From Mucidula mucida (Eukaryota > Basidiomycota > Agaricomycetes > Agaricales > Physalacriaceae): a stretch of 64,000 nucleotides of DNA. The translations under genes and the position numbers were made by a program. Positions 1 through 64,000 of the stretch are shown here, in pieces (the first letter of the stretch is position 1; the number at the start of each line of letters is the position of its first letter). The notes below the pieces were generated by a model. That model had not been told where the DNA came from. It made no database searches and saw only the letters and a list, made by a program, of their open reading frames with translations. The stretch lies in NCBI GenBank assembly GCA_015501055.1, contig JADNYV010000033.1:230495-294494 (forward strand). Direction: 5' to 3'.

Positions 1-459
1 TCCACCAATGTCGGCGCCGCCGCATTTACAGACGTCGCGCCATGTCAGTCATCATGCGCCGCCTCATAGGGATACGATGGCGGAGCGTTACAGCAACGGC
101 CAGCATCATCAGTCGGCCAGCCATCCCATTCCTCCACCACGCCAGCCTCTGGTTCAGCCATCAGACTCGTATCTCGATTTGGACGCGCCGTCTGCGCGAC
201 TTACCATCTTGCACTCTCCATCTCTCATTTGTTGGTCACGACATTCCGCGCCGGCGTGCCCATCGCTGCGCTGGTAACATTCATGAATGCGAGCATGCCA
301 GAGGACAGATGGGAGGAGTACGATTTGCGAGAGGTTGCGAGAGGCGTCGGGATTATTGAGCGGGAAGGAGCACGGGGAGATGCACGCGACGAAGACGGCA
401 GGCGCGGTGAAGCGCCACTCAGAATCGAGTTGGAAGGTGATATGGTTAGACCGCGGTGA
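1..459 (+). CDS. 3' end of an unidentified membrane-type protein gene (partial at window edge)
   Basis: An open frame from about 113 to the stop at 457-459 encodes a hydrophobic stretch (ISHLLVTTFRAGVPIAALV) followed by a charged Glu/Arg/Asp-rich tail, as is common at the cytosolic C-terminus of fungal multi-pass membrane proteins. The same frame is also open from 1 to about 43, then meets a stop at 67-69. An intron at roughly 44-112 (GTCAGT donor, ATCAG acceptor, 69 nt, in phase) would join the two parts. The 5' portion lies outside the window, so the family cannot be named. The other overlapping frames look like shadows. The call rests on composition and frame only. Confidence 0.4.
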
Positions 460-1165
460 ACACAAAGCCTGGTGCTTGTTCGGACTATGGAGATGGAGGA
501 CTTTCTTGCGCGCATCGACTTTCGTAGCCTACATGTATTACTAGTTGATCATTTTCTTGACAATTGTACGAGTTACTCACTGATGCAATATACACCTATA
601 GGACATTTGAGGATGGTTTTGCGTCGTTGTAAACAAGAGTCACTTAACAGTGTAACTGTTTTTGTGAAGTTCATTGCGGCCGTTCGGTCCGATTGTCCGA
701 AGGGCAAACGATCGGGCTGCCTTGAGTTGTCCTTCACCTGCAGTGCCCTTCCGAGTATGCTTCACGTCCCACAATCACTCACGCTAAATTATAAGCACCG
801 TGCCAATGTCTCTTCCACAGAAACCGATGTTATAACCGACATCTCAGATGTGACGTCTACTCTCACGGCGACATTTTGTTGAATTTGTTCACCCAATGTT
901 GGGTATGTAATCCTACTTTCCACAGTGGCCCGTGTCTTCGCACAGTGATCTGGGTAAAAAGGTGTATGCTCTTGTTCGCCGAAGAGGGAGAGATCATTGT
1001 GTACAATGTTCCATATGTTCACTGGAAGTTTTGGGTGTGCACCGAGAGCTGTTTGTACTTGACGTCGGAGACGACGTCAAACCAAAAGATTTGAGTAGAA
1101 TTATATGATGTATGATACATAATTTGTTGTACAACGTCTGGAGCAAAAACAACTAGGTAGTAGAG
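460..1165. other. Intergenic stretch with no recognised gene
   Basis: The only open frames here are short and have no recognisable domain or splice logic. The stretch is AT-richer than its flanks and contains short palindromic GACGTC/GACGACGTC motifs near 1060-1080. It precedes the 3' end of the minus-strand oxidoreductase gene and probably holds its terminator region. Confidence 0.5.
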
Positions 1166-1169
1166 GGAT

Positions 1170-2396
1170 CTACCTTACAACGACCTTTCCTCTCGCCCTC
1201 GAAGTCATAATGCGCTCATACGCAGTATGAACATCTTTAAACTCGTATACCGAATCCACTATCGGCTTGAACTTGCCCTCTTTCACCAGAAGCTGTATTT
1301 GCTTGAGATCGGTGGGCTTGTGGTTAACGAAAACCATTCTAAACAACGTTGAGCAATTAGTTCCAGTGATAATGCAAGTTTACGCACTTGTAACCACGAG
1401 GAACACCACCCAGCCATGCCGGCCAAGTGATCGCAAAAAGTGTCTGTAAACCTTGAAAGAAGGGACGTATGCCATGTATCGAGCCGACAGAGACAAATGT
1501 GCCGCCCGGAGCTAGGTACGCGGGACTACGTTTGAATAGAGTCGGGTCTGTGAGCCCAACTACAACGAGGCGTTAGCACAAAGCAGGAAGGAAAGACATA
1601 ATGGCATACCGGCATCAAAGATAAGATGAAACTTGGGCGAGGGGGGATTCTCCAGAAAGTGCTCATGCAATGGTCGCTTCGTGTAGTCTACAAACTCGTC
1701 TGCTCCCAGACTGCGAACAAAATCCTCGTTCTTCCCCGAGGCCGACGCGACAACGCGCGCAGCTCCTTTGGCTTTGGCGATCTGAATCGCATACGCCCCC
1801 ACGGCACTACTGCCTCCGTTGATAAACACGGTTTGGCCTGCCTCGAATGTCCACAGTCGAAGATCGCCTGCCACGCTGTCTCGCCCGCAAGAGAGAACCC
1901 AGCCGCTTCGGTAAATTTGACAGAGCCCGGTTTGTAGACGAGGTTCGCTGCAGGCACACAGGCGTATTGTTGAAGAGCACCTTCCTTCGTGGCCAAACTG
2001 GTTTCTGGGAGGCGGAGTGAGATATCTTACCACCACACAGATGAGAGTGGATATACGTACGGACGGGTATGAAGCCAAAGACCTCGTCACCTTGTTTGAA
2101 ATCCGAGTCGTTCGAATCTTCAATGATTCCCCAAGATCATATTCTGCAACGAGCGGTCGCCTGGCGATGAAGTTGGGAAGCATGCCCATCAATTTATATC
2201 CACTGCACGCGATATAAGAAAACCGGTATCACGAAAAGCAGGACAACGCACACAGGATTCAACGCCGCTGCCTGTACCTTAACAATGACCTCTCCCTTGC
2301 CCGGCTTCTTGACTGGATGCTGCGTCTCGAAGACCACCGCGTCCTTCGGAACACCTTCTTCTTCACGATCCATGCTTGTTGGGTGGTGGGGGCCAT
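1170..2396 (-). pseudogene. Quinone oxidoreductase-like MDR protein, copy A, frame broken
   Basis: Conceptual exons read from the ATG at 2396 give an MDR-superfamily (zinc-independent, quinone-oxidoreductase-like) protein: an N-terminal GroES-like part, the Rossmann nucleotide-binding motif GGSSAVGAYAIQIAKAKGA near 1780-1840, then LGADEFVDYTKRPL, ending SRARGKVVV near 1170. Such proteins reduce quinones or enones with NAD(P)H in the cytosol or mitochondria. Against the second copy at 45.1-46.4 kb, this copy lacks single bases near 2355 (a T run), near 2130 (a G run) and near 1850 (CATTCGAGG instead of CATTTCGAGG). Each breaks frame although the protein sequence on both sides is conserved. Either the gene is decayed or the assembly has consensus deletions. 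Introns of about 50 nt separate the exons. Confidence 0.7.
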
Positions 2397-2928
2397 ATCG
2401 ATGTGGGAATTTCGTTTGAAAACATGCCTACCTTTCGGTTTTTATGTGTTTCCGGTAGGTGTCTGATGGGAATGAATATGATGACGCTGATGACAAGTCG
2501 CATGTACAATCATCGATCGCGGCTTAAATCGCGAATGGGCGAAGATAGGTCCAGCTTGTCAGACTGTTCTTGGTACCTAAAGATTGGTAGCTATCTGCTC
2601 GAGCCATAAGATGGGCGTTCCCTGACCTTCCATTGACCGCCCACCTTGTATTCGCTAGTAGGATATTCCGAAATAACGGGAATTAGATAGTAGGATAGAA
2701 AGGCGTCGCAACCTATATCCCGATTACCGAAGAGGCAGGCTGAGACGCTACGGCCCGACATGAAGATCTTGTCATCAATTTAACACGGCCGCCGATCACG
2801 AGCGCACCAGTGGCAAGTGGATCAATAGAAGACCTTATTCAAGCAAGCACAGCAGGAGAGGGAAAACATCATACATATCAGAACTTCCCAATAACTTAAT
2901 GAATTGCAAGATCCAGGCTCGTAGGGAC

Positions 2929-4488
2929 TCACCACAGCGTGGCGTTCACACCCTTTTCTCGTAGCTTCATCATACGATCTTCGGTCACCGGTCTGACATC
3001 TACACCTTCACGCCCTCCAATAACGACCTTACCCAGGTTACCGAACGTTACCAGGCTCTCCACCATGTCCATCATTTCAACCTCGTCTACGCCCAGTTCT
3101 CCAGACCAGACCAACTCCAACTCCTCCAAAAGCGGCAAAAGGATGCTCTCCTTTGCACTCTCCTTCAGCTCCCTGATGAGGAACGTCTTCAGCGTCGAAT
3201 GCCAAGGGAAGCATTTCTTCGGTTCGATAACCGACAACGATGTCAATCGTTTCATACCGTATAAGATATCCAAGAGGTCAGACGCAAAGATTCCGACATC
3301 GACCAACTTCACTCATGAGGACAGGGCACTGTTCAAGGCCGGCCCTCAGCACCTCGACAAAAGCTCCATTTCGTCCATATACTGACTGACATCATTCTCC
3401 GGTTCGGTTCCCGTCAGCTTGAGGTGGTGAGATGGGGGAATGTGAACGTTTCAAATATATGCTGGATCGTCTTTGCCCGTGTCCAGCAGGAGATGTGCAG
3501 TGAAGTCGCATTACAGACCTTTCTGTCATTGGGAGCACTTTGCCTTTGGGGAGGGACATGCATTTATGCAATGTCAACTGGAGGCGACCGGGGAACTTGG
3601 AGAGAATGACAGGAATTTCATGCATGGTGGCATAGCCCTCAAGCCACAGCGACTTGAGACGTCGCGTGCTGATAGTGACATGATGGAAATTGGCGACATT
3701 ATACAAGAAAAGGTGGCGCAGATTAGGCATATCGAACGAGAGAGGCATGGACAATCGGTAGCCAGCCGAAGCCGACAGTGCGAGCATCTGGACGGATGCA
3801 AAGACATCAGATTCGGGCTCCAGAATTGGTTTGTTGACACCTGACGGAGTGCCGCCTATCATATATATTGCCATTCGATAGCACGGCCGCGGACCATCGC
3901 TATGAATGGGGGCGAATTCGAGACATGGGAGTTCTTGTCGCATAACCACCCCCATTGTGCCGACCGTAGCACGCTCCCACTTTAATGAATACTTCGGCGT
4001 CGATCCTGCCTGAAACCGCACCCAAAGCCCTGACGACGAGTAGCAGAGTGTACGCCAGAATGAGCAGACACCAGCCAGATACAATGGAGCCTTGTACAGC
4101 TCAAGCTCAGCTTCCTTCTCAAATCTGTCGATAGGGAAGAGTACATCATCCGCTGCAGCGCAGACCAATTGGAATACCGTTAATAGAATCTCAACGGGGA
4201 GTCGCCGAATGGGCGAGGTGACGCTTTTGTAGGCGCAAATGCAGTAGCTGACGTCGTTGCGCGCTTGCAAGACCTTTTCCCAGATGCCGTCCAACCTTCG
4301 AGTTCGCACTCGTACTCTTCAAGCTGTTTCGTCATGTCAGCAATCTTGCTGTCGATACTAGCTCGAGGCGTGGAAACTAGGTGACCCGCGCGCAAGACAG
4401 GGAGAATAGTATCTTTGATGCTGGGGTCGGGGAGGGTGCAAGTTTTCTCGCAGTCATTGCAAAGAACAACGGCACTGGTTTCCAACAT
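2929..4488 (-). pseudogene. F-box/LRR-type protein, copy A, frame broken
   Basis: The protein starts MLETSAVVLCNDCEKTC, then has a coiled-coil segment (IADMTKQLEEYECELE), an F-box-like motif (SPIRRLPVEILLTVFQLVC, later LAGVCSFWRTL) and leucine-rich segments to the C-terminus near 2930 (REKGVNATLW). F-box proteins of this layout usually recruit substrates to SCF ubiquitin ligases. Against copy B at 46.8-48.3 kb the nucleotide match is very high in the middle, where an 88-residue antisense frame is identical in both. Copy A lacks single bases near 4300, 3310-3316 and 3365, which split it into three frames. Whether it is expressed is unclear. Confidence 0.7.
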
Positions 4489-5194
4489 ATCCGAGGATTG
4501 AAGTATCTAGAAGGAAAGCATTAGGCATGGATACACTTTAACCTTTTGAAAATCTGTGATATGCACAGGAAGAGGGAGCTCTTGCTTGTCTGTTCGTCAA
4601 TCAACGTGGACGTTTGAATTCAAGTTGGCAAAGGATGACTAAGCTATCCTCCTCTTGCTGCGTTTAAATTTCATCACTGTCAGGCCGTTGCACTACTTCT
4701 CAGCTCCCCATGTACGTCTGCATTTCTGAAAATAAGAGATTAGATATGACAATTGTACACATCATTATAAGCATTCGATGTCTATTTCGTCCAACTGTCA
4801 CTATGATATCTTTGGACCTATGTTTGTCTATATGTAATACAGTAACACTTGACCAGCGAACGTGCACTTGTGTACCCCTTTCCTTGACGCATGAGAGGTA
4901 CAATCGAGGTCGAGGAACACTGCCTCGATTGACAGATGCTATATCGCCAGCGTTCCCGCTAGCTTGCACATAACAATTCGGCCTCTGATCTCCCGAAAGA
5001 CAGGCAGCTTCAGTGTACGATTAACCCATAAAATACCATGATGATTTGGTTGCAAAGGAACGTTGATTAAACGCGTCCACGGCGCGAAAACATGCCGGAC
5101 TCGTCGCGTCGCACCCAATAAGGAAGGTGTCTTATTTTGACGTGGGTACCTTTTAAGCTTCAAGTTGTACCTCACGCCTTGATCCTCGACCATC

Positions 5195-7020
5195 ATGACC
5201 TCGCCACCAGAAACCCCAGGCAGCCCTATCAATCGTCTAATGCGTTCCTTGAGCGGGAAGCATTTACCTTCGCTCGCGAAACCCGCCTCCACGCCGGCGC
5301 AGGATCCACTCCCAGTCGCCGAAGAGATTCTCGAGACTCCTGAGGCAGTAGCGACTGAAACGGTGACAGAAGTGTCCACAGAAGTACCTGCTGAGGAACC
5401 CGCACCGGCGGCAGAAACCTCGCCAACGGCGGGTGCCGACAAATTCCATCCTTTCGACCGTCTCAAAGCCAAATTCAAGAAGGCCACCCTTCTCCTACCA
5501 GCTGAAGCTCTCGATACAGCAGCGCCCGTTCCGATCAACGATGGGGACGCCGACGATTATGACGATCCTCCGACATTGGCAGAGAGAATTCGCGCCCTCA
5601 TCGACTCATTGCCCTCCCCGACTCCTCGCTCGTCGCGTACCCTTCCAAAATTCCCGAAAGCTACTCCAATTCCCAGAGACAGCAACGGGCGACCCATACC
5701 GCCGCCAGGCGCGATTCCTATCAAGGACCAGAGACTCATCAAGAGACTTTTCAATCCGGTGATCATGAACGCGGAGAATAGAAGTGGTGACAGTATTTGG
5801 TCCATTCTGTCGAACTATAGACATGATGATACAGAGGCGGGACCTTCTGGCGATGGTGGACATGATACGGATAGTACGCATTCGGGAGGTTCGCGCGCTT
5901 TCTCCGACAATTCTAGCATCATGATGTATTCCCCGCTCATTCCCAAGAAGGACGACCTTGTTGAAATTGCGGATTCCGAAGTCGTTCCCGCACCTTCTAC
6001 GACTTCCCTCCAGCTTCCTATTGATCATGCTATCGAGCTTCCGCCTCAGGCGTTTAAATGGCCATGGTCGAAGAAGCGCGAGATTGCAGCTGCACCTGCC
6101 TGTGGTGGCGACAAAAAAGACGGAGACACTAAGCCCGATGAGACTCCTACGCCTACCCCGTCATTGCTCCAATTGAACATCGTGTTTGGATCCCTTCGAC
6201 GACAAAGCTGTCTTGCGAAATTACATGGTGGGGGTATCGTCTGTAAGTGGTCGCATATACGCGCCTTGTCAAGTGCTGACGCCCTTCCTCAGATATCTGC
6301 CTCCCCCCATTTTGGCCATCCTTAGTGACAAGCAGTTGGAGGCTACGAAACGCGCTGCAATGATCACCACTGCTCTGACTTGGCTCTTCAGCAATTTGCC
6401 CGTCTCGGCATTCCCTCTTCCCATGCAGCCTGCCCTCCTCTTGTTCCAGAAACTCGTTCCCTATGTTGGCTACATCGGTACTTTCATTTCTTGGAGCTGG
6501 AGTACTGTAAAAGGTTATGATGCCGGTGGGTACCTCGTCATTATATGACGAGGATATAGACTGATATGCAATGTAGGGTATGGCGTGATACTCAGCGCGA
6601 CTTGGCTTCTTCCCGTCGCCCTTCTTCCCGGAACGTGGCGCGAGGCCGACTGGCCTGGTGACAAGAAGACGCCTGCTTCGGGAACGGCTCCTTCAGCTCC
6701 TTCGTCACCCACGCCTGGCCGAGTGCTCCTGTTTCCACCGTACCAGTAGCAGTACCTGTTGTAACGCCTGGAACGGGCATCAGTATTTCTGATGACCAAG
6801 GGTCACCAAGTGGGACGCCGTCGAAGATTGACCAAGGGGCACCGAGCGCGGCACCTTCAAGAATTGACCGAGCGCCGCTAAGCACCACAGCGTCAAGATC
6901 GACAAAGCAGTCGAACCTGTACCGGATCCTGTAGTTGAGACACCGGCCACATCCCCTCCCGCTGCGCCTGGGACAGACAAGACGTCGGCTGGCGGCTGGT
7001 GGAAGTATGTTACGGGATAA
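5195..7020 (+). CDS. Unidentified Pro/Thr/Glu-rich protein with C-terminal membrane segments
   Basis: The start MTSPPETPGSPINRLMRSL opens a 300+ residue low-complexity region rich in Pro, Glu, Thr and Ser, with KFHPFDRLKAKFKKATLLL and later WPWSKK. A conserved-looking stretch follows (EHRVWIPSTTKLSCEITWW), then an intron at about 6242-6291 and a hydrophobic part with two or three membrane helices (ATKRAAMITTALTWLFSNL, LLFQKLVPYVGYIGTFISW). A further intron near 6525-6576 leads to GYGVILSATWLLPVALLPG. The end, GGWWKYVTG and stop at 7018-7020, lies in a different frame from the preceding Pro-rich part. The frame also slips near 6160. Both slips fit single-base losses. The family is not recognised; it looks like a fungal-specific membrane-associated protein. 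Confidence 0.6.
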
Positions 7021-7288
7021 GCCTCAAATAATACGACTTCTACGACTGGTTGGTTACACACGATATTATGAAAGCACGGCACACGCATCATATCTATTTT
7101 CTGGAATCACTTGTATTGTTTTGTTTGCAGCATAGAGTCCATCACGAGTACTAGTTTCAAGGATACGGCGCTATCTATGTACCTTTACAAAAATTTCATC
7201 TACGCATTGTCAGAGGCACTCGTTTTCAATATTATCATCTTCAGCAGTCGCCACAGAAAAGAGAACATTCGTATATCATGGATTGATT

Positions 7289-7785
7289 CTATGGGGCAGT
7301 CCCCAGACCACCATTCTTGCTTGCTACAACCTTGACTTTAGGACAGGTTACTTTCAGCTTGCTATCTCCCCTTGTCTCAGCTGTGAAATTGATATCGCGT
7401 ACATGAAACGTCCATACGTCTTTACAGAGATTGTACTGGTGTAACTTTCCCTAGATCGTGGCGTAAGAGAAGGTGTGAGTAGGATAACATACACACCTTG
7501 ATCGAAGTCTTATTGTGAACCTTTCTCTTGACAATCCCGGTATAGGATCGGTCAAACTAAGAAAGCAGGCCCCTTCGATTACAAGTACATTGATGATACC
7601 TGTTCAGCGATGCGATCGGCTAGTAGGCCAGGTATTCTGCCTTCCTTAACGAGCTCATCGAGAGAATCCATGAGTGAGCTGCCAAGACTGCCGCTAGATT
7701 AGTGGCAAATAGACGTGGAGGAGCAGAGAACACTCGCGCCAGCGCGGTAAATTATGGAGTAGGGCTGCGTTGAGTTTGTGGGCAT
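7289..7785 (-). CDS. TOA2: Transcription initiation factor IIA subunit gamma (TFIIA small subunit)
   Basis: TFIIA gamma pairs with the TFIIA alpha/beta subunit and stabilises TBP on the TATA box. The gene is split into small exons. Exon 2 (7600-7693) encodes GSLGSSLMDSLDELVKEG then RIPGLLADRIAEQ. Exon 3 (7497-7556, exactly 20 codons) encodes FDRSYTGIVKRKVHNKTSIK. Exon 4 (7289-7450) encodes GKLHQYNLCKDVWTFHVRD then KLKVTCPKVKVVAS and stops at 7289. These match the family's N-terminal helical region (LG..L..SLDEL) and C-terminal beta barrel (KL..Y..C..VWTF). Exon 1 probably starts at the ATG at 7785 (MPTNSTQPYSIIYR). Its junction to exon 2 is out of phase by one base, so either the donor is misread or a base is missing near 7735. 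The length, about 105 residues, is normal. It is transcribed divergently from the F-box gene at 7994. Confidence 0.85.
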
Positions 7786-7993
7786 TGTAAGAGTGGCGGA
7801 GTGGGTGGGGTGAGGTCAAGGTATAAATACCATTTCATTATTTCATTGCCTTCACTATATCCAAGGCAGACAACAAAGGGCTTTCGCGACTTGGTCCACA
7901 AAGGGGGTCACGATCACGTGAGGTGACTGTTGTCGCGTGCCGGCTGCTGTGTGCCGAAGTGACTCTTGCCAATAGCCATCACCATTAACTGCA

Positions 7994-10449
7994 ATGTCGT
8001 CCGTCAAGCGCAGAAAGGTCCAGAAACGCACAAGTCAGGTCTCGAAAAAGCGGAAAAGTCGTTGTCAAGACTGGCGAGCTCAAGACGCTCCTCGAAATGC
8101 CGCTGGATATCTTGTACGAGGTACGTGCTGTCTGTACGCCACGCTTTGACCCTCACCTCGCCCTAGGTCTGCTCTCACCTGACGATGACCTCTATTTTGA
8201 ACATGGCGCAAACGACTAAGGCGCTCCGCACACTTCTCATGAGCAAGGCTTGGAGCTCCGTCTGGCGCGCAGTGCTGGCTAACGATCCGGATGCATTTCC
8301 TCCAAAGCCGGACGACATGAATGAGCCACAATACGTCGCTTTGATATGCGGTCTTTATTGCTTCGTGCGTCTCTACAGAAGTACAACTGGGAAACAACTC
8401 CACGCTCGACACAGAAATGCGGTAAGGATGTTAGCAGTCCATTATGGTGCGCCCGGCAGAGACTTTGCGAGGTACGTGTCTGGTATAAGTCATCCATGCT
8501 CCTCTTATCCTGCCTCAGATCTGCCGGCGTGAAGCCAAGTACGTCTAATTGTTGTCACACTATCGCTCCATCTAATCGAATCCCCTCAGCTTCGTCAACG
8601 GGCCGCGCTATCTTGTAACGTTGTTCACCAGCAGACCAGCCGACGACGGGCCACCTCCGGTTGAGCTGTTTGTGTTTCAGACTCTGGTAGTCCAGGATGT
8701 TACTGGTGGGTCGGATCATACTTGTGTCAATAACCTCCATCGAGCACTTGACAGACTATGAAACAATTTGTCAAGTTGATGATATTCAGGATACATACAC
8801 GGTCCTCAAACAGTGCTCAGATGCTACAGAGACGGACAAATTTATCAAGCGGAGATTGAAGGTTGTTGAAAGCCATCACAAGGTATTAGAATTCTGTGAC
8901 ATTTACATTCAAGTTTAACGAGTATCTAAGTTTAGAGACGATTGTCGCGATGCCGTTATTAGGCGCAGGCTGAGGCTTCTGAACGAAATGGAAGAGGCTC
9001 GAACACGGCGGAGAGAAAAGTGCGTTATCAGATCACCATTTACTTCATTCTCCCCTGATAAACCCTGTAGTATCGTTCACCGTTTGCGTGCAGCAGGTTT
9101 TTCAGAAGAATTAAACCATCTGGAGACCACAGGATCCAACGTATTAAGTTCACATCCTGATGTGTATTTAACTCAGGCAATGACGGATGAGAGTAAGTCT
9201 TTCGAATTTTATTCAAATTGTTTGACTGATTTGGTCAGTCTTCAAGGATATTTTCCCTCGACTCTCGACTGTTCTGCGCGGGGTCCGAGAGGAATTACTG
9301 CGTGCAAAACGCAAAAAGTTGTTCAGTACTCGGCTTCAGATACTTTCAAGGATGCTCACCGAGCACACATCTGACAACCCCCGAGAAGTCTTTCCGAGTC
9401 TCAGTGATCTAGCTTTTATGCCTTCTGTGAAATCCATTCTGGACACAAAGGATGTAAACACGTACGCTACCGAGGACTCACTTGCGCATATCAAGGCAGA
9501 CCTTCCACATTTGTGTGAAAAATGGCGGCGTACTACGAATCGAGCTCTTGCGTCCGTGATGCCTCGTACTCTGAACACAGGGCATCTCTCTTTGGCAATT
9601 TCCATCTTCCAATGCCAGGAATGCCTTGAACCTATTCCTTACCCACAGATCCTAGCACACAGTTGTCTGCGAGAACTTCGAACTGGATACCGGAATCGCG
9701 AGGATAGTGTAGTGGCTTTACTGAAAGCTATCAACGAAGAGCCATGGAATTTCGAGCCCCGCGACGGTGTGCAATGGCACCAGTCCGCGTCTCCGTGTGC
9801 TGTCGATGTCGTGGTTGCGTGCGGTTTGCGTGTGGAAACCGCTACTCCGGAAGACATGGATCGTGCCGCCGTTCAATGGCTAGAATGCATGGACTGCAGG
9901 AATACGAAAAAGAAGCGCAGTCTCGTTTGTCATTGGCGTAATGCGGTAATGTCGTTCTTCGGAAATGCGTCTGTAGGTCCTCTGACCGTAGTATCAGGTC
10001 CTTCACGGCGTACAGCATCTCGCACAAGGACGCGCCGCCACATGGTCACCTGTTACCTGCAACGCTGATGTTAAGGGTGCTGAAGAAGAGGAAGAACGAC
10101 GTACCGTGAAACGTGCACCCAGTCATTATGTCTGTGTTCGATGTGAGGTCAAGGTTGAGCGCAGGATGCGAAGAGAACATCTCCGACTACTGTATGTGCA
10201 CCTGTTGATATCCGCCTGTATGTGGCTAACAACCTATGCAGCCACAATATCGAACATCTAAACCAACTCGCGGACGACTTCGTTCTCGCCTTTGATGCAC
10301 CGATGGCTCAACAACCTTACACCGTTCTTATTCCTCTGACGAAGCCTCCTTCAAAGTCTTTGGGCTGCATAGATCTAACCGATAACAATGATGCTCAATC
10401 TAGAACACAACAACTGGAGGACGGATCGATCCTAATTCTGGATGACTAG
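7994..10449 (+). CDS. F-box-like domain protein with Cys-rich segments
   Basis: The ATG at 7994 gives a very basic N-terminus (MSSVKRRKVQKRTSQVSKKR). This is followed, one frame off, by KTGELKTLLEMPLDILYE and, after an intron at about 8120-8166, by SHLTMTSILNMAQTTKALR. That is the F-box layout common in Agaricomycetes, with LMSKAWSSVWRAVLAND and PPKPDDMNEPQY next. A Cys-containing stretch around 8360-8470 and a later C-x2-C (CQECLEPIPYPQILAHSC) could bind metal. The C-terminal part runs to EDGSILILDD and the stop at 10447-10449. Several introns interrupt it (near 8470, 8690, 8930, 9190, 10190). Frame slips near 8060 and 8365 look like single missing bases. The probable role is an SCF adaptor; the substrate is unknown. 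Confidence 0.6.
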
Positions 10450-10487
10450 TGTACCTATTCTGCCTATCATGTACATTGCTATGTAAA

Positions 10488-12297
10488 TCAATATGGATAA
10501 TCTGTCTGGGGTTTCTCGTCGGCGCCTAGCAAACCATCTGCGATTTGCTTCTGGTGGTTTTCATCGAGGTAGGGCAGAATCTGCGCGGCGAATCGATCTC
10601 TGCTCTTATACCTACATAGCGAGAATGTCAGCAAAGGACGAGGATGTGGCGTAGAACCAAAAACGTACTCGGCGACATCCTCTGGCCAGCTTCGAATGGC
10701 GCTCGCCATTCTACCCGGCACGCCGATTTCTTTGACTAGTTCTGTCACCGGCTCGACGTATGTCCTCACAGTAAACACGATAGCGCCAGTCTTCGGCAAG
10801 CGGCGCAGTGTCTGCCTCTCCTGCCTGAGCGTAACATTCACCGGTTTGACGTCAAAGAGAGGCTCGTGGCCATGACCGCTAGCTTTCGGCGCGCTAGGAG
10901 AGTCATCCTGCGCTCCGAGGCCACTCCCAGGCTGAAATAGCTCCTCCTTGCCAACCATGGTCTCTGCCCAGCCTATCTCGGTGGGATCGAGAGGTTCGAA
11001 TGGTCCGCCCGCGCTCGCGGGGTCTTTTACGACGGCAAAGTGGTAGTTGTTGCGCTGGATGAGCTTTTCCGGCGTGAGGCGATGCATGAAACGATTCATA
11101 CTCGTTCGCAATTTCTGTTGGTCTTCGGATTGTGGGTAAGCGGGGAACTTTGGAGGAGGGAGGGACTGTGGCGTACATACATTGTGGGACATTGCCAGAG
11201 AAATGTATATCGTCGAGTGACATTCCTATTTTGTCCTCTAGGCGCCAGAATCCTGAGTAGAATAGAATGGGATGCGTCAACAGATGGATGCAGAGGGAAT
11301 GTACCAACCAGGTAGTATTATCGCACCAGCGCGAATGTAGTAGACACCATCATTTCCTGAATGCACAATGAGAAATGGGACATTCAGAGGGAAAAACACT
11401 TGAACCTTCGAGTAAGAGCGCGATGTCGTCTTGAATTCTAAGAGGACAGACATTCACCGGTTTATCCGTCACTGTTCCATTGAAACACTCACAACAGTCC
11501 GGCAACAGTCATAGGATCTTCTTCCTCGAGGTCGTACGTCGCATTGACAGGTATCATAGTAATTCTGCGAATACGGCCTAGTCGTCGTTCAACGCTGTAT
11601 ATCTTTGGATATCTCCTGGACAAGTATTCAGCAAGTTCTTCCACAAGTTCAGCCGCTATTATGGGGAGATTCAGTCATGGTCACATTAACCGTCGCTTGA
11701 GGGCGACAGACCTGCGGCGCGCCCGTCTACTTTGACAATATCACTGGGCGGTAAGGCCATGACGAGTTTTGAACCCCGGAGATTGACGCGATGCACGCGG
11801 ATACGATGGAAGTGGGGAAGCTGATCGTCCACCTATACGTGTACTGCTTCAATGCCATTGAAGCGAGCGGGCGGGCGGCATGGTTTCTTACCTCTATCCA
11901 CGACTCGAAGCCGATACTGCGAATGCCCATCGTCACGCTGGCGAGTCAGAGGATGTCACAAATTGGGAAATGCTAAGCCTGAGTACTAACTGATAGTCCC
12001 CCCATCTAAAAGGCCGATAGGGAACTGGTTTCATCTCCTCCACCTGCTTCAGGCAAGGGTCAATCCTAGGATAGATGTACGCTGTCGAGCCATCTTTATC
12101 TGTATTTAGATATTAGAGCTCGACGCAGCTGCCTGCTTGCGCCTACCTTTGTTTCCCTTCTCATCCACTGGACTGATAGCACGGCGCTTGGCTGGACGGA
12201 GCTTCGTATAAACCAGGAGCGCAATCGATATCGCGCACAGGCAGACGACGAGGTGGACTTGGTCAAAGAGCATTGTCTTGCGGTGGTGCTTGTCCAA
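10488..12297 (-). CDS. DUF3445 (heme-dependent oxidative N-demethylase-like) protein 1
   Basis: The N-terminus carries a membrane anchor (LVVCLCAISIALLVYTKL) and a basic linker. The family body follows: IRSIGFESWIEV, a DLPPSD-like segment (LVMALPPSDIVKVDGRAAG), LVEELAEYLSRRYPKIYSVE, IQDDIALLLEG, and, near 10800-11190, RNNYHFAVVKDP and the motif LRQERQTLRRLPKTGAIVFT. The C-terminus ends RFAAQILPYLDENHQKQIAD. DUF3445 members include the heme-dependent oxidative N-demethylases and dimethylamine monooxygenase subunits, which use O2 to remove methyl groups from secondary or tertiary amines. The coding region is split by at least six short introns. Fungal members are usually annotated as HRQ family proteins. 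The substrate is inferred, not shown. Confidence 0.75.
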
Positions 12298-12514
12298 CGT
12301 TCATACAGGTGTACTTATTACGACTGCAGGTCCCATGGCTCCGGCAGAAGCATGCAGCGGAGATAAGGTTTGGAGGTGCAGTGCGGCGGAATTCGTTGGA
12401 TTCCATCAGGGAGAGCCACACCCGAGATAAGCTCGAGCGTTATTTCGGAGGAGTTCGTCTGTTCATGGTAGATGCGATCGAAATAATGACTTACCGTAAC
12501 GGGACACTTCCGCT

Positions 12515-12564
12515 CTACGTGGTTTTCCCACTAATCTTTCTACGTGGTTTTCCCACTAATCTTT
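12515..12564. repeat. 25-bp perfect tandem duplication
   Basis: The 25-base unit ctacgtggttttcccactaa + tcttt occurs twice back to back (12515-12539 and 12540-12564), between the start of DUF3445 gene 1 and the stop codon of DUF3445 gene 2. It looks like a recent slippage or replication duplication in intergenic sequence. Confidence 0.9.
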
Positions 12565-12654
12565 CTGGTATTATCTCTGGCCTTGCGCAGCAGTCCCTTA
12601 TCATGCAACCCCGAATTTTATGGACAATTCATTGGACGTGCACCCTGTTTAATA

Positions 12655-14236
12655 TTACACCATATCAACCATTCCTTCTTCCGTCTCCGTTGGCTTGCTC
12701 AAGGTCGTCTGAGGGTTCGGAACTCGACCATCCTTCACCAAAGCCCTAAAGTCTGTGACTTTGTCCAGATCGCTTTCACTGGATGCCAATCAACTTCTCG
12801 TGTATCTCAACACCGAGATAAGAACTCACGAGATGAGCCCCAGGTCCAGCTGTCGCTTCGTGAGCTCCTGAAGATAGGGAAGCATGCGGTCCTTGTACGC
12901 GGCGTCCAGTTTGTACTGCTCCCAGATGCATCAGTTTCCTACTTCACTTCAGTCTAGGCTGTCTACCTCCATTAGAGCCTTGTCTCCTTCAAGATGAATC
13001 TTGGCGAGTAACGCTGGTACAAGTGGCGTCTCCACTAGGTCTTCCAGGCGCTTCAACATCACATGCCTGGAAATCAGGAGTTAAAGCAATCACAAGGTGA
13101 ATGTATGGTACTTACACTCCAAATGCAATACCGTTGGAGCGTGGAAGTTTGCGAAATGTTTGGTGGTCCATTCGCATCCACATGTCCTTCGGATGGACAC
13201 TGTCGCTCATCTTCTGGGTCGTCACCATGTTGTCTGTTGAAGTATTCGTTAGCACATCGCCGACCGAAATCGCGAATGAACTTGCGCCAAAATAAGTTTC
13301 GATCATCCACCATTGTCCAACTCGTCCTTTCGAAGGGTTCGGTCGCCTTGAATTTCTTCAAAGTACGTTCGACGCTCATCAGGATCTTCTCGTTGAAATA
13401 AGGAATTTCGCGGTGAACCACTTCAAGAGGTTTGCCGATATAGTTTGAAAGCAGGTAAAAACCTATAATCATGTCAACGAAACAGGTTGGTTTGGTATGA
13501 ACTTCACTGACCAGGGAACGCAATCAGGCCTCCCACAAAGTAAACGTGCCCGTCTTCGCGAGCGCGGCCCATCAGAAAGTCGTCTTGCACAAGGCGAGAT
13601 ACGACCATGAGCGCGTCCACTCCGCTCTTTCCAGTGATATCTTCGAACCGTTCTCCCGTGACTTTGTTGTGAATCCCAACCGTTCCAATCGCGTCAAAAA
13701 GAGTCGGATACCGTTTAGGTAGGTAATCGACGAGAGTCTCTAGCAGTTCAGCGCAAGCATCGTCGTTTTCCGGGAGGGAGTCAATGACGATCTTCCCTGG
13801 GTAATATCAATCAACATATGGAAAGGATCTACATGGCGTTCACACCAACCTTTCTCCTTGATGACCTTCGCCTTTTGATCTAGGTACCACTTGTAGTCTT
13901 TGTCGATTTCTATCCAGTCGTTGATGTGCATGGGCTGATGAGCCATGGTCTGACCTCCGCGTGAGTGCTATCTTTGACGCCGCAAGACCGTTACCTTACC
14001 TGGAAATACGGAAAGCGCAGTGTCTTGTTCACGTAGATATGGTTCCTCGTATGCGCGGTCTCCATATCAAAGTCCAAGTACGGGTCCGGATCTGGAGGAG
14101 AAGTTGACGCTTTCTCATCATTCTTAGCGGCAATCGCAGGTGTTCGTTTGTGAGCAGCAGGACGTCTGTAGATAGCGTAGACAAGGCCAGAGACGATACA
14201 GAGAGCAGCGGCTATGTGCGTCCATGTAAACATCAT
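12655..14236 (-). CDS. DUF3445 (heme-dependent oxidative N-demethylase-like) protein 2
   Basis: The start MMFTWTHIAAALCIVSGLVYAIYRR is a membrane anchor of the same kind as in gene 1. It continues with NKTLRFPYFQ, MHINDWIEIDKDYKWYLDQK, then LLETLVDYLPKRYPTLFDAI, LVQDDFLMGRAREDGHVYF, IGKPLEVVHREIPYFNEKIL and RMDHQTFRKLPRSNGIAFGV, the counterpart of the RQERQTLRRLP motif. It ends LPYLQELTKRQLDLGLISS and, after an intron, KVTDFRALVKDGRVPN, with the stop at 12655-12657. At 13206-13250 the reading frame changes across a CTAAC branch-like site and an AACAG acceptor, which implies a very short intron (about 31 nt) or a lost base. It lies tail-to-head with gene 1 and divergently from the Rieske gene (662 bp between starts). 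Confidence 0.75.
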
Positions 14237-14898
14237 GTTGGTGTGGAAGTACGCGTATTACCACGTAATCTGCGCTTGGAGAGGTTATGCCTGAGGTCAC
14301 AGGGCTACGGCTGCGACATGCAGACAAAGATAGTCGGGAGAAGCAGGGCCAAGTGTGTGAACTGGATGGGGAGAGCGAAGCATGTCTTGAGCGTATCTAG
14401 CAGATAGCGTTAACCACACGCCGGGGAATTCCTGGAAATCATTGATAGAAACTGAACCATCAGGGAATGCGGAATTCGCAAAGTCCGACTGGATACGGAT
14501 GGTCGAGAGAGGAAAGAGACCACAATGATTCCGTTTCGGGCTCAGTTTATATTCAAAATTGGTACGTCATCCAGGTCAAAATACCTTCCCCACAAACCGC
14601 CAACCGCAAGCCCACTATCTGTCGCTGTCAGAATTTGCTTCCTCTCTCATAAATGGAGAAACCCCTCGCGGAACACCAATTCCGCAGACTCTGTCCAGGC
14701 TGCTTTGCTCCATTCCCTATCTCCTGGATTACTATGACTTGCAAAGCCTCCGTATTGGGTCTGAATTACTCCGTCCTGCATCCATCTATCTCCTGAAACT
14801 CGCCTGTGGCCAATGTTTTGACCACATGAGCCTTTATAACGCCCGATAAGACGCTTCAAGAACCAACCCCAGTTCTTTCGAGCCCTCCACTGACCCAT

Positions 14899-16743
14899 AT
14901 GCCTGTGCCCACCCAAGTAGCTCTTCTCCTCGTCTCCTCAAGCTGCTTTGGATTCACCGTGCTTGTAGACGAGAACGTCAACCTTCCCTCCGCCTGGTAT
15001 CGCTCTGACGCGATTTACCAGCTGGAAAGACGCGCCATCTTCTCCAAGAAATGGTTATTCCTGTGCCACACGAACGTTCGTTTTCTTTAATATTGATACT
15101 GTCACCTATCTAATCATTTTCCCCAGCGCTTCACAAAGTCGGGCGAATATATTCGCTTCAAGATTGCTGGCTACAGTTTCTTCGCCATCAAAGACCGTGA
15201 AGGGAAGATAAACGCGTTCCACAATGTCTGCCGCCATCGTGCGTTCCCCATCTTGGGCAGCAAGAAGGAGGTCAGTACAAAATCACGTTCATTGCCTGCT
15301 TCCTCACTTCCTTAGGGCGAGCATGACCCCTTGGTGGAGCCAGGCCAAGCCACAATCCTGGCCTGCAAGTTCCACGGCTGGAGGCAAGTACCGTCCCTTG
15401 CGCCTCTTCATCCCGAGGCTTATTGAATTTCTACCCTAGTTATACAATGCAGGGGAAACTAGCTAAAGCTCCTGGCTTCAAAGACGTCGAAGGCTTCAAA
15501 CCAGAAGAAAACGGGCTATTCGAAATCAGAACGCACATCGACAAACTCGGGTATCTTTATATTAACATGGACACGTACGTATACGCTTCCCCCCCCCCCC
15601 TCTCCGTTCAAATAACTGAATTGCGCCCTTAGATCAGATGACTATATCAAGTGGCACGAGCAATTTGGCGACGTCGACTCCCAACCCAGGGTGCACGGTT
15701 TCCCCATTGACAAGTACAAGTATGCGTTCAGCTGGTCATTTGAGAACTGTGAGTGGTGCCGGGGAGCGTCACAGGTTGTTGTATCTTTCTGACATTTACC
15801 TTCTAGGCGATTATAATTGGAAGACTCTTGTGGATAATGTGGGTATCCATCTGTCCACCCTTGACTAGCATACGAACTGACGTTGCCCGTAGTACAACGA
15901 ATGCTATCACTGCAAAGTTGCCCACCCTGGCATCGCTAGCGTACGTGAAACTGGATGTACATCTCTTTAACCTCAAGTCTGACTCGCCATAGACTGTCGA
16001 CTTGAAATCGTACTATGTCCAAGGCTCAGATAGCTATGTCGCGCATTTCTCTCCTCCCAAGCCCGAGAATGTACAGAAGCAAGAGGACGGATCTATTGTG
16101 GCGACTTTCCTCTTCCCTTATGCTGCGTGAGTTGGCTGGTTTGATTATACTGCACCACCCTGACATCGTTGGTAGTATCACATTGATGCCCTCCTATGCC
16201 TACACGATGCGTGTCGTACCGATTGATGCCCACAGGACAGAGGTAAGGTTCACGCTGCTCGCCCCATATTTTATCTGAACCTCCTTAACTAGATGCAATA
16301 TGATGTGTATCGTCCCACAGACGCGACGGATGAGGCGTTTGACGAGACTCACAAATTCTTCGTCCAGGTCGAGGAGGAAGATAAATTCCTCTGCGTAAGT
16401 TCGCCTTTGAGTATCCACCGACGCATTCCTAACATCTACATGTAGACCAACGCCCAGAAGAATATGGAAGCTGGTCTTTATCGGACCGGTGCTTTGCATC
16501 CTGTACGATACCGCGTTTTCATCTTTTGCTACGCTCACAGCGTATATACAGAAACAAGAACACGGCGTCTTGTACTTCCAAAGCCTCGTCAAGAACGCGC
16601 TCATGTCCCATCGAAAGCAAGAAGAAGAAGCGGGACGAGAGATATTCCCCGCGTTACAAGATGGAGGTGCCATGACCAAGGAAGAGATCTTCTGCAACAA
16701 GCTCGAGTCGGCGTGTGGGACACCAAAGCATCTCGAGTGGTGA
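14899..16743 (+). CDS. Rieske non-heme iron oxygenase, choline/glycine-betaine monooxygenase-like
   Basis: The protein has [20 protein letters not shown] at its N-terminus and a Rieske [2Fe-2S] motif split over exons: CRHRAF near 15233, then ACKFHGW near 15360-15385, giving C-x-H...C-x2-H. The mononuclear iron site is [15 protein letters not shown] (15835-15940), the E-x2-H-x4-H type typical of the choline monooxygenase/GbcA/carnitine oxygenase branch. The C-terminal catalytic domain continues with [19 protein letters not shown], then [20 protein letters not shown] and [15 protein letters not shown]. Eight or more introns of 45-60 nt interrupt it; one near 15590 contains a C10 run. Known relatives hydroxylate or demethylate quaternary amines with electrons from a separate reductase, and none is visible in this window. 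It is divergent from DUF3445 gene 2. Confidence 0.85.
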
Positions 16744-17019
16744 GGTTGTAGATTCTTGTATACCCTGACAACTTGTAATTTTGTAAGGCTGGATGTATAA
16801 ATGTAACCAACAAAGGAAGTCTGAATCGGCGTGTCACCATTGGCCAGACAAAACAAAGAGTCGTGATTCAATTTAGTGTAGTAGTAGGTAGATAAGTTAG
16901 TGAGAGGTGAACTGTTTACAACTACACTACACGCATCCTTTCCTGTACATCATACAACACAGATACATACATTATGGAGGAGGAGTTTGTTGAGGCAATC
17001 GTGTATATACTGTAAACTC

Positions 17020-18815
17020 TCACACCGCCGTTTCCGACTTCTTCAGCCTGACCCAGCTATTCCCATCGGCAGGTGCATCTCCGGAATTGCTCTCCACGTC
17101 AGCTTCAGAGCCGGCTTCGGACGATGTATCTTCTTCATGCTCATCCGGAACCTCGACCGTTTCGATGATGTGGACTTGAGGAGGCGGAGGAGGCGGGACA
17201 GCCGTTTCAGTTCGAGGCAAAGTAGGAGGGGGCCGAACGAATGGCTGGACGGGAAGTAAAGCATTCCGCGCCGAGATGAGAAGATGCGGGATGCTCAATA
17301 GAGTATCCAAGATGACGGACGGTAAGAAGGAGGCAAACTTGTACGTGTGGGCTCCGGCCCCCATGGAGAATCTCTCTCCCCTTAACCAGTTACGCAGACG
17401 ACCGAGGCCGATATTGAAGCCCAGGAGGGTAGGTCCGAATTGCCCATTGCTGACAACATTGACCATGGTATTGATGAACACTTTGACGTTTGTCGGCTTC
17501 CTCGGTACACCGTAGTGCGCCTCGTCATGAAACATACCTTTCAGGTTTTCCCACTTTGAACGAGGCGCTCTGTAATGGTGGGAAAGCGCAGCAAAGCCAG
17601 CACCGTATGTCAACTTCTCCGAAACACTCCAGCGCTCCATGGATTTGTACACATCCTCCGGAGCCATGGAATGAGATGCATCGGTCTCAAAGGAGCCAAT
17701 ATCTGCAACGACGAGCTTGATATTCTTCATGGCATCAGATTTGCCAGTCAAGGCAGCTACAGATATTTCTCTCCGTAAGACTTCCGTGGCGCGCAATGTT
17801 CCCGCTGCTGAAATGGATTGCATAGATGAGAAGGGCAGTCCGACGCGAGTTGCAGTAGCCGGGAGACAGACAACGATGGTCTTTCTCTTGTTGTCTTGGG
17901 AGGAGACATTGCGAAGAAGGGGAAGAATGGACTGAATGATCTGGAGCGGAGTGATCTGGGTCGCGTTGAGATACGGCAGATAATCAGAGGCTAGTGACAC
18001 GTTTTCGAATGGTGCGTGAATGGGGGGTGGAATGAGAGAGAGGAGGGAGATGACCGAGTGGATTGGGGCAGGCGATGATTCGAAAGGATCTCCTGGTGCG
18101 TTGATTGGGAAACGACGCAAAAGAGCCTGAGCGACCGAGCGCAGGAAGACAGGGATAGCAGCAGGCTATACGACCGTTTAGCAGATAAATGGGTGTGGAT
18201 GGGTACACATACCTCGGTGGGATCCAACACCAATGCACGAACACACCCACGGCTCTGCCTTTCAAGATCGTCTGCTCCACGGGGCGTAGCGACGCTAGCA
18301 ATGACAATATAACCCTTGCGCTCCAGATCCAGGACAAGGGGCAGACCGAGCGCAGTGTCAGCGCCGAGCACGACTGCAAGACAGAATTGAGACCTAAATT
18401 ACCAAGTAGGGGTGCACTTACTGATAACCTGCTTGCGCTCCAAGGCCAGCTCTTTGAGTCGCCGAGCGCGCACAGTCCTCATATAGGTGCCTCCATAACC
18501 AACTAGCAGGCCTGTGCCTATGACTCCGACGACAGCTCCGCCAGCCTCCCATGGATGCCTCTCGGCCCACGCCAACGAGTTCTCGTACCACGTCGGTGGC
18601 GGCGGTGGAGGCGGGGGCGGTGGCGGGAGCTCAAAGTCACCGAGGCTGGGGAGTCTGTCGATAATCTGAGGCATGTGGACCGGTCCATAGCGGGTAACGT
18701 CCAGCCAGAGCTGATTCAACCGTTCTTGTATCTTGGGCAAGTCCGGAGTCGCAGCGCCGACCGAAGAGAAGAATGTATCCTCGACCTCCTCGAGGAATTC
18801 TGCGATTTTGTCCAT
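17020..18815 (-). CDS. DUF1776 family protein (SDR-like fold, membrane anchored)
   Basis: The N-terminus is MDKIAEFLEEVEDTFFSSVG. A proline run at about residues 65-76 follows, then a membrane segment (GGAVVGVIGTGLLVGYGGTY), the start of a Rossmann-like unit (VVLGADTALGLPLVLDLERK) and a long C-terminal domain with KTIVVCLPATATRVGLPFSS and LGRLRNWLRGERFSMGAG. The tail is acidic and Pro-rich and ends RLKKSETAV with the stop at 17020. The order matches the fungal DUF1776 family, which resembles short-chain dehydrogenases; its reaction is not established. Two introns lie at about 18374-18423 and 18163-18213. The frame is clean. Confidence 0.8.
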
Positions 18816-19012
18816 CGTGGTGAACGTCGAGCTTTAAACGACGGTATCGGTGCCGGAAATGCGATGGCAATTAGGCAACACGGCGGCCCGATCCCTCCGC
18901 TGTGGCGCACCTTCGGAAGCAATAGACGCTCCCCAAGCGAAAATTTCCACGTCTCCTTAATGAGCTGCAATCAGGCTGCAATACTGGTCTTCTCCAAGCC
19001 AATGAAGGGCAA

Positions 19013-19359
19013 CTAAAACTGGGCGTCTTCCGGATTCGTTGTTTCGGAATTCAACTTGCTCTTGACCATCATCACAGCGGTTTTCCTTGCTATATCAGTG
19101 TAATGTAACTTCAACTTGTGAACGATATAGCTTACGCTGTATCGCATGGATGCTCATGTCCAAGTTCAGTCTCGATGGCTGACGCGATGCCTTTCAACGA
19201 TCGGGATGTATCGCGTAGGCGGGCGGCAATCTGCGAAGCCTCAACCTCCTCTAATGTTCTGACTTTTGCACAAGGGAGAAAATACCGAGAATCCCAGCCC
19301 TGCCCCGGAGAAACGGAAATACGACCTGACAGCCCCGCAATTGCGGGGCAATCTAGCAT
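19013..19359 (-). CDS. Small helical/coiled-coil protein, unidentified
   Basis: The minus-strand start at 19359 gives MLDCPAIAGLSGRIS, then a helical heptad-like stretch (VEASQIAARLRDTSRSLKGI) and SAIET. After a likely intron (GTAAGC donor at about 19136, TATAG acceptor near 19090), the frame encoding KTAVMMVKSKLNSETTNPED runs to a stop at 19013-19015. Joining the two parts needs a one-base shift near 19165. The size and helical character suggest a small subunit of a larger complex, but I do not recognise the family. Confidence 0.4.
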
Positions 19360-19620
19360 CTTTCAGTTCATCTGAGCATTCACGCTGAAAACATCACCCC
19401 GGCGCCTTCCCAGTACGTTCTCTTACTCGTCAACACCCGACCCTCCATGTTCTCATGCTATTTTACGAAAGAAATACGTACGTTTCCCCACAGAGGCCTT
19501 TCTCTCATTCGTGGAAGAACAGTCCTCCTACGATCGGCCCGGAACGAAACAATTTCAAGGGGACAAACATCAGCCACCCCGTGTCCCACAAGTCTTACTT
19601 ATCACTTCGCTCACAGCGTG

Positions 19621-21563
19621 ATGACCCAACCCACCGAGAGGATGTTGACCAAGATACAGTCCAAAGACTTTGTACCGGCGGAAGCTATGCTCGCGCCTGC
19701 GAGATCCCCAGCTGCGACTCTACAAGAGAAAGGCTCCGAGGAGAAGGCTACCCCACAAAACGACGATGTCCCCGCGTTAGAGATGGAGTGGTCGTATCCT
19801 GACGGCGGAACACGAGCTTGGCTGGTCGTCTTCGGCTGTTTCCTATATGCCTGTACCTCCATGTACGTCGTTCCCACGCCTTCTCAATCTCGCTTTGGTG
19901 AGTTGAAACGCTATACCATCGCTAGGTCATTCGGCCTTGTTTGGGGCGTGCTTCAAGATTATTACCACACCAACATGTTCCCGGATACGAGTCTGAGTGT
20001 TTTGAGTTTAGCAGGTGGACTGCAGAATTTTGTACGTTACTAGTACTATGCCGGACTTGCGCGCAGACTGAACAGACTCGGACAGTTGATGAATTGCACT
20101 GCATACCTCTCTGGTGGGCTTGGTGATCGCTAGTGGGTGTTCTAGTTTAACATCGCTTCACTGATGTTCATCATTCTCTTAGTGGCTACAAGGTGGTACA
20201 GTTACAAGCACCTGTGTCGTGAACTAATGTTACTTCAAGCGAATCATCGCCATCAGCAGTCTGTTTTCCTATCTGTCGCTGTTGGCCTCAGCATTCTCTA
20301 CCAAGCTGTTCCACGTCTTCCTCTTTCAAGGCGCTTTCCTTGGAGTATCACAAGGACTCGGCTACCCGTTGTACGTCTCAATGCCATCGCAGTGGTTTCT
20401 CGAGAAACGCGGTCTTGCCACTGGACTCGCCATATGTGGATCTGGGATCGGTGGCGGTGTAGGCTCGTTGATCGTTCGCCAACTGTACGATTCCTCTTCG
20501 TTCTCGTGTTTTGTGAATTCATGTCTGCTCAGATTATCGTCGGTCGGGTTCAGAAACACGATGTTGATATACAGCAGCATGAACGCCGTTTCATGGACGT
20601 TTGCGTGGTTCCTACTCAAGGAACGGTTACGACCTGGGCAGACTACTGAAAAGAAGCGATGGTTGCCGGAGCACATCACTGGCGAATTCTACAGTATCGC
20701 TCTCTCAGTATTCGTCGGGATTTTTGGATTTTTGGTAAGCATTACTGAACGCCGAGTCGCGTCCGCTGTGTTCTAATGGGCTCATAGTCACCCTTCTACT
20801 TCATAACGACGTACACGAAGCAATTCGTACCATCGATCGATCCCAAATCCCTAAAGGTCACACTCCCATTAATCCTCATGAATTTCTCAGGTATACATCC
20901 ATCCTCATCCCCACACCCATATGTACTAACCTTACCTCATCCAGCCGGTTTTGGTCGCGTAAGCTCATTACAAAACCTCTCCCCGCTTTTAGCGCTTTGT
21001 CTGTTTCACTAACGCATCCCGCTCTGTGTGTGATTCCTCCCTGATCCTAGATACTAGCCGGCCGGCTGGCGGACATCATAGGCCCCATCAACGCGTTCTT
21101 CTCGTCGTTCTTCTTTGGGGGGCTCATCCAGATGCTGGTATGGACGTTTGCGAAAAACTTTGCGGCGATCCTGGTGTTCTCGATTCTGAACGGGCTGATT
21201 GCGTGCTGGTTTATGAGCCTGCTTCCTGTGGTGTGTGCGAAGCTGTTTGGGATCCGCGGCTTGTCGACTATTACGGGATTCATGATTTTGGCGAATTCAC
21301 CAGGTATGAGTGGGCAGTGCATAGGGTGATCGTTGTTAACTTGGATATAGGACAGTTGGCGGGTGCGCCTATTGGAGGCGCCGTCTTTGCTGCGTCAGGT
21401 AATAATTGGGTCGCGGTGACGATGTATTCTGGTGGCTTGATGTTGACAGGTTCTCTCTTTGTTCTTTACGGTGAGCCAAGGTTGTTTTTACTCAGGCTGT
21501 CCGTAATACTAAATTGTGCTAGCTCGGTTCTCGTATGATAGACGCGTTTGGGCGCGTGTGTAG
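19621..21563 (+). CDS. MFS transporter, monocarboxylate-transporter-like (MCT/MCH type)
   Basis: After a hydrophilic N-terminus (MTQPTERMLTKIQSKDFVPA), the MCT-family signature DGGTRAWLVVFGCFLYACTS starts helix 1. SFGLVWGVLQDYYHTNMFPD, LLASAFSTKLFHVFLFQGAF, LEKRGLATGLAICGSGIGGG and later AGFGRILAGRLADIIGPINA follow, the last matching the MFS inter-helix R-x-G-R-x-x-D element. About twelve membrane helices are predicted. The exons join in frame across eight or more short introns, and the end is RFSYDRRVWARV with the stop at 21561-21563. Fungal MCH-type members move riboflavin, monocarboxylates or unknown substrates across the plasma membrane. It is near the N-demethylase cluster but separated from it by DUF1776, so co-function is only a guess. 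Confidence 0.85.
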
Positions 21564-21985
21564 CTGTGGATGTTGTTGTACTAGAATACTGATAGATTTT
21601 CCTGACTATTCACACTTCACACAGAACGCTCTCGCGACAAGTAATCGGTGGCCGGTCACCGTCGAATACTCATACCATTCGATGGCACGCGTCGGAGCGT
21701 AGTCACGTATAGTGGGCATCGCCGTGAGGGTTAGGCCTCAAATTGGGAGGAGGAGAGGATTGAGTCATGAGGTGATCAGATTCATCCAAGCTTCAGACTT
21801 TGAAATGAACTTCAATCCTTCACGTGTATCGATGACGCATCAACGAACCACCACCACGTATCTTTGCGCGTACTATAGGAGTCGTACTAGGAACTCTTCG
21901 AATTGTTTGTACGTTCTGTGAATTGCTTCGACTTTGTTAATTGACAGCACTTCTAAACCATGATTTGTGGAACTTCCACTTCGTC

Positions 21986-22363
21986 ATGAAGTTTCCGAGA
22001 CGATCTCTACCAGCAAAGTCTTCTGTCGCTCAAAGTTGCATCGAAGATGTCCTCGACCTCATATTCTCACAGATAGCCAGGACAGATCTTGCATCTGCCG
22101 CCATGGCAATGCAAAGGGTGGTCTCCCGCTGCTTACAGATTGCTCTACGCTTGCGTGACTTTTGGTCATGCCACTGCATCAATGAAGGCTTTGTCAACGG
22201 GAGCGAGTATGTACGCAGTCTCATAAGGGATATCAAGTTGACATCTTCTTCTGGGCAACCTCAACCATATTCTGTATTTCACTGGCTGGAATGTCTCCCC
22301 GAAGGCGCTATAAGATCGCTTACTATATATGCCCCCGATGGCAGGGAACGCGAACGTCTGTAA
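21986..22363 (+). CDS. Possible short F-box-like protein or fragment
   Basis: The frame from ATG 21986 encodes MKFPRRSLPAKSS, then CIEDVLDLIFSQIARTDLAS and LRLRDFWSC, which resembles an F-box helix-turn arrangement in which the usual LPxE is replaced. It continues FHWLECLPEGAIRSLTIYAP and stops at 22363. Agaricomycete F-box proteins normally run for 400-600 residues, so this would be a fragment unless further exons are missed; sequence after 22363 shows no continuing LRR. It overlaps nothing better. Confidence 0.3.
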   Translation: MKFPRRSLPAKSSVAQSCIEDVLDLIFSQIARTDLASAAMAMQRVVSRCLQIALRLRDFWSCHCINEGFVNGSEYVRSLIRDIKLTSSSGQPQPYSVFHWLECLPEGAIRSLTIYAPDGRERERL

Positions 22364-22583
22364 GAAGTAGCGTATGAAAGGCACTGGGAAGCATCATCCA
22401 AATTCCCATGAAACTTTGTAAACTCCGTTATAGCCCGATGTTTCCAGTATAGCTCACCCTCGCAAAGCCCTTGTGCCTTTGGGAAAGTACATATAGAATA
22501 AAGAGCCAGTAATATTATGAGGTAGCCAGCCGGTCGAGTAAGATATCTAAACTCCATGTCGTCGAACAACCTACAAGCCAGAA

Positions 22584-23873
22584 TCAGCGCCGTCGAAGAC
22601 TGCCCCTACCGCCACCCAAAGACCGTCTCCTCAACTCCTCATCAATGCGCCACATCCCCGCCACAAACTCGTCCCTTCCAACCCCTTTGCCCTTATCCTT
22701 CGCACCAGTCCCTAATATACATTCTTCCCATATTTCCCTCAGACGCGCCTTTGGCAGCCTGCTCAGCTCCCATAACCGCTTGACCACCTCAGGATGCAGC
22801 TTGTCCGTGTCCCTCTCGTCACCCGGTGATGTCGGAGACGAAGGCGACGTAGGAAAACTAGCGCTCGTAGGAGACGTAGTAGTCAAATCCACCGAGATGC
22901 CTCTCCACCCTTGCCTAGACCGCGGAGGCGAAAGCTGGTTATCCGTCTTACGCGGCGGAGTAGTGGGTTTATTGTCCGGCCGCGGTGGCGGAGGCGGCGG
23001 CTTTGTTTTCTGTGTCGCTGCGGCCTGTGCTAAAGCCAGGTTGGCATCAAAGAGGGAAACGTAGCGTGCGCGTGCTGCGGGCGGAACGGGGGTCGGACGG
23101 GATAGCCGGACATTCATGAGACTGGGTTTTGCTTTTATGGGAGGGGGAGGTGGTTTTGAGGCAGGTTTTGAGGCGGATAATGTGGAAACTGAGGAAGGCT
23201 TGGAGGATGATACGGAGGATGCGTAGGATGTGAATGATGATATGGACGCAGCAGGGGAAGGTGTAGTCCGCATCGGAGGAGGTGGAGGGGGCGGCTTCCT
23301 ACCGGTCGAAGATGTTGCCGAGGTGACAATGGCAGTGGTGCCTTTCCTCTCTGGGAGTTTCGGTGGTATTGGTTTGCCTCCGTTAGCACTAAAGAATTCA
23401 TGTCGCTCCCGGATGGGGCTGACCTGCTCAAAACTAGAGAGCTGAGCGCTGACACTCTCGAACGATTCGTCGTCGGCGTCCGAGTGCTCCAGTGAGACGC
23501 TCTGCATGGAGGATATACTCGACGAGGCCGCGTGTGACGAAACAGTAGGGGTAGTTAACGTCGGCCCCATAGATTTGTGCGTATTCCTGGCAGACGTCGA
23601 GGATACAGTTGATGAACGGGAACGCGACGAAAGCGATGAAGACGAGGAGCCAACCCGTTGCTTCATGTTTGGTCTGGTCACCGACGAATCCGGGGGATAA
23701 GTGTGATTTTCGCCATTCTTCGATATATTTTCTGAGGCTACCGACACCAACGATGCGGGAGAAGAAGGCTGTCTCGGTGGCAGAGGAGGCGCTGCAACCC
23801 AGTCGTTTTCAAGACTTTGTGAGGATCCGCTGAGCGCTTCTAAGGCATGTATGCGCGATTGAATCGATGTCAT
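22584..23873 (-). CDS. IRS4/TAX4-like protein with C-terminal EH domain
   Basis: A single 429-codon exon opens MTSIQSRIHALEALSGSSQS and runs through a long Ser/Pro-rich region with proline tracts (KPPPPPPPMRTTPSP, KTKPPPPPPRPDNK). It contains RYVSLFDANLALAQAAA, then a C-terminal EH-type domain: HPEVVKRLWELSRLPKARLR, IWEECI, GVGRDEFVAGMWRIDEELRR. This layout is that of the fungal IRS4/TAX4 family, which binds and activates the inositol-5-phosphatase INP51 and thereby affects phosphoinositides, cell wall integrity and autophagy in yeast. The frame is intact. Proline tracts could bind SH3 domains. Confidence 0.75.
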   Translation of the reverse strand: MTSIQSRIHALEALSGSSQSLENDWVAAPPLPPRQPSSPASLVSVASENISKNGENHTYPPDSSVTRPNMKQRVGSSSSSLSSRSRSSTVSSTSARNTHKSMGPTLTTPTVSSHAASSSISSMQSVSLEHSDADDESFESVSAQLSSFEQVSPIRERHEFFSANGGKPIPPKLPERKGTTAIVTSATSSTGRKPPPPPPPMRTTPSPAASISSFTSYASSVSSSKPSSVSTLSASKPASKPPPPPIKAKPSLMNVRLSRPTPVPPAARARYVSLFDANLALAQAAATQKTKPPPPPPRPDNKPTTPPRKTDNQLSPPRSRQGWRGISVDLTTTSPTSASFPTSPSSPTSPGDERDTDKLHPEVVKRLWELSRLPKARLREIWEECILGTGAKDKGKGVGRDEFVAGMWRIDEELRRRSLGGGRGSLRRR

Positions 23874-24090
23874 GTTTTCTGCCTCTTTTTCCTTGGGTTC
23901 TCTGTCAAGAGGGCGTAATTTAGGAGTGAAAGAGAGTGGACGAGGTGATGGTAGGAGGAGAGAGGCCGTATATGGTAATAAGCATCATCGACGCTTGAGC
24001 ATCCCAAATTAGAACACACTTGCAACACACCACTTGTGCAATATTTCAACGGACTATCAACTATCCTGGAGCCCGGGTTGCTCCAAACTA

Positions 24091-25056
24091 CTACCCAGAA
24101 AACCTAGATTTCTCAACACCTTTCACCCCCCACTTCTTACCAATGTCAAGCATAAATAGCTTCCCGCCATCTGGACCTCCCACCCCATGTCTTGTACCAG
24201 TCGTACACACCAAAAGCCCAAGATCGTCGCCTGCCCAGCCAGGGCAGGTCACATAAGGAACGCCCTCTGCAACAACTTCGCGTAACAGCCGGCCCTCTGG
24301 CGAATAACACAACACACATCCCTTTCCCCAAATTCCTATCCATATATTCCCCTCCGCGTCCAACACCATGCCATCCGGCTCACCGCCTTTGTGGTTTTGC
24401 TCCACCGAGCTGGTATCAGTGTCTGGCCGGAAGTCCAAGAACACTGAAGGAGTGCCCAGAGTACCCCGCTCCTCATCAAACGCGTATCTTCTTGTTATAA
24501 GACCATACGAGTCGTTGTGGTACATCCACTTGTTGTCAGCGGACCACGCAATGCCATTAGAGCAGTACAAGCCAGATGCATGCTGGGTGACCGTTCCGTC
24601 GGGATCACAACGATACAGGTTCCCGCCTGGTGTACTAGTTGTGCCGCCGAGTGGTAACCCGATGGCTTCATGGTCCATGGTACCTGCCCAGAACCGTCCT
24701 TTCGAGTCCGAAGCGCCGTCATTGAATCGCAGCTTCCCGCGAACGGCGTCGGAAAGGACTTGAACAAAGTTCTCCAGCACGCCGGTTTGCTCGTCGATGA
24801 ACGCAAATCCAAGTGTGCCAGCGGCGATGTATCCGGGGCGCCCTTTCATGAAGGACGTTACTGTGATGACATCGGACAAGGTGAGAACACGGAGCTGCTT
24901 GGAGGCGAGAGAGAGGATGTGGATCTCTGGCGGGTCAGCGAGAGGAATGACATAATGCAATGTATCGTCCGATGGACGGTAGATGGGTGCTTCGCCTAGG
25001 ACACAGTGCGAGTCGAATAAAGGCTCGCCAAAGGTGGCTATTTCGTGGTTTGTCAT
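24091..25056 (-). CDS. SMP-30/gluconolactonase-like six-bladed beta-propeller protein
   Basis: This is an intronless 321-residue protein, the usual length for the family. It has the early LFDSHCVLGEAPIYRPSDD (the metal-binding Glu in GEAP), RFNDGASDSKGRFWAGTMDH (Asn-Asp pair and blade motif), GLYCSNGIAWSADNKWMYHN (second conserved Asn, N-G-I-x-W) and GGEPDGMVLDAEGNIWIGIW (PDG...D catalytic region). Members hydrolyse sugar lactones or related esters with a bound divalent metal, usually Ca or Zn. No signal peptide is seen, so it is probably cytosolic. The frame is clean, and the gene is divergent from the ABCF gene. Confidence 0.9.
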   Translation of the reverse strand: MTNHEIATFGEPLFDSHCVLGEAPIYRPSDDTLHYVIPLADPPEIHILSLASKQLRVLTLSDVITVTSFMKGRPGYIAAGTLGFAFIDEQTGVLENFVQVLSDAVRGKLRFNDGASDSKGRFWAGTMDHEAIGLPLGGTTSTPGGNLYRCDPDGTVTQHASGLYCSNGIAWSADNKWMYHNDSYGLITRRYAFDEERGTLGTPSVFLDFRPDTDTSSVEQNHKGGEPDGMVLDAEGNIWIGIWGKGCVLCYSPEGRLLREVVAEGVPYVTCPGWAGDDLGLLVCTTGTRHGVGGPDGGKLFMLDIGKKWGVKGVEKSRFSG

Positions 25057-25524
25057 GGTGGAGAACGAGCTCTATGCTCAGCCGTGAGAGTGTGTTACGA
25101 GCGCATGTTTCATGCTGCCGTGAGCGCTCACTAAAGGAAGAGCAATCAAACACGTTCAATTTGCTACCTGATGACTTCGTTTACGATGCTGGCGAGAGGT
25201 CTTAACCGACGGCTAACATTTTGAGCTTGGATTTAGATGCTCTACTACTCCAGCATCAGTAGCTAATGTTTTTCTACCTCTACAGGCGGGAACGCTGGTT
25301 GAATTGATTGTCCAGTTTGTTGGATGGCGGAGCCGGTCGAGTCAACAACACACTGGGGCGTGTTCAAACATGATAGTTGAGAGCAAGCTGAGAGGCAAGA
25401 TCGATGCGCATCCTCGGTCCGATCTGCCGACTTGCTTTCATTCACTCAACGCGAGTCAACGTCGGCTCCGTTCCCGCACAAACATGGTTCTTGTACGCTT
25501 TCTCTATGCGATGCAAGAGTACAA

Positions 25525-27837
25525 ATGCCGACATCCGACACGCTCACCGTGACCGCCGCCCAGAGCCGCTTCCACAGTGACGCCGCCAACGTTCCCGCCA
25601 CGAAAGAAATCGACGTACACGACCTCAGCATCTCCATTGGCGGCAAGGAAGTGCTCGCGCATGCCGAGTTCAAGCTCCTTACAAACGTCCACTATGTCCT
25701 TGTTGGCCGGAATGGAGTTGGAAAGTCAAGTACTAGACTACCTCTCAAATCCCAAATAAAGTCTAACAATGTATAGCCCTGATGCGCGCATTGGCTGAAG
25801 GCAGAATTCCAGGAGTTTCATGGGGCATACACATGCTCCTACTTGGTCAAAATATTTTGGTGGGCACTGCACTCGATCCCGACGCGCAGAACAACGAATC
25901 GTCGATGACTGTCGCTCAGTATGTCGTCAAGAGCGATGCGCGCCGACAACGCGCGCTCCAGCAACTTGAAGGTACGTGTATTAAAGCATGCCGCGATCGC
26001 CAAGTTGATGACTTCTCTAGTTCTAACCAAAGTCTTGGAATCCGCCGAACCTTTGGACATTGTCAGAGCGGTTCGCCAACTTGACCACGAAGATATTGAG
26101 CGCAAGATTGCTGAACAACGCGAAATTGCTGGGTACAGGAGTAATGCTCGTGGCGCCAAGGCGCGAAAGGAGCTGGTCGCCGCGGAGAAGAGACTCGAAG
26201 AGTCAACAAAATTGCAAGTCTTGTAAAGCTCGAGTCCGATTCTCCCACTCATGTTATGATAGACAGACCAACAATGATGCTGACGCGTCTGAAATACAGA
26301 AAGCGTCCGGTGCTGCCTTGGCAAGACTCTCAGAGATCGAATCTCTTTTAGAATCTGTAAAACAAAATCTTCGAGGCATACAGAATAAGTCACTGATCAT
26401 CATGCTCAGATCAACTCCGGTAACGCAGAAGCTCGCGCCAGAACTATTCTGCTTGGTCTTGGATTTCCCACAGACAAAATCGACCAACCTTTCACGTCTC
26501 TTTCCGGCGGATGGAGAACACGCTGTTCCCTCGCATGCGCCCTCTTCCAAAAGGTCGACATTCTCCTCCTAGACGAATGCACAAACTTCCTCGACCTCCC
26601 TGCTGTCATCTGGCTACAAACGTACATCCAATCCCTCATCGATACGACCGTCTTGGTGATCACCCATGATCACGACTTTGCCGATGCTGTCGCTGGTGAA
26701 CTCCTCGTGCTGCGGGAGCAAAAGCTCGAGACGTTCAAGGGCAATCTCTCGGCATACGAGCATGAGAAGCGGAATCAGATCAAGAGGATGACGCGTCTCA
26801 AGGAAGTAGCAGACAAGAAGACCTCCCATATGGAGGATACGATCCAAGGCAACATTGCTGCTGCGAAACGGACGGGAGACGACAAGAAGTTGAAACAGGC
26901 TGCGTCTAGGAAGAAAAAGATTGAAGAGCGGTCTGGGTTGGAGGTCGGGATGAAGGGCGGGCGATTTAAGCTGAACAGGGACCTGGGAGGGTTCCATGTC
27001 AAGAATCGTGCGGATCTTGATGTGCCGAGTGTCGATGCGCCGGCGAAGATGACGATCCCGCTGGACCCTCCGCCGTTGAGGTTTCCTGGTGCGCTTCTCA
27101 GTATGGAGCATATCTCATACGCGTACCCAAATGCAAAAACAAGGATCTTATCTGACGTGACGCTCGCCATCCATCCTGGAGAACGCATTGGGCTATGCGG
27201 ACTGAACGGATCTGGCAAGTCGACGCTCGTCAACGTCGCTCTGGGTATTTTGAAGCCCTCGAGTGGGACCGTCACGCTCCATCCACGCGCGCGTGTGGCG
27301 CATTTTACGCAGCACGAGGTGGAGAAGCTCACTGCGCTCCGTGATGACACGACGACGGCTTTGTCCCACGTTATGGCTTCTCACACCAATCTAAGTGAGT
27401 TTACAGCCCGGAAAGTTCTCGGCTCCCTCGGCCTCTCGGGTCGGATGGTAACCGACGTCCCCCTCGCACATCTCTCGGGTGGGCAGAAAGTGCGCGTCGC
27501 GCTGGCTACGTGCGTCGGGGAAGAGGCGCCCCATTTACTCGTACTGGACGAGGTGACGACGCATTTGGATACGGACACGATTAGGGCTTTGGTTGAGGCG
27601 TTGAGAGGATTCCGGGGTGCGCTTTTGGTTGTTACGCACGATCGGTATTTTATGAGAGGTGTGGTTGAGGGAGAGGTTGAGGATGATGATAGTGATAGTG
27701 ATGATCAGGGGCGGGGAGATGTTGGTGGTGGGAAAGTGTATAGGGTGTTCAAGGGAGGCTTGAAGGTGTTGGATGGGGGGATGGGCCGTTATGAAGAGAT
27801 TGCGGAGAGGGCTGCAAGGAAGCTGAATGCGGGATAG
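25525..27837 (+). CDS. ABCF-type ATPase with two nucleotide-binding domains (translation-associated)
   Basis: Five exons (25525-25729, 25777-25971, 26021-26217, 26267-26356, 26410-27837) join in frame to 704 codons; the introns are 47-53 nt. Domain 1 has Walker [10 protein letters not shown], signature [13 protein letters not shown] and Walker [13 protein letters not shown]. The linker is rich in Lys/Arg and helical. Domain 2 has Walker [10 protein letters not shown], signature [13 protein letters not shown] and Walker [13 protein letters not shown]. There are no membrane helices, so this is a soluble ABCF protein of the GCN20/ARB1-like group, which acts on ribosomes or in ribosome biogenesis. 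The start at 25525 is chosen because it precedes the first conserved domain without a stop; the third intron has a non-standard GTCTTG donor. Confidence 0.85.
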
Positions 27838-28042
27838 ACATTGACTTGTGGGCGAAAGGTTTACCTACTTTCAAGTCGGTGCCTGGCGTTCAAGTACTAG
27901 TAGAGTTTTGGAGAAGAAAGTCGTTCTTCTCGTCAACGCTACCTGTCTGCCCAAGTCTTTACTATCTGACTCATCGATTATCCAAAAATGCTACATACAT
28001 TGGCTGAAATACAAAACTATTAACTATCCCTCCTACGCCAAA

Positions 28043-30636
28043 TTAGTTACCATTGACCACCTTCTTCGGGATTAGCGCCAACTTGCCCAAGGCGCATATT
28101 ACCGCCTTGATACCAGAAGTAGTAATATCAGCATCGGTCGCAACACCCCACCCGCTGCGCTTCTTCTCCCCAACTGGCTCATACAGCAACTCCACATACG
28201 AAGCCGCAACGACCTCCGCGCCCTCGCCAATAGAGTGCTCAGAGTACTCGCGGAGAGTAAGCCCTCCCTCGACAAACGCCGAGATCGCGCTCAACGTCGA
28301 AGATAACGGTCCATTCCCCTCTCCTCTCACGCTCCTCACAACCCCAAAAAGGAAAAACTCGCCCGTCAAAATCCGCGTCGTCGCATCCACATGCTCCAGC
28401 GTGAACGTCAGCACCGAAAACTGCGACGTCGCCTTGATCACATCGTAGTCGTACGTCTTCTTGAACAGCTCCGTCAGCGCCCCGATGGATATCTCCCCGC
28501 CCGCATCCCGCGCCGCGCGCTGCACCACCTCGAAAAACGCCGCCTGGAAGCGCCGCGGCAGCTCGAGCCCCAGCGAGTTGACAATCACGCTCGAGATATC
28601 CGCTTGCCCCGATTTGGCGTTGAACCCAACGGTCAGCTTCAGCTCGGGCAGCTCCATGTCGCCAATGGCGTTGTTCGCCGCGCTGAGGACAGCGCGTAAG
28701 CCCGCACCAGAGATATCCGAGTCCGAGCCCACGCCCCACCACGACTTGGTGGATTTGCGGTCGCCAGCGGGGACGAGCTCGATGTACGCTGCTGCGCGCG
28801 AGTTCTGCCCCTGCTCCGCGTCAAGCGTGTGCTCAGTGTACTCGCGGAGGGAGAGGTCGATGTGGAGGTGCGTGCGGAGGGCGTCCAGCAGGGCGGATAG
28901 AGGTCCGTTGCCGTCTCCACGGATAACACGCAGGACGCCATCGACGTTGAGAGTGCCGTCAAACCGCCGGCGCTCGTCTTCGTCGCCCGAATTAGGATCC
29001 GCGCTCGGTTCGTGGAAATCTTGAAATGTCGCAGTGACAACCTGCCCTTGTACTTGGGCCCGCCAAAGTGGTACGTCTGGCGAAAGGCCGTCGTGATATC
29101 GTCGACAGTCACTTCGCGCGCTTCCCGATCCGAAATGGCCTGGATGACCTGGTAGAACGAGATCTGCATCTTTCGCGGCATATCGAGCTGTAGGTGCTGC
29201 TTAATAAGATACGCGATGCCTCCCTTGCCGGACTGGGAGTTGACACGGATGACCGCTTCGTAGGTCAAGCCCAGGTCAGCGGGGTCAATGGGTAAGTAGG
29301 GTATATCCCAGTACTGGGGCTCGCCCTTGGCCGCTGCCTCTGTGTGGCGTATCTTCTGAGCCTCGAAGCCCTTTTTGATGGCATCCTGATGTGAACCGGA
29401 GAATGCGGTAAAGACGAGTTCGCCTGCGTACGGATGGCGAGGGTGAACGGGGAGGTCATTACATTGGGTAACGACATCGATAACGGATTGGAGATCGCTG
29501 AAGTCGAGGCCGGGAGATATGCCCTGGGAGTACAAGTTGAGGGCCAAGTTGACGAGATCCACGTTGCCGGTTCGCTCTCCATTTCCGAAGAGACAGCCCT
29601 CGACCCGGTCTCCACCAGCAAGCATACCAAGTTCTGCCGACGCGATTCCGGTTCCTACAATACGATGGCAATTAGAAGACGAATAGTATTGGTAGCTTGT
29701 TTAACGAACCTCGGTCATTATGTGGATGTAAACTCACATAGACCTTTTCGCGTTCAGAAATATTGGTGCAGAAATATTCAATCTTGACATGTCATCAATT
29801 TGAATGAAGGAAGAGCAGAAATACGGCATGGAAATGCGCACCTGATCTGCATAATGATTCGGAGGAGCAATCTCCACAGTCGACGGCAGATTGAAGATGA
29901 TTCTGTTCTCAAACTCTGGGCCAGCCTTCCCCCACGCTGCTTTCACTGCTTCGCACACCTCCAGCGCAAAGTCAGGCTCAGTCTGAGTAAAAGTCTCTGG
30001 ACTGTACTCGTAGCGGAACTTGGTCCCAGTCTTCGCGGTACATTCTTCCGTCAACTTCCTGACGATTTTAGTGTGGGACACGGCGAGTTCGACGGTCTTT
30101 TCTTTTGAATTCCGGAAAACGACGTTGCGAAATGTGGGTGAAGTCGCGTTATACATATGAAGGATTGCATGCTTCGCGCCGGCCACGGAGTCAATTGTTC
30201 GTTTAATGAGGTCCTCACGGGCAGGTGTTAGCACCTACAGAACACATGCTCAATAACAGAATAGACGATGAGCGGGGGAAATGACCTGTATCCAAACGTC
30301 GTCTGGGATTTCGTTGTTCTCGATGAGACCGCGAACGAACATGAAGTCCGTGTCACTGGCGGCGGGGTAGGACACCTCAATTTCCTTGACGCCAGACTTG
30401 ATGAGTTGCCTAAAGAAGGTGGTCTTTTGCTCGATGGTCATGGGATTTGCCAGCGCCTGGTTTCCATCGCGGAGATCAGTAGAGAGCCAGATGGGAGCTT
30501 TTGTGAAAGTTTTGGAGGGCCATTGACGATCCTTGAGATTCAAAGGAGTGTACGGCTTGTACTTTTGGGATGGATCTGGCCTGGATTGACATTAGTACTG
30601 GAAAAGAGGGAATTGGGCGACATACAGCATTGGCAT
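28043..30636 (-). CDS. LEU4: 2-isopropylmalate synthase with an extra C-terminal regulatory-type unit
   Basis: This enzyme condenses 2-oxoisovalerate with acetyl-CoA, the first committed step of leucine synthesis. Exon 1 is only 11 nt (MPML, 30626-30636). Then come [20 protein letters not shown] (HMGL-like barrel, catalytic R-D-G-N-Q), [11 protein letters not shown] and [14 protein letters not shown] (metal-binding H-x-H-N-D). The linker unit [20 protein letters not shown] leads to a leucine-feedback region with [16 protein letters not shown] and [17 protein letters not shown] second, related unit follows: [20 protein letters not shown] ... [18 protein letters not shown] ... [20 protein letters not shown], to the stop at 28043. 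Fungal enzymes are usually about 600-650 residues; this is roughly 200 longer. One base appears missing near 29045 (frame change after GPKYKG). Divergent from GluRS. Confidence 0.85.
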
Positions 30637-31054
30637 GTTGGCGGTAGAGGGACAAGAAAGTTTTAGCAGTCTAGATCATGCTTTTATTAGCATGACCTAT
30701 GACGTAAAGCCTAATTTATTGACTCGTTCTTGGCTCGCTAGTTTTCTGCCATGGCCAAATTCATGTCATCCTCCTGACACATTCGAAATAATGAGCGCCA
30801 CACGGGTAAGCGGTTGAGGAGATATCAAGGACTTGGTGGACATCAAGTAGATTTTATAGATCAAGTAGGTAGGCTGGCCCATCTGTTTAACACGCGTCCT
30901 CAGTGAGCGAGACGGCTGCTGAACGTAGAAGACACGATAATACGACTCGCCACAACGCGACGGTCAGGTTGTATGTACATCTGTCCAAAAATGGGCAGCC
31001 ATTGGCATGACCTTCATTTTGATCGAGTCATCACAACTCTTTCAGTCATCCATC

Positions 31055-33583
31055 ATGGCGACGTTGACGCTTTCTTCCAAGCTCGCGCCTTTTCCTTTCG
31101 CTGTGATTGCTATCGCGGCTTATACTCAAAAGGCGGAACTCGTATTTGACGACGCAGCAACAGGCCCGGTACTCGAGCTGAATGGATCCCAAATCACCGC
31201 TGAGCAGGACATTGTACACGCTCTGGCAAAAGAAGGCGGTCTATCCGAAGACAGTGCAAAGGTGCGACCGTTTCCAGATCTCAATCTGGTTCTAATCGAT
31301 CTGTTAGGCTGCGTCATTCTTTGCTCTCGCCAAAAACTTGAATACCGTCACTGTCGTTTCCGAAGTTATCACTGCACTCGATTCTCTCGACGATCATCTC
31401 GCTTATCGCACTTTTCTCATCGGACATGCCGTGACGGCATCTGACTGGATGCTATGGGGCACCATCAAAGGCAGCATCAAAATCGTCGGATTGCTCAAAA
31501 ACAACAAACACGCCCACCTTAACCGCTGGTTCTCCCATCTCGAATCTCTAGAATCCACTCAAACCGCTCTGACTGCATTGATCTCCGCTAAAGCATCCAA
31601 GGCTCGCTCTAACAAAGTTGCTGCTGGATTCGCGCTTGGTCTTGAAGGTGCAAAGATGGGTGAGGTTGTGACGCGCTTCCCGCCGGAGCCCAGCGGTTAC
31701 CTCCATATTGGCCACGCCAAGGCGGCGATGCTCAATCAGTACTTTGCACAAATGTACAACGGCAAGTTGATCATCCGCTTCGATGACACGAATCCCAGCA
31801 AAGAAAGGGTACGTCCTACGTTTCTTCATTTCAGACCTTTATCGATCATAGCCTTTCAGACTGAATTGAGGACACCATTTTGGAGACCTGCTATGTTGGG
31901 AATCAAGGGCGATATTATCACTCACACGTCGATTACTTTGCGACGTTGTACGACTATGCTCTCAAAGTCATCAAAGAGGGTAAGGCGTACACGGATGACA
32001 CTGAACAAGCTCAGGTACGTACAGTTTGATTGTTAAGCCCGTAATCTCAGCAATCAATTAGATGAGGACGGAGCGCTTCGATGGCATCGCCTCGAAACAT
32101 CGTGACGATAGTGTCGAGGACAATCTCAAGCACTTCGCCGAGATGACCGCCGGTTCTGAGGAAGGCCTACGTTGGTGTCTACGGGCCAAAATGAGCGTGG
32201 ACGACCCCAACAAGGCGCTACGTGATCCTGTCATTTACCGATGCAACACCTTGCCTCATCACCGTACTGGGTAACATAGCATACTTCCATTACTTTGGAT
32301 GCGTTCACTCACGTTCTTTCAGTGACAAATGGAAGGTCTATCCTACCTACGACTTTGCTTGCCCCATTGTCGACTCCATCGAAGGCGTCACTCATGCTCT
32401 TCGTACAAACGAGTACCGCGACCGCAATCCGCAATATTGGTGGATGACCGACGCCGTGGGCATCCGCAAGGTCAAGATTTGGGACTTTAGTCGGCTCAAC
32501 TTTATCTACACCCTTCTTTCGAAGCGCAAACTTCATGACTTTGTCAACCGGGGCATCGTGCGTGGATGGGATGACCCTCGCTTCCCTACCGTGCGAGGAA
32601 TTCGGAGGAGAGGACTGACGATCGAGGCACTGCATCAGTTTATGCTTATGCAAGGTCCTTCCCAGGCTATCGTCTCGCTAGAGTGGGATTCCATATGGGC
32701 GATGAACAAGAAGGTTATTGACCCCATTGCGCCTCGTCATTGGGCAATCATCGAGGCAGACAGGTAAGGATTCTGGTTATCTGCAAGGGCGTCTGCTTGA
32801 ACTATGTATAGGGTACCCGTCACTGTCAAGGGTGCTCCTACAACACCGGAGGTCAAGAACCTCCCGAAGCACAAGAAAAACCCCGAGATTGGCGAAAAGA
32901 AGACTGTCTATTCGTCTAATATCCTTGTCGATCAAGAGGATGCGTTATCGTTTGAGGATCAAGAAGAGGTATCTCTGTCACTTTGTTCAGAGTGCGGTGC
33001 CTGAAAGGACTATCTAGGTTACCTTGATGGACTGGGGCAACGCTATCGTCCGATCCAAGACCCTCGACGCGTCCGGCAAAGTAACCTCCATTGAAATGGA
33101 GCTCCACCTTGAAGGCGACTTCAAAAAGACGAAGAAGAAGATAACCTGGCTCGCGCAGCCCACGGACGCGCTGCCGCTCATCCCTGTGACACTCTTGATT
33201 ACGACTACCTCATCACCAAGAAGAAGCTCGAGGAGGGCGACGACGTTGTGGAGTTTACCGCGCCCGTGTCCGAGTTCCGGGAGAGCGCGCTGGCTGATGC
33301 GAATGTCAAGGACTTGAAGAAGGGGGATTATTTGCAGTTTGAGAGGAAGGGGTATTTCATATTTGATGGGGAGGGTGGGGATGGGAAGATAGAATTTATA
33401 AGGATTCCGGATGGGAAGGCGGCGGGGTTGGCGAGTAAGGCTGGGGTGGCGGCGGCGGCTACGCCGAAGGAGATAACGACGCCTGCGTCGAAGATGTATA
33501 GTGTGGACAGCATCTATGGGGACCAGGTCCCGCCTGATGTGGACACGAAGATGTATAAGGTGGAGAGTATATACAAAAACTGA
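31055..33583 (+). CDS. GUS1: Cytosolic glutamyl-tRNA synthetase
   Basis: The enzyme charges tRNA-Glu in the cytosol. An N-terminal GST-like domain (to about residue 190, including [19 protein letters not shown]) is followed by the class I catalytic core: [20 protein letters not shown] (HIGH motif), [64 protein letters not shown] (KMSKS counterpart) and [16 protein letters not shown]. The anticodon-binding barrel has [16 protein letters not shown]. Introns include 31262-31307 and those near 31807-31857, 32014-32060, 32271-32324, 32764-32811 and 32970-33018. Single bases seem to be missing near 31867, 31890, 31935 and 33196, although flanking residues are highly conserved. As the enzyme is essential, assembly error is the simpler reading. 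A decayed 3' relic lies at 48.8-49.2 kb. Confidence 0.85.
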
Positions 33584-34109
33584 ATGTGTAACTGTTTTTG
33601 TAGCTAGACGAACCTCATTGTAGAATTACCAATCGACCCTGTTAATATGAACGAGTGTTCGAATAAGACTTGCTGACCTCCAACAACTTGTCTGCCTGAA
33701 ATGCGTGCCGTGTTCAAGCCTGCGCACGTCATGGGTATGTCTCCAAAGACGTTGATGGTCCTCCTACTGAGCGTGGATTCAGACGTGGCCTCAGAGAATG
33801 AAGCATCTCATGGAAGTCACCTCGTATCTCATGTATTTCAGCCGTCCGCGTCAATAACTTTGGTTTAAACTTCACGAGCTCAGTGACATTCTGACTGACA
33901 CTGCACTCATTACCGCCGTGCTGACCCGGCAGTGGATCCACCACCTGGCATGTCGCTCGCTCATATACGCGAACGTGCAAAACACCGTCAATTCGGAGAC
34001 AACTCGGGCCCTCTGAGCCTTCGAGCTTCAAAGTATGTCCTCGGATTCAATTCACACAGGCAACTTCTGTTGTTAATTCATCATCGCGATCTACTCTCTC
34101 TACGAACAC
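33584..34109. other. Intergenic region between convergent GluRS and DUF6535 gene 1
   Basis: Two convergent genes end at 33583 and 34110. The short frames in between show no domain and no coherent splicing. It most likely contains both 3' untranslated regions and polyadenylation signals. Confidence 0.5.
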
Positions 34110-37100
34110 TTCAAGCAGGACTATGGTGTGCAGCCGATTTGCGGCCAAGTAATGTCCGCCAAGATTTGAAGATGCTAGGTGTACTCTCAGAATCCAGTTG
34201 CGGCCGGACCCACTGTGGCGGAACGACCTACGAAAAAAAAAAAAGTAAGTGGAGTTTCCGCTCTACTTCTCGAGATGTAAACATGCTCTTACCTGGCTCA
34301 AATCCTCTTTCGGTTTCGTGTACACCGGAGGCACAGTATGATTACGCTTCAAATCTCTCGCAAACGTCGTGATCAAGGAGGGCAAATCTTGAAAAGGTCG
34401 ATAATGTACGCGTCTGTATGAATGCACATCAACATGCACGGTCACTTTGGCCTCGTCATATTCATCTGCCATGCCGACGCAAGCAACGAGCCTCGCTAAG
34501 TCTGCGATGCACGCAGAGCAAGTGTCGCTTGAAATAGTTTCCGCCAAATTCCACAACATATTCTGCGTGTCAGAGTCACCAAAGAGAAGGATCTTGCTCA
34601 GCGTTGACAAGTGGGCAGGTGCCTCGATGTATTCTCTTGCTGCTGAAAGCGCTTTCGAAGTAGCGTCGCTGGATGATAGTCCATTCAGATAGGTCACAGC
34701 CACATAGACGTACCCTGGACGCCAACGTGCTGGAAGCGTTTCCGCTTCTGAGGTGGCTGAATGAGACAGACGCGAAAAACGTGCTCCAATATCGCGCAAC
34801 CAATCCTCGCGAACAAGATACGCATATATCGTTTCCGTCGCAAAGGAATGGGTCGCGAAACACGAGACATACGTGAAAATATGAGCGAGCAGTTCCCATC
34901 CGTTATCCACAGCTCCAGATTCAAGCGCAGAGGTAGCTACGTGCCATATCTTCTTGAACAGCGTCGGAGTAAGCCACGATGCGTCGCGATCCCCAGAGGC
35001 GGCGGCGATCTGGAAACGGCGGTTGAGCCCAGCAAAGAGAATCTCGACAACGAAGCCTTTGTCCGCCAGAGTCATGACAGTACTGGATTCAAAGACGTCG
35101 GACTTGGTTACAGTCTTCAGTGCAGATAACGTCGCTCGGTCAACGTCCAGATGTGCGCTCCAGGGACCGAGATTGAGAGCGTACGCTTCAGCGACCATCA
35201 AGACCCTATGGAACAAAGACTGAGGAGGTTCTGGGTAGCCCTGGATCATGACGTATCGGAAGAGAGCATTGTTTTCTGAGTAGTCGTCTCGAGAGCAGAA
35301 GAGGTGGCCTGAATAGAACGAGTTTGCAGCAGTGTAAGTACCAGAAGAATATCGTCGGGGAGATGCTGACTAAAGCCCAAGATGCGTCGTTTCTCAGGCT
35401 CCAGGGCATGAGGGAATCCAACATGAAGTAGCCATCTTATGAATGATGGCTGCATATTAGAAACCAAAGCATCGCGCAACGTGTTTGACGTTGCATTTTG
35501 CTCCACATTATACACATTCACGACGAGCGGGAACTTCTCCGGCCCGAGGGAGTAAGAAAACAGGTCTTTCTTGTCCCCATCGCAATTGAAGGAAGAACAG
35601 TCGTGCTCAATGACAGCGCCCTTCAGAAGCTGACACCAGATCGAAGACGGCGGGTCATCACCATGAGAAGAGTCAATCTCCAGGAAATCCAGTCCAGACT
35701 GCAGAGCGACTTCAAACAGTTTGCCCCAAAACAAGACATCGACTCCGCCATCTGGCCTCGTAAAGTTCCCTTCAGCAAGCAAGTCATCACTAACAGCTTT
35801 GATGACAAGATCAAGGGACTTGTTGATGGTCCCATACTTGCTCGGATGAGCATCGAGCATGTCAAACTTGCCAAAGCGTAATGCTCCACGCTGAAGCCTT
35901 TCCAGGCGTTCGACAGGCTGATCATAACGATGGTGGGCCCTTATAGCGCGTACCACAGCAGGCCTATCCTCATCTTTCTCCGCGACAAAGTCACGGCAAA
36001 GCCAAACGCTAGGGTCCGATACCGGAGCCGTTATGCCTTTGGGACTTGTCATGACACCGATACTCTGCAGCGGAAGGCTTCCCAAAGACTGTACGACGAT
36101 GCTATGCACAGAAGCATTTGAAGATGTGTTGTGGAGCCATGAGAGAGACAGCGCGTCGAGGTTATCTGCTTCACGTGTGATAGCAACGCGCTCTACATCT
36201 TTCAGAGAACGAGATGTCGGTGAAGCGCGATGTAAGCGCAACGAGGCGAAACACCGGCGTACCCAGCTGACGAGCCTAAAGGTGTACAATGCCAAAGGAG
36301 TCTTATATGGGCAGTTTGCGTAGAGCAGTGGGAGAAGATTGCTAACAAGATAGGCAAGCGCTCCGACACCTGTCAAGCATCCCAACGAGGCAGCCATAGC
36401 CACGTCCAACGAACAAAGGAATATGGTGAATCCAGCAAAGAATACGCCGAGTGAGATGTGCATAAGGACAGGGAGGAGCCCGATAATGAGGGGAACATGC
36501 CACTGCTCCAGTCCAACAAATCTGAAGTGTCGGATACGAGAACGGTCCTTTGGGGTGCCGGAGGGGAGGATCATGTACTCGTTTATCCATTGTTTCGTCA
36601 AGACCGCAACCAGTGTGGTCGTCAAACTGAGTGCAAGACTAGTGAACCACATGCCATTGATCCATCGATCAACTGATTTAGCCTTGAAAGAGGCAGAAGG
36701 ATCCAAATTCTGGACGGCGACTTCATTAGCAGAGGTACCCTGGGAAATGGCGACTTGAACGTCGATCAAGCGCAGTATCAACGTCGTTGTGACCGCAGCG
36801 TAATCCACGCGAAGACTTTGACAAGTTTGCACGACAAATGTCGTCACAACCGCGGAGAACAGAGCTGCCTAGTTCGAAATACATCAGAATTGAGGTTTTC
36901 AATTGAGCTACTAGTATGTATCCGAACTTACAAATACCAGGAGCATGTCAAGACCGTCTCTCCAGTTCTCGACCATGTCGAGGTCGAACTTCGTACACTC
37001 GTCCATGTAGGTCTTATAGAACCTGCTTCGTTCGGATAATTCCTTGAATTCTTCGTCTGGTGGATATTTCTGCTCATAGTCGAAAGGATCTAAAACGCGG

Positions 37101-37402
37101 TATATCAATTTAACACGAACATGGGTTACTGAGAACGAATTACCGCTGCCGACCGGGCGTTGAAGTGTGGGCGTCTTGCGCACCAATTTTGCGTGAGAGT
37201 GACGAGATCCACCGTGGTATTCGAAGATGCCCGGAGCGTCAGATGCGGTACATTTGACTTCATTAGCAGTTGAACTGTCTGACTGGAACGCATCATCGTT
37301 CTTGTTTGCAGGCGTCTTGAAACATTGACCACACTGACAATGTGAAGAGGTAGAAGCATGTCGCTCCTGCCGTGGCGTAACAGGTAAAGGTTCGAGAGGC
37401 AT
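34110..37402 (-). CDS. DUF6535 domain membrane protein 1
   Basis: The start at 37402 gives a His/Cys-bearing leader (MPLEPLPVTPRQERHASTSS, QCGQCFKTP). After an intron near 37084-37144 comes the DUF6535 core: DPFDYEQKYPPDEEFKELSE, VENWRDGLDMLLVF, an intron, AALFSAVVTTFVVQTCQSLR, FTSLALSLTTTLVAVLTKQW and LIIGLLPVLMHISLGVFFAG, giving four to five membrane helices. A long soluble C-terminal part has many helical segments with Trp/Leu (LAHIFTYVSCFATHSFATET). The last exon follows an intron with a poly-pyrimidine tract (34207-34272, holding an A/T homopolymer) and ends at 34110. A single missing base near 35275 splits the frame. DUF6535 proteins are expanded in Agaricomycetes; their function is unknown. 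Confidence 0.75.
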
Positions 37403-38109
37403 GTGGAAGATGGACGTCAGAACGCACCCTTAGATTACAGCATTATTTATAGTCCGACTCCCGGTAAAGGCAAAACCCACATACCACAATATTTCTCAAT
37501 TGTGTTAGGACAAAAGAGAATGTCGATGGGGCAACTACTACTCCGACTCTAGGACACAAAAAGACTGACAATAAGATGGAGAGTACCCGTTTACGCCACA
37601 TCATTTCTTACGGTTCATGTCACAAACATGACGAACCGGGGTTTCCAATAAGACATATCAATAAATCATTGAGTTAGGTGGGATATCTAAGCATGACGAT
37701 AAAACAGGTTGTAGAGAATGATAATGGTAACAAGAACAATGATGTTGTATGCAAGGAAGGGAGGTGGGAAATGTAAGAAGAATGTACAATGCAAGGAGAA
37801 AAGGTGTTTCATTTAAGGCCGCGCACCCAGTCTCGAAAGTCGGCTCCACTCAAAGGTGATGCGCCAGCAGGGGGCGTCCCACGGCGCGCCTGGCTAAAAG
37901 TCTGCTGGATTGTGCTCGCAGTCACTGCCCTATATAAAACTTAATCTTCAATGACCGATAAAACGAAACAATGTATCCGCCGATGACCATCTTCAGCATA
38001 CTGACCTGTTTGGAGGTCAGCCTACCCACTGCGTTAGCAACTCTTGTCATTATAGGATTTGAGGCCTTATCCATCTCCAGGATGGTCTGATTACAGGGGG
38101 TTGAGCGGG
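37403..38109. other. Upstream region of DUF6535 gene 1 without recognised gene
   Basis: No open frame here has a domain or plausible splice structure. The stretch contains AT-rich upstream sequence of the minus-strand DUF6535 gene 1 and reaches up to the MITE insertion. Confidence 0.4.
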
Positions 38110-38117
38110 GATGCTTG

Positions 38118-38427
38118 TAGGGCTCGCCACCGTAACCGTAAGTATACGGTACACTTTACGGTACTCTACGGGCCCTGTTTTCGGTCGGTACGGTACGGTT
38201 ACGGGACGGCTCTGGATACCGTACGAACCCGTATGCCGGTTAGCGGGGAGGCTGAGGTGAGGCAGTGCGCACCATGTTGGCCCAGTGGTCCTCCTTGCAG
38301 AGTTATTCACAACCCGTACCATACCCGTAACCGTACGGTGCACATTAAGGTGCCTTACAGAACGGTACGGCTTACCGTATAGACGGTAGACGTAAACCGT
38401 ATCATACAGTTACGGTGGCGAGCCCTA
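38118..38427. mobile_element. hAT-like MITE, 310 bp, with 8-bp target-site duplication
   Basis: The ends are perfect inverted repeats over 19 bases (tagggctcgccaccgtaac at 38118-38136, its complement at 38409-38427), with weaker matching further in. The 8-base sequence gatgcttg occurs directly on both sides (38110-38117 and 38428-38435), which is the target-site duplication size of hAT transposons. The interior carries no transposase frame but many copies of accgta/tacggt in both orientations, so it can fold extensively. It is therefore a non-autonomous element mobilised by a hAT transposase elsewhere. Confidence 0.85.
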
Positions 38428-38854
38428 GATGCTTGAGCCATCACACATGTCGAGTTATAACAAGCAAGAAACAAGGGCATAGCAACTTGCAAGGGCGGGA
38501 GAGGCATTTGTATATCAGCCAATGTTTGTAGCATTTTCGGATAACCGAGGAGTGAGTGAGTTAGTGGAAAAGCTTCAAAACCTGAGCTGCACATCCACAG
38601 ACCCTGGGATCTCGATCGGTGTCTGAACATTTGTTGAGCTGAAGTCTCACGGGCAAGAGTTGATGAGAAAGAAATGTAACTAACACCTGGCTAGCCTTCA
38701 TATCCTTCATACTTATCTATAGGCCCTTCCACTGTAATGTAAACACGTTAACTTTGATCTCATTGCTCAGTATGATTGACGCTGCTTAAGAGTCAAATTA
38801 CCAAGTCGACAACTACACAGCATTCAGTCAAGTCAATTCAAGGAATATCTGGCA

Positions 38855-41800
38855 CTAGCACTGCGGACATGCCGGGAGAAAAGAGTTTTCGACACGACTC
38901 AACAAAGCCTGATTTTCTTGGTGAGAACTGTTCCTCCAGCCTGGGGTGGCTGCCGTTTGGATCAGGCTATAGACGGGATCAAAATAATAATCTTTATCAG
39001 GCAGAAACCACACTACCTGACTAGGGTATAACGGTGGCGTAAAATGGCCGCTAGCAAGGTCCGCTACAAGGGTCTCAACCAACAAAGATAGCTCCTCGAA
39101 AGGTCGATAAATGGCAGCATTGTTTCCATGCACATTCGTGATGACGCACTGGACATAGGCATACTCGATGCCCGCACCCGGACAACTAACAAAGTCAGTC
39201 AAATCCTGCATGCAGTCAGACCAGCACTGGGTATCGCGGAAAATCTCCCCCAATTTCCACAACCGGTTCTGTGTATCACGGTCAGCGATGAGGAGAATTT
39301 TGCTCAACGCTGAGAGATATAAACCGTTAGATTCCGTGAGGTACAACTTTGCTTTTTCAATAACCTCGGAGGCGCCTGCATGCTTGGATATGCCATCAAC
39401 GTATGACGCCGCGATGAATATATATCCGGGCACCAGGAATCCGGAAGCCTGTCGGACTCCGGATCGGTCGAGTTGGCAAGGCGAGCTAATGCAAGACCAA
39501 TGTCACGCAACCAGTCCTGCTGGACGAGATAATCATATATAGCGTCAGCAGCGTGTAGCAGAGACGCAAAGTGCAACACATAGTTGAGGACATAGCCAGC
39601 AGACCTCCAGCCTTCGTGCACTGCTCCAGATTCAATGAAAGCGACCGTGGCGCGCCAAACTCTTTCAAACAGATCCGGAGTGAGCCAGGAAGGATCTCTA
39701 TCAGTGCGCCCAGCGAACTCGAAACGGCGATTCAGCGCTTTGAAAAGTATCTCAACTAGCAAGGCCTCGTCGGCAAGTGTGATGACGGTGCTAGTCCCAA
39801 AAAAGTCCAAGTCAACAACCGCCTGTAGTGCTAGGATGGCAGCGCGGTCGACGTCCTCGTGTTGCCTACAATCCCCAAGGTTTAGAGCATACCTCCTGAC
39901 AGTGAGTAGAACTTGGGTAAATAGAGAGATCTCTTCTCTCTCCAAGTGCGACGAGGCTTGGACAGAAGACACGTCGGACACAGACGGTGTGTTGACAAAC
40001 GAACCTTGCAAGGCAGTGTTAGCGTCTTGGATAGACGACTCGGATGCGTCGCTGCCCAGAGAAGACGTGGCTTGAACAGAGCGACTTTGGAGCAACACAA
40101 GAACGAGAAGAATATCATCAGGGAGGTGGTGTACGTAGTTTGGGAAAGATAGACTAGAGCGGAACTCGGAAGTATGGGGGGACGCAACCTGAAGGAGCCA
40201 AGCCACAAACGATGGGCGCATATTGGTCATTAGAGCATCAGATAATGTGGACGACGTCCCATTGAGCTCCAGGTCGTAATGATTGACCACCAGCGAGAAA
40301 TTGTCAGGTCCAAGGGAATATGAGAAAAGGTTTCCGCTTCCCCGTCACAGTCAGAAATAGAGCAATCGTGGCTTTGAACTGCACATTTAAGAAGCTGTCT
40401 GCACAGGGAGGACGGTGGACTTCCAGCTCGAAGAGAATCGATTCCCAAGAAGTCTAGGCCTGACTGTAGTGCAGCTTCAAATGCCCTGCCCCAAAACAAT
40501 ACATCAAGAGGTACATCGGCAGTAGTGCACAGGCCCTCCCGAACGATCTCAACAGCGTGTTCGTGAGAACGGTTGTAGATGAAGTCGTATTTGTCCGGTT
40601 CAAGGCTTAGCATGCTATACTTGCCAAACCGTATTGCCGCTCGTTGAAGTCGTTCCTGACGGTCGAGAGGCTGTTCGATACGATGATGCGCTCGTATAGC
40701 TCGTATCACCGCAGGCCTGTCCTCATCTTTCACTTTAATTTTGTCTTGAACAAAGTCAAGAAAGCGCCATGTAGCGGGATCTGATACTGGAGCCGTGACA
40801 CCGTCAGGACCTGTGATGATTGGGATGCTTTGCAAGGGAAGACCACCAAGAGATTGTACGGCAACGCTCTGTACGGAAGCATTTGAGGAAGTATTGTGTA
40901 GCCACGAAATAGCGAGCGCGTCAAGTTTGACCGCTTCGTGCGAAACAACCACACGTTCCATCTCTTTGAAAGAACGCGCCATCACAGAAGATGACATCAC
41001 GCGACATAATCTCCAGAATTGCGCGCGCCGGCGCACCCAGCTGACAACCATAAAAGAGTATAAGGCCAAAGGTGTCTTGTAAGGACAATTTGTATGGAAG
41101 AGTGGAAGGATGTTGCTGATGAGATATGCGAGAGCTCCAATCCCCGTCAAGCATCCCAAGGCAGTGGCCATAGCACCGCTCAATGACCAAACGAAGATGA
41201 TAAGCCCAGCGAGGAATACGCCGAGCGAGACATGCATGAGGGCAGGAAGGAGGCCAATGATGAGCGGTACGTGCCAACGTTCTAGCCCAATAAATCGGAA
41301 GTGTCGCACGCGAGATCGGTCTCGAGGGGTGCCGGATGGTAAAATCATGTACTCGTTAATCCACTGTTTCGTCAGGACCGCGATCAGCGTGGTGGTAAGG
41401 CTCAAGACAAGGCTGGTGAACCATAAACCATTGATCCAAAGATCAAATGATTTGGCCGTGAACGAAGCTGAGGGGTCGGGGTTCTTCGGTAGTTTGTCGG
41501 CAGGTGTGCCCTGAGCAATGGCGACTTGAACGTCGATTAATCGGAGGACCAGAGACGCCGTTATTTGCGCGTAATCTACGTGGAGACTTTGGCAAGTCTG
41601 TACAACGAACGTTGTGACAACAGCTGAAAATAGTGCCGCCTACATGGGGAGGTCACAATCGATCTGCACAGGCATTATTTGCCTCGAACTTACGAATACG
41701 AGGAGCATATCCAGACCGTCTCTCCAGTTTTCAACCATGTCCAAGTCAAACTTGGTAGACTCGTCCATATATGTTTTCCAGACCCTGCTTTTCTCAGACA

Positions 41801-42140
41801 TTTCCTTGTATCTTTCGTCGGACGGATATTTCTGCTCGTAATCAAAAGGATCTACAGAACACCAACAACAACAGTCAGCTCTAGCACAGAAACGCACAGA
41901 AGGATTTTCACCGCTTAGAACTTGTCGTTGCGAGTGTCTTACTCGTAGTAACTTTGCATGGGAGCGACGAGAGCGACGAGTGCCGTGATGGACAAGTACC
42001 GGAGGGTCTTCCGAGTCCGCGTCGGATTCATTGATAGTCGAGCTATCAGAGAGGAAGCATGGACAACAGTGGTGGTGCTGAGATAAAGGGTCATGTTGCT
42101 TTCTGCGGGGCGGCGCAGCGTCAGGCTGTTGAGGATGCAT
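38855..42140 (-). CDS. DUF6535 domain membrane protein 2
   Basis: A tandem paralogue of the gene at 34.1-37.4 kb. The leader is His/Cys-rich (QHHHCCPCFLSDSS). An intron at about 41848-41911 precedes DPFDYEQKYPSDERYKEMSE and VENWRDGLDMLLVF, then a second intron and membrane helices (FTSLVLSLTTTLIAVLTKQW, LIIGLLPALMHVSLGVFLAG, then IGALAYLISNILPLF). The helical C-terminal part aligns along its length with gene 1 (LRDIGLALARLANSTD, LSALSKILLIADRDTQNRLW) and ends at 38855. The frame slips near 40333 (an A run) and near 39440, each consistent with one lost base. The start could also lie at 42182. Function unknown; probably a membrane protein with a large cytosolic part. Confidence 0.7.
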
Positions 42141-42244
42141 ACGGAGGGAAGTGCTTGACTTACGCCCCTCAGATACCATCAACCTTTATGAGTATTGCCT
42201 CCCACACTCATAAAAGGTCAACAATAGTGAGGACATGGCTACTA

Positions 42245-42343
42245 GTACCGTACGAAAGTTAATTGTTTACCAAATCGCTCGAAGCAGACAAAAAACAAAG
42301 GAACATGACGTCATTCTGTTGGTCGTCCTTTTTCGTACGGTAC
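42245..42343. repeat. Short inverted repeat (13-bp arms, 73-nt loop)
   Basis: The arms gtaccgtacgaaa (42245-42257) and tttcgtacggtac (42331-42343) are perfect complements. No clear target-site duplication flanks them. It may be a regulatory hairpin or the remnant of a very small inverted-repeat element. Confidence 0.6.
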
Positions 42344-42539
42344 CTGGCGCCACGCTAACCAGGCAGGTCCCAGACTCTAAAAGAGCGAGAGTCACGAAGA
42401 CGCATTGCTTTGCAAGACACTGCAACAATGGAACTTTGAGAAGAGAACACTGATAAGTGGGGAAGGCAATCTTGACTCCTTCGTTGACCATCACGCTGTG
42501 TACTTACACGGGTATACTGTAAATAATACTTGATTTGGC

Positions 42540-43010
42540 TCTCCGACTCTGAGTTCGGGTAAAAACTGCAAGATACCCACCATAACCATTCACTATGTTC
42601 AGAACACCTTTCAAACAACAGTGAGCTCCAAGGCGGTGAAAATGTGTGGGTTAGACTCACCAGGAGGGAATCCTGCCTCAATGACAAGATCGGCAAGCCT
42701 AAGTGCTGTGAGTGGAGTCAACTGAGAACGCTGAGACGTAAGTGAGAATCATTGGTTGTAAGGAGCAAAGCAGCTCGTAGTACCTTCAAGACGATTGTGT
42801 TTCCGGTTGCCAAAGCAGGTCCAATTTTCCACGATATCATGCTCTGTTCAAAGGGATGAGTCTGACAGCACTGTCGTTACGCGACGTGTACATACTAAGG
42901 GAAAGTTCCATGGCACAATTTGGCCCTACGCATAAAGGCGTCAGTGGCAAAGTTCAAATGTTATTGATGAGCGTACCACAACGCCGTAGGGTTCATGGCG
43001 GGTGTAGGCG
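42540..43010 (-). pseudogene. Aldehyde dehydrogenase relic (internal exons only)
   Basis: Five consecutive exon pieces join in frame on the minus strand: KLAYTRHEPYGVV (ends 42977), GQIVPWNFPL (starts 42925), SMISWKIGPALATGNTIVLK, RSQLTPLTALRLADLVIEAG with FPP, and GVLNIVNGYG (near 42570-42600). All splice sites between them are GT..AG. This is the region just before and within the NAD-binding motifs of NAD(P)-dependent aldehyde dehydrogenases. The following exons (FTGST, ELGGKSP, the catalytic Cys) are absent downstream, and I could not find the first ~140 residues upstream. It is a truncated copy whose junctions are still fresh. Confidence 0.75.
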
Positions 43011-43529
43011 AGCTTCTGATGCGTGGTCTGACAGTACGAGTGTTTATGAATAAGTCAGTGGTATAACGCCATGTCCGCTTGACGCCCGAGAGAACGGTGG
43101 TTGCGTGCAATATCATGGATCGGTGCAACGGGCTGAAAGCAGAAGTTTTGTATAAGGCTGTTATCAGGAGGTGAAGGCAGGAATGGAGAGCTGGGCGTAG
43201 GAAGCGCAGGGCGTGCAGACAGAAAGAGAGAGGAGTCAAGAGGAAGGAAGTGATAGGCAGAAGGAATACTGGGAGGGCAAGACTTAGGCAGATCAATGTT
43301 TCGGCGACTCCCCAGGCTACATATCTAGCAGAGTCGGTAAGAAACCTTATCAGCTTCTTTGATGGAGAGAGTGATACGGCGCGCTCGCGAGCTACGGTAG
43401 TGGTGGCAAACTTGGTGGCCTTGGCCCTACAGACTGGTACGATGATAGTATGCACAGTCAATCATATTGGTCGGTGAAAGAGGAGCTTTGCTTTCCGGTT
43501 TTGTGAGATTAAGTCAATGACACATAGGA

Positions 43530-44011
43530 GTCTGTCCAACGCGTCGAGTCGGTTCCAGGCGCTGTCGGTCGTCCCGCGTAAGACATGGCCTGGAAGATCA
43601 AGGGCGTGTATCACAGAAAGGTCAGCAGAGTTGATAGTTGTATAGCTGAATCGTAAGGCCCTCGTGGAGTAGGCAAAGCACGACCGCGGACCTCAGTTTT
43701 TGAGGCCACGTGCCCATTTGAGGAAAGAGGTTCCAGTCAATGGTGATTTACCACTGCTGCCAGATATCTCGCACTTCTCACCGAAGTATGTCTCGATGAA
43801 ACTTCTCGACATCGACCTGTTGTGCCATTAATTTACAGTGATCCCCAGTAGACAATGGAGCATAAGCGTACGGTCCAATTTCCTGCGCAAGTATATCCAA
43901 CTGTGAGCTTGTCAGCTCAGATACTTGATTCGCGATGTTGGATATCCAAGTCTGAGCTTGGCCCTTTGACATAGGGGTTCGCTTTATCTTTGCCTTCTTC
44001 TTTTTGGCCAT
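43530..44011 (-). CDS. Possible small Lys-rich protein, unidentified
   Basis: An ATG at 44011 gives MAKKKKAKIKRTPMSKGQAQ followed by an apparently helical stretch (WISNIANQVSELTSSQLDIL). A GTGAGA donor near 43780 could splice to an acceptor near 43594 (TTCCAG), after which the frame soon stops. No family is recognised and the coding evidence is weak. It could be spurious or part of the disrupted aldehyde dehydrogenase region. Confidence 0.25.
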
Positions 44012-45147
44012 CACTAGGATGGCTTGAGTGGGGATGGGCGGGACTTCTGGGGAGTGTCCACGATTCCTCGATAGAAACAAGCACATAGAACAAGAGCAGG
44101 GGATGCATCAACCAGGATTCAGAAGTACAAGCACATAACAAGTTAAGAACAAACCAAGGGGTCTCAACGCTGCTGTTCAAGAGCGGGTTCAGTCATCATT
44201 TCCAAGCCGGCAGTCGCTACAAGAGCACTGTTTGTTCTGAAAATGGTAGCGTTCAGCAATGATATTCAACAAAGTACCTAAATGTTTACCATGAAGCGCG
44301 ATTGAATAGGACTGCCACCCAGCCCGCTGCCTCTTCAGTGTATGCATGCAGAAGGCTGGAGAATGGCATCATGATTTTACCTTCAACTAACCAGAAAAAC
44401 AGGCATGCGCCACACATTGCCGGCGCTTGGTTTCCCCAGGTGCACAGAGTCATATTTTATCTGTATTGTTTCCTTTGATACCACCGTATACACAGTCAAT
44501 AGGAAATGTGGCCCGCACTCTGTTCCCACATCGAACAATAACACAACTGACGGCGGATCCGAGAACGATGTCCGCGATGAAGTGAAATGCAGCTATCACT
44601 TCCGAGAACCATCGACGGTGAAGACAAAAAAACACAAGTGGTTGTGAAGAAGCTGAGCAGAGCACAATAGGCCTATCAGATGCCCATGAAGACAATAACA
44701 CTAGATTGAGGCGCACCATTTTTGTTTTGATTCTCATCATGAAAAGAGAACAAGCGGCGCTGAAGATTCTCTGCCTTCCGGGTTGGCTAGGTTTCTGTCT
44801 CGCATTCCTCACACCAAGGCGGAAAGTCCGAATACGACCTTCAAGCGACTAAGCCAAGCTCGAGACGTTCCTTCACGGATGTAGAGGCCGAGGCTGACAT
44901 GACACCGGAGGATTGGGTTTCTTGACGCTAAGGCAACGGCACGTATAGAAAGAAGTATCGTCGACCAAAGGTCGACGTCTTGTATTGAATCATGATTAGT
45001 GGTGGAAGACAAGAAGTCTTAGAGAAGATAATGCGTGATCGACTTCGGTCCGAACGACCCGAAACGCGCGACTAGCGTGACGACGGCAAAGAGAAAAGAG
45101 TTTGTATGTTACACTGATTCATTTACAACGCATGAAGCATACTAGTA
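44012..45147. other. Gene-poor stretch upstream of the duplicated block
   Basis: Only short frames without domains are present, on both strands. No repeat or RNA gene was recognised. The duplicated block copy B begins at its right edge. Confidence 0.45.
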
Positions 45148-46394
45148 TTAGGTTGTAGACGGGTCTACCTTCACAACGACCTTTCCTCTCGCCCTCGATG
45201 TCATGATGCGCTCGTACGCGCCATGAACATCATTAAATTCGTACACCGAATCGACCACTGACTTGAGCTTCCCCTCTTTCACCAAAAGCTGTAATTGCTT
45301 GAGGTCTGTGGGATTGTTCTGGACATAGACCGTCCTACATGACGTTGAAGACAAGAATCAAGTGATAATGCAGGTGTACGCACTTGTGACGACGAGGAAC
45401 ACCGCCCAGCCATGCCGACCAAATCATCGCAAAGAGTGTCTTCACACCTAGGATAAATGGATGTAGGCCTTGCAGTAACGTGCCCACAGTGACGAACGTG
45501 CCGCCCGGAGCGAGATAGGCAGGACTGCAAGTGAATAAGGTCGGGTCTAGTAGACCAACTGTAACGAGGTATCAACAGAAAGCAGACAAGGAAGACAAGA
45601 ATACACACCAGCATCCAATATAAGATGAAACTTTGGTGAAGGAGGATTCTCCGAGAGGTACTCATGCAAAGGCCGCTTGGTATAATCTATGAACTCATCT
45701 GCACCCAGGCTGCGGACGAATTCCTCGTTCTTTCCAGAGGCAGACGCGACAATACGTGCACCCTTTGGCTTTGGCGAACTGGATTGCATACGCACCCACC
45801 GCACTACTGCCTCCGTTGATAAACACGGTCTGGCCTGCCTCGAAGTGTCCACAATCGAACATCGCCTGCCAAGCAGTCTCGCCCGCCAGAGCGAATCCAG
45901 CTGCTTCGGTGAATTTGACATTGTCCGGTTTGTGGACAAGATTGGCTGCAGGCACACAGGCATATTGTTGGAGGCGCCTTCCTTCGTGGACATACTCGTT
46001 GCTGTGAGGCGAAGTCAATCATTTGGAGAACTGTATGAGGGGAGATGCGGGTACTGATAGGTATGCACCCAAACACCTCTTCACCTTGCTTGAAGTCTGA
46101 GTCGTTGGGATCTTCATGGTTCCTGCGAGGTCATATTCTGCAACGAACGGTCGCTTGACGAGGAAGTTTGGGAATAACATAAGCTTGTGGCCACTGCATG
46201 AAAACCTTCCAATGAGAAGACACCTAGTATGCAAGGAAACGACAACATACGCAGGATTCAACGCCCTGCCTGCACCTTCACCAAGACCTCTCCCTTCCCG
46301 GTTTCTTCACCGGATGCTCCGTCTCGAAGACCAACGCGTCCTTTGGCACACCTTTCTTCTTCACGATCCATGCTTGCTGAGTTGTTGGGGCCAT
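45148..46394 (-). pseudogene. Quinone oxidoreductase-like MDR protein, copy B, frame broken
   Basis: The start at 46394 gives MAPTTQQAWIVKKKGVPKDA. The body includes NFLVKRPFVAEYDLAG, FDCGHFEAGQTVFINGGSSA (nucleotide-binding loop), SLGADEFIDYTKRPLHEYLS and a C-terminus GKVVVKVDPSTT. It is homologous along its whole length to the copy at 1.2-2.4 kb. Here bases are missing near 46299 (GGGAAGGG where copy A has GGGCAAGGG), 46280, 46115 and 45765. The two copies are broken at different places, and each preserves the residues the other has lost. The reaction class is NAD(P)H-dependent reduction of quinones or enones. Confidence 0.7.
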
Positions 46395-46791
46395 AGCGAT
46401 GTGGGAATTGTTGTTCGAACATCCTACATTCGGGTTCTTATACATGATACTGGCAGAAGACGATCGATATGACAACAAAATCGCGAATGCGATGTAACAG
46501 CTAGAGTGCTTATGTGCTTGGGATTGGACGTGTGTTCCCAGACCTTGTGCTGACCCGCCTCACTGTGCAAAGAGGGCGGGACTTGGCGAAAACAGATGTC
46601 ACGGCCCGAATATCTTGTCATCAAATTAACCGGCCGCCGATCACGAGGGCGCCAGTGGCAAGTCCGGTGGAGATCAACACAAAGACTTTATTCAAGCAGC
46701 AGTGGCACAGTAAGAGAGGAACAACAGCATACGTACCAGGATTTGTCCCAAGAATTTGACGAACTGCGAGATCATGGTTTATAGTAGTGAC

Positions 46792-48336
46792 TCACCACAA
46801 CGTGGCGTTCACACCCCTTTCCCGTAGCTTCTTCATTCGAACTTCGGTCACCGGCCTGACATCTACACCTTCACGCCCTCCAATAACGACCTTACCCAGG
46901 TTACCGAACGTTACCAGGCTCTCCACCATGTCCATCATTTCATCCTCGTCGACGCCCAGTTCCCCAAACCATACCAACTCCAACTCCTCCAAAAGCGGCA
47001 AAAGGATGCTCTCCTTTGCACTCTCCTTCAGCTCCCTGATGAGGAACGTCTTCAGCGTCGAATGCCAAGGGAAGCATTTCTTCGGTTCGATAACCGACAA
47101 CGATGTCAATATCCAAGAGGTCAGACGCAAAGATTCCGACATCGACCAACTTCAGCTCAGTGAGGACAGGGCACTGTTCAAAGCCGGCCCTCAGCACCTC
47201 GACGAGGAGCTCCATTTCGTCCATATACTGACTGACATCACTCTCCGATTCGGTTCCCGTCAGCTTGAGGCTGGTGAGATGGGGGAATGTGAACGTTTCA
47301 AATATATGCTGGATCGTCTTTGTACTGTCCAGCAGGAGATGTGCAGTGAAGTCGCATTACAGACCTTTCTGTAATTGGGAGCACTTTGCCTTTGGGGAGG
47401 GAACGTGCATTTATGCAATGTCAACTGGAGGCGACCGGGGAACTTGGAGAGAATGACAGGAATTTCATGCATGGTGGCATAGCCCTCAAGCCACAGCGAC
47501 TTGAGACGTCGCGTGCTGATAGTGACATGATGGAAATTGGCGACATTATACAAGAAAAGGTGGCGCAGATTAGGCATATCGAACGAGAGAGGCATGGGCA
47601 ATCGGTAGCCAGTCGAAGCCGACAGTGCGAGCATCTGGACGGATGCAAAGACATCAGATTCGGGCTCCAGAATTGGTTTGTTGACACCTGACGGAGTGCC
47701 GCCTATCAGGTATATTGCCATTCGATAGCACGGCCGCGGACCATCGTTATGAATGGGGGCGAATTCGAGACATGGGAGTTCTTGTCGCATAACCACCCCC
47801 ATTGTGCCGACCGTAGCACGCTCCCACCTTAACGAATACTTCGGCGACGACCCTGCCTGAAACCGCACCCAAAGCCCTGACGACGAGTAGCAGAGCGTAC
47901 GCCAGAATGAGCAGACACCGGCCAGATACAATGGAGCCTTGTACAGCTCAAGCTCAGCTTCCTCCTCAAATCTGTCGATAGGGAAGAGTACATCATCTGC
48001 TGCAGCGCAGACCAGTTGGAATACCGTCAATAGAAGCTCAACGGGGAGTTGCCGGATGGGTGAGGTGACACTACTGTAGGCGCGGATGCAGTAGCTGACA
48101 TCGTTCCGCGCTTGCAAGACCTTTTCCCAGATGCCGTCCAACCTGTCCAGTTCGCACTCGTACTCTTCGAGCTGCTTCGTCATGTCGGCAATCTTATTAT
48201 CGATAACGGCTCGAGGCGTCGAAACTAGGTGCCCCGTGCGCAAGACGCAAATAATAGAATCTTTGACGTTGGGGTCGGGGAGGGTGCAAGTTTTCTCGCA
48301 GTCATTGCAAAGAACAACGGCGCTAGTTTCCGACAT
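46792..48336 (-). pseudogene. F-box/LRR-type protein, copy B, frame broken by a 20-bp deletion
   Basis: The N-terminal two thirds is one open frame from MSETSAVVLCNDCEKTC through coiled coil (KQLEEYECELDRLDG), F-box (SPIRQLPVELLLTVFQLVC, then LAGVCSFWRTL) and LRR-like part (FDMPNLRHLFLYNVANFHHV). After a slip near 47395 (a G run) the frame changes. At about 47109 a 20-nt segment present in copy A (cgtttcataccgtataagat) is missing, which shifts the reading again before the conserved C-terminus (REKGVNATLW). A 20-bp loss is not a typical sequencing error, so this copy is probably a genuine pseudogene or has a changed C-terminus. Confidence 0.7.
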
Positions 48337-48784
48337 ATCCGACGATAAGATCTAGAAGGAAAGCGTTAGGCATCAATACACTTTTAACCTTTCGGAAATC
48401 TGTGATATGCACAGTAAGAAAGAGCTCTTGCTTGTTAGAGAGGGTTGTGGAATTGACGTGGACGTTTAAATTTAAGAGGTAAACGATGACTAAGCTACCC
48501 TGAACTTGCTCGCGTTACGTTTCTTCAGGCTATCGTTCCTCTCGGAGCCCAGCTCGGCATGTAGGTCTTCACTTCTGTGTGCTTGAGAATAATACGATTT
48601 GATAGGACGAGTCTACTATACTATGTTGATCGATGTCTGTTTCGTCAAAGTGGTTTATCTATATGACAGTAACACTTGACGTGCAATTAGCCTCCTTTTC
48701 TTGGATGCTGCTCGGGAAATGAGGAACATGCGAAAGCATGGCAAGAAACCCACTGAGACTGGAAAAGAAGACTCAATCCGTCCA

Positions 48785-49168
48785 AGGTGCGTTATCGTTT
48801 GAGGATCATGAAGAGGCAGGTCCTTTGCTTGCTCAAAGCGCTAATTCGGGCAACACTATAAGACCGCGACGCGTTTGGCGTGCTCACCTCTCTTAAGAAC
48901 TTGGGTCGTACTTGCCATGCCATATCCGAGTTGCGGGTGCGCGCGCTCACTGATGAGAAGAAAGGTGATTGGCTGTAGCTCAAGTGGAAGAGGAATTTCT
49001 GCTGCTGAGGGTAAGGAAGACTCTAAGCGGAATTCATAACTCGGTCGAGCGGGGCGGCGGCGAGTAAGCCGGCGCCAATAGTATCTCTCCCGCGGCTACG
49101 CCTACATCTCGATGTATAGTGTGGACGCGAAGATGTACGTGGAGAGTATATATGAGAAGTGAAGGTGA
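48785..49168 (+). pseudogene. Relic of the 3' part of glutamyl-tRNA synthetase
   Basis: The sequence starts with a 20-base match (gcgttatcgtttgaggatca) to the gene at 32.94 kb. It keeps scattered matching blocks in the same order (GGGCAAC.CTAT, GACGCGT, TCCGAGTT.CGGG, GCGCGCT..CTGATG, GGCGGCGGCGAGTAAG) and ends with the parent's C-terminal codons (ATGTATAGTGTGGAC, GTGGAGAGTATATA) and stop. Much of the exon between is deleted and the frame is lost. It is a decayed partial copy, not a functional gene. Confidence 0.75.
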
Positions 49169-49589
49169 ATGTCTAACTTCTAGGCTGCGCGCAGAGTGTC
49201 ACTGTTCTTCTCTAGGTGTCATTGTCAATAGAATTGCAAGCCTAAAAGGCGAGCTTGATCGATCGCATTCGGACTGTGTGGTAGCAATACGCCACCGCGG
49301 TAGCCCCATCTACGCTACATTCATGTTCCGTGGACGCTAACCAAGGCTTGGAATGAAGCTTTGTCCTGGAGAAGCCGAAGGCCCATACACGAACCGCTGG
49401 TAACCTAACAGCGGTAACGAACGTGCGCTACCAGTCAATCCTCCCTTTCTCTTGAACGTGTTTTTATACGACTCCTCTTCTTCTTCTTAACTCCGCTTAT
49501 CAGGCGATGCGAACGTGCGGGCGAACATGGCGATTATTCTTATAGGGCCTTTTGGGTTGTAGCAAGATTAACGAGGTCTTCCCATCCCA

Positions 49590-50637
49590 ATGGCCTCTGT
49601 CGCCTATTCCGCGGTCGTGTTCGAGTCATTCGTCGCGCTCTCGTTCGTTTATCATGTCTGCGCGCCGCAGTTCGAGGCCCAAGAAGCTTTCATGGCTTTT
49701 GACGACGGCTGCCAGTTGCGCGATGACGCTTCTCAGCATGCCGTTCTTGTGGGACCATGTTACGACCGGCACCTTGCAGGGCGTTCAAACGCGCGTCGCG
49801 TTGGCTGTACCTTCTTGTAGATTTTTCCAAGCCTATCTTTTATCGTAAGTACTCCTCTAAACCGCAGTACCCAAGTCGAATATCGATGTCACTAGGGACT
49901 TGCTGCACGGCGTTGTATATTATCGCTCTCATCTCACGTTGTCCACCGGGTGGTTCCACCACACTATCTACCTCTTAATTGTAGAGATTGCTATTAGGTG
50001 CTCATGGGCGCATGTATTCTGTCTCGCTTGCTTGCTGGAGGTGAGTCCGACTAACGTCTTTCCTCGCTCGAGCTAACCTTCAGATTAGCTTCCCACATTT
50101 TTTCTCGGGATCAGCTCACTGTACCCTAGACTGCGGTCGAACATTCTCTTCGCCGCCTTATTCTTTACGACCAGGATTCTCTATCACGCCTTTCTCTGTC
50201 TGTCATTCTACGCCCCCGACAACCGTCGGAAGATCGCTGGAGGATCTTACGTCCCTGCCGTCATATTCACGCTGGCGTTCCCGATGCACATAGTATGGTT
50301 CGTCGGGTGCATTAATGGGTTCAAACGGAGGGCGCGTTTGGCGGACAAGCAGCTGCCCGCTTCAACTTCACGTGTGCCGCCCCTCGTCGCGGCTACTCCT
50401 ACACGCCCGTTGCTCAAGTCCGCGTGGGTTCCACCTGCACTCCGCCGCCCGCATCACTACTATCGCGTTCGTCTCTCGCAGAAGAGGCAGGTGTTGAAGC
50501 AGACGTGGATGTACAGGATGCTGCCGGGCGGGAAAGAGTTTTCGAGTATCTTGGGATTGGCCGACGCTTGCGAAATTTTCATATGTAGTCTTTTCATACT
50601 TACCTTGTATCCTTTATGCCCTTTTACAATTTACTGA
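49590..50637 (+). CDS. TLC-domain membrane protein (TRAM/LAG1/CLN8, TMEM56-like)
   Basis: The start MASVAYSAVVFESFVALSFV is a first helix. After a one-base slip near 49665 the frame gives KKLSWLLTTAASCAMTLLSM, and across introns the TLC hallmark DLLHGVVYYRSHLTLSTGWF followed by HHTIYLL (conserved H-H). FLGISSLYPRLRSNILFAAL and TRILYHAFLCLSF follow, and a last hydrophobic segment near 50590-50630. Six or seven membrane helices are likely. TLC proteins act on or sense lipids, mainly at the ER. Introns lie near 49846-49888 and 50040-50085. The basic Arg/Lys-rich part between helices (RLSQKRQVLKQTW) is probably cytosolic. Confidence 0.75.
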
Positions 50638-50827
50638 ATTCGAACGAGGACTGGACTTGCGACGCGTCAAACTAAAACGCGATCGTGGTCGTTCAGGGCC
50701 ATGTTTCCCACCCATGCCATCAACGCAGACCTGATGCAACGTGTTTACCTAGCACAACAACTCATGGCAAAGCACTGCATTAAAGGTCACTCCATGCGTC
50801 ATTGCTCTCAAATCCTTACCCTCATCA

Positions 50828-52766
50828 ATGTCATCCGCGAAGAGTAGAATGACCACACACGATCTTATCGACGCGCTCGGAGCAAAACTGTCAAAGAAGT
50901 ACGTGACTGTAATCTGTAAATCGTGGCACTCTCTGATGAGAATCATCGCAGAAAGCTACGATCCACGCGCGAAGTTTGAGGACTTGCTTTTGTCCGATTG
51001 TTGTATGCTTATTGTCGCCACAGCTCGACGTCCTTGACTCGCGTCTCCAGAAACTAGTCGCAATTGTGCGGGGTCAACGCAATGCTCTGCAAGTCGTACA
51101 TCGACTACCGGACGAAGTCCTGGCATCCATATTCTGGAGAACACAACAGCATCTTCCAAGTTTTCTGCCTACTCCCTTGCACGGCCAAACCTTCGATTCG
51201 GGTCATCGCAATTGGCTTTCCCTCCTGCACGTATGCCGCCAATGGCGTGGCGTAATCGCATCGTCCAGACTGTTATGGAGTACTGTGGACAACAGCTTGA
51301 TGCCCGATAAGTTCCTTTTGCGATCTGGCATGTCCCCGCTTACCGTTTTCTTCGGAATACGGAAACCACTCTTCACAGAGCATGAACTTGGACTTCTTAA
51401 ACCCCACATCCACCGCATGAGAGAGCTACACTTGGGGTTGTCCAAGTGGACAGAATCTGTGGAGACAGTATTCGAAGCACTGTCATCCCCAGCTTTGGCG
51501 CTGGAAAGCTTGACTATAGATACACACGGCGCAGTCAATGCGGGATACCACTTGATGCCCTTATTTGCTGGCGATATGCCTCACCTACGCAAACTGTGCC
51601 TAGAGTTCTTCACTGCGTGGCCGACTCACTACTTTTCCGGACTGACGTCCCTTTGCTTGCATCACCAACAAACGCCGCACTCATTGCGCCCTTCGACCAA
51701 CGAATTCCTCAATTTTTTGGAAGCTTCGCCGCATCTCCAGGAGCTCATCTTGGTCTATGCTGGGCCGACTAGGGACAGAGAGGAGGATGTGCCGAGTCCG
51801 AGTCCATGGCGCAAGGTGGTCCTTCCACGTCTCCGACAGTTTAGCTGGGGAAAGATCGAGGACATGCTTCATGTACAAAGACTTCTCGCCTATCTATCCC
51901 TTCCAGAGACCGCCAACCTCTACTTCTGGGGATCCTCCAACGCCGATGGCGGTGATTTGGGCAACCTCATCCCCATCGACCTAACGCGTCTCCCTTGCAT
52001 GCTCGGCCTGCGGGAATGGAGATTGCGCTGCTCATATCAGCCTGTCTCCAGCCTGGATCCCGGAAACTACCTCGTGGCATTTGTAGACAAAGTGCTGTAC
52101 ATGTTGAATATCGCATGGGAATCATACATCGCGCGGGTTCCCGTCGTCTACGCGCCGATGTTGTCCGGTGTACAGAAGCTCTATGTTGTCGATAGCCTCA
52201 ATGTGTCGACCGATCTGTGGAAGGATCTCTTTCGGAGCCTGCCGCGATTGTCGCATCTCATGCTGCAGCCGCCACAGCAGTGGGCGTCGTCGCGTGGAAT
52301 CCTGGGCGCGCTGTACCCGGATGACACGAAGAGCACCATCCGCACGGGGTTCAAAGCCATGCTGGGCATCTCGGACGCGTTGTGCCCCCATCTCAGGTCG
52401 TTGTCGATAGAAGCGGATCCGGGCTTCCAAGGGTTCTACATCAGCGCCTTTGCGAAAGCGCGTATGAAGAGAGGAAGCCCCCTGCATCGCTTAGAGGTGA
52501 AGCATCTGCATAATCCGCCCAATCCGACGTACGAGGGAGGAAGGGCTGCAGGCAATGGTCCGGTTTCGCCTCCGGATACTTTGGGACCCTCTGCGTTGAC
52601 ACCTGTTGAACAGATGCGGTTGGATATGGAGGATCGGTACGCGTTGGAGAAGACGGTGAAGGAGGTTACGTATCTATATGATCAGGCGCCTACGGTCTTT
52701 GAACCGAGTACGTGGCCGACGAGGGGATATACCTGGACGATGATGCCTTTACCCAGTGGACAGTGA
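50828..52766 (+). CDS. F-box/LRR-like protein 1 of a tandem pair
   Basis: Exons 50828-50898, 50952-50973 (22 nt) and 51024-52766 join in frame to 611 residues. The N-terminus has TTHDLIDALGAKLSKK, then LDVLDSRLQKLVAIVRGQRN (coiled coil) and the F-box: VHRLPDEVLASIFWRTQQHL with LLHVCRQWRGVIASSRLLWS. Leucine-rich segments follow (LMPLFAGDMPHLRKLCLEFF, LNFLEASPHLQELILVYAGP), and the end is RGYTWTMMPLPSGQ. It probably supplies substrate recognition to an SCF ubiquitin ligase. A close paralogue lies immediately downstream. Confidence 0.75.
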
Positions 52767-53067
52767 TACCAGACCTTTATATATTTATATTTTATACTCA
52801 TTTTCTTAATCGTACTCGGATACCCTATCCCACGTTTGCTTCCTGCTCACTTCCTTTCAGCCAAGTTTCAAGGTCTCGAACAAGGAATGCGTGAAAGATC
52901 GCGCCATGTTGAATATGGCAATATAAGCGTCTATTTCATGATTCTCCGATCTTCCATCAGCTTGTCATGACCCAGCGTGGGTCAGCGACTAAATGAATTC
53001 ATACGTTTCTTTCTGCCACCACCATCAGTTCCGACTATTGATTTTCAAAGGATAGGCTTGCCCCGAT

Positions 53068-55072
53068 ATGCCAGAGCCTATCGCGCTCCATAGACAATCA
53101 ACACGCGACCTACTGGATGCATTAACATGGAGAGTTACAAACAAGTAAGCGTCTATTATCATCATCTTTCATCTTCCACTTTCTGATCCATCTCTCTCTG
53201 CAGATCCTACAAGTCTATTGGAGATGTAAGCCAAGAAAGCATATAACTCATCATTCAAGCTGATGATACGTGTGCTAGCTCGATTTGTTGGACTCACGCT
53301 TACAGAAACTCACCGCCATCGCGCGGGGGAAGCGCAACGCGCTTATTCCTGTAAACCAGCTGCCGGCCGAGCTCATGGTGATCATATTCACATACTCTCA
53401 ACAGCACCTAGCTAGTTTCTTGCCCACGCCACCCAACGGAATCGCCTACGATAAACATCACCGCGACTGGCTGTCCCTGCTCCACGTCTGCCGCCACTGG
53501 CGCGGCATCGCAGCAACCTCGAATCTGCTATGGACGACCATCGACAATGGCCTCGTCCCACAAAAGTTTTTGAGGCGCTCTGGGAACGCGCCCCTCACAG
53601 TCTATTGCGGAGTCCGAATGCGTTCGTGCCCAAAGTCAGATCTGTCGCTATTCCTTCCTCATCTACATCGCATCCGAGAGCTACATATGGACATATCGAG
53701 CTGGGTCTTATCCATACAGGATCTGTATACAGCGATCTCAAAGCCCGCGCCTCTCCTCGAAAGTTTAACCTTGGACACCATGGGTCCTGTTACAGCCCCG
53801 AACGCCCATCTCCCTGCCATATTTAACGGGGTGATGCCTAGATTGCGCAAGCTGTGCTTGGAATACTTCACGTACTGGCCTACGGGCTACTTCCGTGGTC
53901 TAACATCGTTATGCCTCCACCACATGCCATTCCCCGAATCGCTTCGCCCGACGACGGCGCAGTTCTTGGACTTTCTTGAGAGCTCTCCTGATCTGGAGGA
54001 GCTCATCTTGGTTAGCGCTGGGCCGACGAGGGTAGATGCGGAGGACGTCCCCGCTCCCCATACGGAGCGCCTCGTGGCGCTTAACAAGCTACGGGAGCTG
54101 ACCTTTGGCAAAATCATAGACCTCTCATGTGTTCGGCGGCTACTTTCATACCTCTCTCTGCCTGAGAATGCGCATATGTACTTTTGGGGCTGTCCAGCAC
54201 TCGGCGCCAATGATGGGGACATCGCCAATCTCATCCCTACGAATCTCACCCACTTGCCGTGCATGCTCGGGATGGAGGAGTGGCGTATCCGCTGTGCACC
54301 GTACCATACGTTCCCGACGGGGCGCGATAACTACATCGTCGCCTTTGTAGACAAAGTGCTGTACACGCTTGACATTGGATTGGAAGCGCATATTGCGCGG
54401 ATGGCACCCGTCTACGCGCCCGTGTTGCGCAACGTCCGTAAGCTGTACGTGAATGACACACTTGACATCTCCACCGCCCTATGGCAGGATCTCTTCTGCT
54501 GTGTCCCGCAACTGCAGGAACTTATAATACGCCCGCACTTGCTGTGGAATGCGTCTCGTGGCATTTTAGCTGCGCTTTATCCGGAGCCTGTCACACAGGA
54601 CAAGGCGCCGATCCGCACGGGGTTGAAGAGTATGCTGAGGCTCGATGATATCCTTTGCCCGGAGCTGAAGAAACTTTCATTCGAGGTCGCGTCGACCGTC
54701 CAGGGGCCCGGGTTCTACATTAGCACCTTTATCAACGAGAGGAAGGTCCGAGGAAAGCCTCTCGACGAGCTCGAACTTCGATATCTCCGCACGCCTCCCC
54801 CAGCCGACATCGTCTACAGCCCACCCTCTACAACCCCACCCGCACAGACACCATTCCCGCTGGCGCCACAACCTCCACCGCCTCCGCCGCCTGTCATAAT
54901 CCCGAATGCTCAGGAGCAGACGAGTTTGGAGATGGAGTCCATGCGCGTTGCGTCTGCATCTGTGAGAGAGGTCGTTTACATGCACGACCAGGAGCCAATC
55001 GTTTTGGAGCCAAAGGACTGGCCGATACGGGGTTATATTTGGACGACGATGACGTTGCCGGAAGATGAGTAG
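53068..55072 (+). CDS. F-box/LRR-like protein 2 of a tandem pair
   Basis: Exons 53068-53144, 53204-53225 (22 nt) and 53279-55072 join in frame to 630 residues. STRDLLDALTWRVTNK, then DLLDSRLQKLTAIARGKRNA, F-box NQLPAELMVIIFTYSQQHLA with LLHVCRHWRGIAATSNLLWT, and LRR-like segments (GVMPRLRKLCLEYF, FLDFLESSPDLEELILVSAG). A proline run (PPPPPPPVIIPN) sits near the C-terminus, before PIRGYIWTTMTLPEDE. Intron positions and phases match those of paralogue 1, so both come from a gene duplication. The substrate is unknown. Confidence 0.75.
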
Positions 55073-55135
55073 CTAGCCAGAAGCCTTCAATGTAGTGTAG
55101 TTGGATGTGGATGTGCCAATCGGACAGGAGGATAG

Positions 55136-56152
55136 TCAGTGTTTCAACCCGGCCATATCTTCAAACCATTCGACAAGAGCAGCGACTTTGCGTACTGATG
55201 GATCACTGTACCCCAGGCGGAGATCCGGTCGAAGGTTCATATCAGCTGGAGTGTAAGGCATGGTGCGATAACAGAGCTGGCATCGGGAGTGAAGGTAAGG
55301 CGAAGCGGTCAGCGCCGTCGAAGTGTGAGGCTCATAGGCCGCTGTTACATCTAGGCAAGATATCGTCAGCGAAAACAAAATAACATTAGAGGATGAACAT
55401 ACTTTCGAGCAGAATAACGTCTCCGCGTTTGATGCCTACGGCATCGCCTAGTCCTCCCCATACCTCAGCTACTTCCCGCCAAGCAGTGAGCTTGCAGATA
55501 TGGCCGTCTTCGTCGCCGAGTATCATCTTGAGGACGTAGATCTCTGTACCAGCATTGGGTCCTTTCTTCAATCTGATCGCGTCTGGGCCATCGACTTCCA
55601 GTGCGGCGAGCAGCATGCCGACTTTGCGTGTTCCTTTCTGACCCTCCAACGAGGATAGGGTTGTCAAAGAGTGCAGATTGAAGTGAAACGTAGGAAAATG
55701 AGCGATTGAGGAAGAGTCTGAGTAGTTGGCGCTAAGGGAGTTGCTCGTTTCTGTGTCTTGGGTCTCAAGATTCAATGCAGATGGATCAAGAAACGAGGGC
55801 ATGTTCAGTATGCTGCTGCGCCTGCTTGGATCCGAAGGCGGCCAGCTGAGCAATGTACTATCTGAAGACTACGTCAATACTATTATTTCCAAGGCAAAAG
55901 AGAAGACTGTGTACCGCGTTCTGACTCTTGCGATTCGATCTGCTCGTCATTCTGAAAGATAATGTTCTCGTAGAGACGCGATATTCGCCGACTGGCGGCT
56001 GCGAGGGTTGAGGGTGGCAAGAGCGCGTTGACAAACTGGGATTCTTCGACTTTCTCTCCAAGTTGTTCAGTAAAGTGTTCCCAGTGATATGACGCGTCAG
56101 GAGCCCTGTTCAAGTCCGCAATGGAAGGAGCGCCTAAGAAAACGCGGTACAT
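55136..56152 (-). CDS. OB-fold protein, possibly shieldin subunit 2-like
   Basis: The start MYRVFLGAPSIADLNRAPDA leads to an N-terminal region with SQFVNALLPPSTLAAASRRI. An intron at about 55865-55917 joins QESER to DSTLLSWPPSDPSRRSS in frame. The C-terminal half has a beta-rich OB-like unit: RKVGMLLAALEVDGPDAIRL, GTEIYVLKMILGDEDGHICK, LTAWREVAEVWGG and GIKRGDVILLENVTAAYE. After a second intron it ends SVRKVAALVEWFEDMAGLKH. The order (gain of strands, LTAW, GD-V) resembles RPA/SHLD2-type single-stranded DNA-binding folds. Assignment to the shieldin-2 family is from memory of related fungal annotations and is tentative; a role in DNA end protection would follow only if it is confirmed. Confidence 0.55.
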
Positions 56153-56362
56153 GGTGGTTAATGAGCAACCTCGGCTGATGCCGAAAGCGGAGTTTCAATC
56201 GCGCTATAAGCATCTTGGGTAAAAATAAGGTTCGGACACATCTACGAGAGCGGACGACGACATCCAAAAAAAATCTTTTTTCAACTGACCACCTGTTCAT
56301 ACTATTAAAAAGTATGTTCGCCCCTGCCGCTGTGATGCGATGTTGATCAAAGTTTCTGCAGG

Positions 56363-56852
56363 ATGTCTGACGCTGGAGATGACATTCCCGTCGATGCCCC
56401 CGTCGAGGAAGTAGCCGCCGAGGCACCCAAGGGAAAGCTTTCCGTCGAGGAGGCCCTTCAGGTGTGCTTCACTCCGTATCTCCCCCCATCCACTCTGATT
56501 GTCGCGATTTCAGCAAGTCCTGAAGAACGCGCTCGTCCACGACGGACTTGCCCGCGGCCTCCGAGAGTGCGCTAAAGCCCTCGACAAGCGCCAGGCCCAC
56601 TTGTGCGTACTCGTCGAGACGTGCACAGAGGCCGAGTACATCAAGCTCATCGAGGCCCTCTGCGCCGAGCACAAGATCAACCTGATCAAGGTCGGTGACG
56701 CAAAGGTCCTCGGCACCTGGGCTGGTCTCTGCAAAGTCGACCGCGAGGGCAACCCCCGCAAGATCGTCGGCTGCAGCTGCGTTGTTGTTAAGGACTTTGG
56801 CAGCGACAGCGAGGGTCTCCACGTCGTGCTTGACTACTTCAAGAACCGCTAA
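56363..56852 (+). CDS. RPS12: 40S ribosomal protein eS12
   Basis: Two exons (56363-56461 and 56514-56852) give 145 residues, the normal length. The N-terminus is acidic ([20 protein letters not shown]). The body contains [60 protein letters not shown] and [10 protein letters not shown], as in eukaryotic eS12 (L7Ae-type fold, beak of the small subunit). Codon use is strongly C/G-ending, as expected for a highly expressed gene. An AG directly before GATG at 56361 suggests a 5' UTR intron. Confidence 0.95.
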
Positions 56853-57216
56853 GGTGTGTGCTTTTCCGTCATACCTTCCGGGATGACAAGACAGACTCCC
56901 TCTACTGAGGCTCGTCCTTTGAGGATAAACGTCTATCCGGAATCATTATATATTGTCTGATCATTCGCCTCATCTTCTGCTTTTGACTTCAAATGCTTAC
57001 AACCTCTTTAGGTCTTAGTAGTTCTTAAAGCTTACGGGGGCCCAAAAATTAAAACCTTTGTAAACATTTGAAAACCTGATTGTGTCGCCCGAATTGAGTC
57101 TTTTGCCATTGTGGCGTACACAAAGTGCCTCTAGAACATTCGCATTGGCAATGCATAAAGATGCAGGTATATACAGTCTACATTAGTATAATGGTGCATG
57201 GTCGTAAGTGGATGTA

Positions 57217-60200
57217 CTAGATAACTCGAGTAGGTCCATCTCTCCGGTCATAAATCTGCGCAAGCAGGCCAAGCACTCCCCCATCATCGAGTCCGTCCTG
57301 CTCATCCTCCACAGGTATCCCACGTGTCCGCTTCGCACCATCGACATACGAGCCCCCCAATCCACCCCCGTCCTCACTGAGCTCATCCTCCGGTATCGGA
57401 GACACCTCCGGATTCGGCGGGCGATGCAACGGCACATGCACACTCCCCTGCGAATCGCCCAGCACAGCCGTCTGCGCCATCGACGGGCCCCCAAATAGCG
57501 CAGACGACGTCGGCATATTGTGCCCGCCGATGAACGTCGACGCCCCAAGGACACTCCCACCGGTCCCGCGGCGCCGGGCAGAATATTGACTCTGTCGAAG
57601 CGCCCGATCATATTCCTGCGCTCTGTCAACAGGCTCCGCACCGACTGCAGTGTGCACGCTCTCTGACCCTACAGGTACTCTCCGACGAATAGAGGTCCCA
57701 GGCAGATGTGCCGCGGTGAAGTCTGCCATCCGGTTCAGATAAGCCGACCCAGACGGATCCGAGGGATTCCAGTCAGGATTGGCAGCCTATCACAGGATCA
57801 GCGTATGCGCGATATGTCAGATGACATATAATGGTTCACCTTGAAATTCAGGAAACTCTTCTCCATCTTGCCCTCATTCGATATCATGCGTCGGTCCTGT
57901 ACATGAGTTGGTGCACCGAACTAGAGAACGCGAGATTGAAGCGGAGTCGGCGAAAATAGCAGGAGAAATGTACCTTGACGTTCCCGTGGCGTTCAAAGTT
58001 GAACTCGGCAAAGCTACACACATATCCTCGTCCGTCAACGTGCACGGAAAACTCACGGAAGAAATCGATGACGGCAGGAGCGCAATCAGGTAAGGAGAAC
58101 CAGAGGACGAACGGCGTAAGCACAACAGACATGACCTCCTCAACAAAGATGAGAATCTTCATTGCAAAAAGCTCGCCAAATTCTTGATGAGTCTAACCAC
58201 AAAATATCATTAGCAAGGACGGAAAGAATCTGGGCGCATGTCACCTTTTTGCTATGCAATTCGCCACGCCATGACTCGGGCATGTAATGAGTGTAAGTGA
58301 TGACCTCCGTCATCAAAAGCTCTGGATCGAAGACGCGATTGTCATCGGGTACCATCCCTCGCGCCACCGCCAAGATGGAACCGAAAACACCCAGATAAAA
58401 AAGGACAGTGCGATGGGGCGTGATCTCCAGATGAGCGAGGATATCTGGGTCCAAAACAGTCGCCAAGAATAATACAGCGACAAAGGACCCAGAGATAAAT
58501 GCTACAAATCTGGAATGCGCGCATCAGCAACAGATGAAGGTCCGAAGTGTTTTCGCGTACCGCATGATGAGCGTTACTTTCTCGTTGGGAAACTGCCCGA
58601 TGTACATGCTTGCCGCAGGATAACTCTCGTCCAATCTCCGCACGAACAGATGTGGCAGTTCGTTGAATTCCCGAAACTTCCATTGCGCATACGACGTGTA
58701 TCGCCTCCCGCCAATTGATGACGGATTCTTGTGGTACTCCTACAACCAGCCACAAATCAGACGGCAATCAAGCAACGGGAGAAGATATCGTACCTCGAAA
58801 TAGCGGAAGAAGGAATACATGAGAAGATACAGCACGATGAACGGCGCAAAGATGGCATTCAGAATTCCCATGAATATGAATCTGCGCCGCAATCTGAACA
58901 GAATGATGAACGGATGAGCGCGCGCTACATAGCAACAGCGATGGGGGGGGGACGACGCACCCTTCAATCAGCGGAACGCGATTTCTCGAGTTCAGGAACA
59001 CCTTGCGAACTTGTCCATTCCTGTCAAACAAATACTCCATGAGACAGAATCTGAGATTCCACTCAAGCGCCTGGGTTAACATCTTGCCCTTACCCTCCTC
59101 TTCACTGATGAAGCGGCTGAGTATCTGCGGGAGCGGGACTCTAAGGTCTAGTAGATCCTTGTTGAACAGGGCTATCAGATAGTTTTCCTGCCGCAGAATC
59201 CGATTCGCGATGTCGTGTGCGTCAAGTTTCGCTACTGTTACGTCGTGCGGCGTGCCTGCATTTTGGGACGAGAGCGCGGTGTTGGGATTGTCCTCGCGAA
59301 TCGCCCCAATCCTACGAACTATTTCCGGCCACGATATGGTCTGAATATCCACCTAAACGCCACCATCTCCGGAATCAATGGATGCTATGACATAAGGAGG
59401 CAACCGACGTACATCAGGGATCTTTAATAAATGTGTGTAGAAGTTGTACAACACGCGCAAGCGCTGGATGCCCATAATAAATGATACAATTTGCCAGATG
59501 TAGAATGCCGTGAAAGGAATGAAGAACATTAGAGTGAGGCCCGAGAATCTGGAACAGCATGGTAAGTTTAGGTCGCTTCGGAAAGAGATTAGGACACGCA
59601 CTGAGATACGCATCGGTCGACGATTGCTTCCGAAAGACGCATTGCTTTGTCCGGGTGTATGCGCGAGTAGTCGATGCAACCTAATAAGAACGTGGAGAAG
59701 CCTATCACGAATCCGACTGTACTAATATAAGGTTTGCATTAGTTATCAGGAAGAAACGGTATGCAAGCTTACAGGAGATTCAAGCCGCGAGAAAGTGCGA
59801 TACTGTATATGCCTTTGCCCTCGTAGTAGTAATACACGTCTTGCAAGAATGCATCGAGATTGGAGACATTGACCCAGTGCCAATGCGCTAGTCGTACGGG
59901 ATCGGCGCCCTGCATTGGATTGGACAGTCGTGGATGCGCTTCGTTGTGTGGGCTGTGGTGTGACCGCGTAGTATCTTCCGTGTCGAGCTCTGACGGTCTG
60001 GGCGGTATCGACACCGAAGCATGCGTCGGCAGTATAGGCTTCAATTTCCGGCCTGGCGCAGAAAATAGAGGCCGCTGTCGACGGGGCGAGACGGTTGCGG
60101 ACGCTTTCGCCTTTGCTTTGCCTTTGGACGGCTTGCCCTCGATCATGAAGCTGTGGGGTACTTCGCCATCGTCCGAGTCATCGTCCTGATTGTGTATCTT

Positions 60201-60512
60201 ATCTTCCCGGTGGATATTGGGGTGCAGCGGCGCATTGGGAAGAGTAGCAGCATTCCGCCGGGTATTGTGCGACGACTCTGTTAGTGGAATCGCATGGCTT
60301 CGTCCCGCTTCAGCATCATCATCCTCCGAGCTGCGACGGTCCTCCTCTTCCTCCTCGAGGAGAGACTGGTTGGCTTGCGTGTACCCTTGATATGGTCTGC
60401 TCATCGGATTCAGCATGTTCAGAAATGGCCTTGAACTCGACGTGGATTGGAACAGAGAGCCTTGAAACGACCGAGAACCAGTCATACGCCGCGGAGATTG
60501 GCTATTCGGCAT
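57217..60512 (-). CDS. ATG9: Autophagy-related protein 9 (lipid scramblase)
   Basis: ATG9 vesicles seed the autophagosome; the protein is a trimeric scramblase. The start [20 protein letters not shown] opens a ~200-residue disordered N-terminus with an acidic run ([20 protein letters not shown]). The core follows across introns: [127 protein letters not shown], [20 protein letters not shown] and [21 protein letters not shown], with the RHIT-type segment [15 protein letters not shown] and a C-terminal ERHGNV. The C-terminal tail is disordered and ends [10 protein letters not shown]. About ten introns; the frame looks intact. Confidence 0.9.
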
Positions 60513-60838
60513 GGTCGTCGTCGTCGTCTGCCAGTGAGCCCGGCCTCGCTACTACCAGCTTCCAGAGTGGTACACGGCACCTGTACAATTGCGTACTCCT
60601 GCACTGCAGTCACGGTGACGTAACAGAGTCACATGATGCTCTTGAGAACTGAAATTGTGTCTTTTCTTGATAGTCAACCATCATGTACCCTCATGCATCG
60701 CGTCTTTCGGTTATGCACTGTTGAAGACGCTTTGCCGAGGAATCGACAGGTCTCCGACTGAAGAATTCTAGCCTGGTCGCCAGCCGGTGTGGATCGCGTT
60801 TTACAAGACTACGAACTTGCGCAAGGCCATATTGCGGT

Positions 60839-61370
60839 CTAGGTTTCCTCCAGCTTTTGAGAGACGATTCTGGGTTCTTGATTCAGCATGACACTGGTCA
60901 CCTGCGGATCAAACTGAGAGTACAAAGCGGAAACAATGTTTCCCCTCTTCTTATTTGGGCCTTGTTCGTCAACTGGAAGAACAAGGTGCTTCTGCTTTGA
61001 ATCGATTCTAAGCGAATGACTATCACTACTATATTGGACGTCGTCCGCGGCTTGCATTGATTGCGTACGTAGATGATACGAGTCTTCGAGCCATCTTCTG
61101 ATACTTCGCCAGCGATGAAACAATAATGGTGGGTAACAAGATTGTGGCGTCAAGGTCGGAAGTATTTGCTAAATGCGTAAAGGAGGTAGGGTCCCATCGT
61201 GGAAAGCCCCCACTTGTGGGCAATTCTGGCAAGTAGCACGCAGTGAAAGTCCACCATGAAATGGTCAGCGGCCGGATATGACAGGCTGTATCCGGGACAC
61301 ACGAGATCTGACAGCTCGGACCTATCCATACCAGCCCTATCGCTTTTCCTCTCGCGCACACTGCAGTCAA
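60839..61370 (-). CDS. Unidentified protein fragment with a Lys/Glu-rich C-terminus
   Basis: A minus-strand frame from about 61153 to 60839 encodes FHRWRSIRRWLEDSYHLRTQ and a hydrophilic tail (NKKRGNIVSALYSQFDPQVT) ending QKLEET. Upstream, an overlapping frame holds DLDATILLPTIIVSSLAKYQ, which could belong to a membrane segment. No consistent splice between the two was found and no domain is recognised. It may be a decayed gene or the 3' end of one with missing bases. Confidence 0.3.
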
Positions 61371-62010
61371 CTTATTTTCCTATGGAACTCTGAGAGGGAG
61401 CATCACATGACCATTGCAGCCAAACGGAACTAAACTTCACCCTGAACCAAACTGATATCCTTGCGACGCCACCATCTTCAGATCATCCGCCCGACTTGTA
61501 TAAGTGGCCTAACGCTTGCCTCTTCTCTCAGGATGACGCTTCGCAGCATAGCACTGCGATGCGATCTGCACCGATGTGTACCACCTGTACAGAGCGAGTT
61601 ATCTCGGATAAGTACAAAATCGATTCGGACTCTATCCACTCAGATACTCGAGGCACGCGGAAGGTCTCCACATTTTGTGCTCTCCCGGCAGTCGCCGATT
61701 GCCTTGTGGCCAGTTTTCCCCTCGGCGCGGATGGGAAACGGAAGGAATCCATTCGTATCGCATATGGACCAACAATTATAGCTATCGCTATATGTAATAG
61801 ATGCGTGCATCACGTCGCGGACACTGATGGGGATGCATAGGGACATGTCCAACTCTGGTAGTGGCTTGGAATCTGCCTGTTAATCTGCTATCACGTCGCC
61901 TACAATTTCAGGTCCGTCCAGGGACTCCTCGTGGATATAAACGGCGCGGATGCATAGACGCCCGTGTTCCAGTTTCCCTCTTCCCGCTGCCTGGTTTCCC
62001 CACTCCCACA
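61371..62010. other. Upstream region of the GPCR gene, nothing recognised
   Basis: Short overlapping frames on both strands have no domain. The last ~100 bases before 62011 are C/T-rich (TTTCCCTCTTCCCGCTGCC), a common feature of fungal core promoters and 5' leaders. Confidence 0.4.
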
Positions 62011-63831
62011 ATGTCCACCGCTGGTGGTGAGACCGTGGACACTCCTTTCGACTTCGACGTTCGTCTCGGTATCGTGTTCATCATCGAATTCGCTAGTCTA
62101 TCTGCTATTGCGGTAGCTTCACTGTTGGTTTATATCGCGGTATGTTATTTCATTTCCGAACAAACGTGAACTCTTACATGGCCCGTTGTACTTAGTACTC
62201 TGCTGTCGCTGTCCGAAGAGGCGCATCTCGGTCATGGAAAGTGTCGACGCACATACACTATTACTTTGTCAATCTCTTGGTGTCCGATTTGATACAAGCG
62301 ATCGGTGGGTCTGTCACACGAGCTGTCGCGTGCGTTACCTCATTGCGTACTAGGCGGGATTATGGACGTTCAATGGGTCATCGATGCTGTAAGTCAATGC
62401 ACACTAAAAATACATTTGAAGTAATCCGATGATCCAGCGAGTCACAGAGAATACCCTTTGCACGGTTCAAGGTAACTTTCATATGCCAGCGTTCCGACAG
62501 AAACGCCAATAAGATGTGTAGGGATATTCAAGCAAATGGGTGACGTTGGTGTGGCGCTGTCGTACGTCGGCATGAAGTCTTACATTTGCGCTGACTCCAA
62601 TTCAAAATCACAGGACCATGGTATGGTGTTCCCATCTCGTGCCACAAAGCTTCGTTGACTAATCTATTTTGAAAAAGTCTATTGCGTTGCACACTCTCTT
62701 CGTGCTTGTGTTTCGGTGGCATTCATCGCCCAAGTCAGCGCTTGTAGTCATCGCTGGCATTTGGATCTTTATTGCTCTCATTGTCGGAATCAGCATGGCA
62801 ACTCATAAGGGACAGGACTACTATGGCAATACACAGTACTGTCAGTCCCTTTTTGAACGCTTCGAACCGCAGTAAACATCTTTCAGGGTGTTGGATAACA
62901 GAGGACTTTGCCACCCAGCGAATCGCACTGGAATACCTCTGGCTTTGGGTGGCGGCATTTGGCAATATCATATGCTATTTCTTCATAGCTTTGGTTATCA
63001 AAGGTGCACACACACACCGAGATCTATGGGCCCATGTTGATATCCTTTGCCCCAGGTTACATTCTAGTTGACGCTGGAAGAATTCGCCGTCGTCGTCGCT
63101 CGGACCCCAACCTCGATGCCTTGAGTGCATCTATGAGCCGCTCAAGCGCCATTGCGATGCAGATGATGTTGTAAGTTAATCATTCATGTCCACATGTATC
63201 TGCTGATTCTCATCTTGCCAGCTATCCGGCAGTCTACCTCATTGCAGTCTTTCCCATGTCTGCTGTTCGGTGGTTAGCCTTCTCCGGCGTGGAAGTGCCC
63301 TTCGCAGCAACGGCCGTCGCCAGCGTCTTGTTCTCTTCGTCGGGTCTCTTGAACGTCCTGCTCTTCTCTCTTACGAGACCAGGATTAGTACCGAATCGCA
63401 ATCCCGTTACCTCAGCCCACGAAATGGACAATGGATCCGCATTATCCTCTCACTGCCAGTGTTGTCAGCGCAGGAACTCTGGCCCATCCTCCGTCGCCTC
63501 CCCCCGGACGCCAGAGCATGTCTATGACGGGCTCGGCGACTGGAAGCACTATCCTGTAACGAATTCTAGAGGCGAAGTGTCACCTCAGTTACCCACTCCC
63601 CACCTAGTTCCCCAAGATCTAATGCACGGTTCGTCACATAATGTTTACGTTGTTGTTTACCCATCTGTATCTATGTTTGATTCTGAATGCGAAGTTCTTG
63701 TATTTGCACTACAGTCTACCGACGGCCCCAGGGGGGCGTCGATCTCTTTGCTACACAGTCATACTTCCGCCGCGGCCATAGCATCAAGATATCGTCATAT
63801 AACGTCGGTGCTTGGTCCGCTGTGGTGGTGA
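62011..63831 (+). CDS. Seven-helix G-protein-coupled receptor, cAMP-receptor/Git3-like
   Basis: Ten exons (62011-62139, 62196-62304, 62354-62388, 62438-62471, 62522-62561, 62614-62620, 62678-62840, 62887-63003, 63056-63170, 63222-63831) join in frame to 452 residues. Helices: RLGIVFIIEFASLSAIAVAS; HYYFVNLLVSDLIQAIGGIM; FKQMGDVGVALSTMSIALHT; SALVVIAGIWIFIALIVGIS; ALEYLWLWVAAFGNIICYFF; FYPAVYLIAVFPMSAVRWLA; a seventh hydrophobic stretch ends LLFSLTRPGLVP. Disulfide candidates are the Cys in ENTLCTVQG and in QYWCWITED. The third loop is Arg-rich (RIRRRRRSD) and the tail is long, Ser/Pro-rich and hydrophilic. Basidiomycete members are candidate nutrient or cAMP-type receptors of the plasma membrane; the ligand is unknown. 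Confidence 0.85.
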
Positions 63832-63930
63832 AATCATCGTGTTTCCGCACCACGCTGCTGATCATGTTACTTTTCAGGACGCGATTATACATCCGCGCGC
63901 ACTTCGTCTTGGCAGCATAGCGTGTATCAG

Positions 63931-63957
63931 GAACGAGAACGAGAACGAGAACGCGAC
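63931..63957. repeat. Short (GAACGA)n repeat
   Basis: Four near-perfect copies of a GAACGA hexamer lie downstream of the GPCR gene. This is a simple-sequence repeat with no evident function. Confidence 0.7.
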
Positions 63958-64000
63958 TCAAATTGCTTGGATACACGTGCGTGGTGCTTGAAACCTCTAT

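What the first reader, a model, noticed from the sequence alone, without database searches (positions are those of the whole stretch)
10488..16743. Putative N-methyl-amine catabolic cluster: two membrane-anchored DUF3445 proteins next to a choline/betaine-type Rieske oxygenase
The sequence shows two tandem DUF3445 genes and a divergent Rieske oxygenase with the E-x2-H-x4-H site of the quaternary-amine branch. Known DUF3445 relatives are heme-dependent oxidative N-demethylases and dimethylamine monooxygenase subunits; known Rieske relatives include choline monooxygenase and GbcA glycine-betaine demethylase. Together they could strip methyl groups stepwise from betaine or similar substrates, a pathway I do not know to be described in mushrooms. 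An MCT-like transporter lies 3 kb away. The substrate, the reductase and co-expression are inference.
Basis: partly seen in the sequence, partly recalled or inferred. Interest (0 to 1): 0.75.

Follow-up and report, generated by a model that had tools for sequence, protein, structure and literature searches.

The report
Mushroom methylated-amine oxygenase gene trio
A wood-rotting mushroom carries, side by side, two membrane-anchored relatives of a bacterial haem enzyme that strips methyl groups from amines and one iron-sulphur oxygenase of the kind that attacks choline- or carnitine-like compounds; together they may break such compounds down for nitrogen, which remains to be tested.

Summary
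In Mucidula mucida three intact, intron-rich genes lie at 10487-16743: A and B (minus strand, PF11927/DUF3445, N-terminal membrane helix) and R (plus strand, Rieske oxygenase), B and R diverging from a 662-bp gap. A and the orthologue of B fold like the bacterial haem N-demethylase HODM; the His at HODM position 194 is kept in 242 of 242 aligned sequences. A-type proteins keep HODM Glu266; B-type ones carry Asp. R keeps all Rieske and iron ligands; its closest solved relative is carnitine monooxygenase CntA. It has the aromatic residue of 'group Va' (carnitine, choline, benzalkonium enzymes), not the Asn of 'group Vb' N-demethylases (GbcA, Stc2). A groups with Russulales, away from the native Agaricales copies (AU p 4e-90); B groups with Russulales plus one Physalacriaceae species. 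This means horizontal transfer or retained old paralogues. No bacterial-type reductase was found. Substrate, cofactor and joint function are inference.

The parts
10487..12273 (-). Gene A: HODM-like (DUF3445, PF11927) protein, A-type, N-terminal membrane helix; 10 exons, 431 aa in my model (429 aa in public protein P0121)
   Evidence: splicing; Pfam; P0121; fold; residues
12655..14236 (-). Gene B: HODM-like (DUF3445, PF11927) protein, B-type (Asp at HODM Glu266), N-terminal membrane helix; 8 exons, 408 aa, one GC-AG intron
   Evidence: splicing, guided by Hymenopellis orthologue P0001 (94.6% identity); Pfam; fold of P0001
14237..14898 (.). 662-bp gap between the divergent start codons of B and R; possible shared promoter region (inference)
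   Evidence: coordinates; no promoter test was made
14899..16743 (+). Gene R: group Va-like Rieske non-haem iron oxygenase; 13 exons, 404 aa, one GC-AG intron; Rieske ligands C75, H77, C105, H108; iron ligands H211, H216, D318; bridging E208; pi-cation Y206
   Evidence: splicing; Pfam; PDB; motifs

Best explanation
The three genes form a small methylated-amine oxidation module. R, a probably soluble Rieske mono-oxygenase of the CntA/choline-monooxygenase type, oxidises a trimethylammonium compound (carnitine-, choline- or butyrobetaine-like) at the carbon next to the nitrogen and either releases the amine or makes an aldehyde. A and B, anchored in a membrane by their N-terminal helices, bind haem in a PAS fold and oxidatively remove N-methyl groups from the resulting amine as formaldehyde, so that its nitrogen becomes usable. 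Shown here: gene models, family membership, fold, conserved residues, gene order, phylogeny. Inferred: haem binding, substrate, order of steps, electron donor (perhaps the general cytochrome P450 reductase or cytochrome b5 system), co-regulation.
For: The models of A and of the B orthologue P0001 match HODM with Foldseek E 8e-19 and 3e-17; the next matches are 0.11 and 0.03. The His aligned with 5LTE His194 is present in 121 of 121 A-type and 121 of 121 B-type sequences. R's best solved relative is CntA (E 9e-37), and R keeps Y203, E205, H208, H213, Y225, Y295 and D323 of CntA. Of 120 listed R homologues 118 show the motif as I wrote it; 117 of these have Tyr or Phe at the group Va position with the bridging Glu, one has Tyr with Asp. 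B and R are divergent and A follows B head-to-tail. The trio shares one contig in Hymenopellis. A and B group with several Russulales, R with the Russulales species Stereum hirsutum. In a Rhizobium plasmid a DUF3445 gene lies in an operon with a DmmA-family protein, beside a glutamate synthase family protein and a type III glutamate-ammonia ligase.
Against: In the listings R is seldom linked to B (2 of 8 species) and A to B (7 of 42; hand-matched). Mucidula and Hymenopellis are close (91.8-97.8% identity), so their shared order is weak evidence. B departs from HODM at Trp180, Asn226, Glu266, Arg284 and Tyr286. No bacterial-type reductase was found. Three CntA pocket residues differ (N270 to T, Y315 to F, F319 to V) and F258 falls in an alignment gap. 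A bacterial DUF3445 gene from soil DNA is reported to raise salt tolerance and lower sodium in E. coli (PMC5809485, passages), a role with no evident link to amine demethylation.
Confidence: 0.4

Rival explanations
1. The A/B pair and R are neighbours without a joint pathway: A/B serve a general amine-demethylation, detoxification or stress role found across Basidiomycota, and R is a separate choline-monooxygenase-like enzyme that landed beside them.
For: A- and B-type proteins are listed for many basidiomycetes for which no R relative is among the 120 listed; R lies on another longest contig than B in 6 of 8 hand-matched species; within the listings the trio is on one contig only in Mucidula and Hymenopellis.
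Against: Divergent B-R arrangement; B and one R paralogue share a contig, two locus tags apart, in the distant yeast Rhodosporidiobolus poonsookiae (P0090 JCM10207_006947, P0255 JCM10207_006949), though that paralogue is the more divergent of its two R proteins; all three genes have Russulales relatives as near neighbours.
Confidence: 0.27
2. One reading: R demethylates glycine betaine like GbcA, and A/B strip further methyl groups from dimethylglycine and sarcosine.
For: R looks like a group V Rieske oxygenase; 4qup ('Monoxygenase; demethylase') and 3vca are also relatives (that these are stachydrine demethylases is recalled).
Against: R has Tyr206 at the position where group Vb N-demethylases have Asn. 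CntA, a group Va enzyme, is the stronger match (9e-37 against 4e-29 for 3vca). Dmm acts on dimethylamine (PMC5520151, passages), and 5lth is HODM in complex with a ligand whose name begins 'dimethylamin' in the cut title.
Confidence: 0.12
3. The genes belong to a biosynthetic or tailoring route for an N-methylated secondary metabolite, not to catabolism.
For: A protein with a HODM-like domain is among the genes brought near a putative new secondary-metabolite cluster in Sphaerulina musiva (PMC12778737, one passage); patchy distribution and possible transfer fit metabolite clusters.
Against: No backbone synthase in the 20 ORFs that I scanned of 237 stop-to-stop ORFs of 90 aa or more in the window; the rest were not scanned.
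Confidence: 0.15

Closest known systems
HODM, haem-dependent oxidative N-demethylase alpha subunit (PDB 5LTE, 5LTH, Pseudomonas mendocina)
   Same: PF11927 domain, overall fold (TM-score 0.74-0.76 by target length), His194; A-type also keeps Glu266, Trp180, Asn226, Arg284 and Tyr286
   Different: N-terminal membrane helix; about 18-19% identity; no reductase subunit found; B-type has Tyr for Trp180, Ser for Asn226, Asp for Glu266, mostly His for Arg284 and mostly aliphatic residues for Tyr286
DmmDABC dimethylamine monooxygenase (Ruegeria pomeroyi, PMC5520151, passages seen)
   Same: a DUF3445 protein is part of the like-annotated Rhizobium operon
   Different: no match in the Mucidula genome to the PDR/VanB reductase of that operon; DmmA and DmmD were not searched for
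CntA carnitine monooxygenase (PDB 6Y8J)
   Same: Rieske and iron ligands, bridging Glu, pi-cation Tyr203, Tyr225 and Tyr295
   Different: four other pocket positions differ or do not align; no Fer2-domain reductase such as CntB found
GbcA glycine betaine demethylase and Stc2 stachydrine demethylase (Rieske group Vb)
   Same: group V Rieske oxygenases acting on quaternary amines (PMC7948474)
   Different: group Vb has Asn where R has Tyr206

Membership tests
HODM alpha subunit family (PF11927) | profile match above the curated cut-off | tested here: met
HODM alpha subunit family (PF11927) | HODM fold | tested here: met
   Foldseek against PDB: 5lth E 8e-19 (A model, pLDDT 88.8) and 3e-17 (model of the B orthologue P0001, pLDDT 93.2; B itself was not modelled)
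HODM alpha subunit family (PF11927) | His194, presumed haem ligand (role recalled, not read) | tested here: met
   H230 in A, H224 in B; 121 of 121 A-type and 121 of 121 B-type
HODM alpha subunit family (PF11927) | Glu266, presumed substrate-binding residue (role recalled, not read) | tested here: inconclusive
   Glu in A (120 of 121 A-type, one gap); Asp in B (117 of 121 B-type, three gaps, one Cys)
HODM alpha subunit family (PF11927) | flavin/Fe-S reductase partner | tested here: inconclusive
   no match in the own genome with a Rhizobium PDR/VanB reductase, without a positive control; only one Fer2 match, a mitochondrial-type ferredoxin; a six-frame search across introns can miss genes
HODM alpha subunit family (PF11927) | haem content and amine demethylation | not testable with these tools
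   needs protein
group Va Rieske oxygenase (CntA, CMO, OxyBAC) | Rieske C-x-H and C-x2-H plus 2-His-1-Asp iron site | tested here: met
   C75, H77, C105, H108; H211, H216, D318
group Va Rieske oxygenase (CntA, CMO, OxyBAC) | bridging Glu205 and aromatic residue at 203 | tested here: met
   E208 and Y206 in R; definition from PMC7948474 (passages, section 6)
group Va Rieske oxygenase (CntA, CMO, OxyBAC) | oxidation of a quaternary ammonium substrate | not testable with these tools
   needs protein
group Va Rieske oxygenase (CntA, CMO, OxyBAC) | placement with named group Va and Vb enzymes in one tree | not tested
   my R tree holds only the 59 best of the listed homologues plus R
group Vb Rieske N-demethylase (GbcA, Stc2) | Asn at the position of CntA Tyr203 | tested here: not met
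   Tyr206 in R; Tyr or Phe in the 118 motif-bearing of 120 listed homologues, 2 lacking the motif
conserved three-gene cluster | A, B and R linked in related species | tested here: inconclusive
   all three on a 197,098-bp contig in Hymenopellis (P0122, P0001, P0241); not shown in other species

The most novel reading that the evidence does not exclude
A horizontally exchanged fungal module in which a CntA-like Rieske enzyme splits a trimethylammonium compound into a free methylated amine, and a pair of membrane-bound PAS-haem N-demethylases (A canonical, B a divergent and possibly heteromeric partner) strips its methyl groups for nitrogen, powered by the general microsomal reductases. This would be a quaternary-amine-to-nitrogen route of fungi and a function for the DUF3445 proteins found across Basidiomycota.
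Probability: 0.22. Interest if true: 0.8.

Novelty: new variant of a known kind. Interest (0 to 1): 0.5.

Why it matters
DUF3445 proteins are common in mushrooms, yet in the open-access library searched, none of the five papers found with the term DUF3445 gives a fungal one a function in the passages I saw. Pairing them with a Rieske oxygenase whose substrate class can be read from its active site narrows the search to methylated amines and gives a three-gene knockout and enzyme test. If right, wood-decay fungi would have a way to tap choline- or carnitine-type nitrogen, and PAS-haem demethylation would extend to membrane-bound eukaryotic enzymes.

Tried and rejected
Rejected: R as a betaine N-demethylase of the GbcA kind (Tyr, not Asn, at the group-defining position). 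Rejected: my first R model with a hydrophobic N-terminus; the Hymenopellis and Stereum orthologues indicate that this stretch is an intron, so R is probably soluble. Rejected: my first B model; orthologue P0001 showed a GC-AG intron and a different acceptor. Pfam, the PDB searches, the protein searches and the own-genome search had been run with those first drafts; later alignments and trees used the corrected models.

Tried with little result: bacterial neighbourhoods. Of 80 bacterial DUF3445 loci (the best 80 of 160 confirmed), only 2, both cyanobacterial with the same gene order, had a Rieske match in the fetched stretch, next door; it has Asp, not Glu, as bridging residue. Many of these stretches were short or cut by contig ends. 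A reductase partner was sought in the own genome and not found. The direction of a transfer could not be settled: the five Russulales-type A rows (one of them an unnamed metagenome row) stand together only weakly (68/31). Uniting the seven-row A clade with two other Russulales rows is not rejected (p 0.35).

Literature. 'HRQ family protein' and 'PF11927' gave no paper; the HODM paper (PubMed 27851736) is not held, so residue roles in HODM are recalled.

Counts matched by hand: A and B on the same longest contig in 7 of 42 species named in both listings (Hymenopellis, Bondarzewia, Rhizoctonia solani, Ceratobasidium sp. 414, Clavulina, Calocera cornea, Dacryopinax); B and R in 2 of 8 (Hymenopellis, Rhodosporidiobolus poonsookiae). 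They rest on the 120 rows listed of 157, 775 and 1116 hits, on names cut short in the output, and on equal lengths of the longest contig of a 90% cluster. Equal lengths show one contig, not adjacency; unequal lengths do not prove separate contigs where a cluster holds several strains. In Sporobolomyces salmonicolor the two proteins come from different strains. Mucidula itself is not in these counts.
Full report
What is there. The window is from Mucidula mucida (Agaricales, Physalacriaceae): gene A matches the public protein P0121 of that species, and its contig length, 294,494, equals that of the window's contig C305. Three genes lie between 10487 and 16743. A and B are tandem on the minus strand, and R is divergent from B across a 662-bp gap. 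My models have 10, 8 and 13 exons and stay open throughout. B and R were corrected against the Hymenopellis orthologues. Identity to Hymenopellis is 91.8% (A), 94.6% (B) and 97.8% (R).

The two DUF3445 proteins. Both match PF11927, the HODM alpha-subunit family, far above the cut-off. Among solved sequences, a joint profile of A- and B-type proteins finds only HODM at E up to 0.001 (4e-35); singly, A and B also reach it. AlphaFold models of A (P0121) and of the Hymenopellis orthologue of B (P0001) have mean pLDDT 88.8 and 93.2. Foldseek places them on HODM with E 8e-19 and 3e-17; the next matches are 0.11 and 0.03. In an alignment with 5LTE residues 59-334, the His at 5LTE position 194 is present in 121 of 121 A-type and 121 of 121 B-type sequences. 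I recall, without having been able to read the paper, that this His and Glu266 matter for haem and substrate. Most A-type proteins keep Glu266 (120 of 121), Trp180, Asn226, Arg284 and Tyr286. B-type proteins have Asp (117 of 121), Tyr, Ser, mostly His (100 of 121) and mostly aliphatic residues there. A therefore looks like a canonical HODM-type enzyme and B like a consistently altered sister; a separate substrate or an A-B complex are both possible (inference).

Anchors. A hydrophobic 19-residue stretch (mean Kyte-Doolittle at least 1.6) lies within the first 60 residues in 93 of 114 A-type, 83 of 118 B-type and 14 of 120 R-type listed proteins that begin with Met; 6 A-type and 2 B-type rows that do not begin with Met were left out. 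R is thus probably soluble and A and B membrane-bound.

The Rieske enzyme. R has the Rieske ligands C75, H77, C105 and H108 and the iron ligands H211, H216 and D318. The closest solved protein is carnitine monooxygenase CntA (E 9e-37), ahead of 3vca (4e-29) and 4qup (5e-29), which I recall as stachydrine demethylases. The CntA paper (PMC7948474; passages, section 6) divides quaternary-amine Rieske enzymes into group Va, with an aromatic residue at 203 (carnitine, choline, benzalkonium), and group Vb, with Asn there (betaine and stachydrine N-demethylases). R has Tyr206 at this place. Of 120 listed homologues, 112 have Tyr with Glu, 5 Phe with Glu, 1 Tyr with Asp, and 2 lack the motif as I wrote it. 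Tyr225 and Tyr295 of CntA are also kept; Asn270, Tyr315 and Phe319 are not, and Phe258 falls in a gap. R is therefore best read as an enzyme that oxidises a trimethylammonium compound beside the nitrogen, not as a GbcA-type demethylase. I did not place R in a tree with named group Va and Vb enzymes.

How it may work. In the bacterial precedents, CntA is a trimethylamine-producing enzyme that acts on carnitine, and Dmm turns dimethylamine into methylamine. Putting these in series gives the favoured mechanism: R frees or exposes the amine, and A and B remove methyl groups as formaldehyde. Only the enzyme types are shown; the linkage of the steps is inference.

Reductase. In the own genome a six-frame search found one Fer2 match, a mitochondrial-type ferredoxin, and none to a Rhizobium PDR/VanB reductase (no positive control). 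Such searches can miss intron-split genes. The general P450 reductase or cytochrome b5 system is a plausible donor for the anchored A and B (inference).

Neighbourhood in other species. The listings give contig lengths, not gene order. A, B and R all lie on a 197,098-bp contig in Hymenopellis radicata (P0122, P0001, P0241), a close relative in the same family, so this is weak evidence. A and B are near each other in Bondarzewia (locus tags EW146_g507 and g509) and in Ceratobasidium sp. 414 (FRC10_007647 and 007648). By hand matching they share a contig in 7 of 42 species. B and one R paralogue are two locus tags apart in the yeast Rhodosporidiobolus poonsookiae, but B and R share a contig in only 2 of 8 species, and that yeast's other R protein is closer to the window's R (53% against 48%). 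The trio as a unit is therefore shown only for two related genera.

Origin. In a 44-row tree A falls with Hymenopellis and five Russulales-type rows (100/99). The 20 other rows of Agaricales, Boletales, Atheliales and Amylocorticiales form one clade (99/98). Adding A and Hymenopellis to that clade is rejected (p 4e-90). So is uniting A and Hymenopellis with the other Physalacriaceae rows (p 6e-42) or with all Agaricales rows (p 2e-53), whereas the Agaricales rows without them are not rejected as a clade (p 0.24). The genome has another A-type gene on contigs C895 and C904 (stretches 99.8% identical, probably two haplotypes), which groups with the Physalacriaceae Guyanagaster and Desarmillaria (93/86). 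B groups with Cylindrobasidium (also Physalacriaceae) and, next, with Bondarzewia, Peniophora and an unnamed row (100/100). Uniting these Physalacriaceae with the only other Agaricales row, a partial and long-branched Psilocybe protein, is rejected (p 0.0008), which says little. R groups with Stereum (Russulales), Mycena capillaripes and an unnamed row (SH-aLRT 99, quick tree). The pattern suggests transfer between Russulales and Physalacriaceae, or old paralogues kept in both; direction and number of events are open. Order labels for rows other than those looked up are recalled.

Bacteria. Two of 80 bacterial DUF3445 loci, two cyanobacteria with the same gene order, also have a Rieske gene next door, but of another type (Asp bridge). 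In a Rhizobium plasmid a DUF3445 gene sits in a row of genes annotated as DmmA family, PDR/VanB oxidoreductase and aminomethyltransferase, next to a glutamate synthase family protein and glnT. This supports an amine-nitrogen role for the family at large. Against it stands a report that a DUF3445 gene from soil DNA raises salt tolerance and lowers sodium in E. coli (PMC5809485, passages).

What is in print. DUF3445 gave 5 papers, of which I saw passages: a bacterial osmotolerance gene (PMC5809485), a domain listed in soybean lipoxygenases (PMC12709120), a domain table for anemones and corals (PMC6214176), a table row of an Aspergillus niger transcriptome (PMC6320622) and a legend in a fungal gene-family study (PMC10406608). 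None of these passages gives a fungal DUF3445 protein a function. HODM terms gave 114 papers with at least one term, 25 listed, most unrelated by title. 'HRQ family protein' and PF11927 gave none. Fungal Rieske oxygenase with quaternary ammonium gave 1, on a bacterial pathway, and basidiomycete trimethylamine gave 1, on pollutants, both seen as listings. Further searches. No such cluster turned up in what I saw, but the library lacks most subscription papers.

Verdict. The substrate is unknown. Interest is moderate: it makes the function of a widespread fungal family testable, but trio conservation is shown only in two related genera.

Noticed in passing
window 17023-18165, minus (gene may reach 18833): DUF1776-like gene (PF08643, E 1e-4, 22.3 bits, under the cut-off of 25) between R and the MFS transporter; the ORF 18399-18833 had no Pfam match.
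   Followed up: partly
   Followed up: partly
window 24094-25071, 26389-27834, 28642-29700, 31308-32033: SMP-30/gluconolactonase-like gene, ABC protein with two matched ABC stretches, isopropylmalate synthase, and a class I tRNA synthetase with an Arc1p-like N-terminus.
   Followed up: no
window 35249-36868 and 40233-41639, minus: Two nearby DUF6535 genes (PF20153), probably a duplication.
   Followed up: no
window 50940-52763 and 53279-55069, plus: Two neighbouring F-box-like genes.
   Followed up: no
window 13234-13285 (B intron) and 15384-15439 (R intron): GC-AG introns in both B and R; the native A-type paralogue on C904 has one too.
   Followed up: yes
G000 C895 3906-7328 and C904 43701-47123 (L001, L002): Near-identical stretches (99.8% over 3423 bases), probably both haplotypes in the assembly; they carry the native A-type DUF3445 gene.
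   Followed up: yes
L054 7869-11523 and L084 1863-5730: Cyanobacterial DUF3445 gene beside a Rieske oxygenase; two further genes next to them look like O-methyltransferases (recognised by eye, not scanned).
   Followed up: partly
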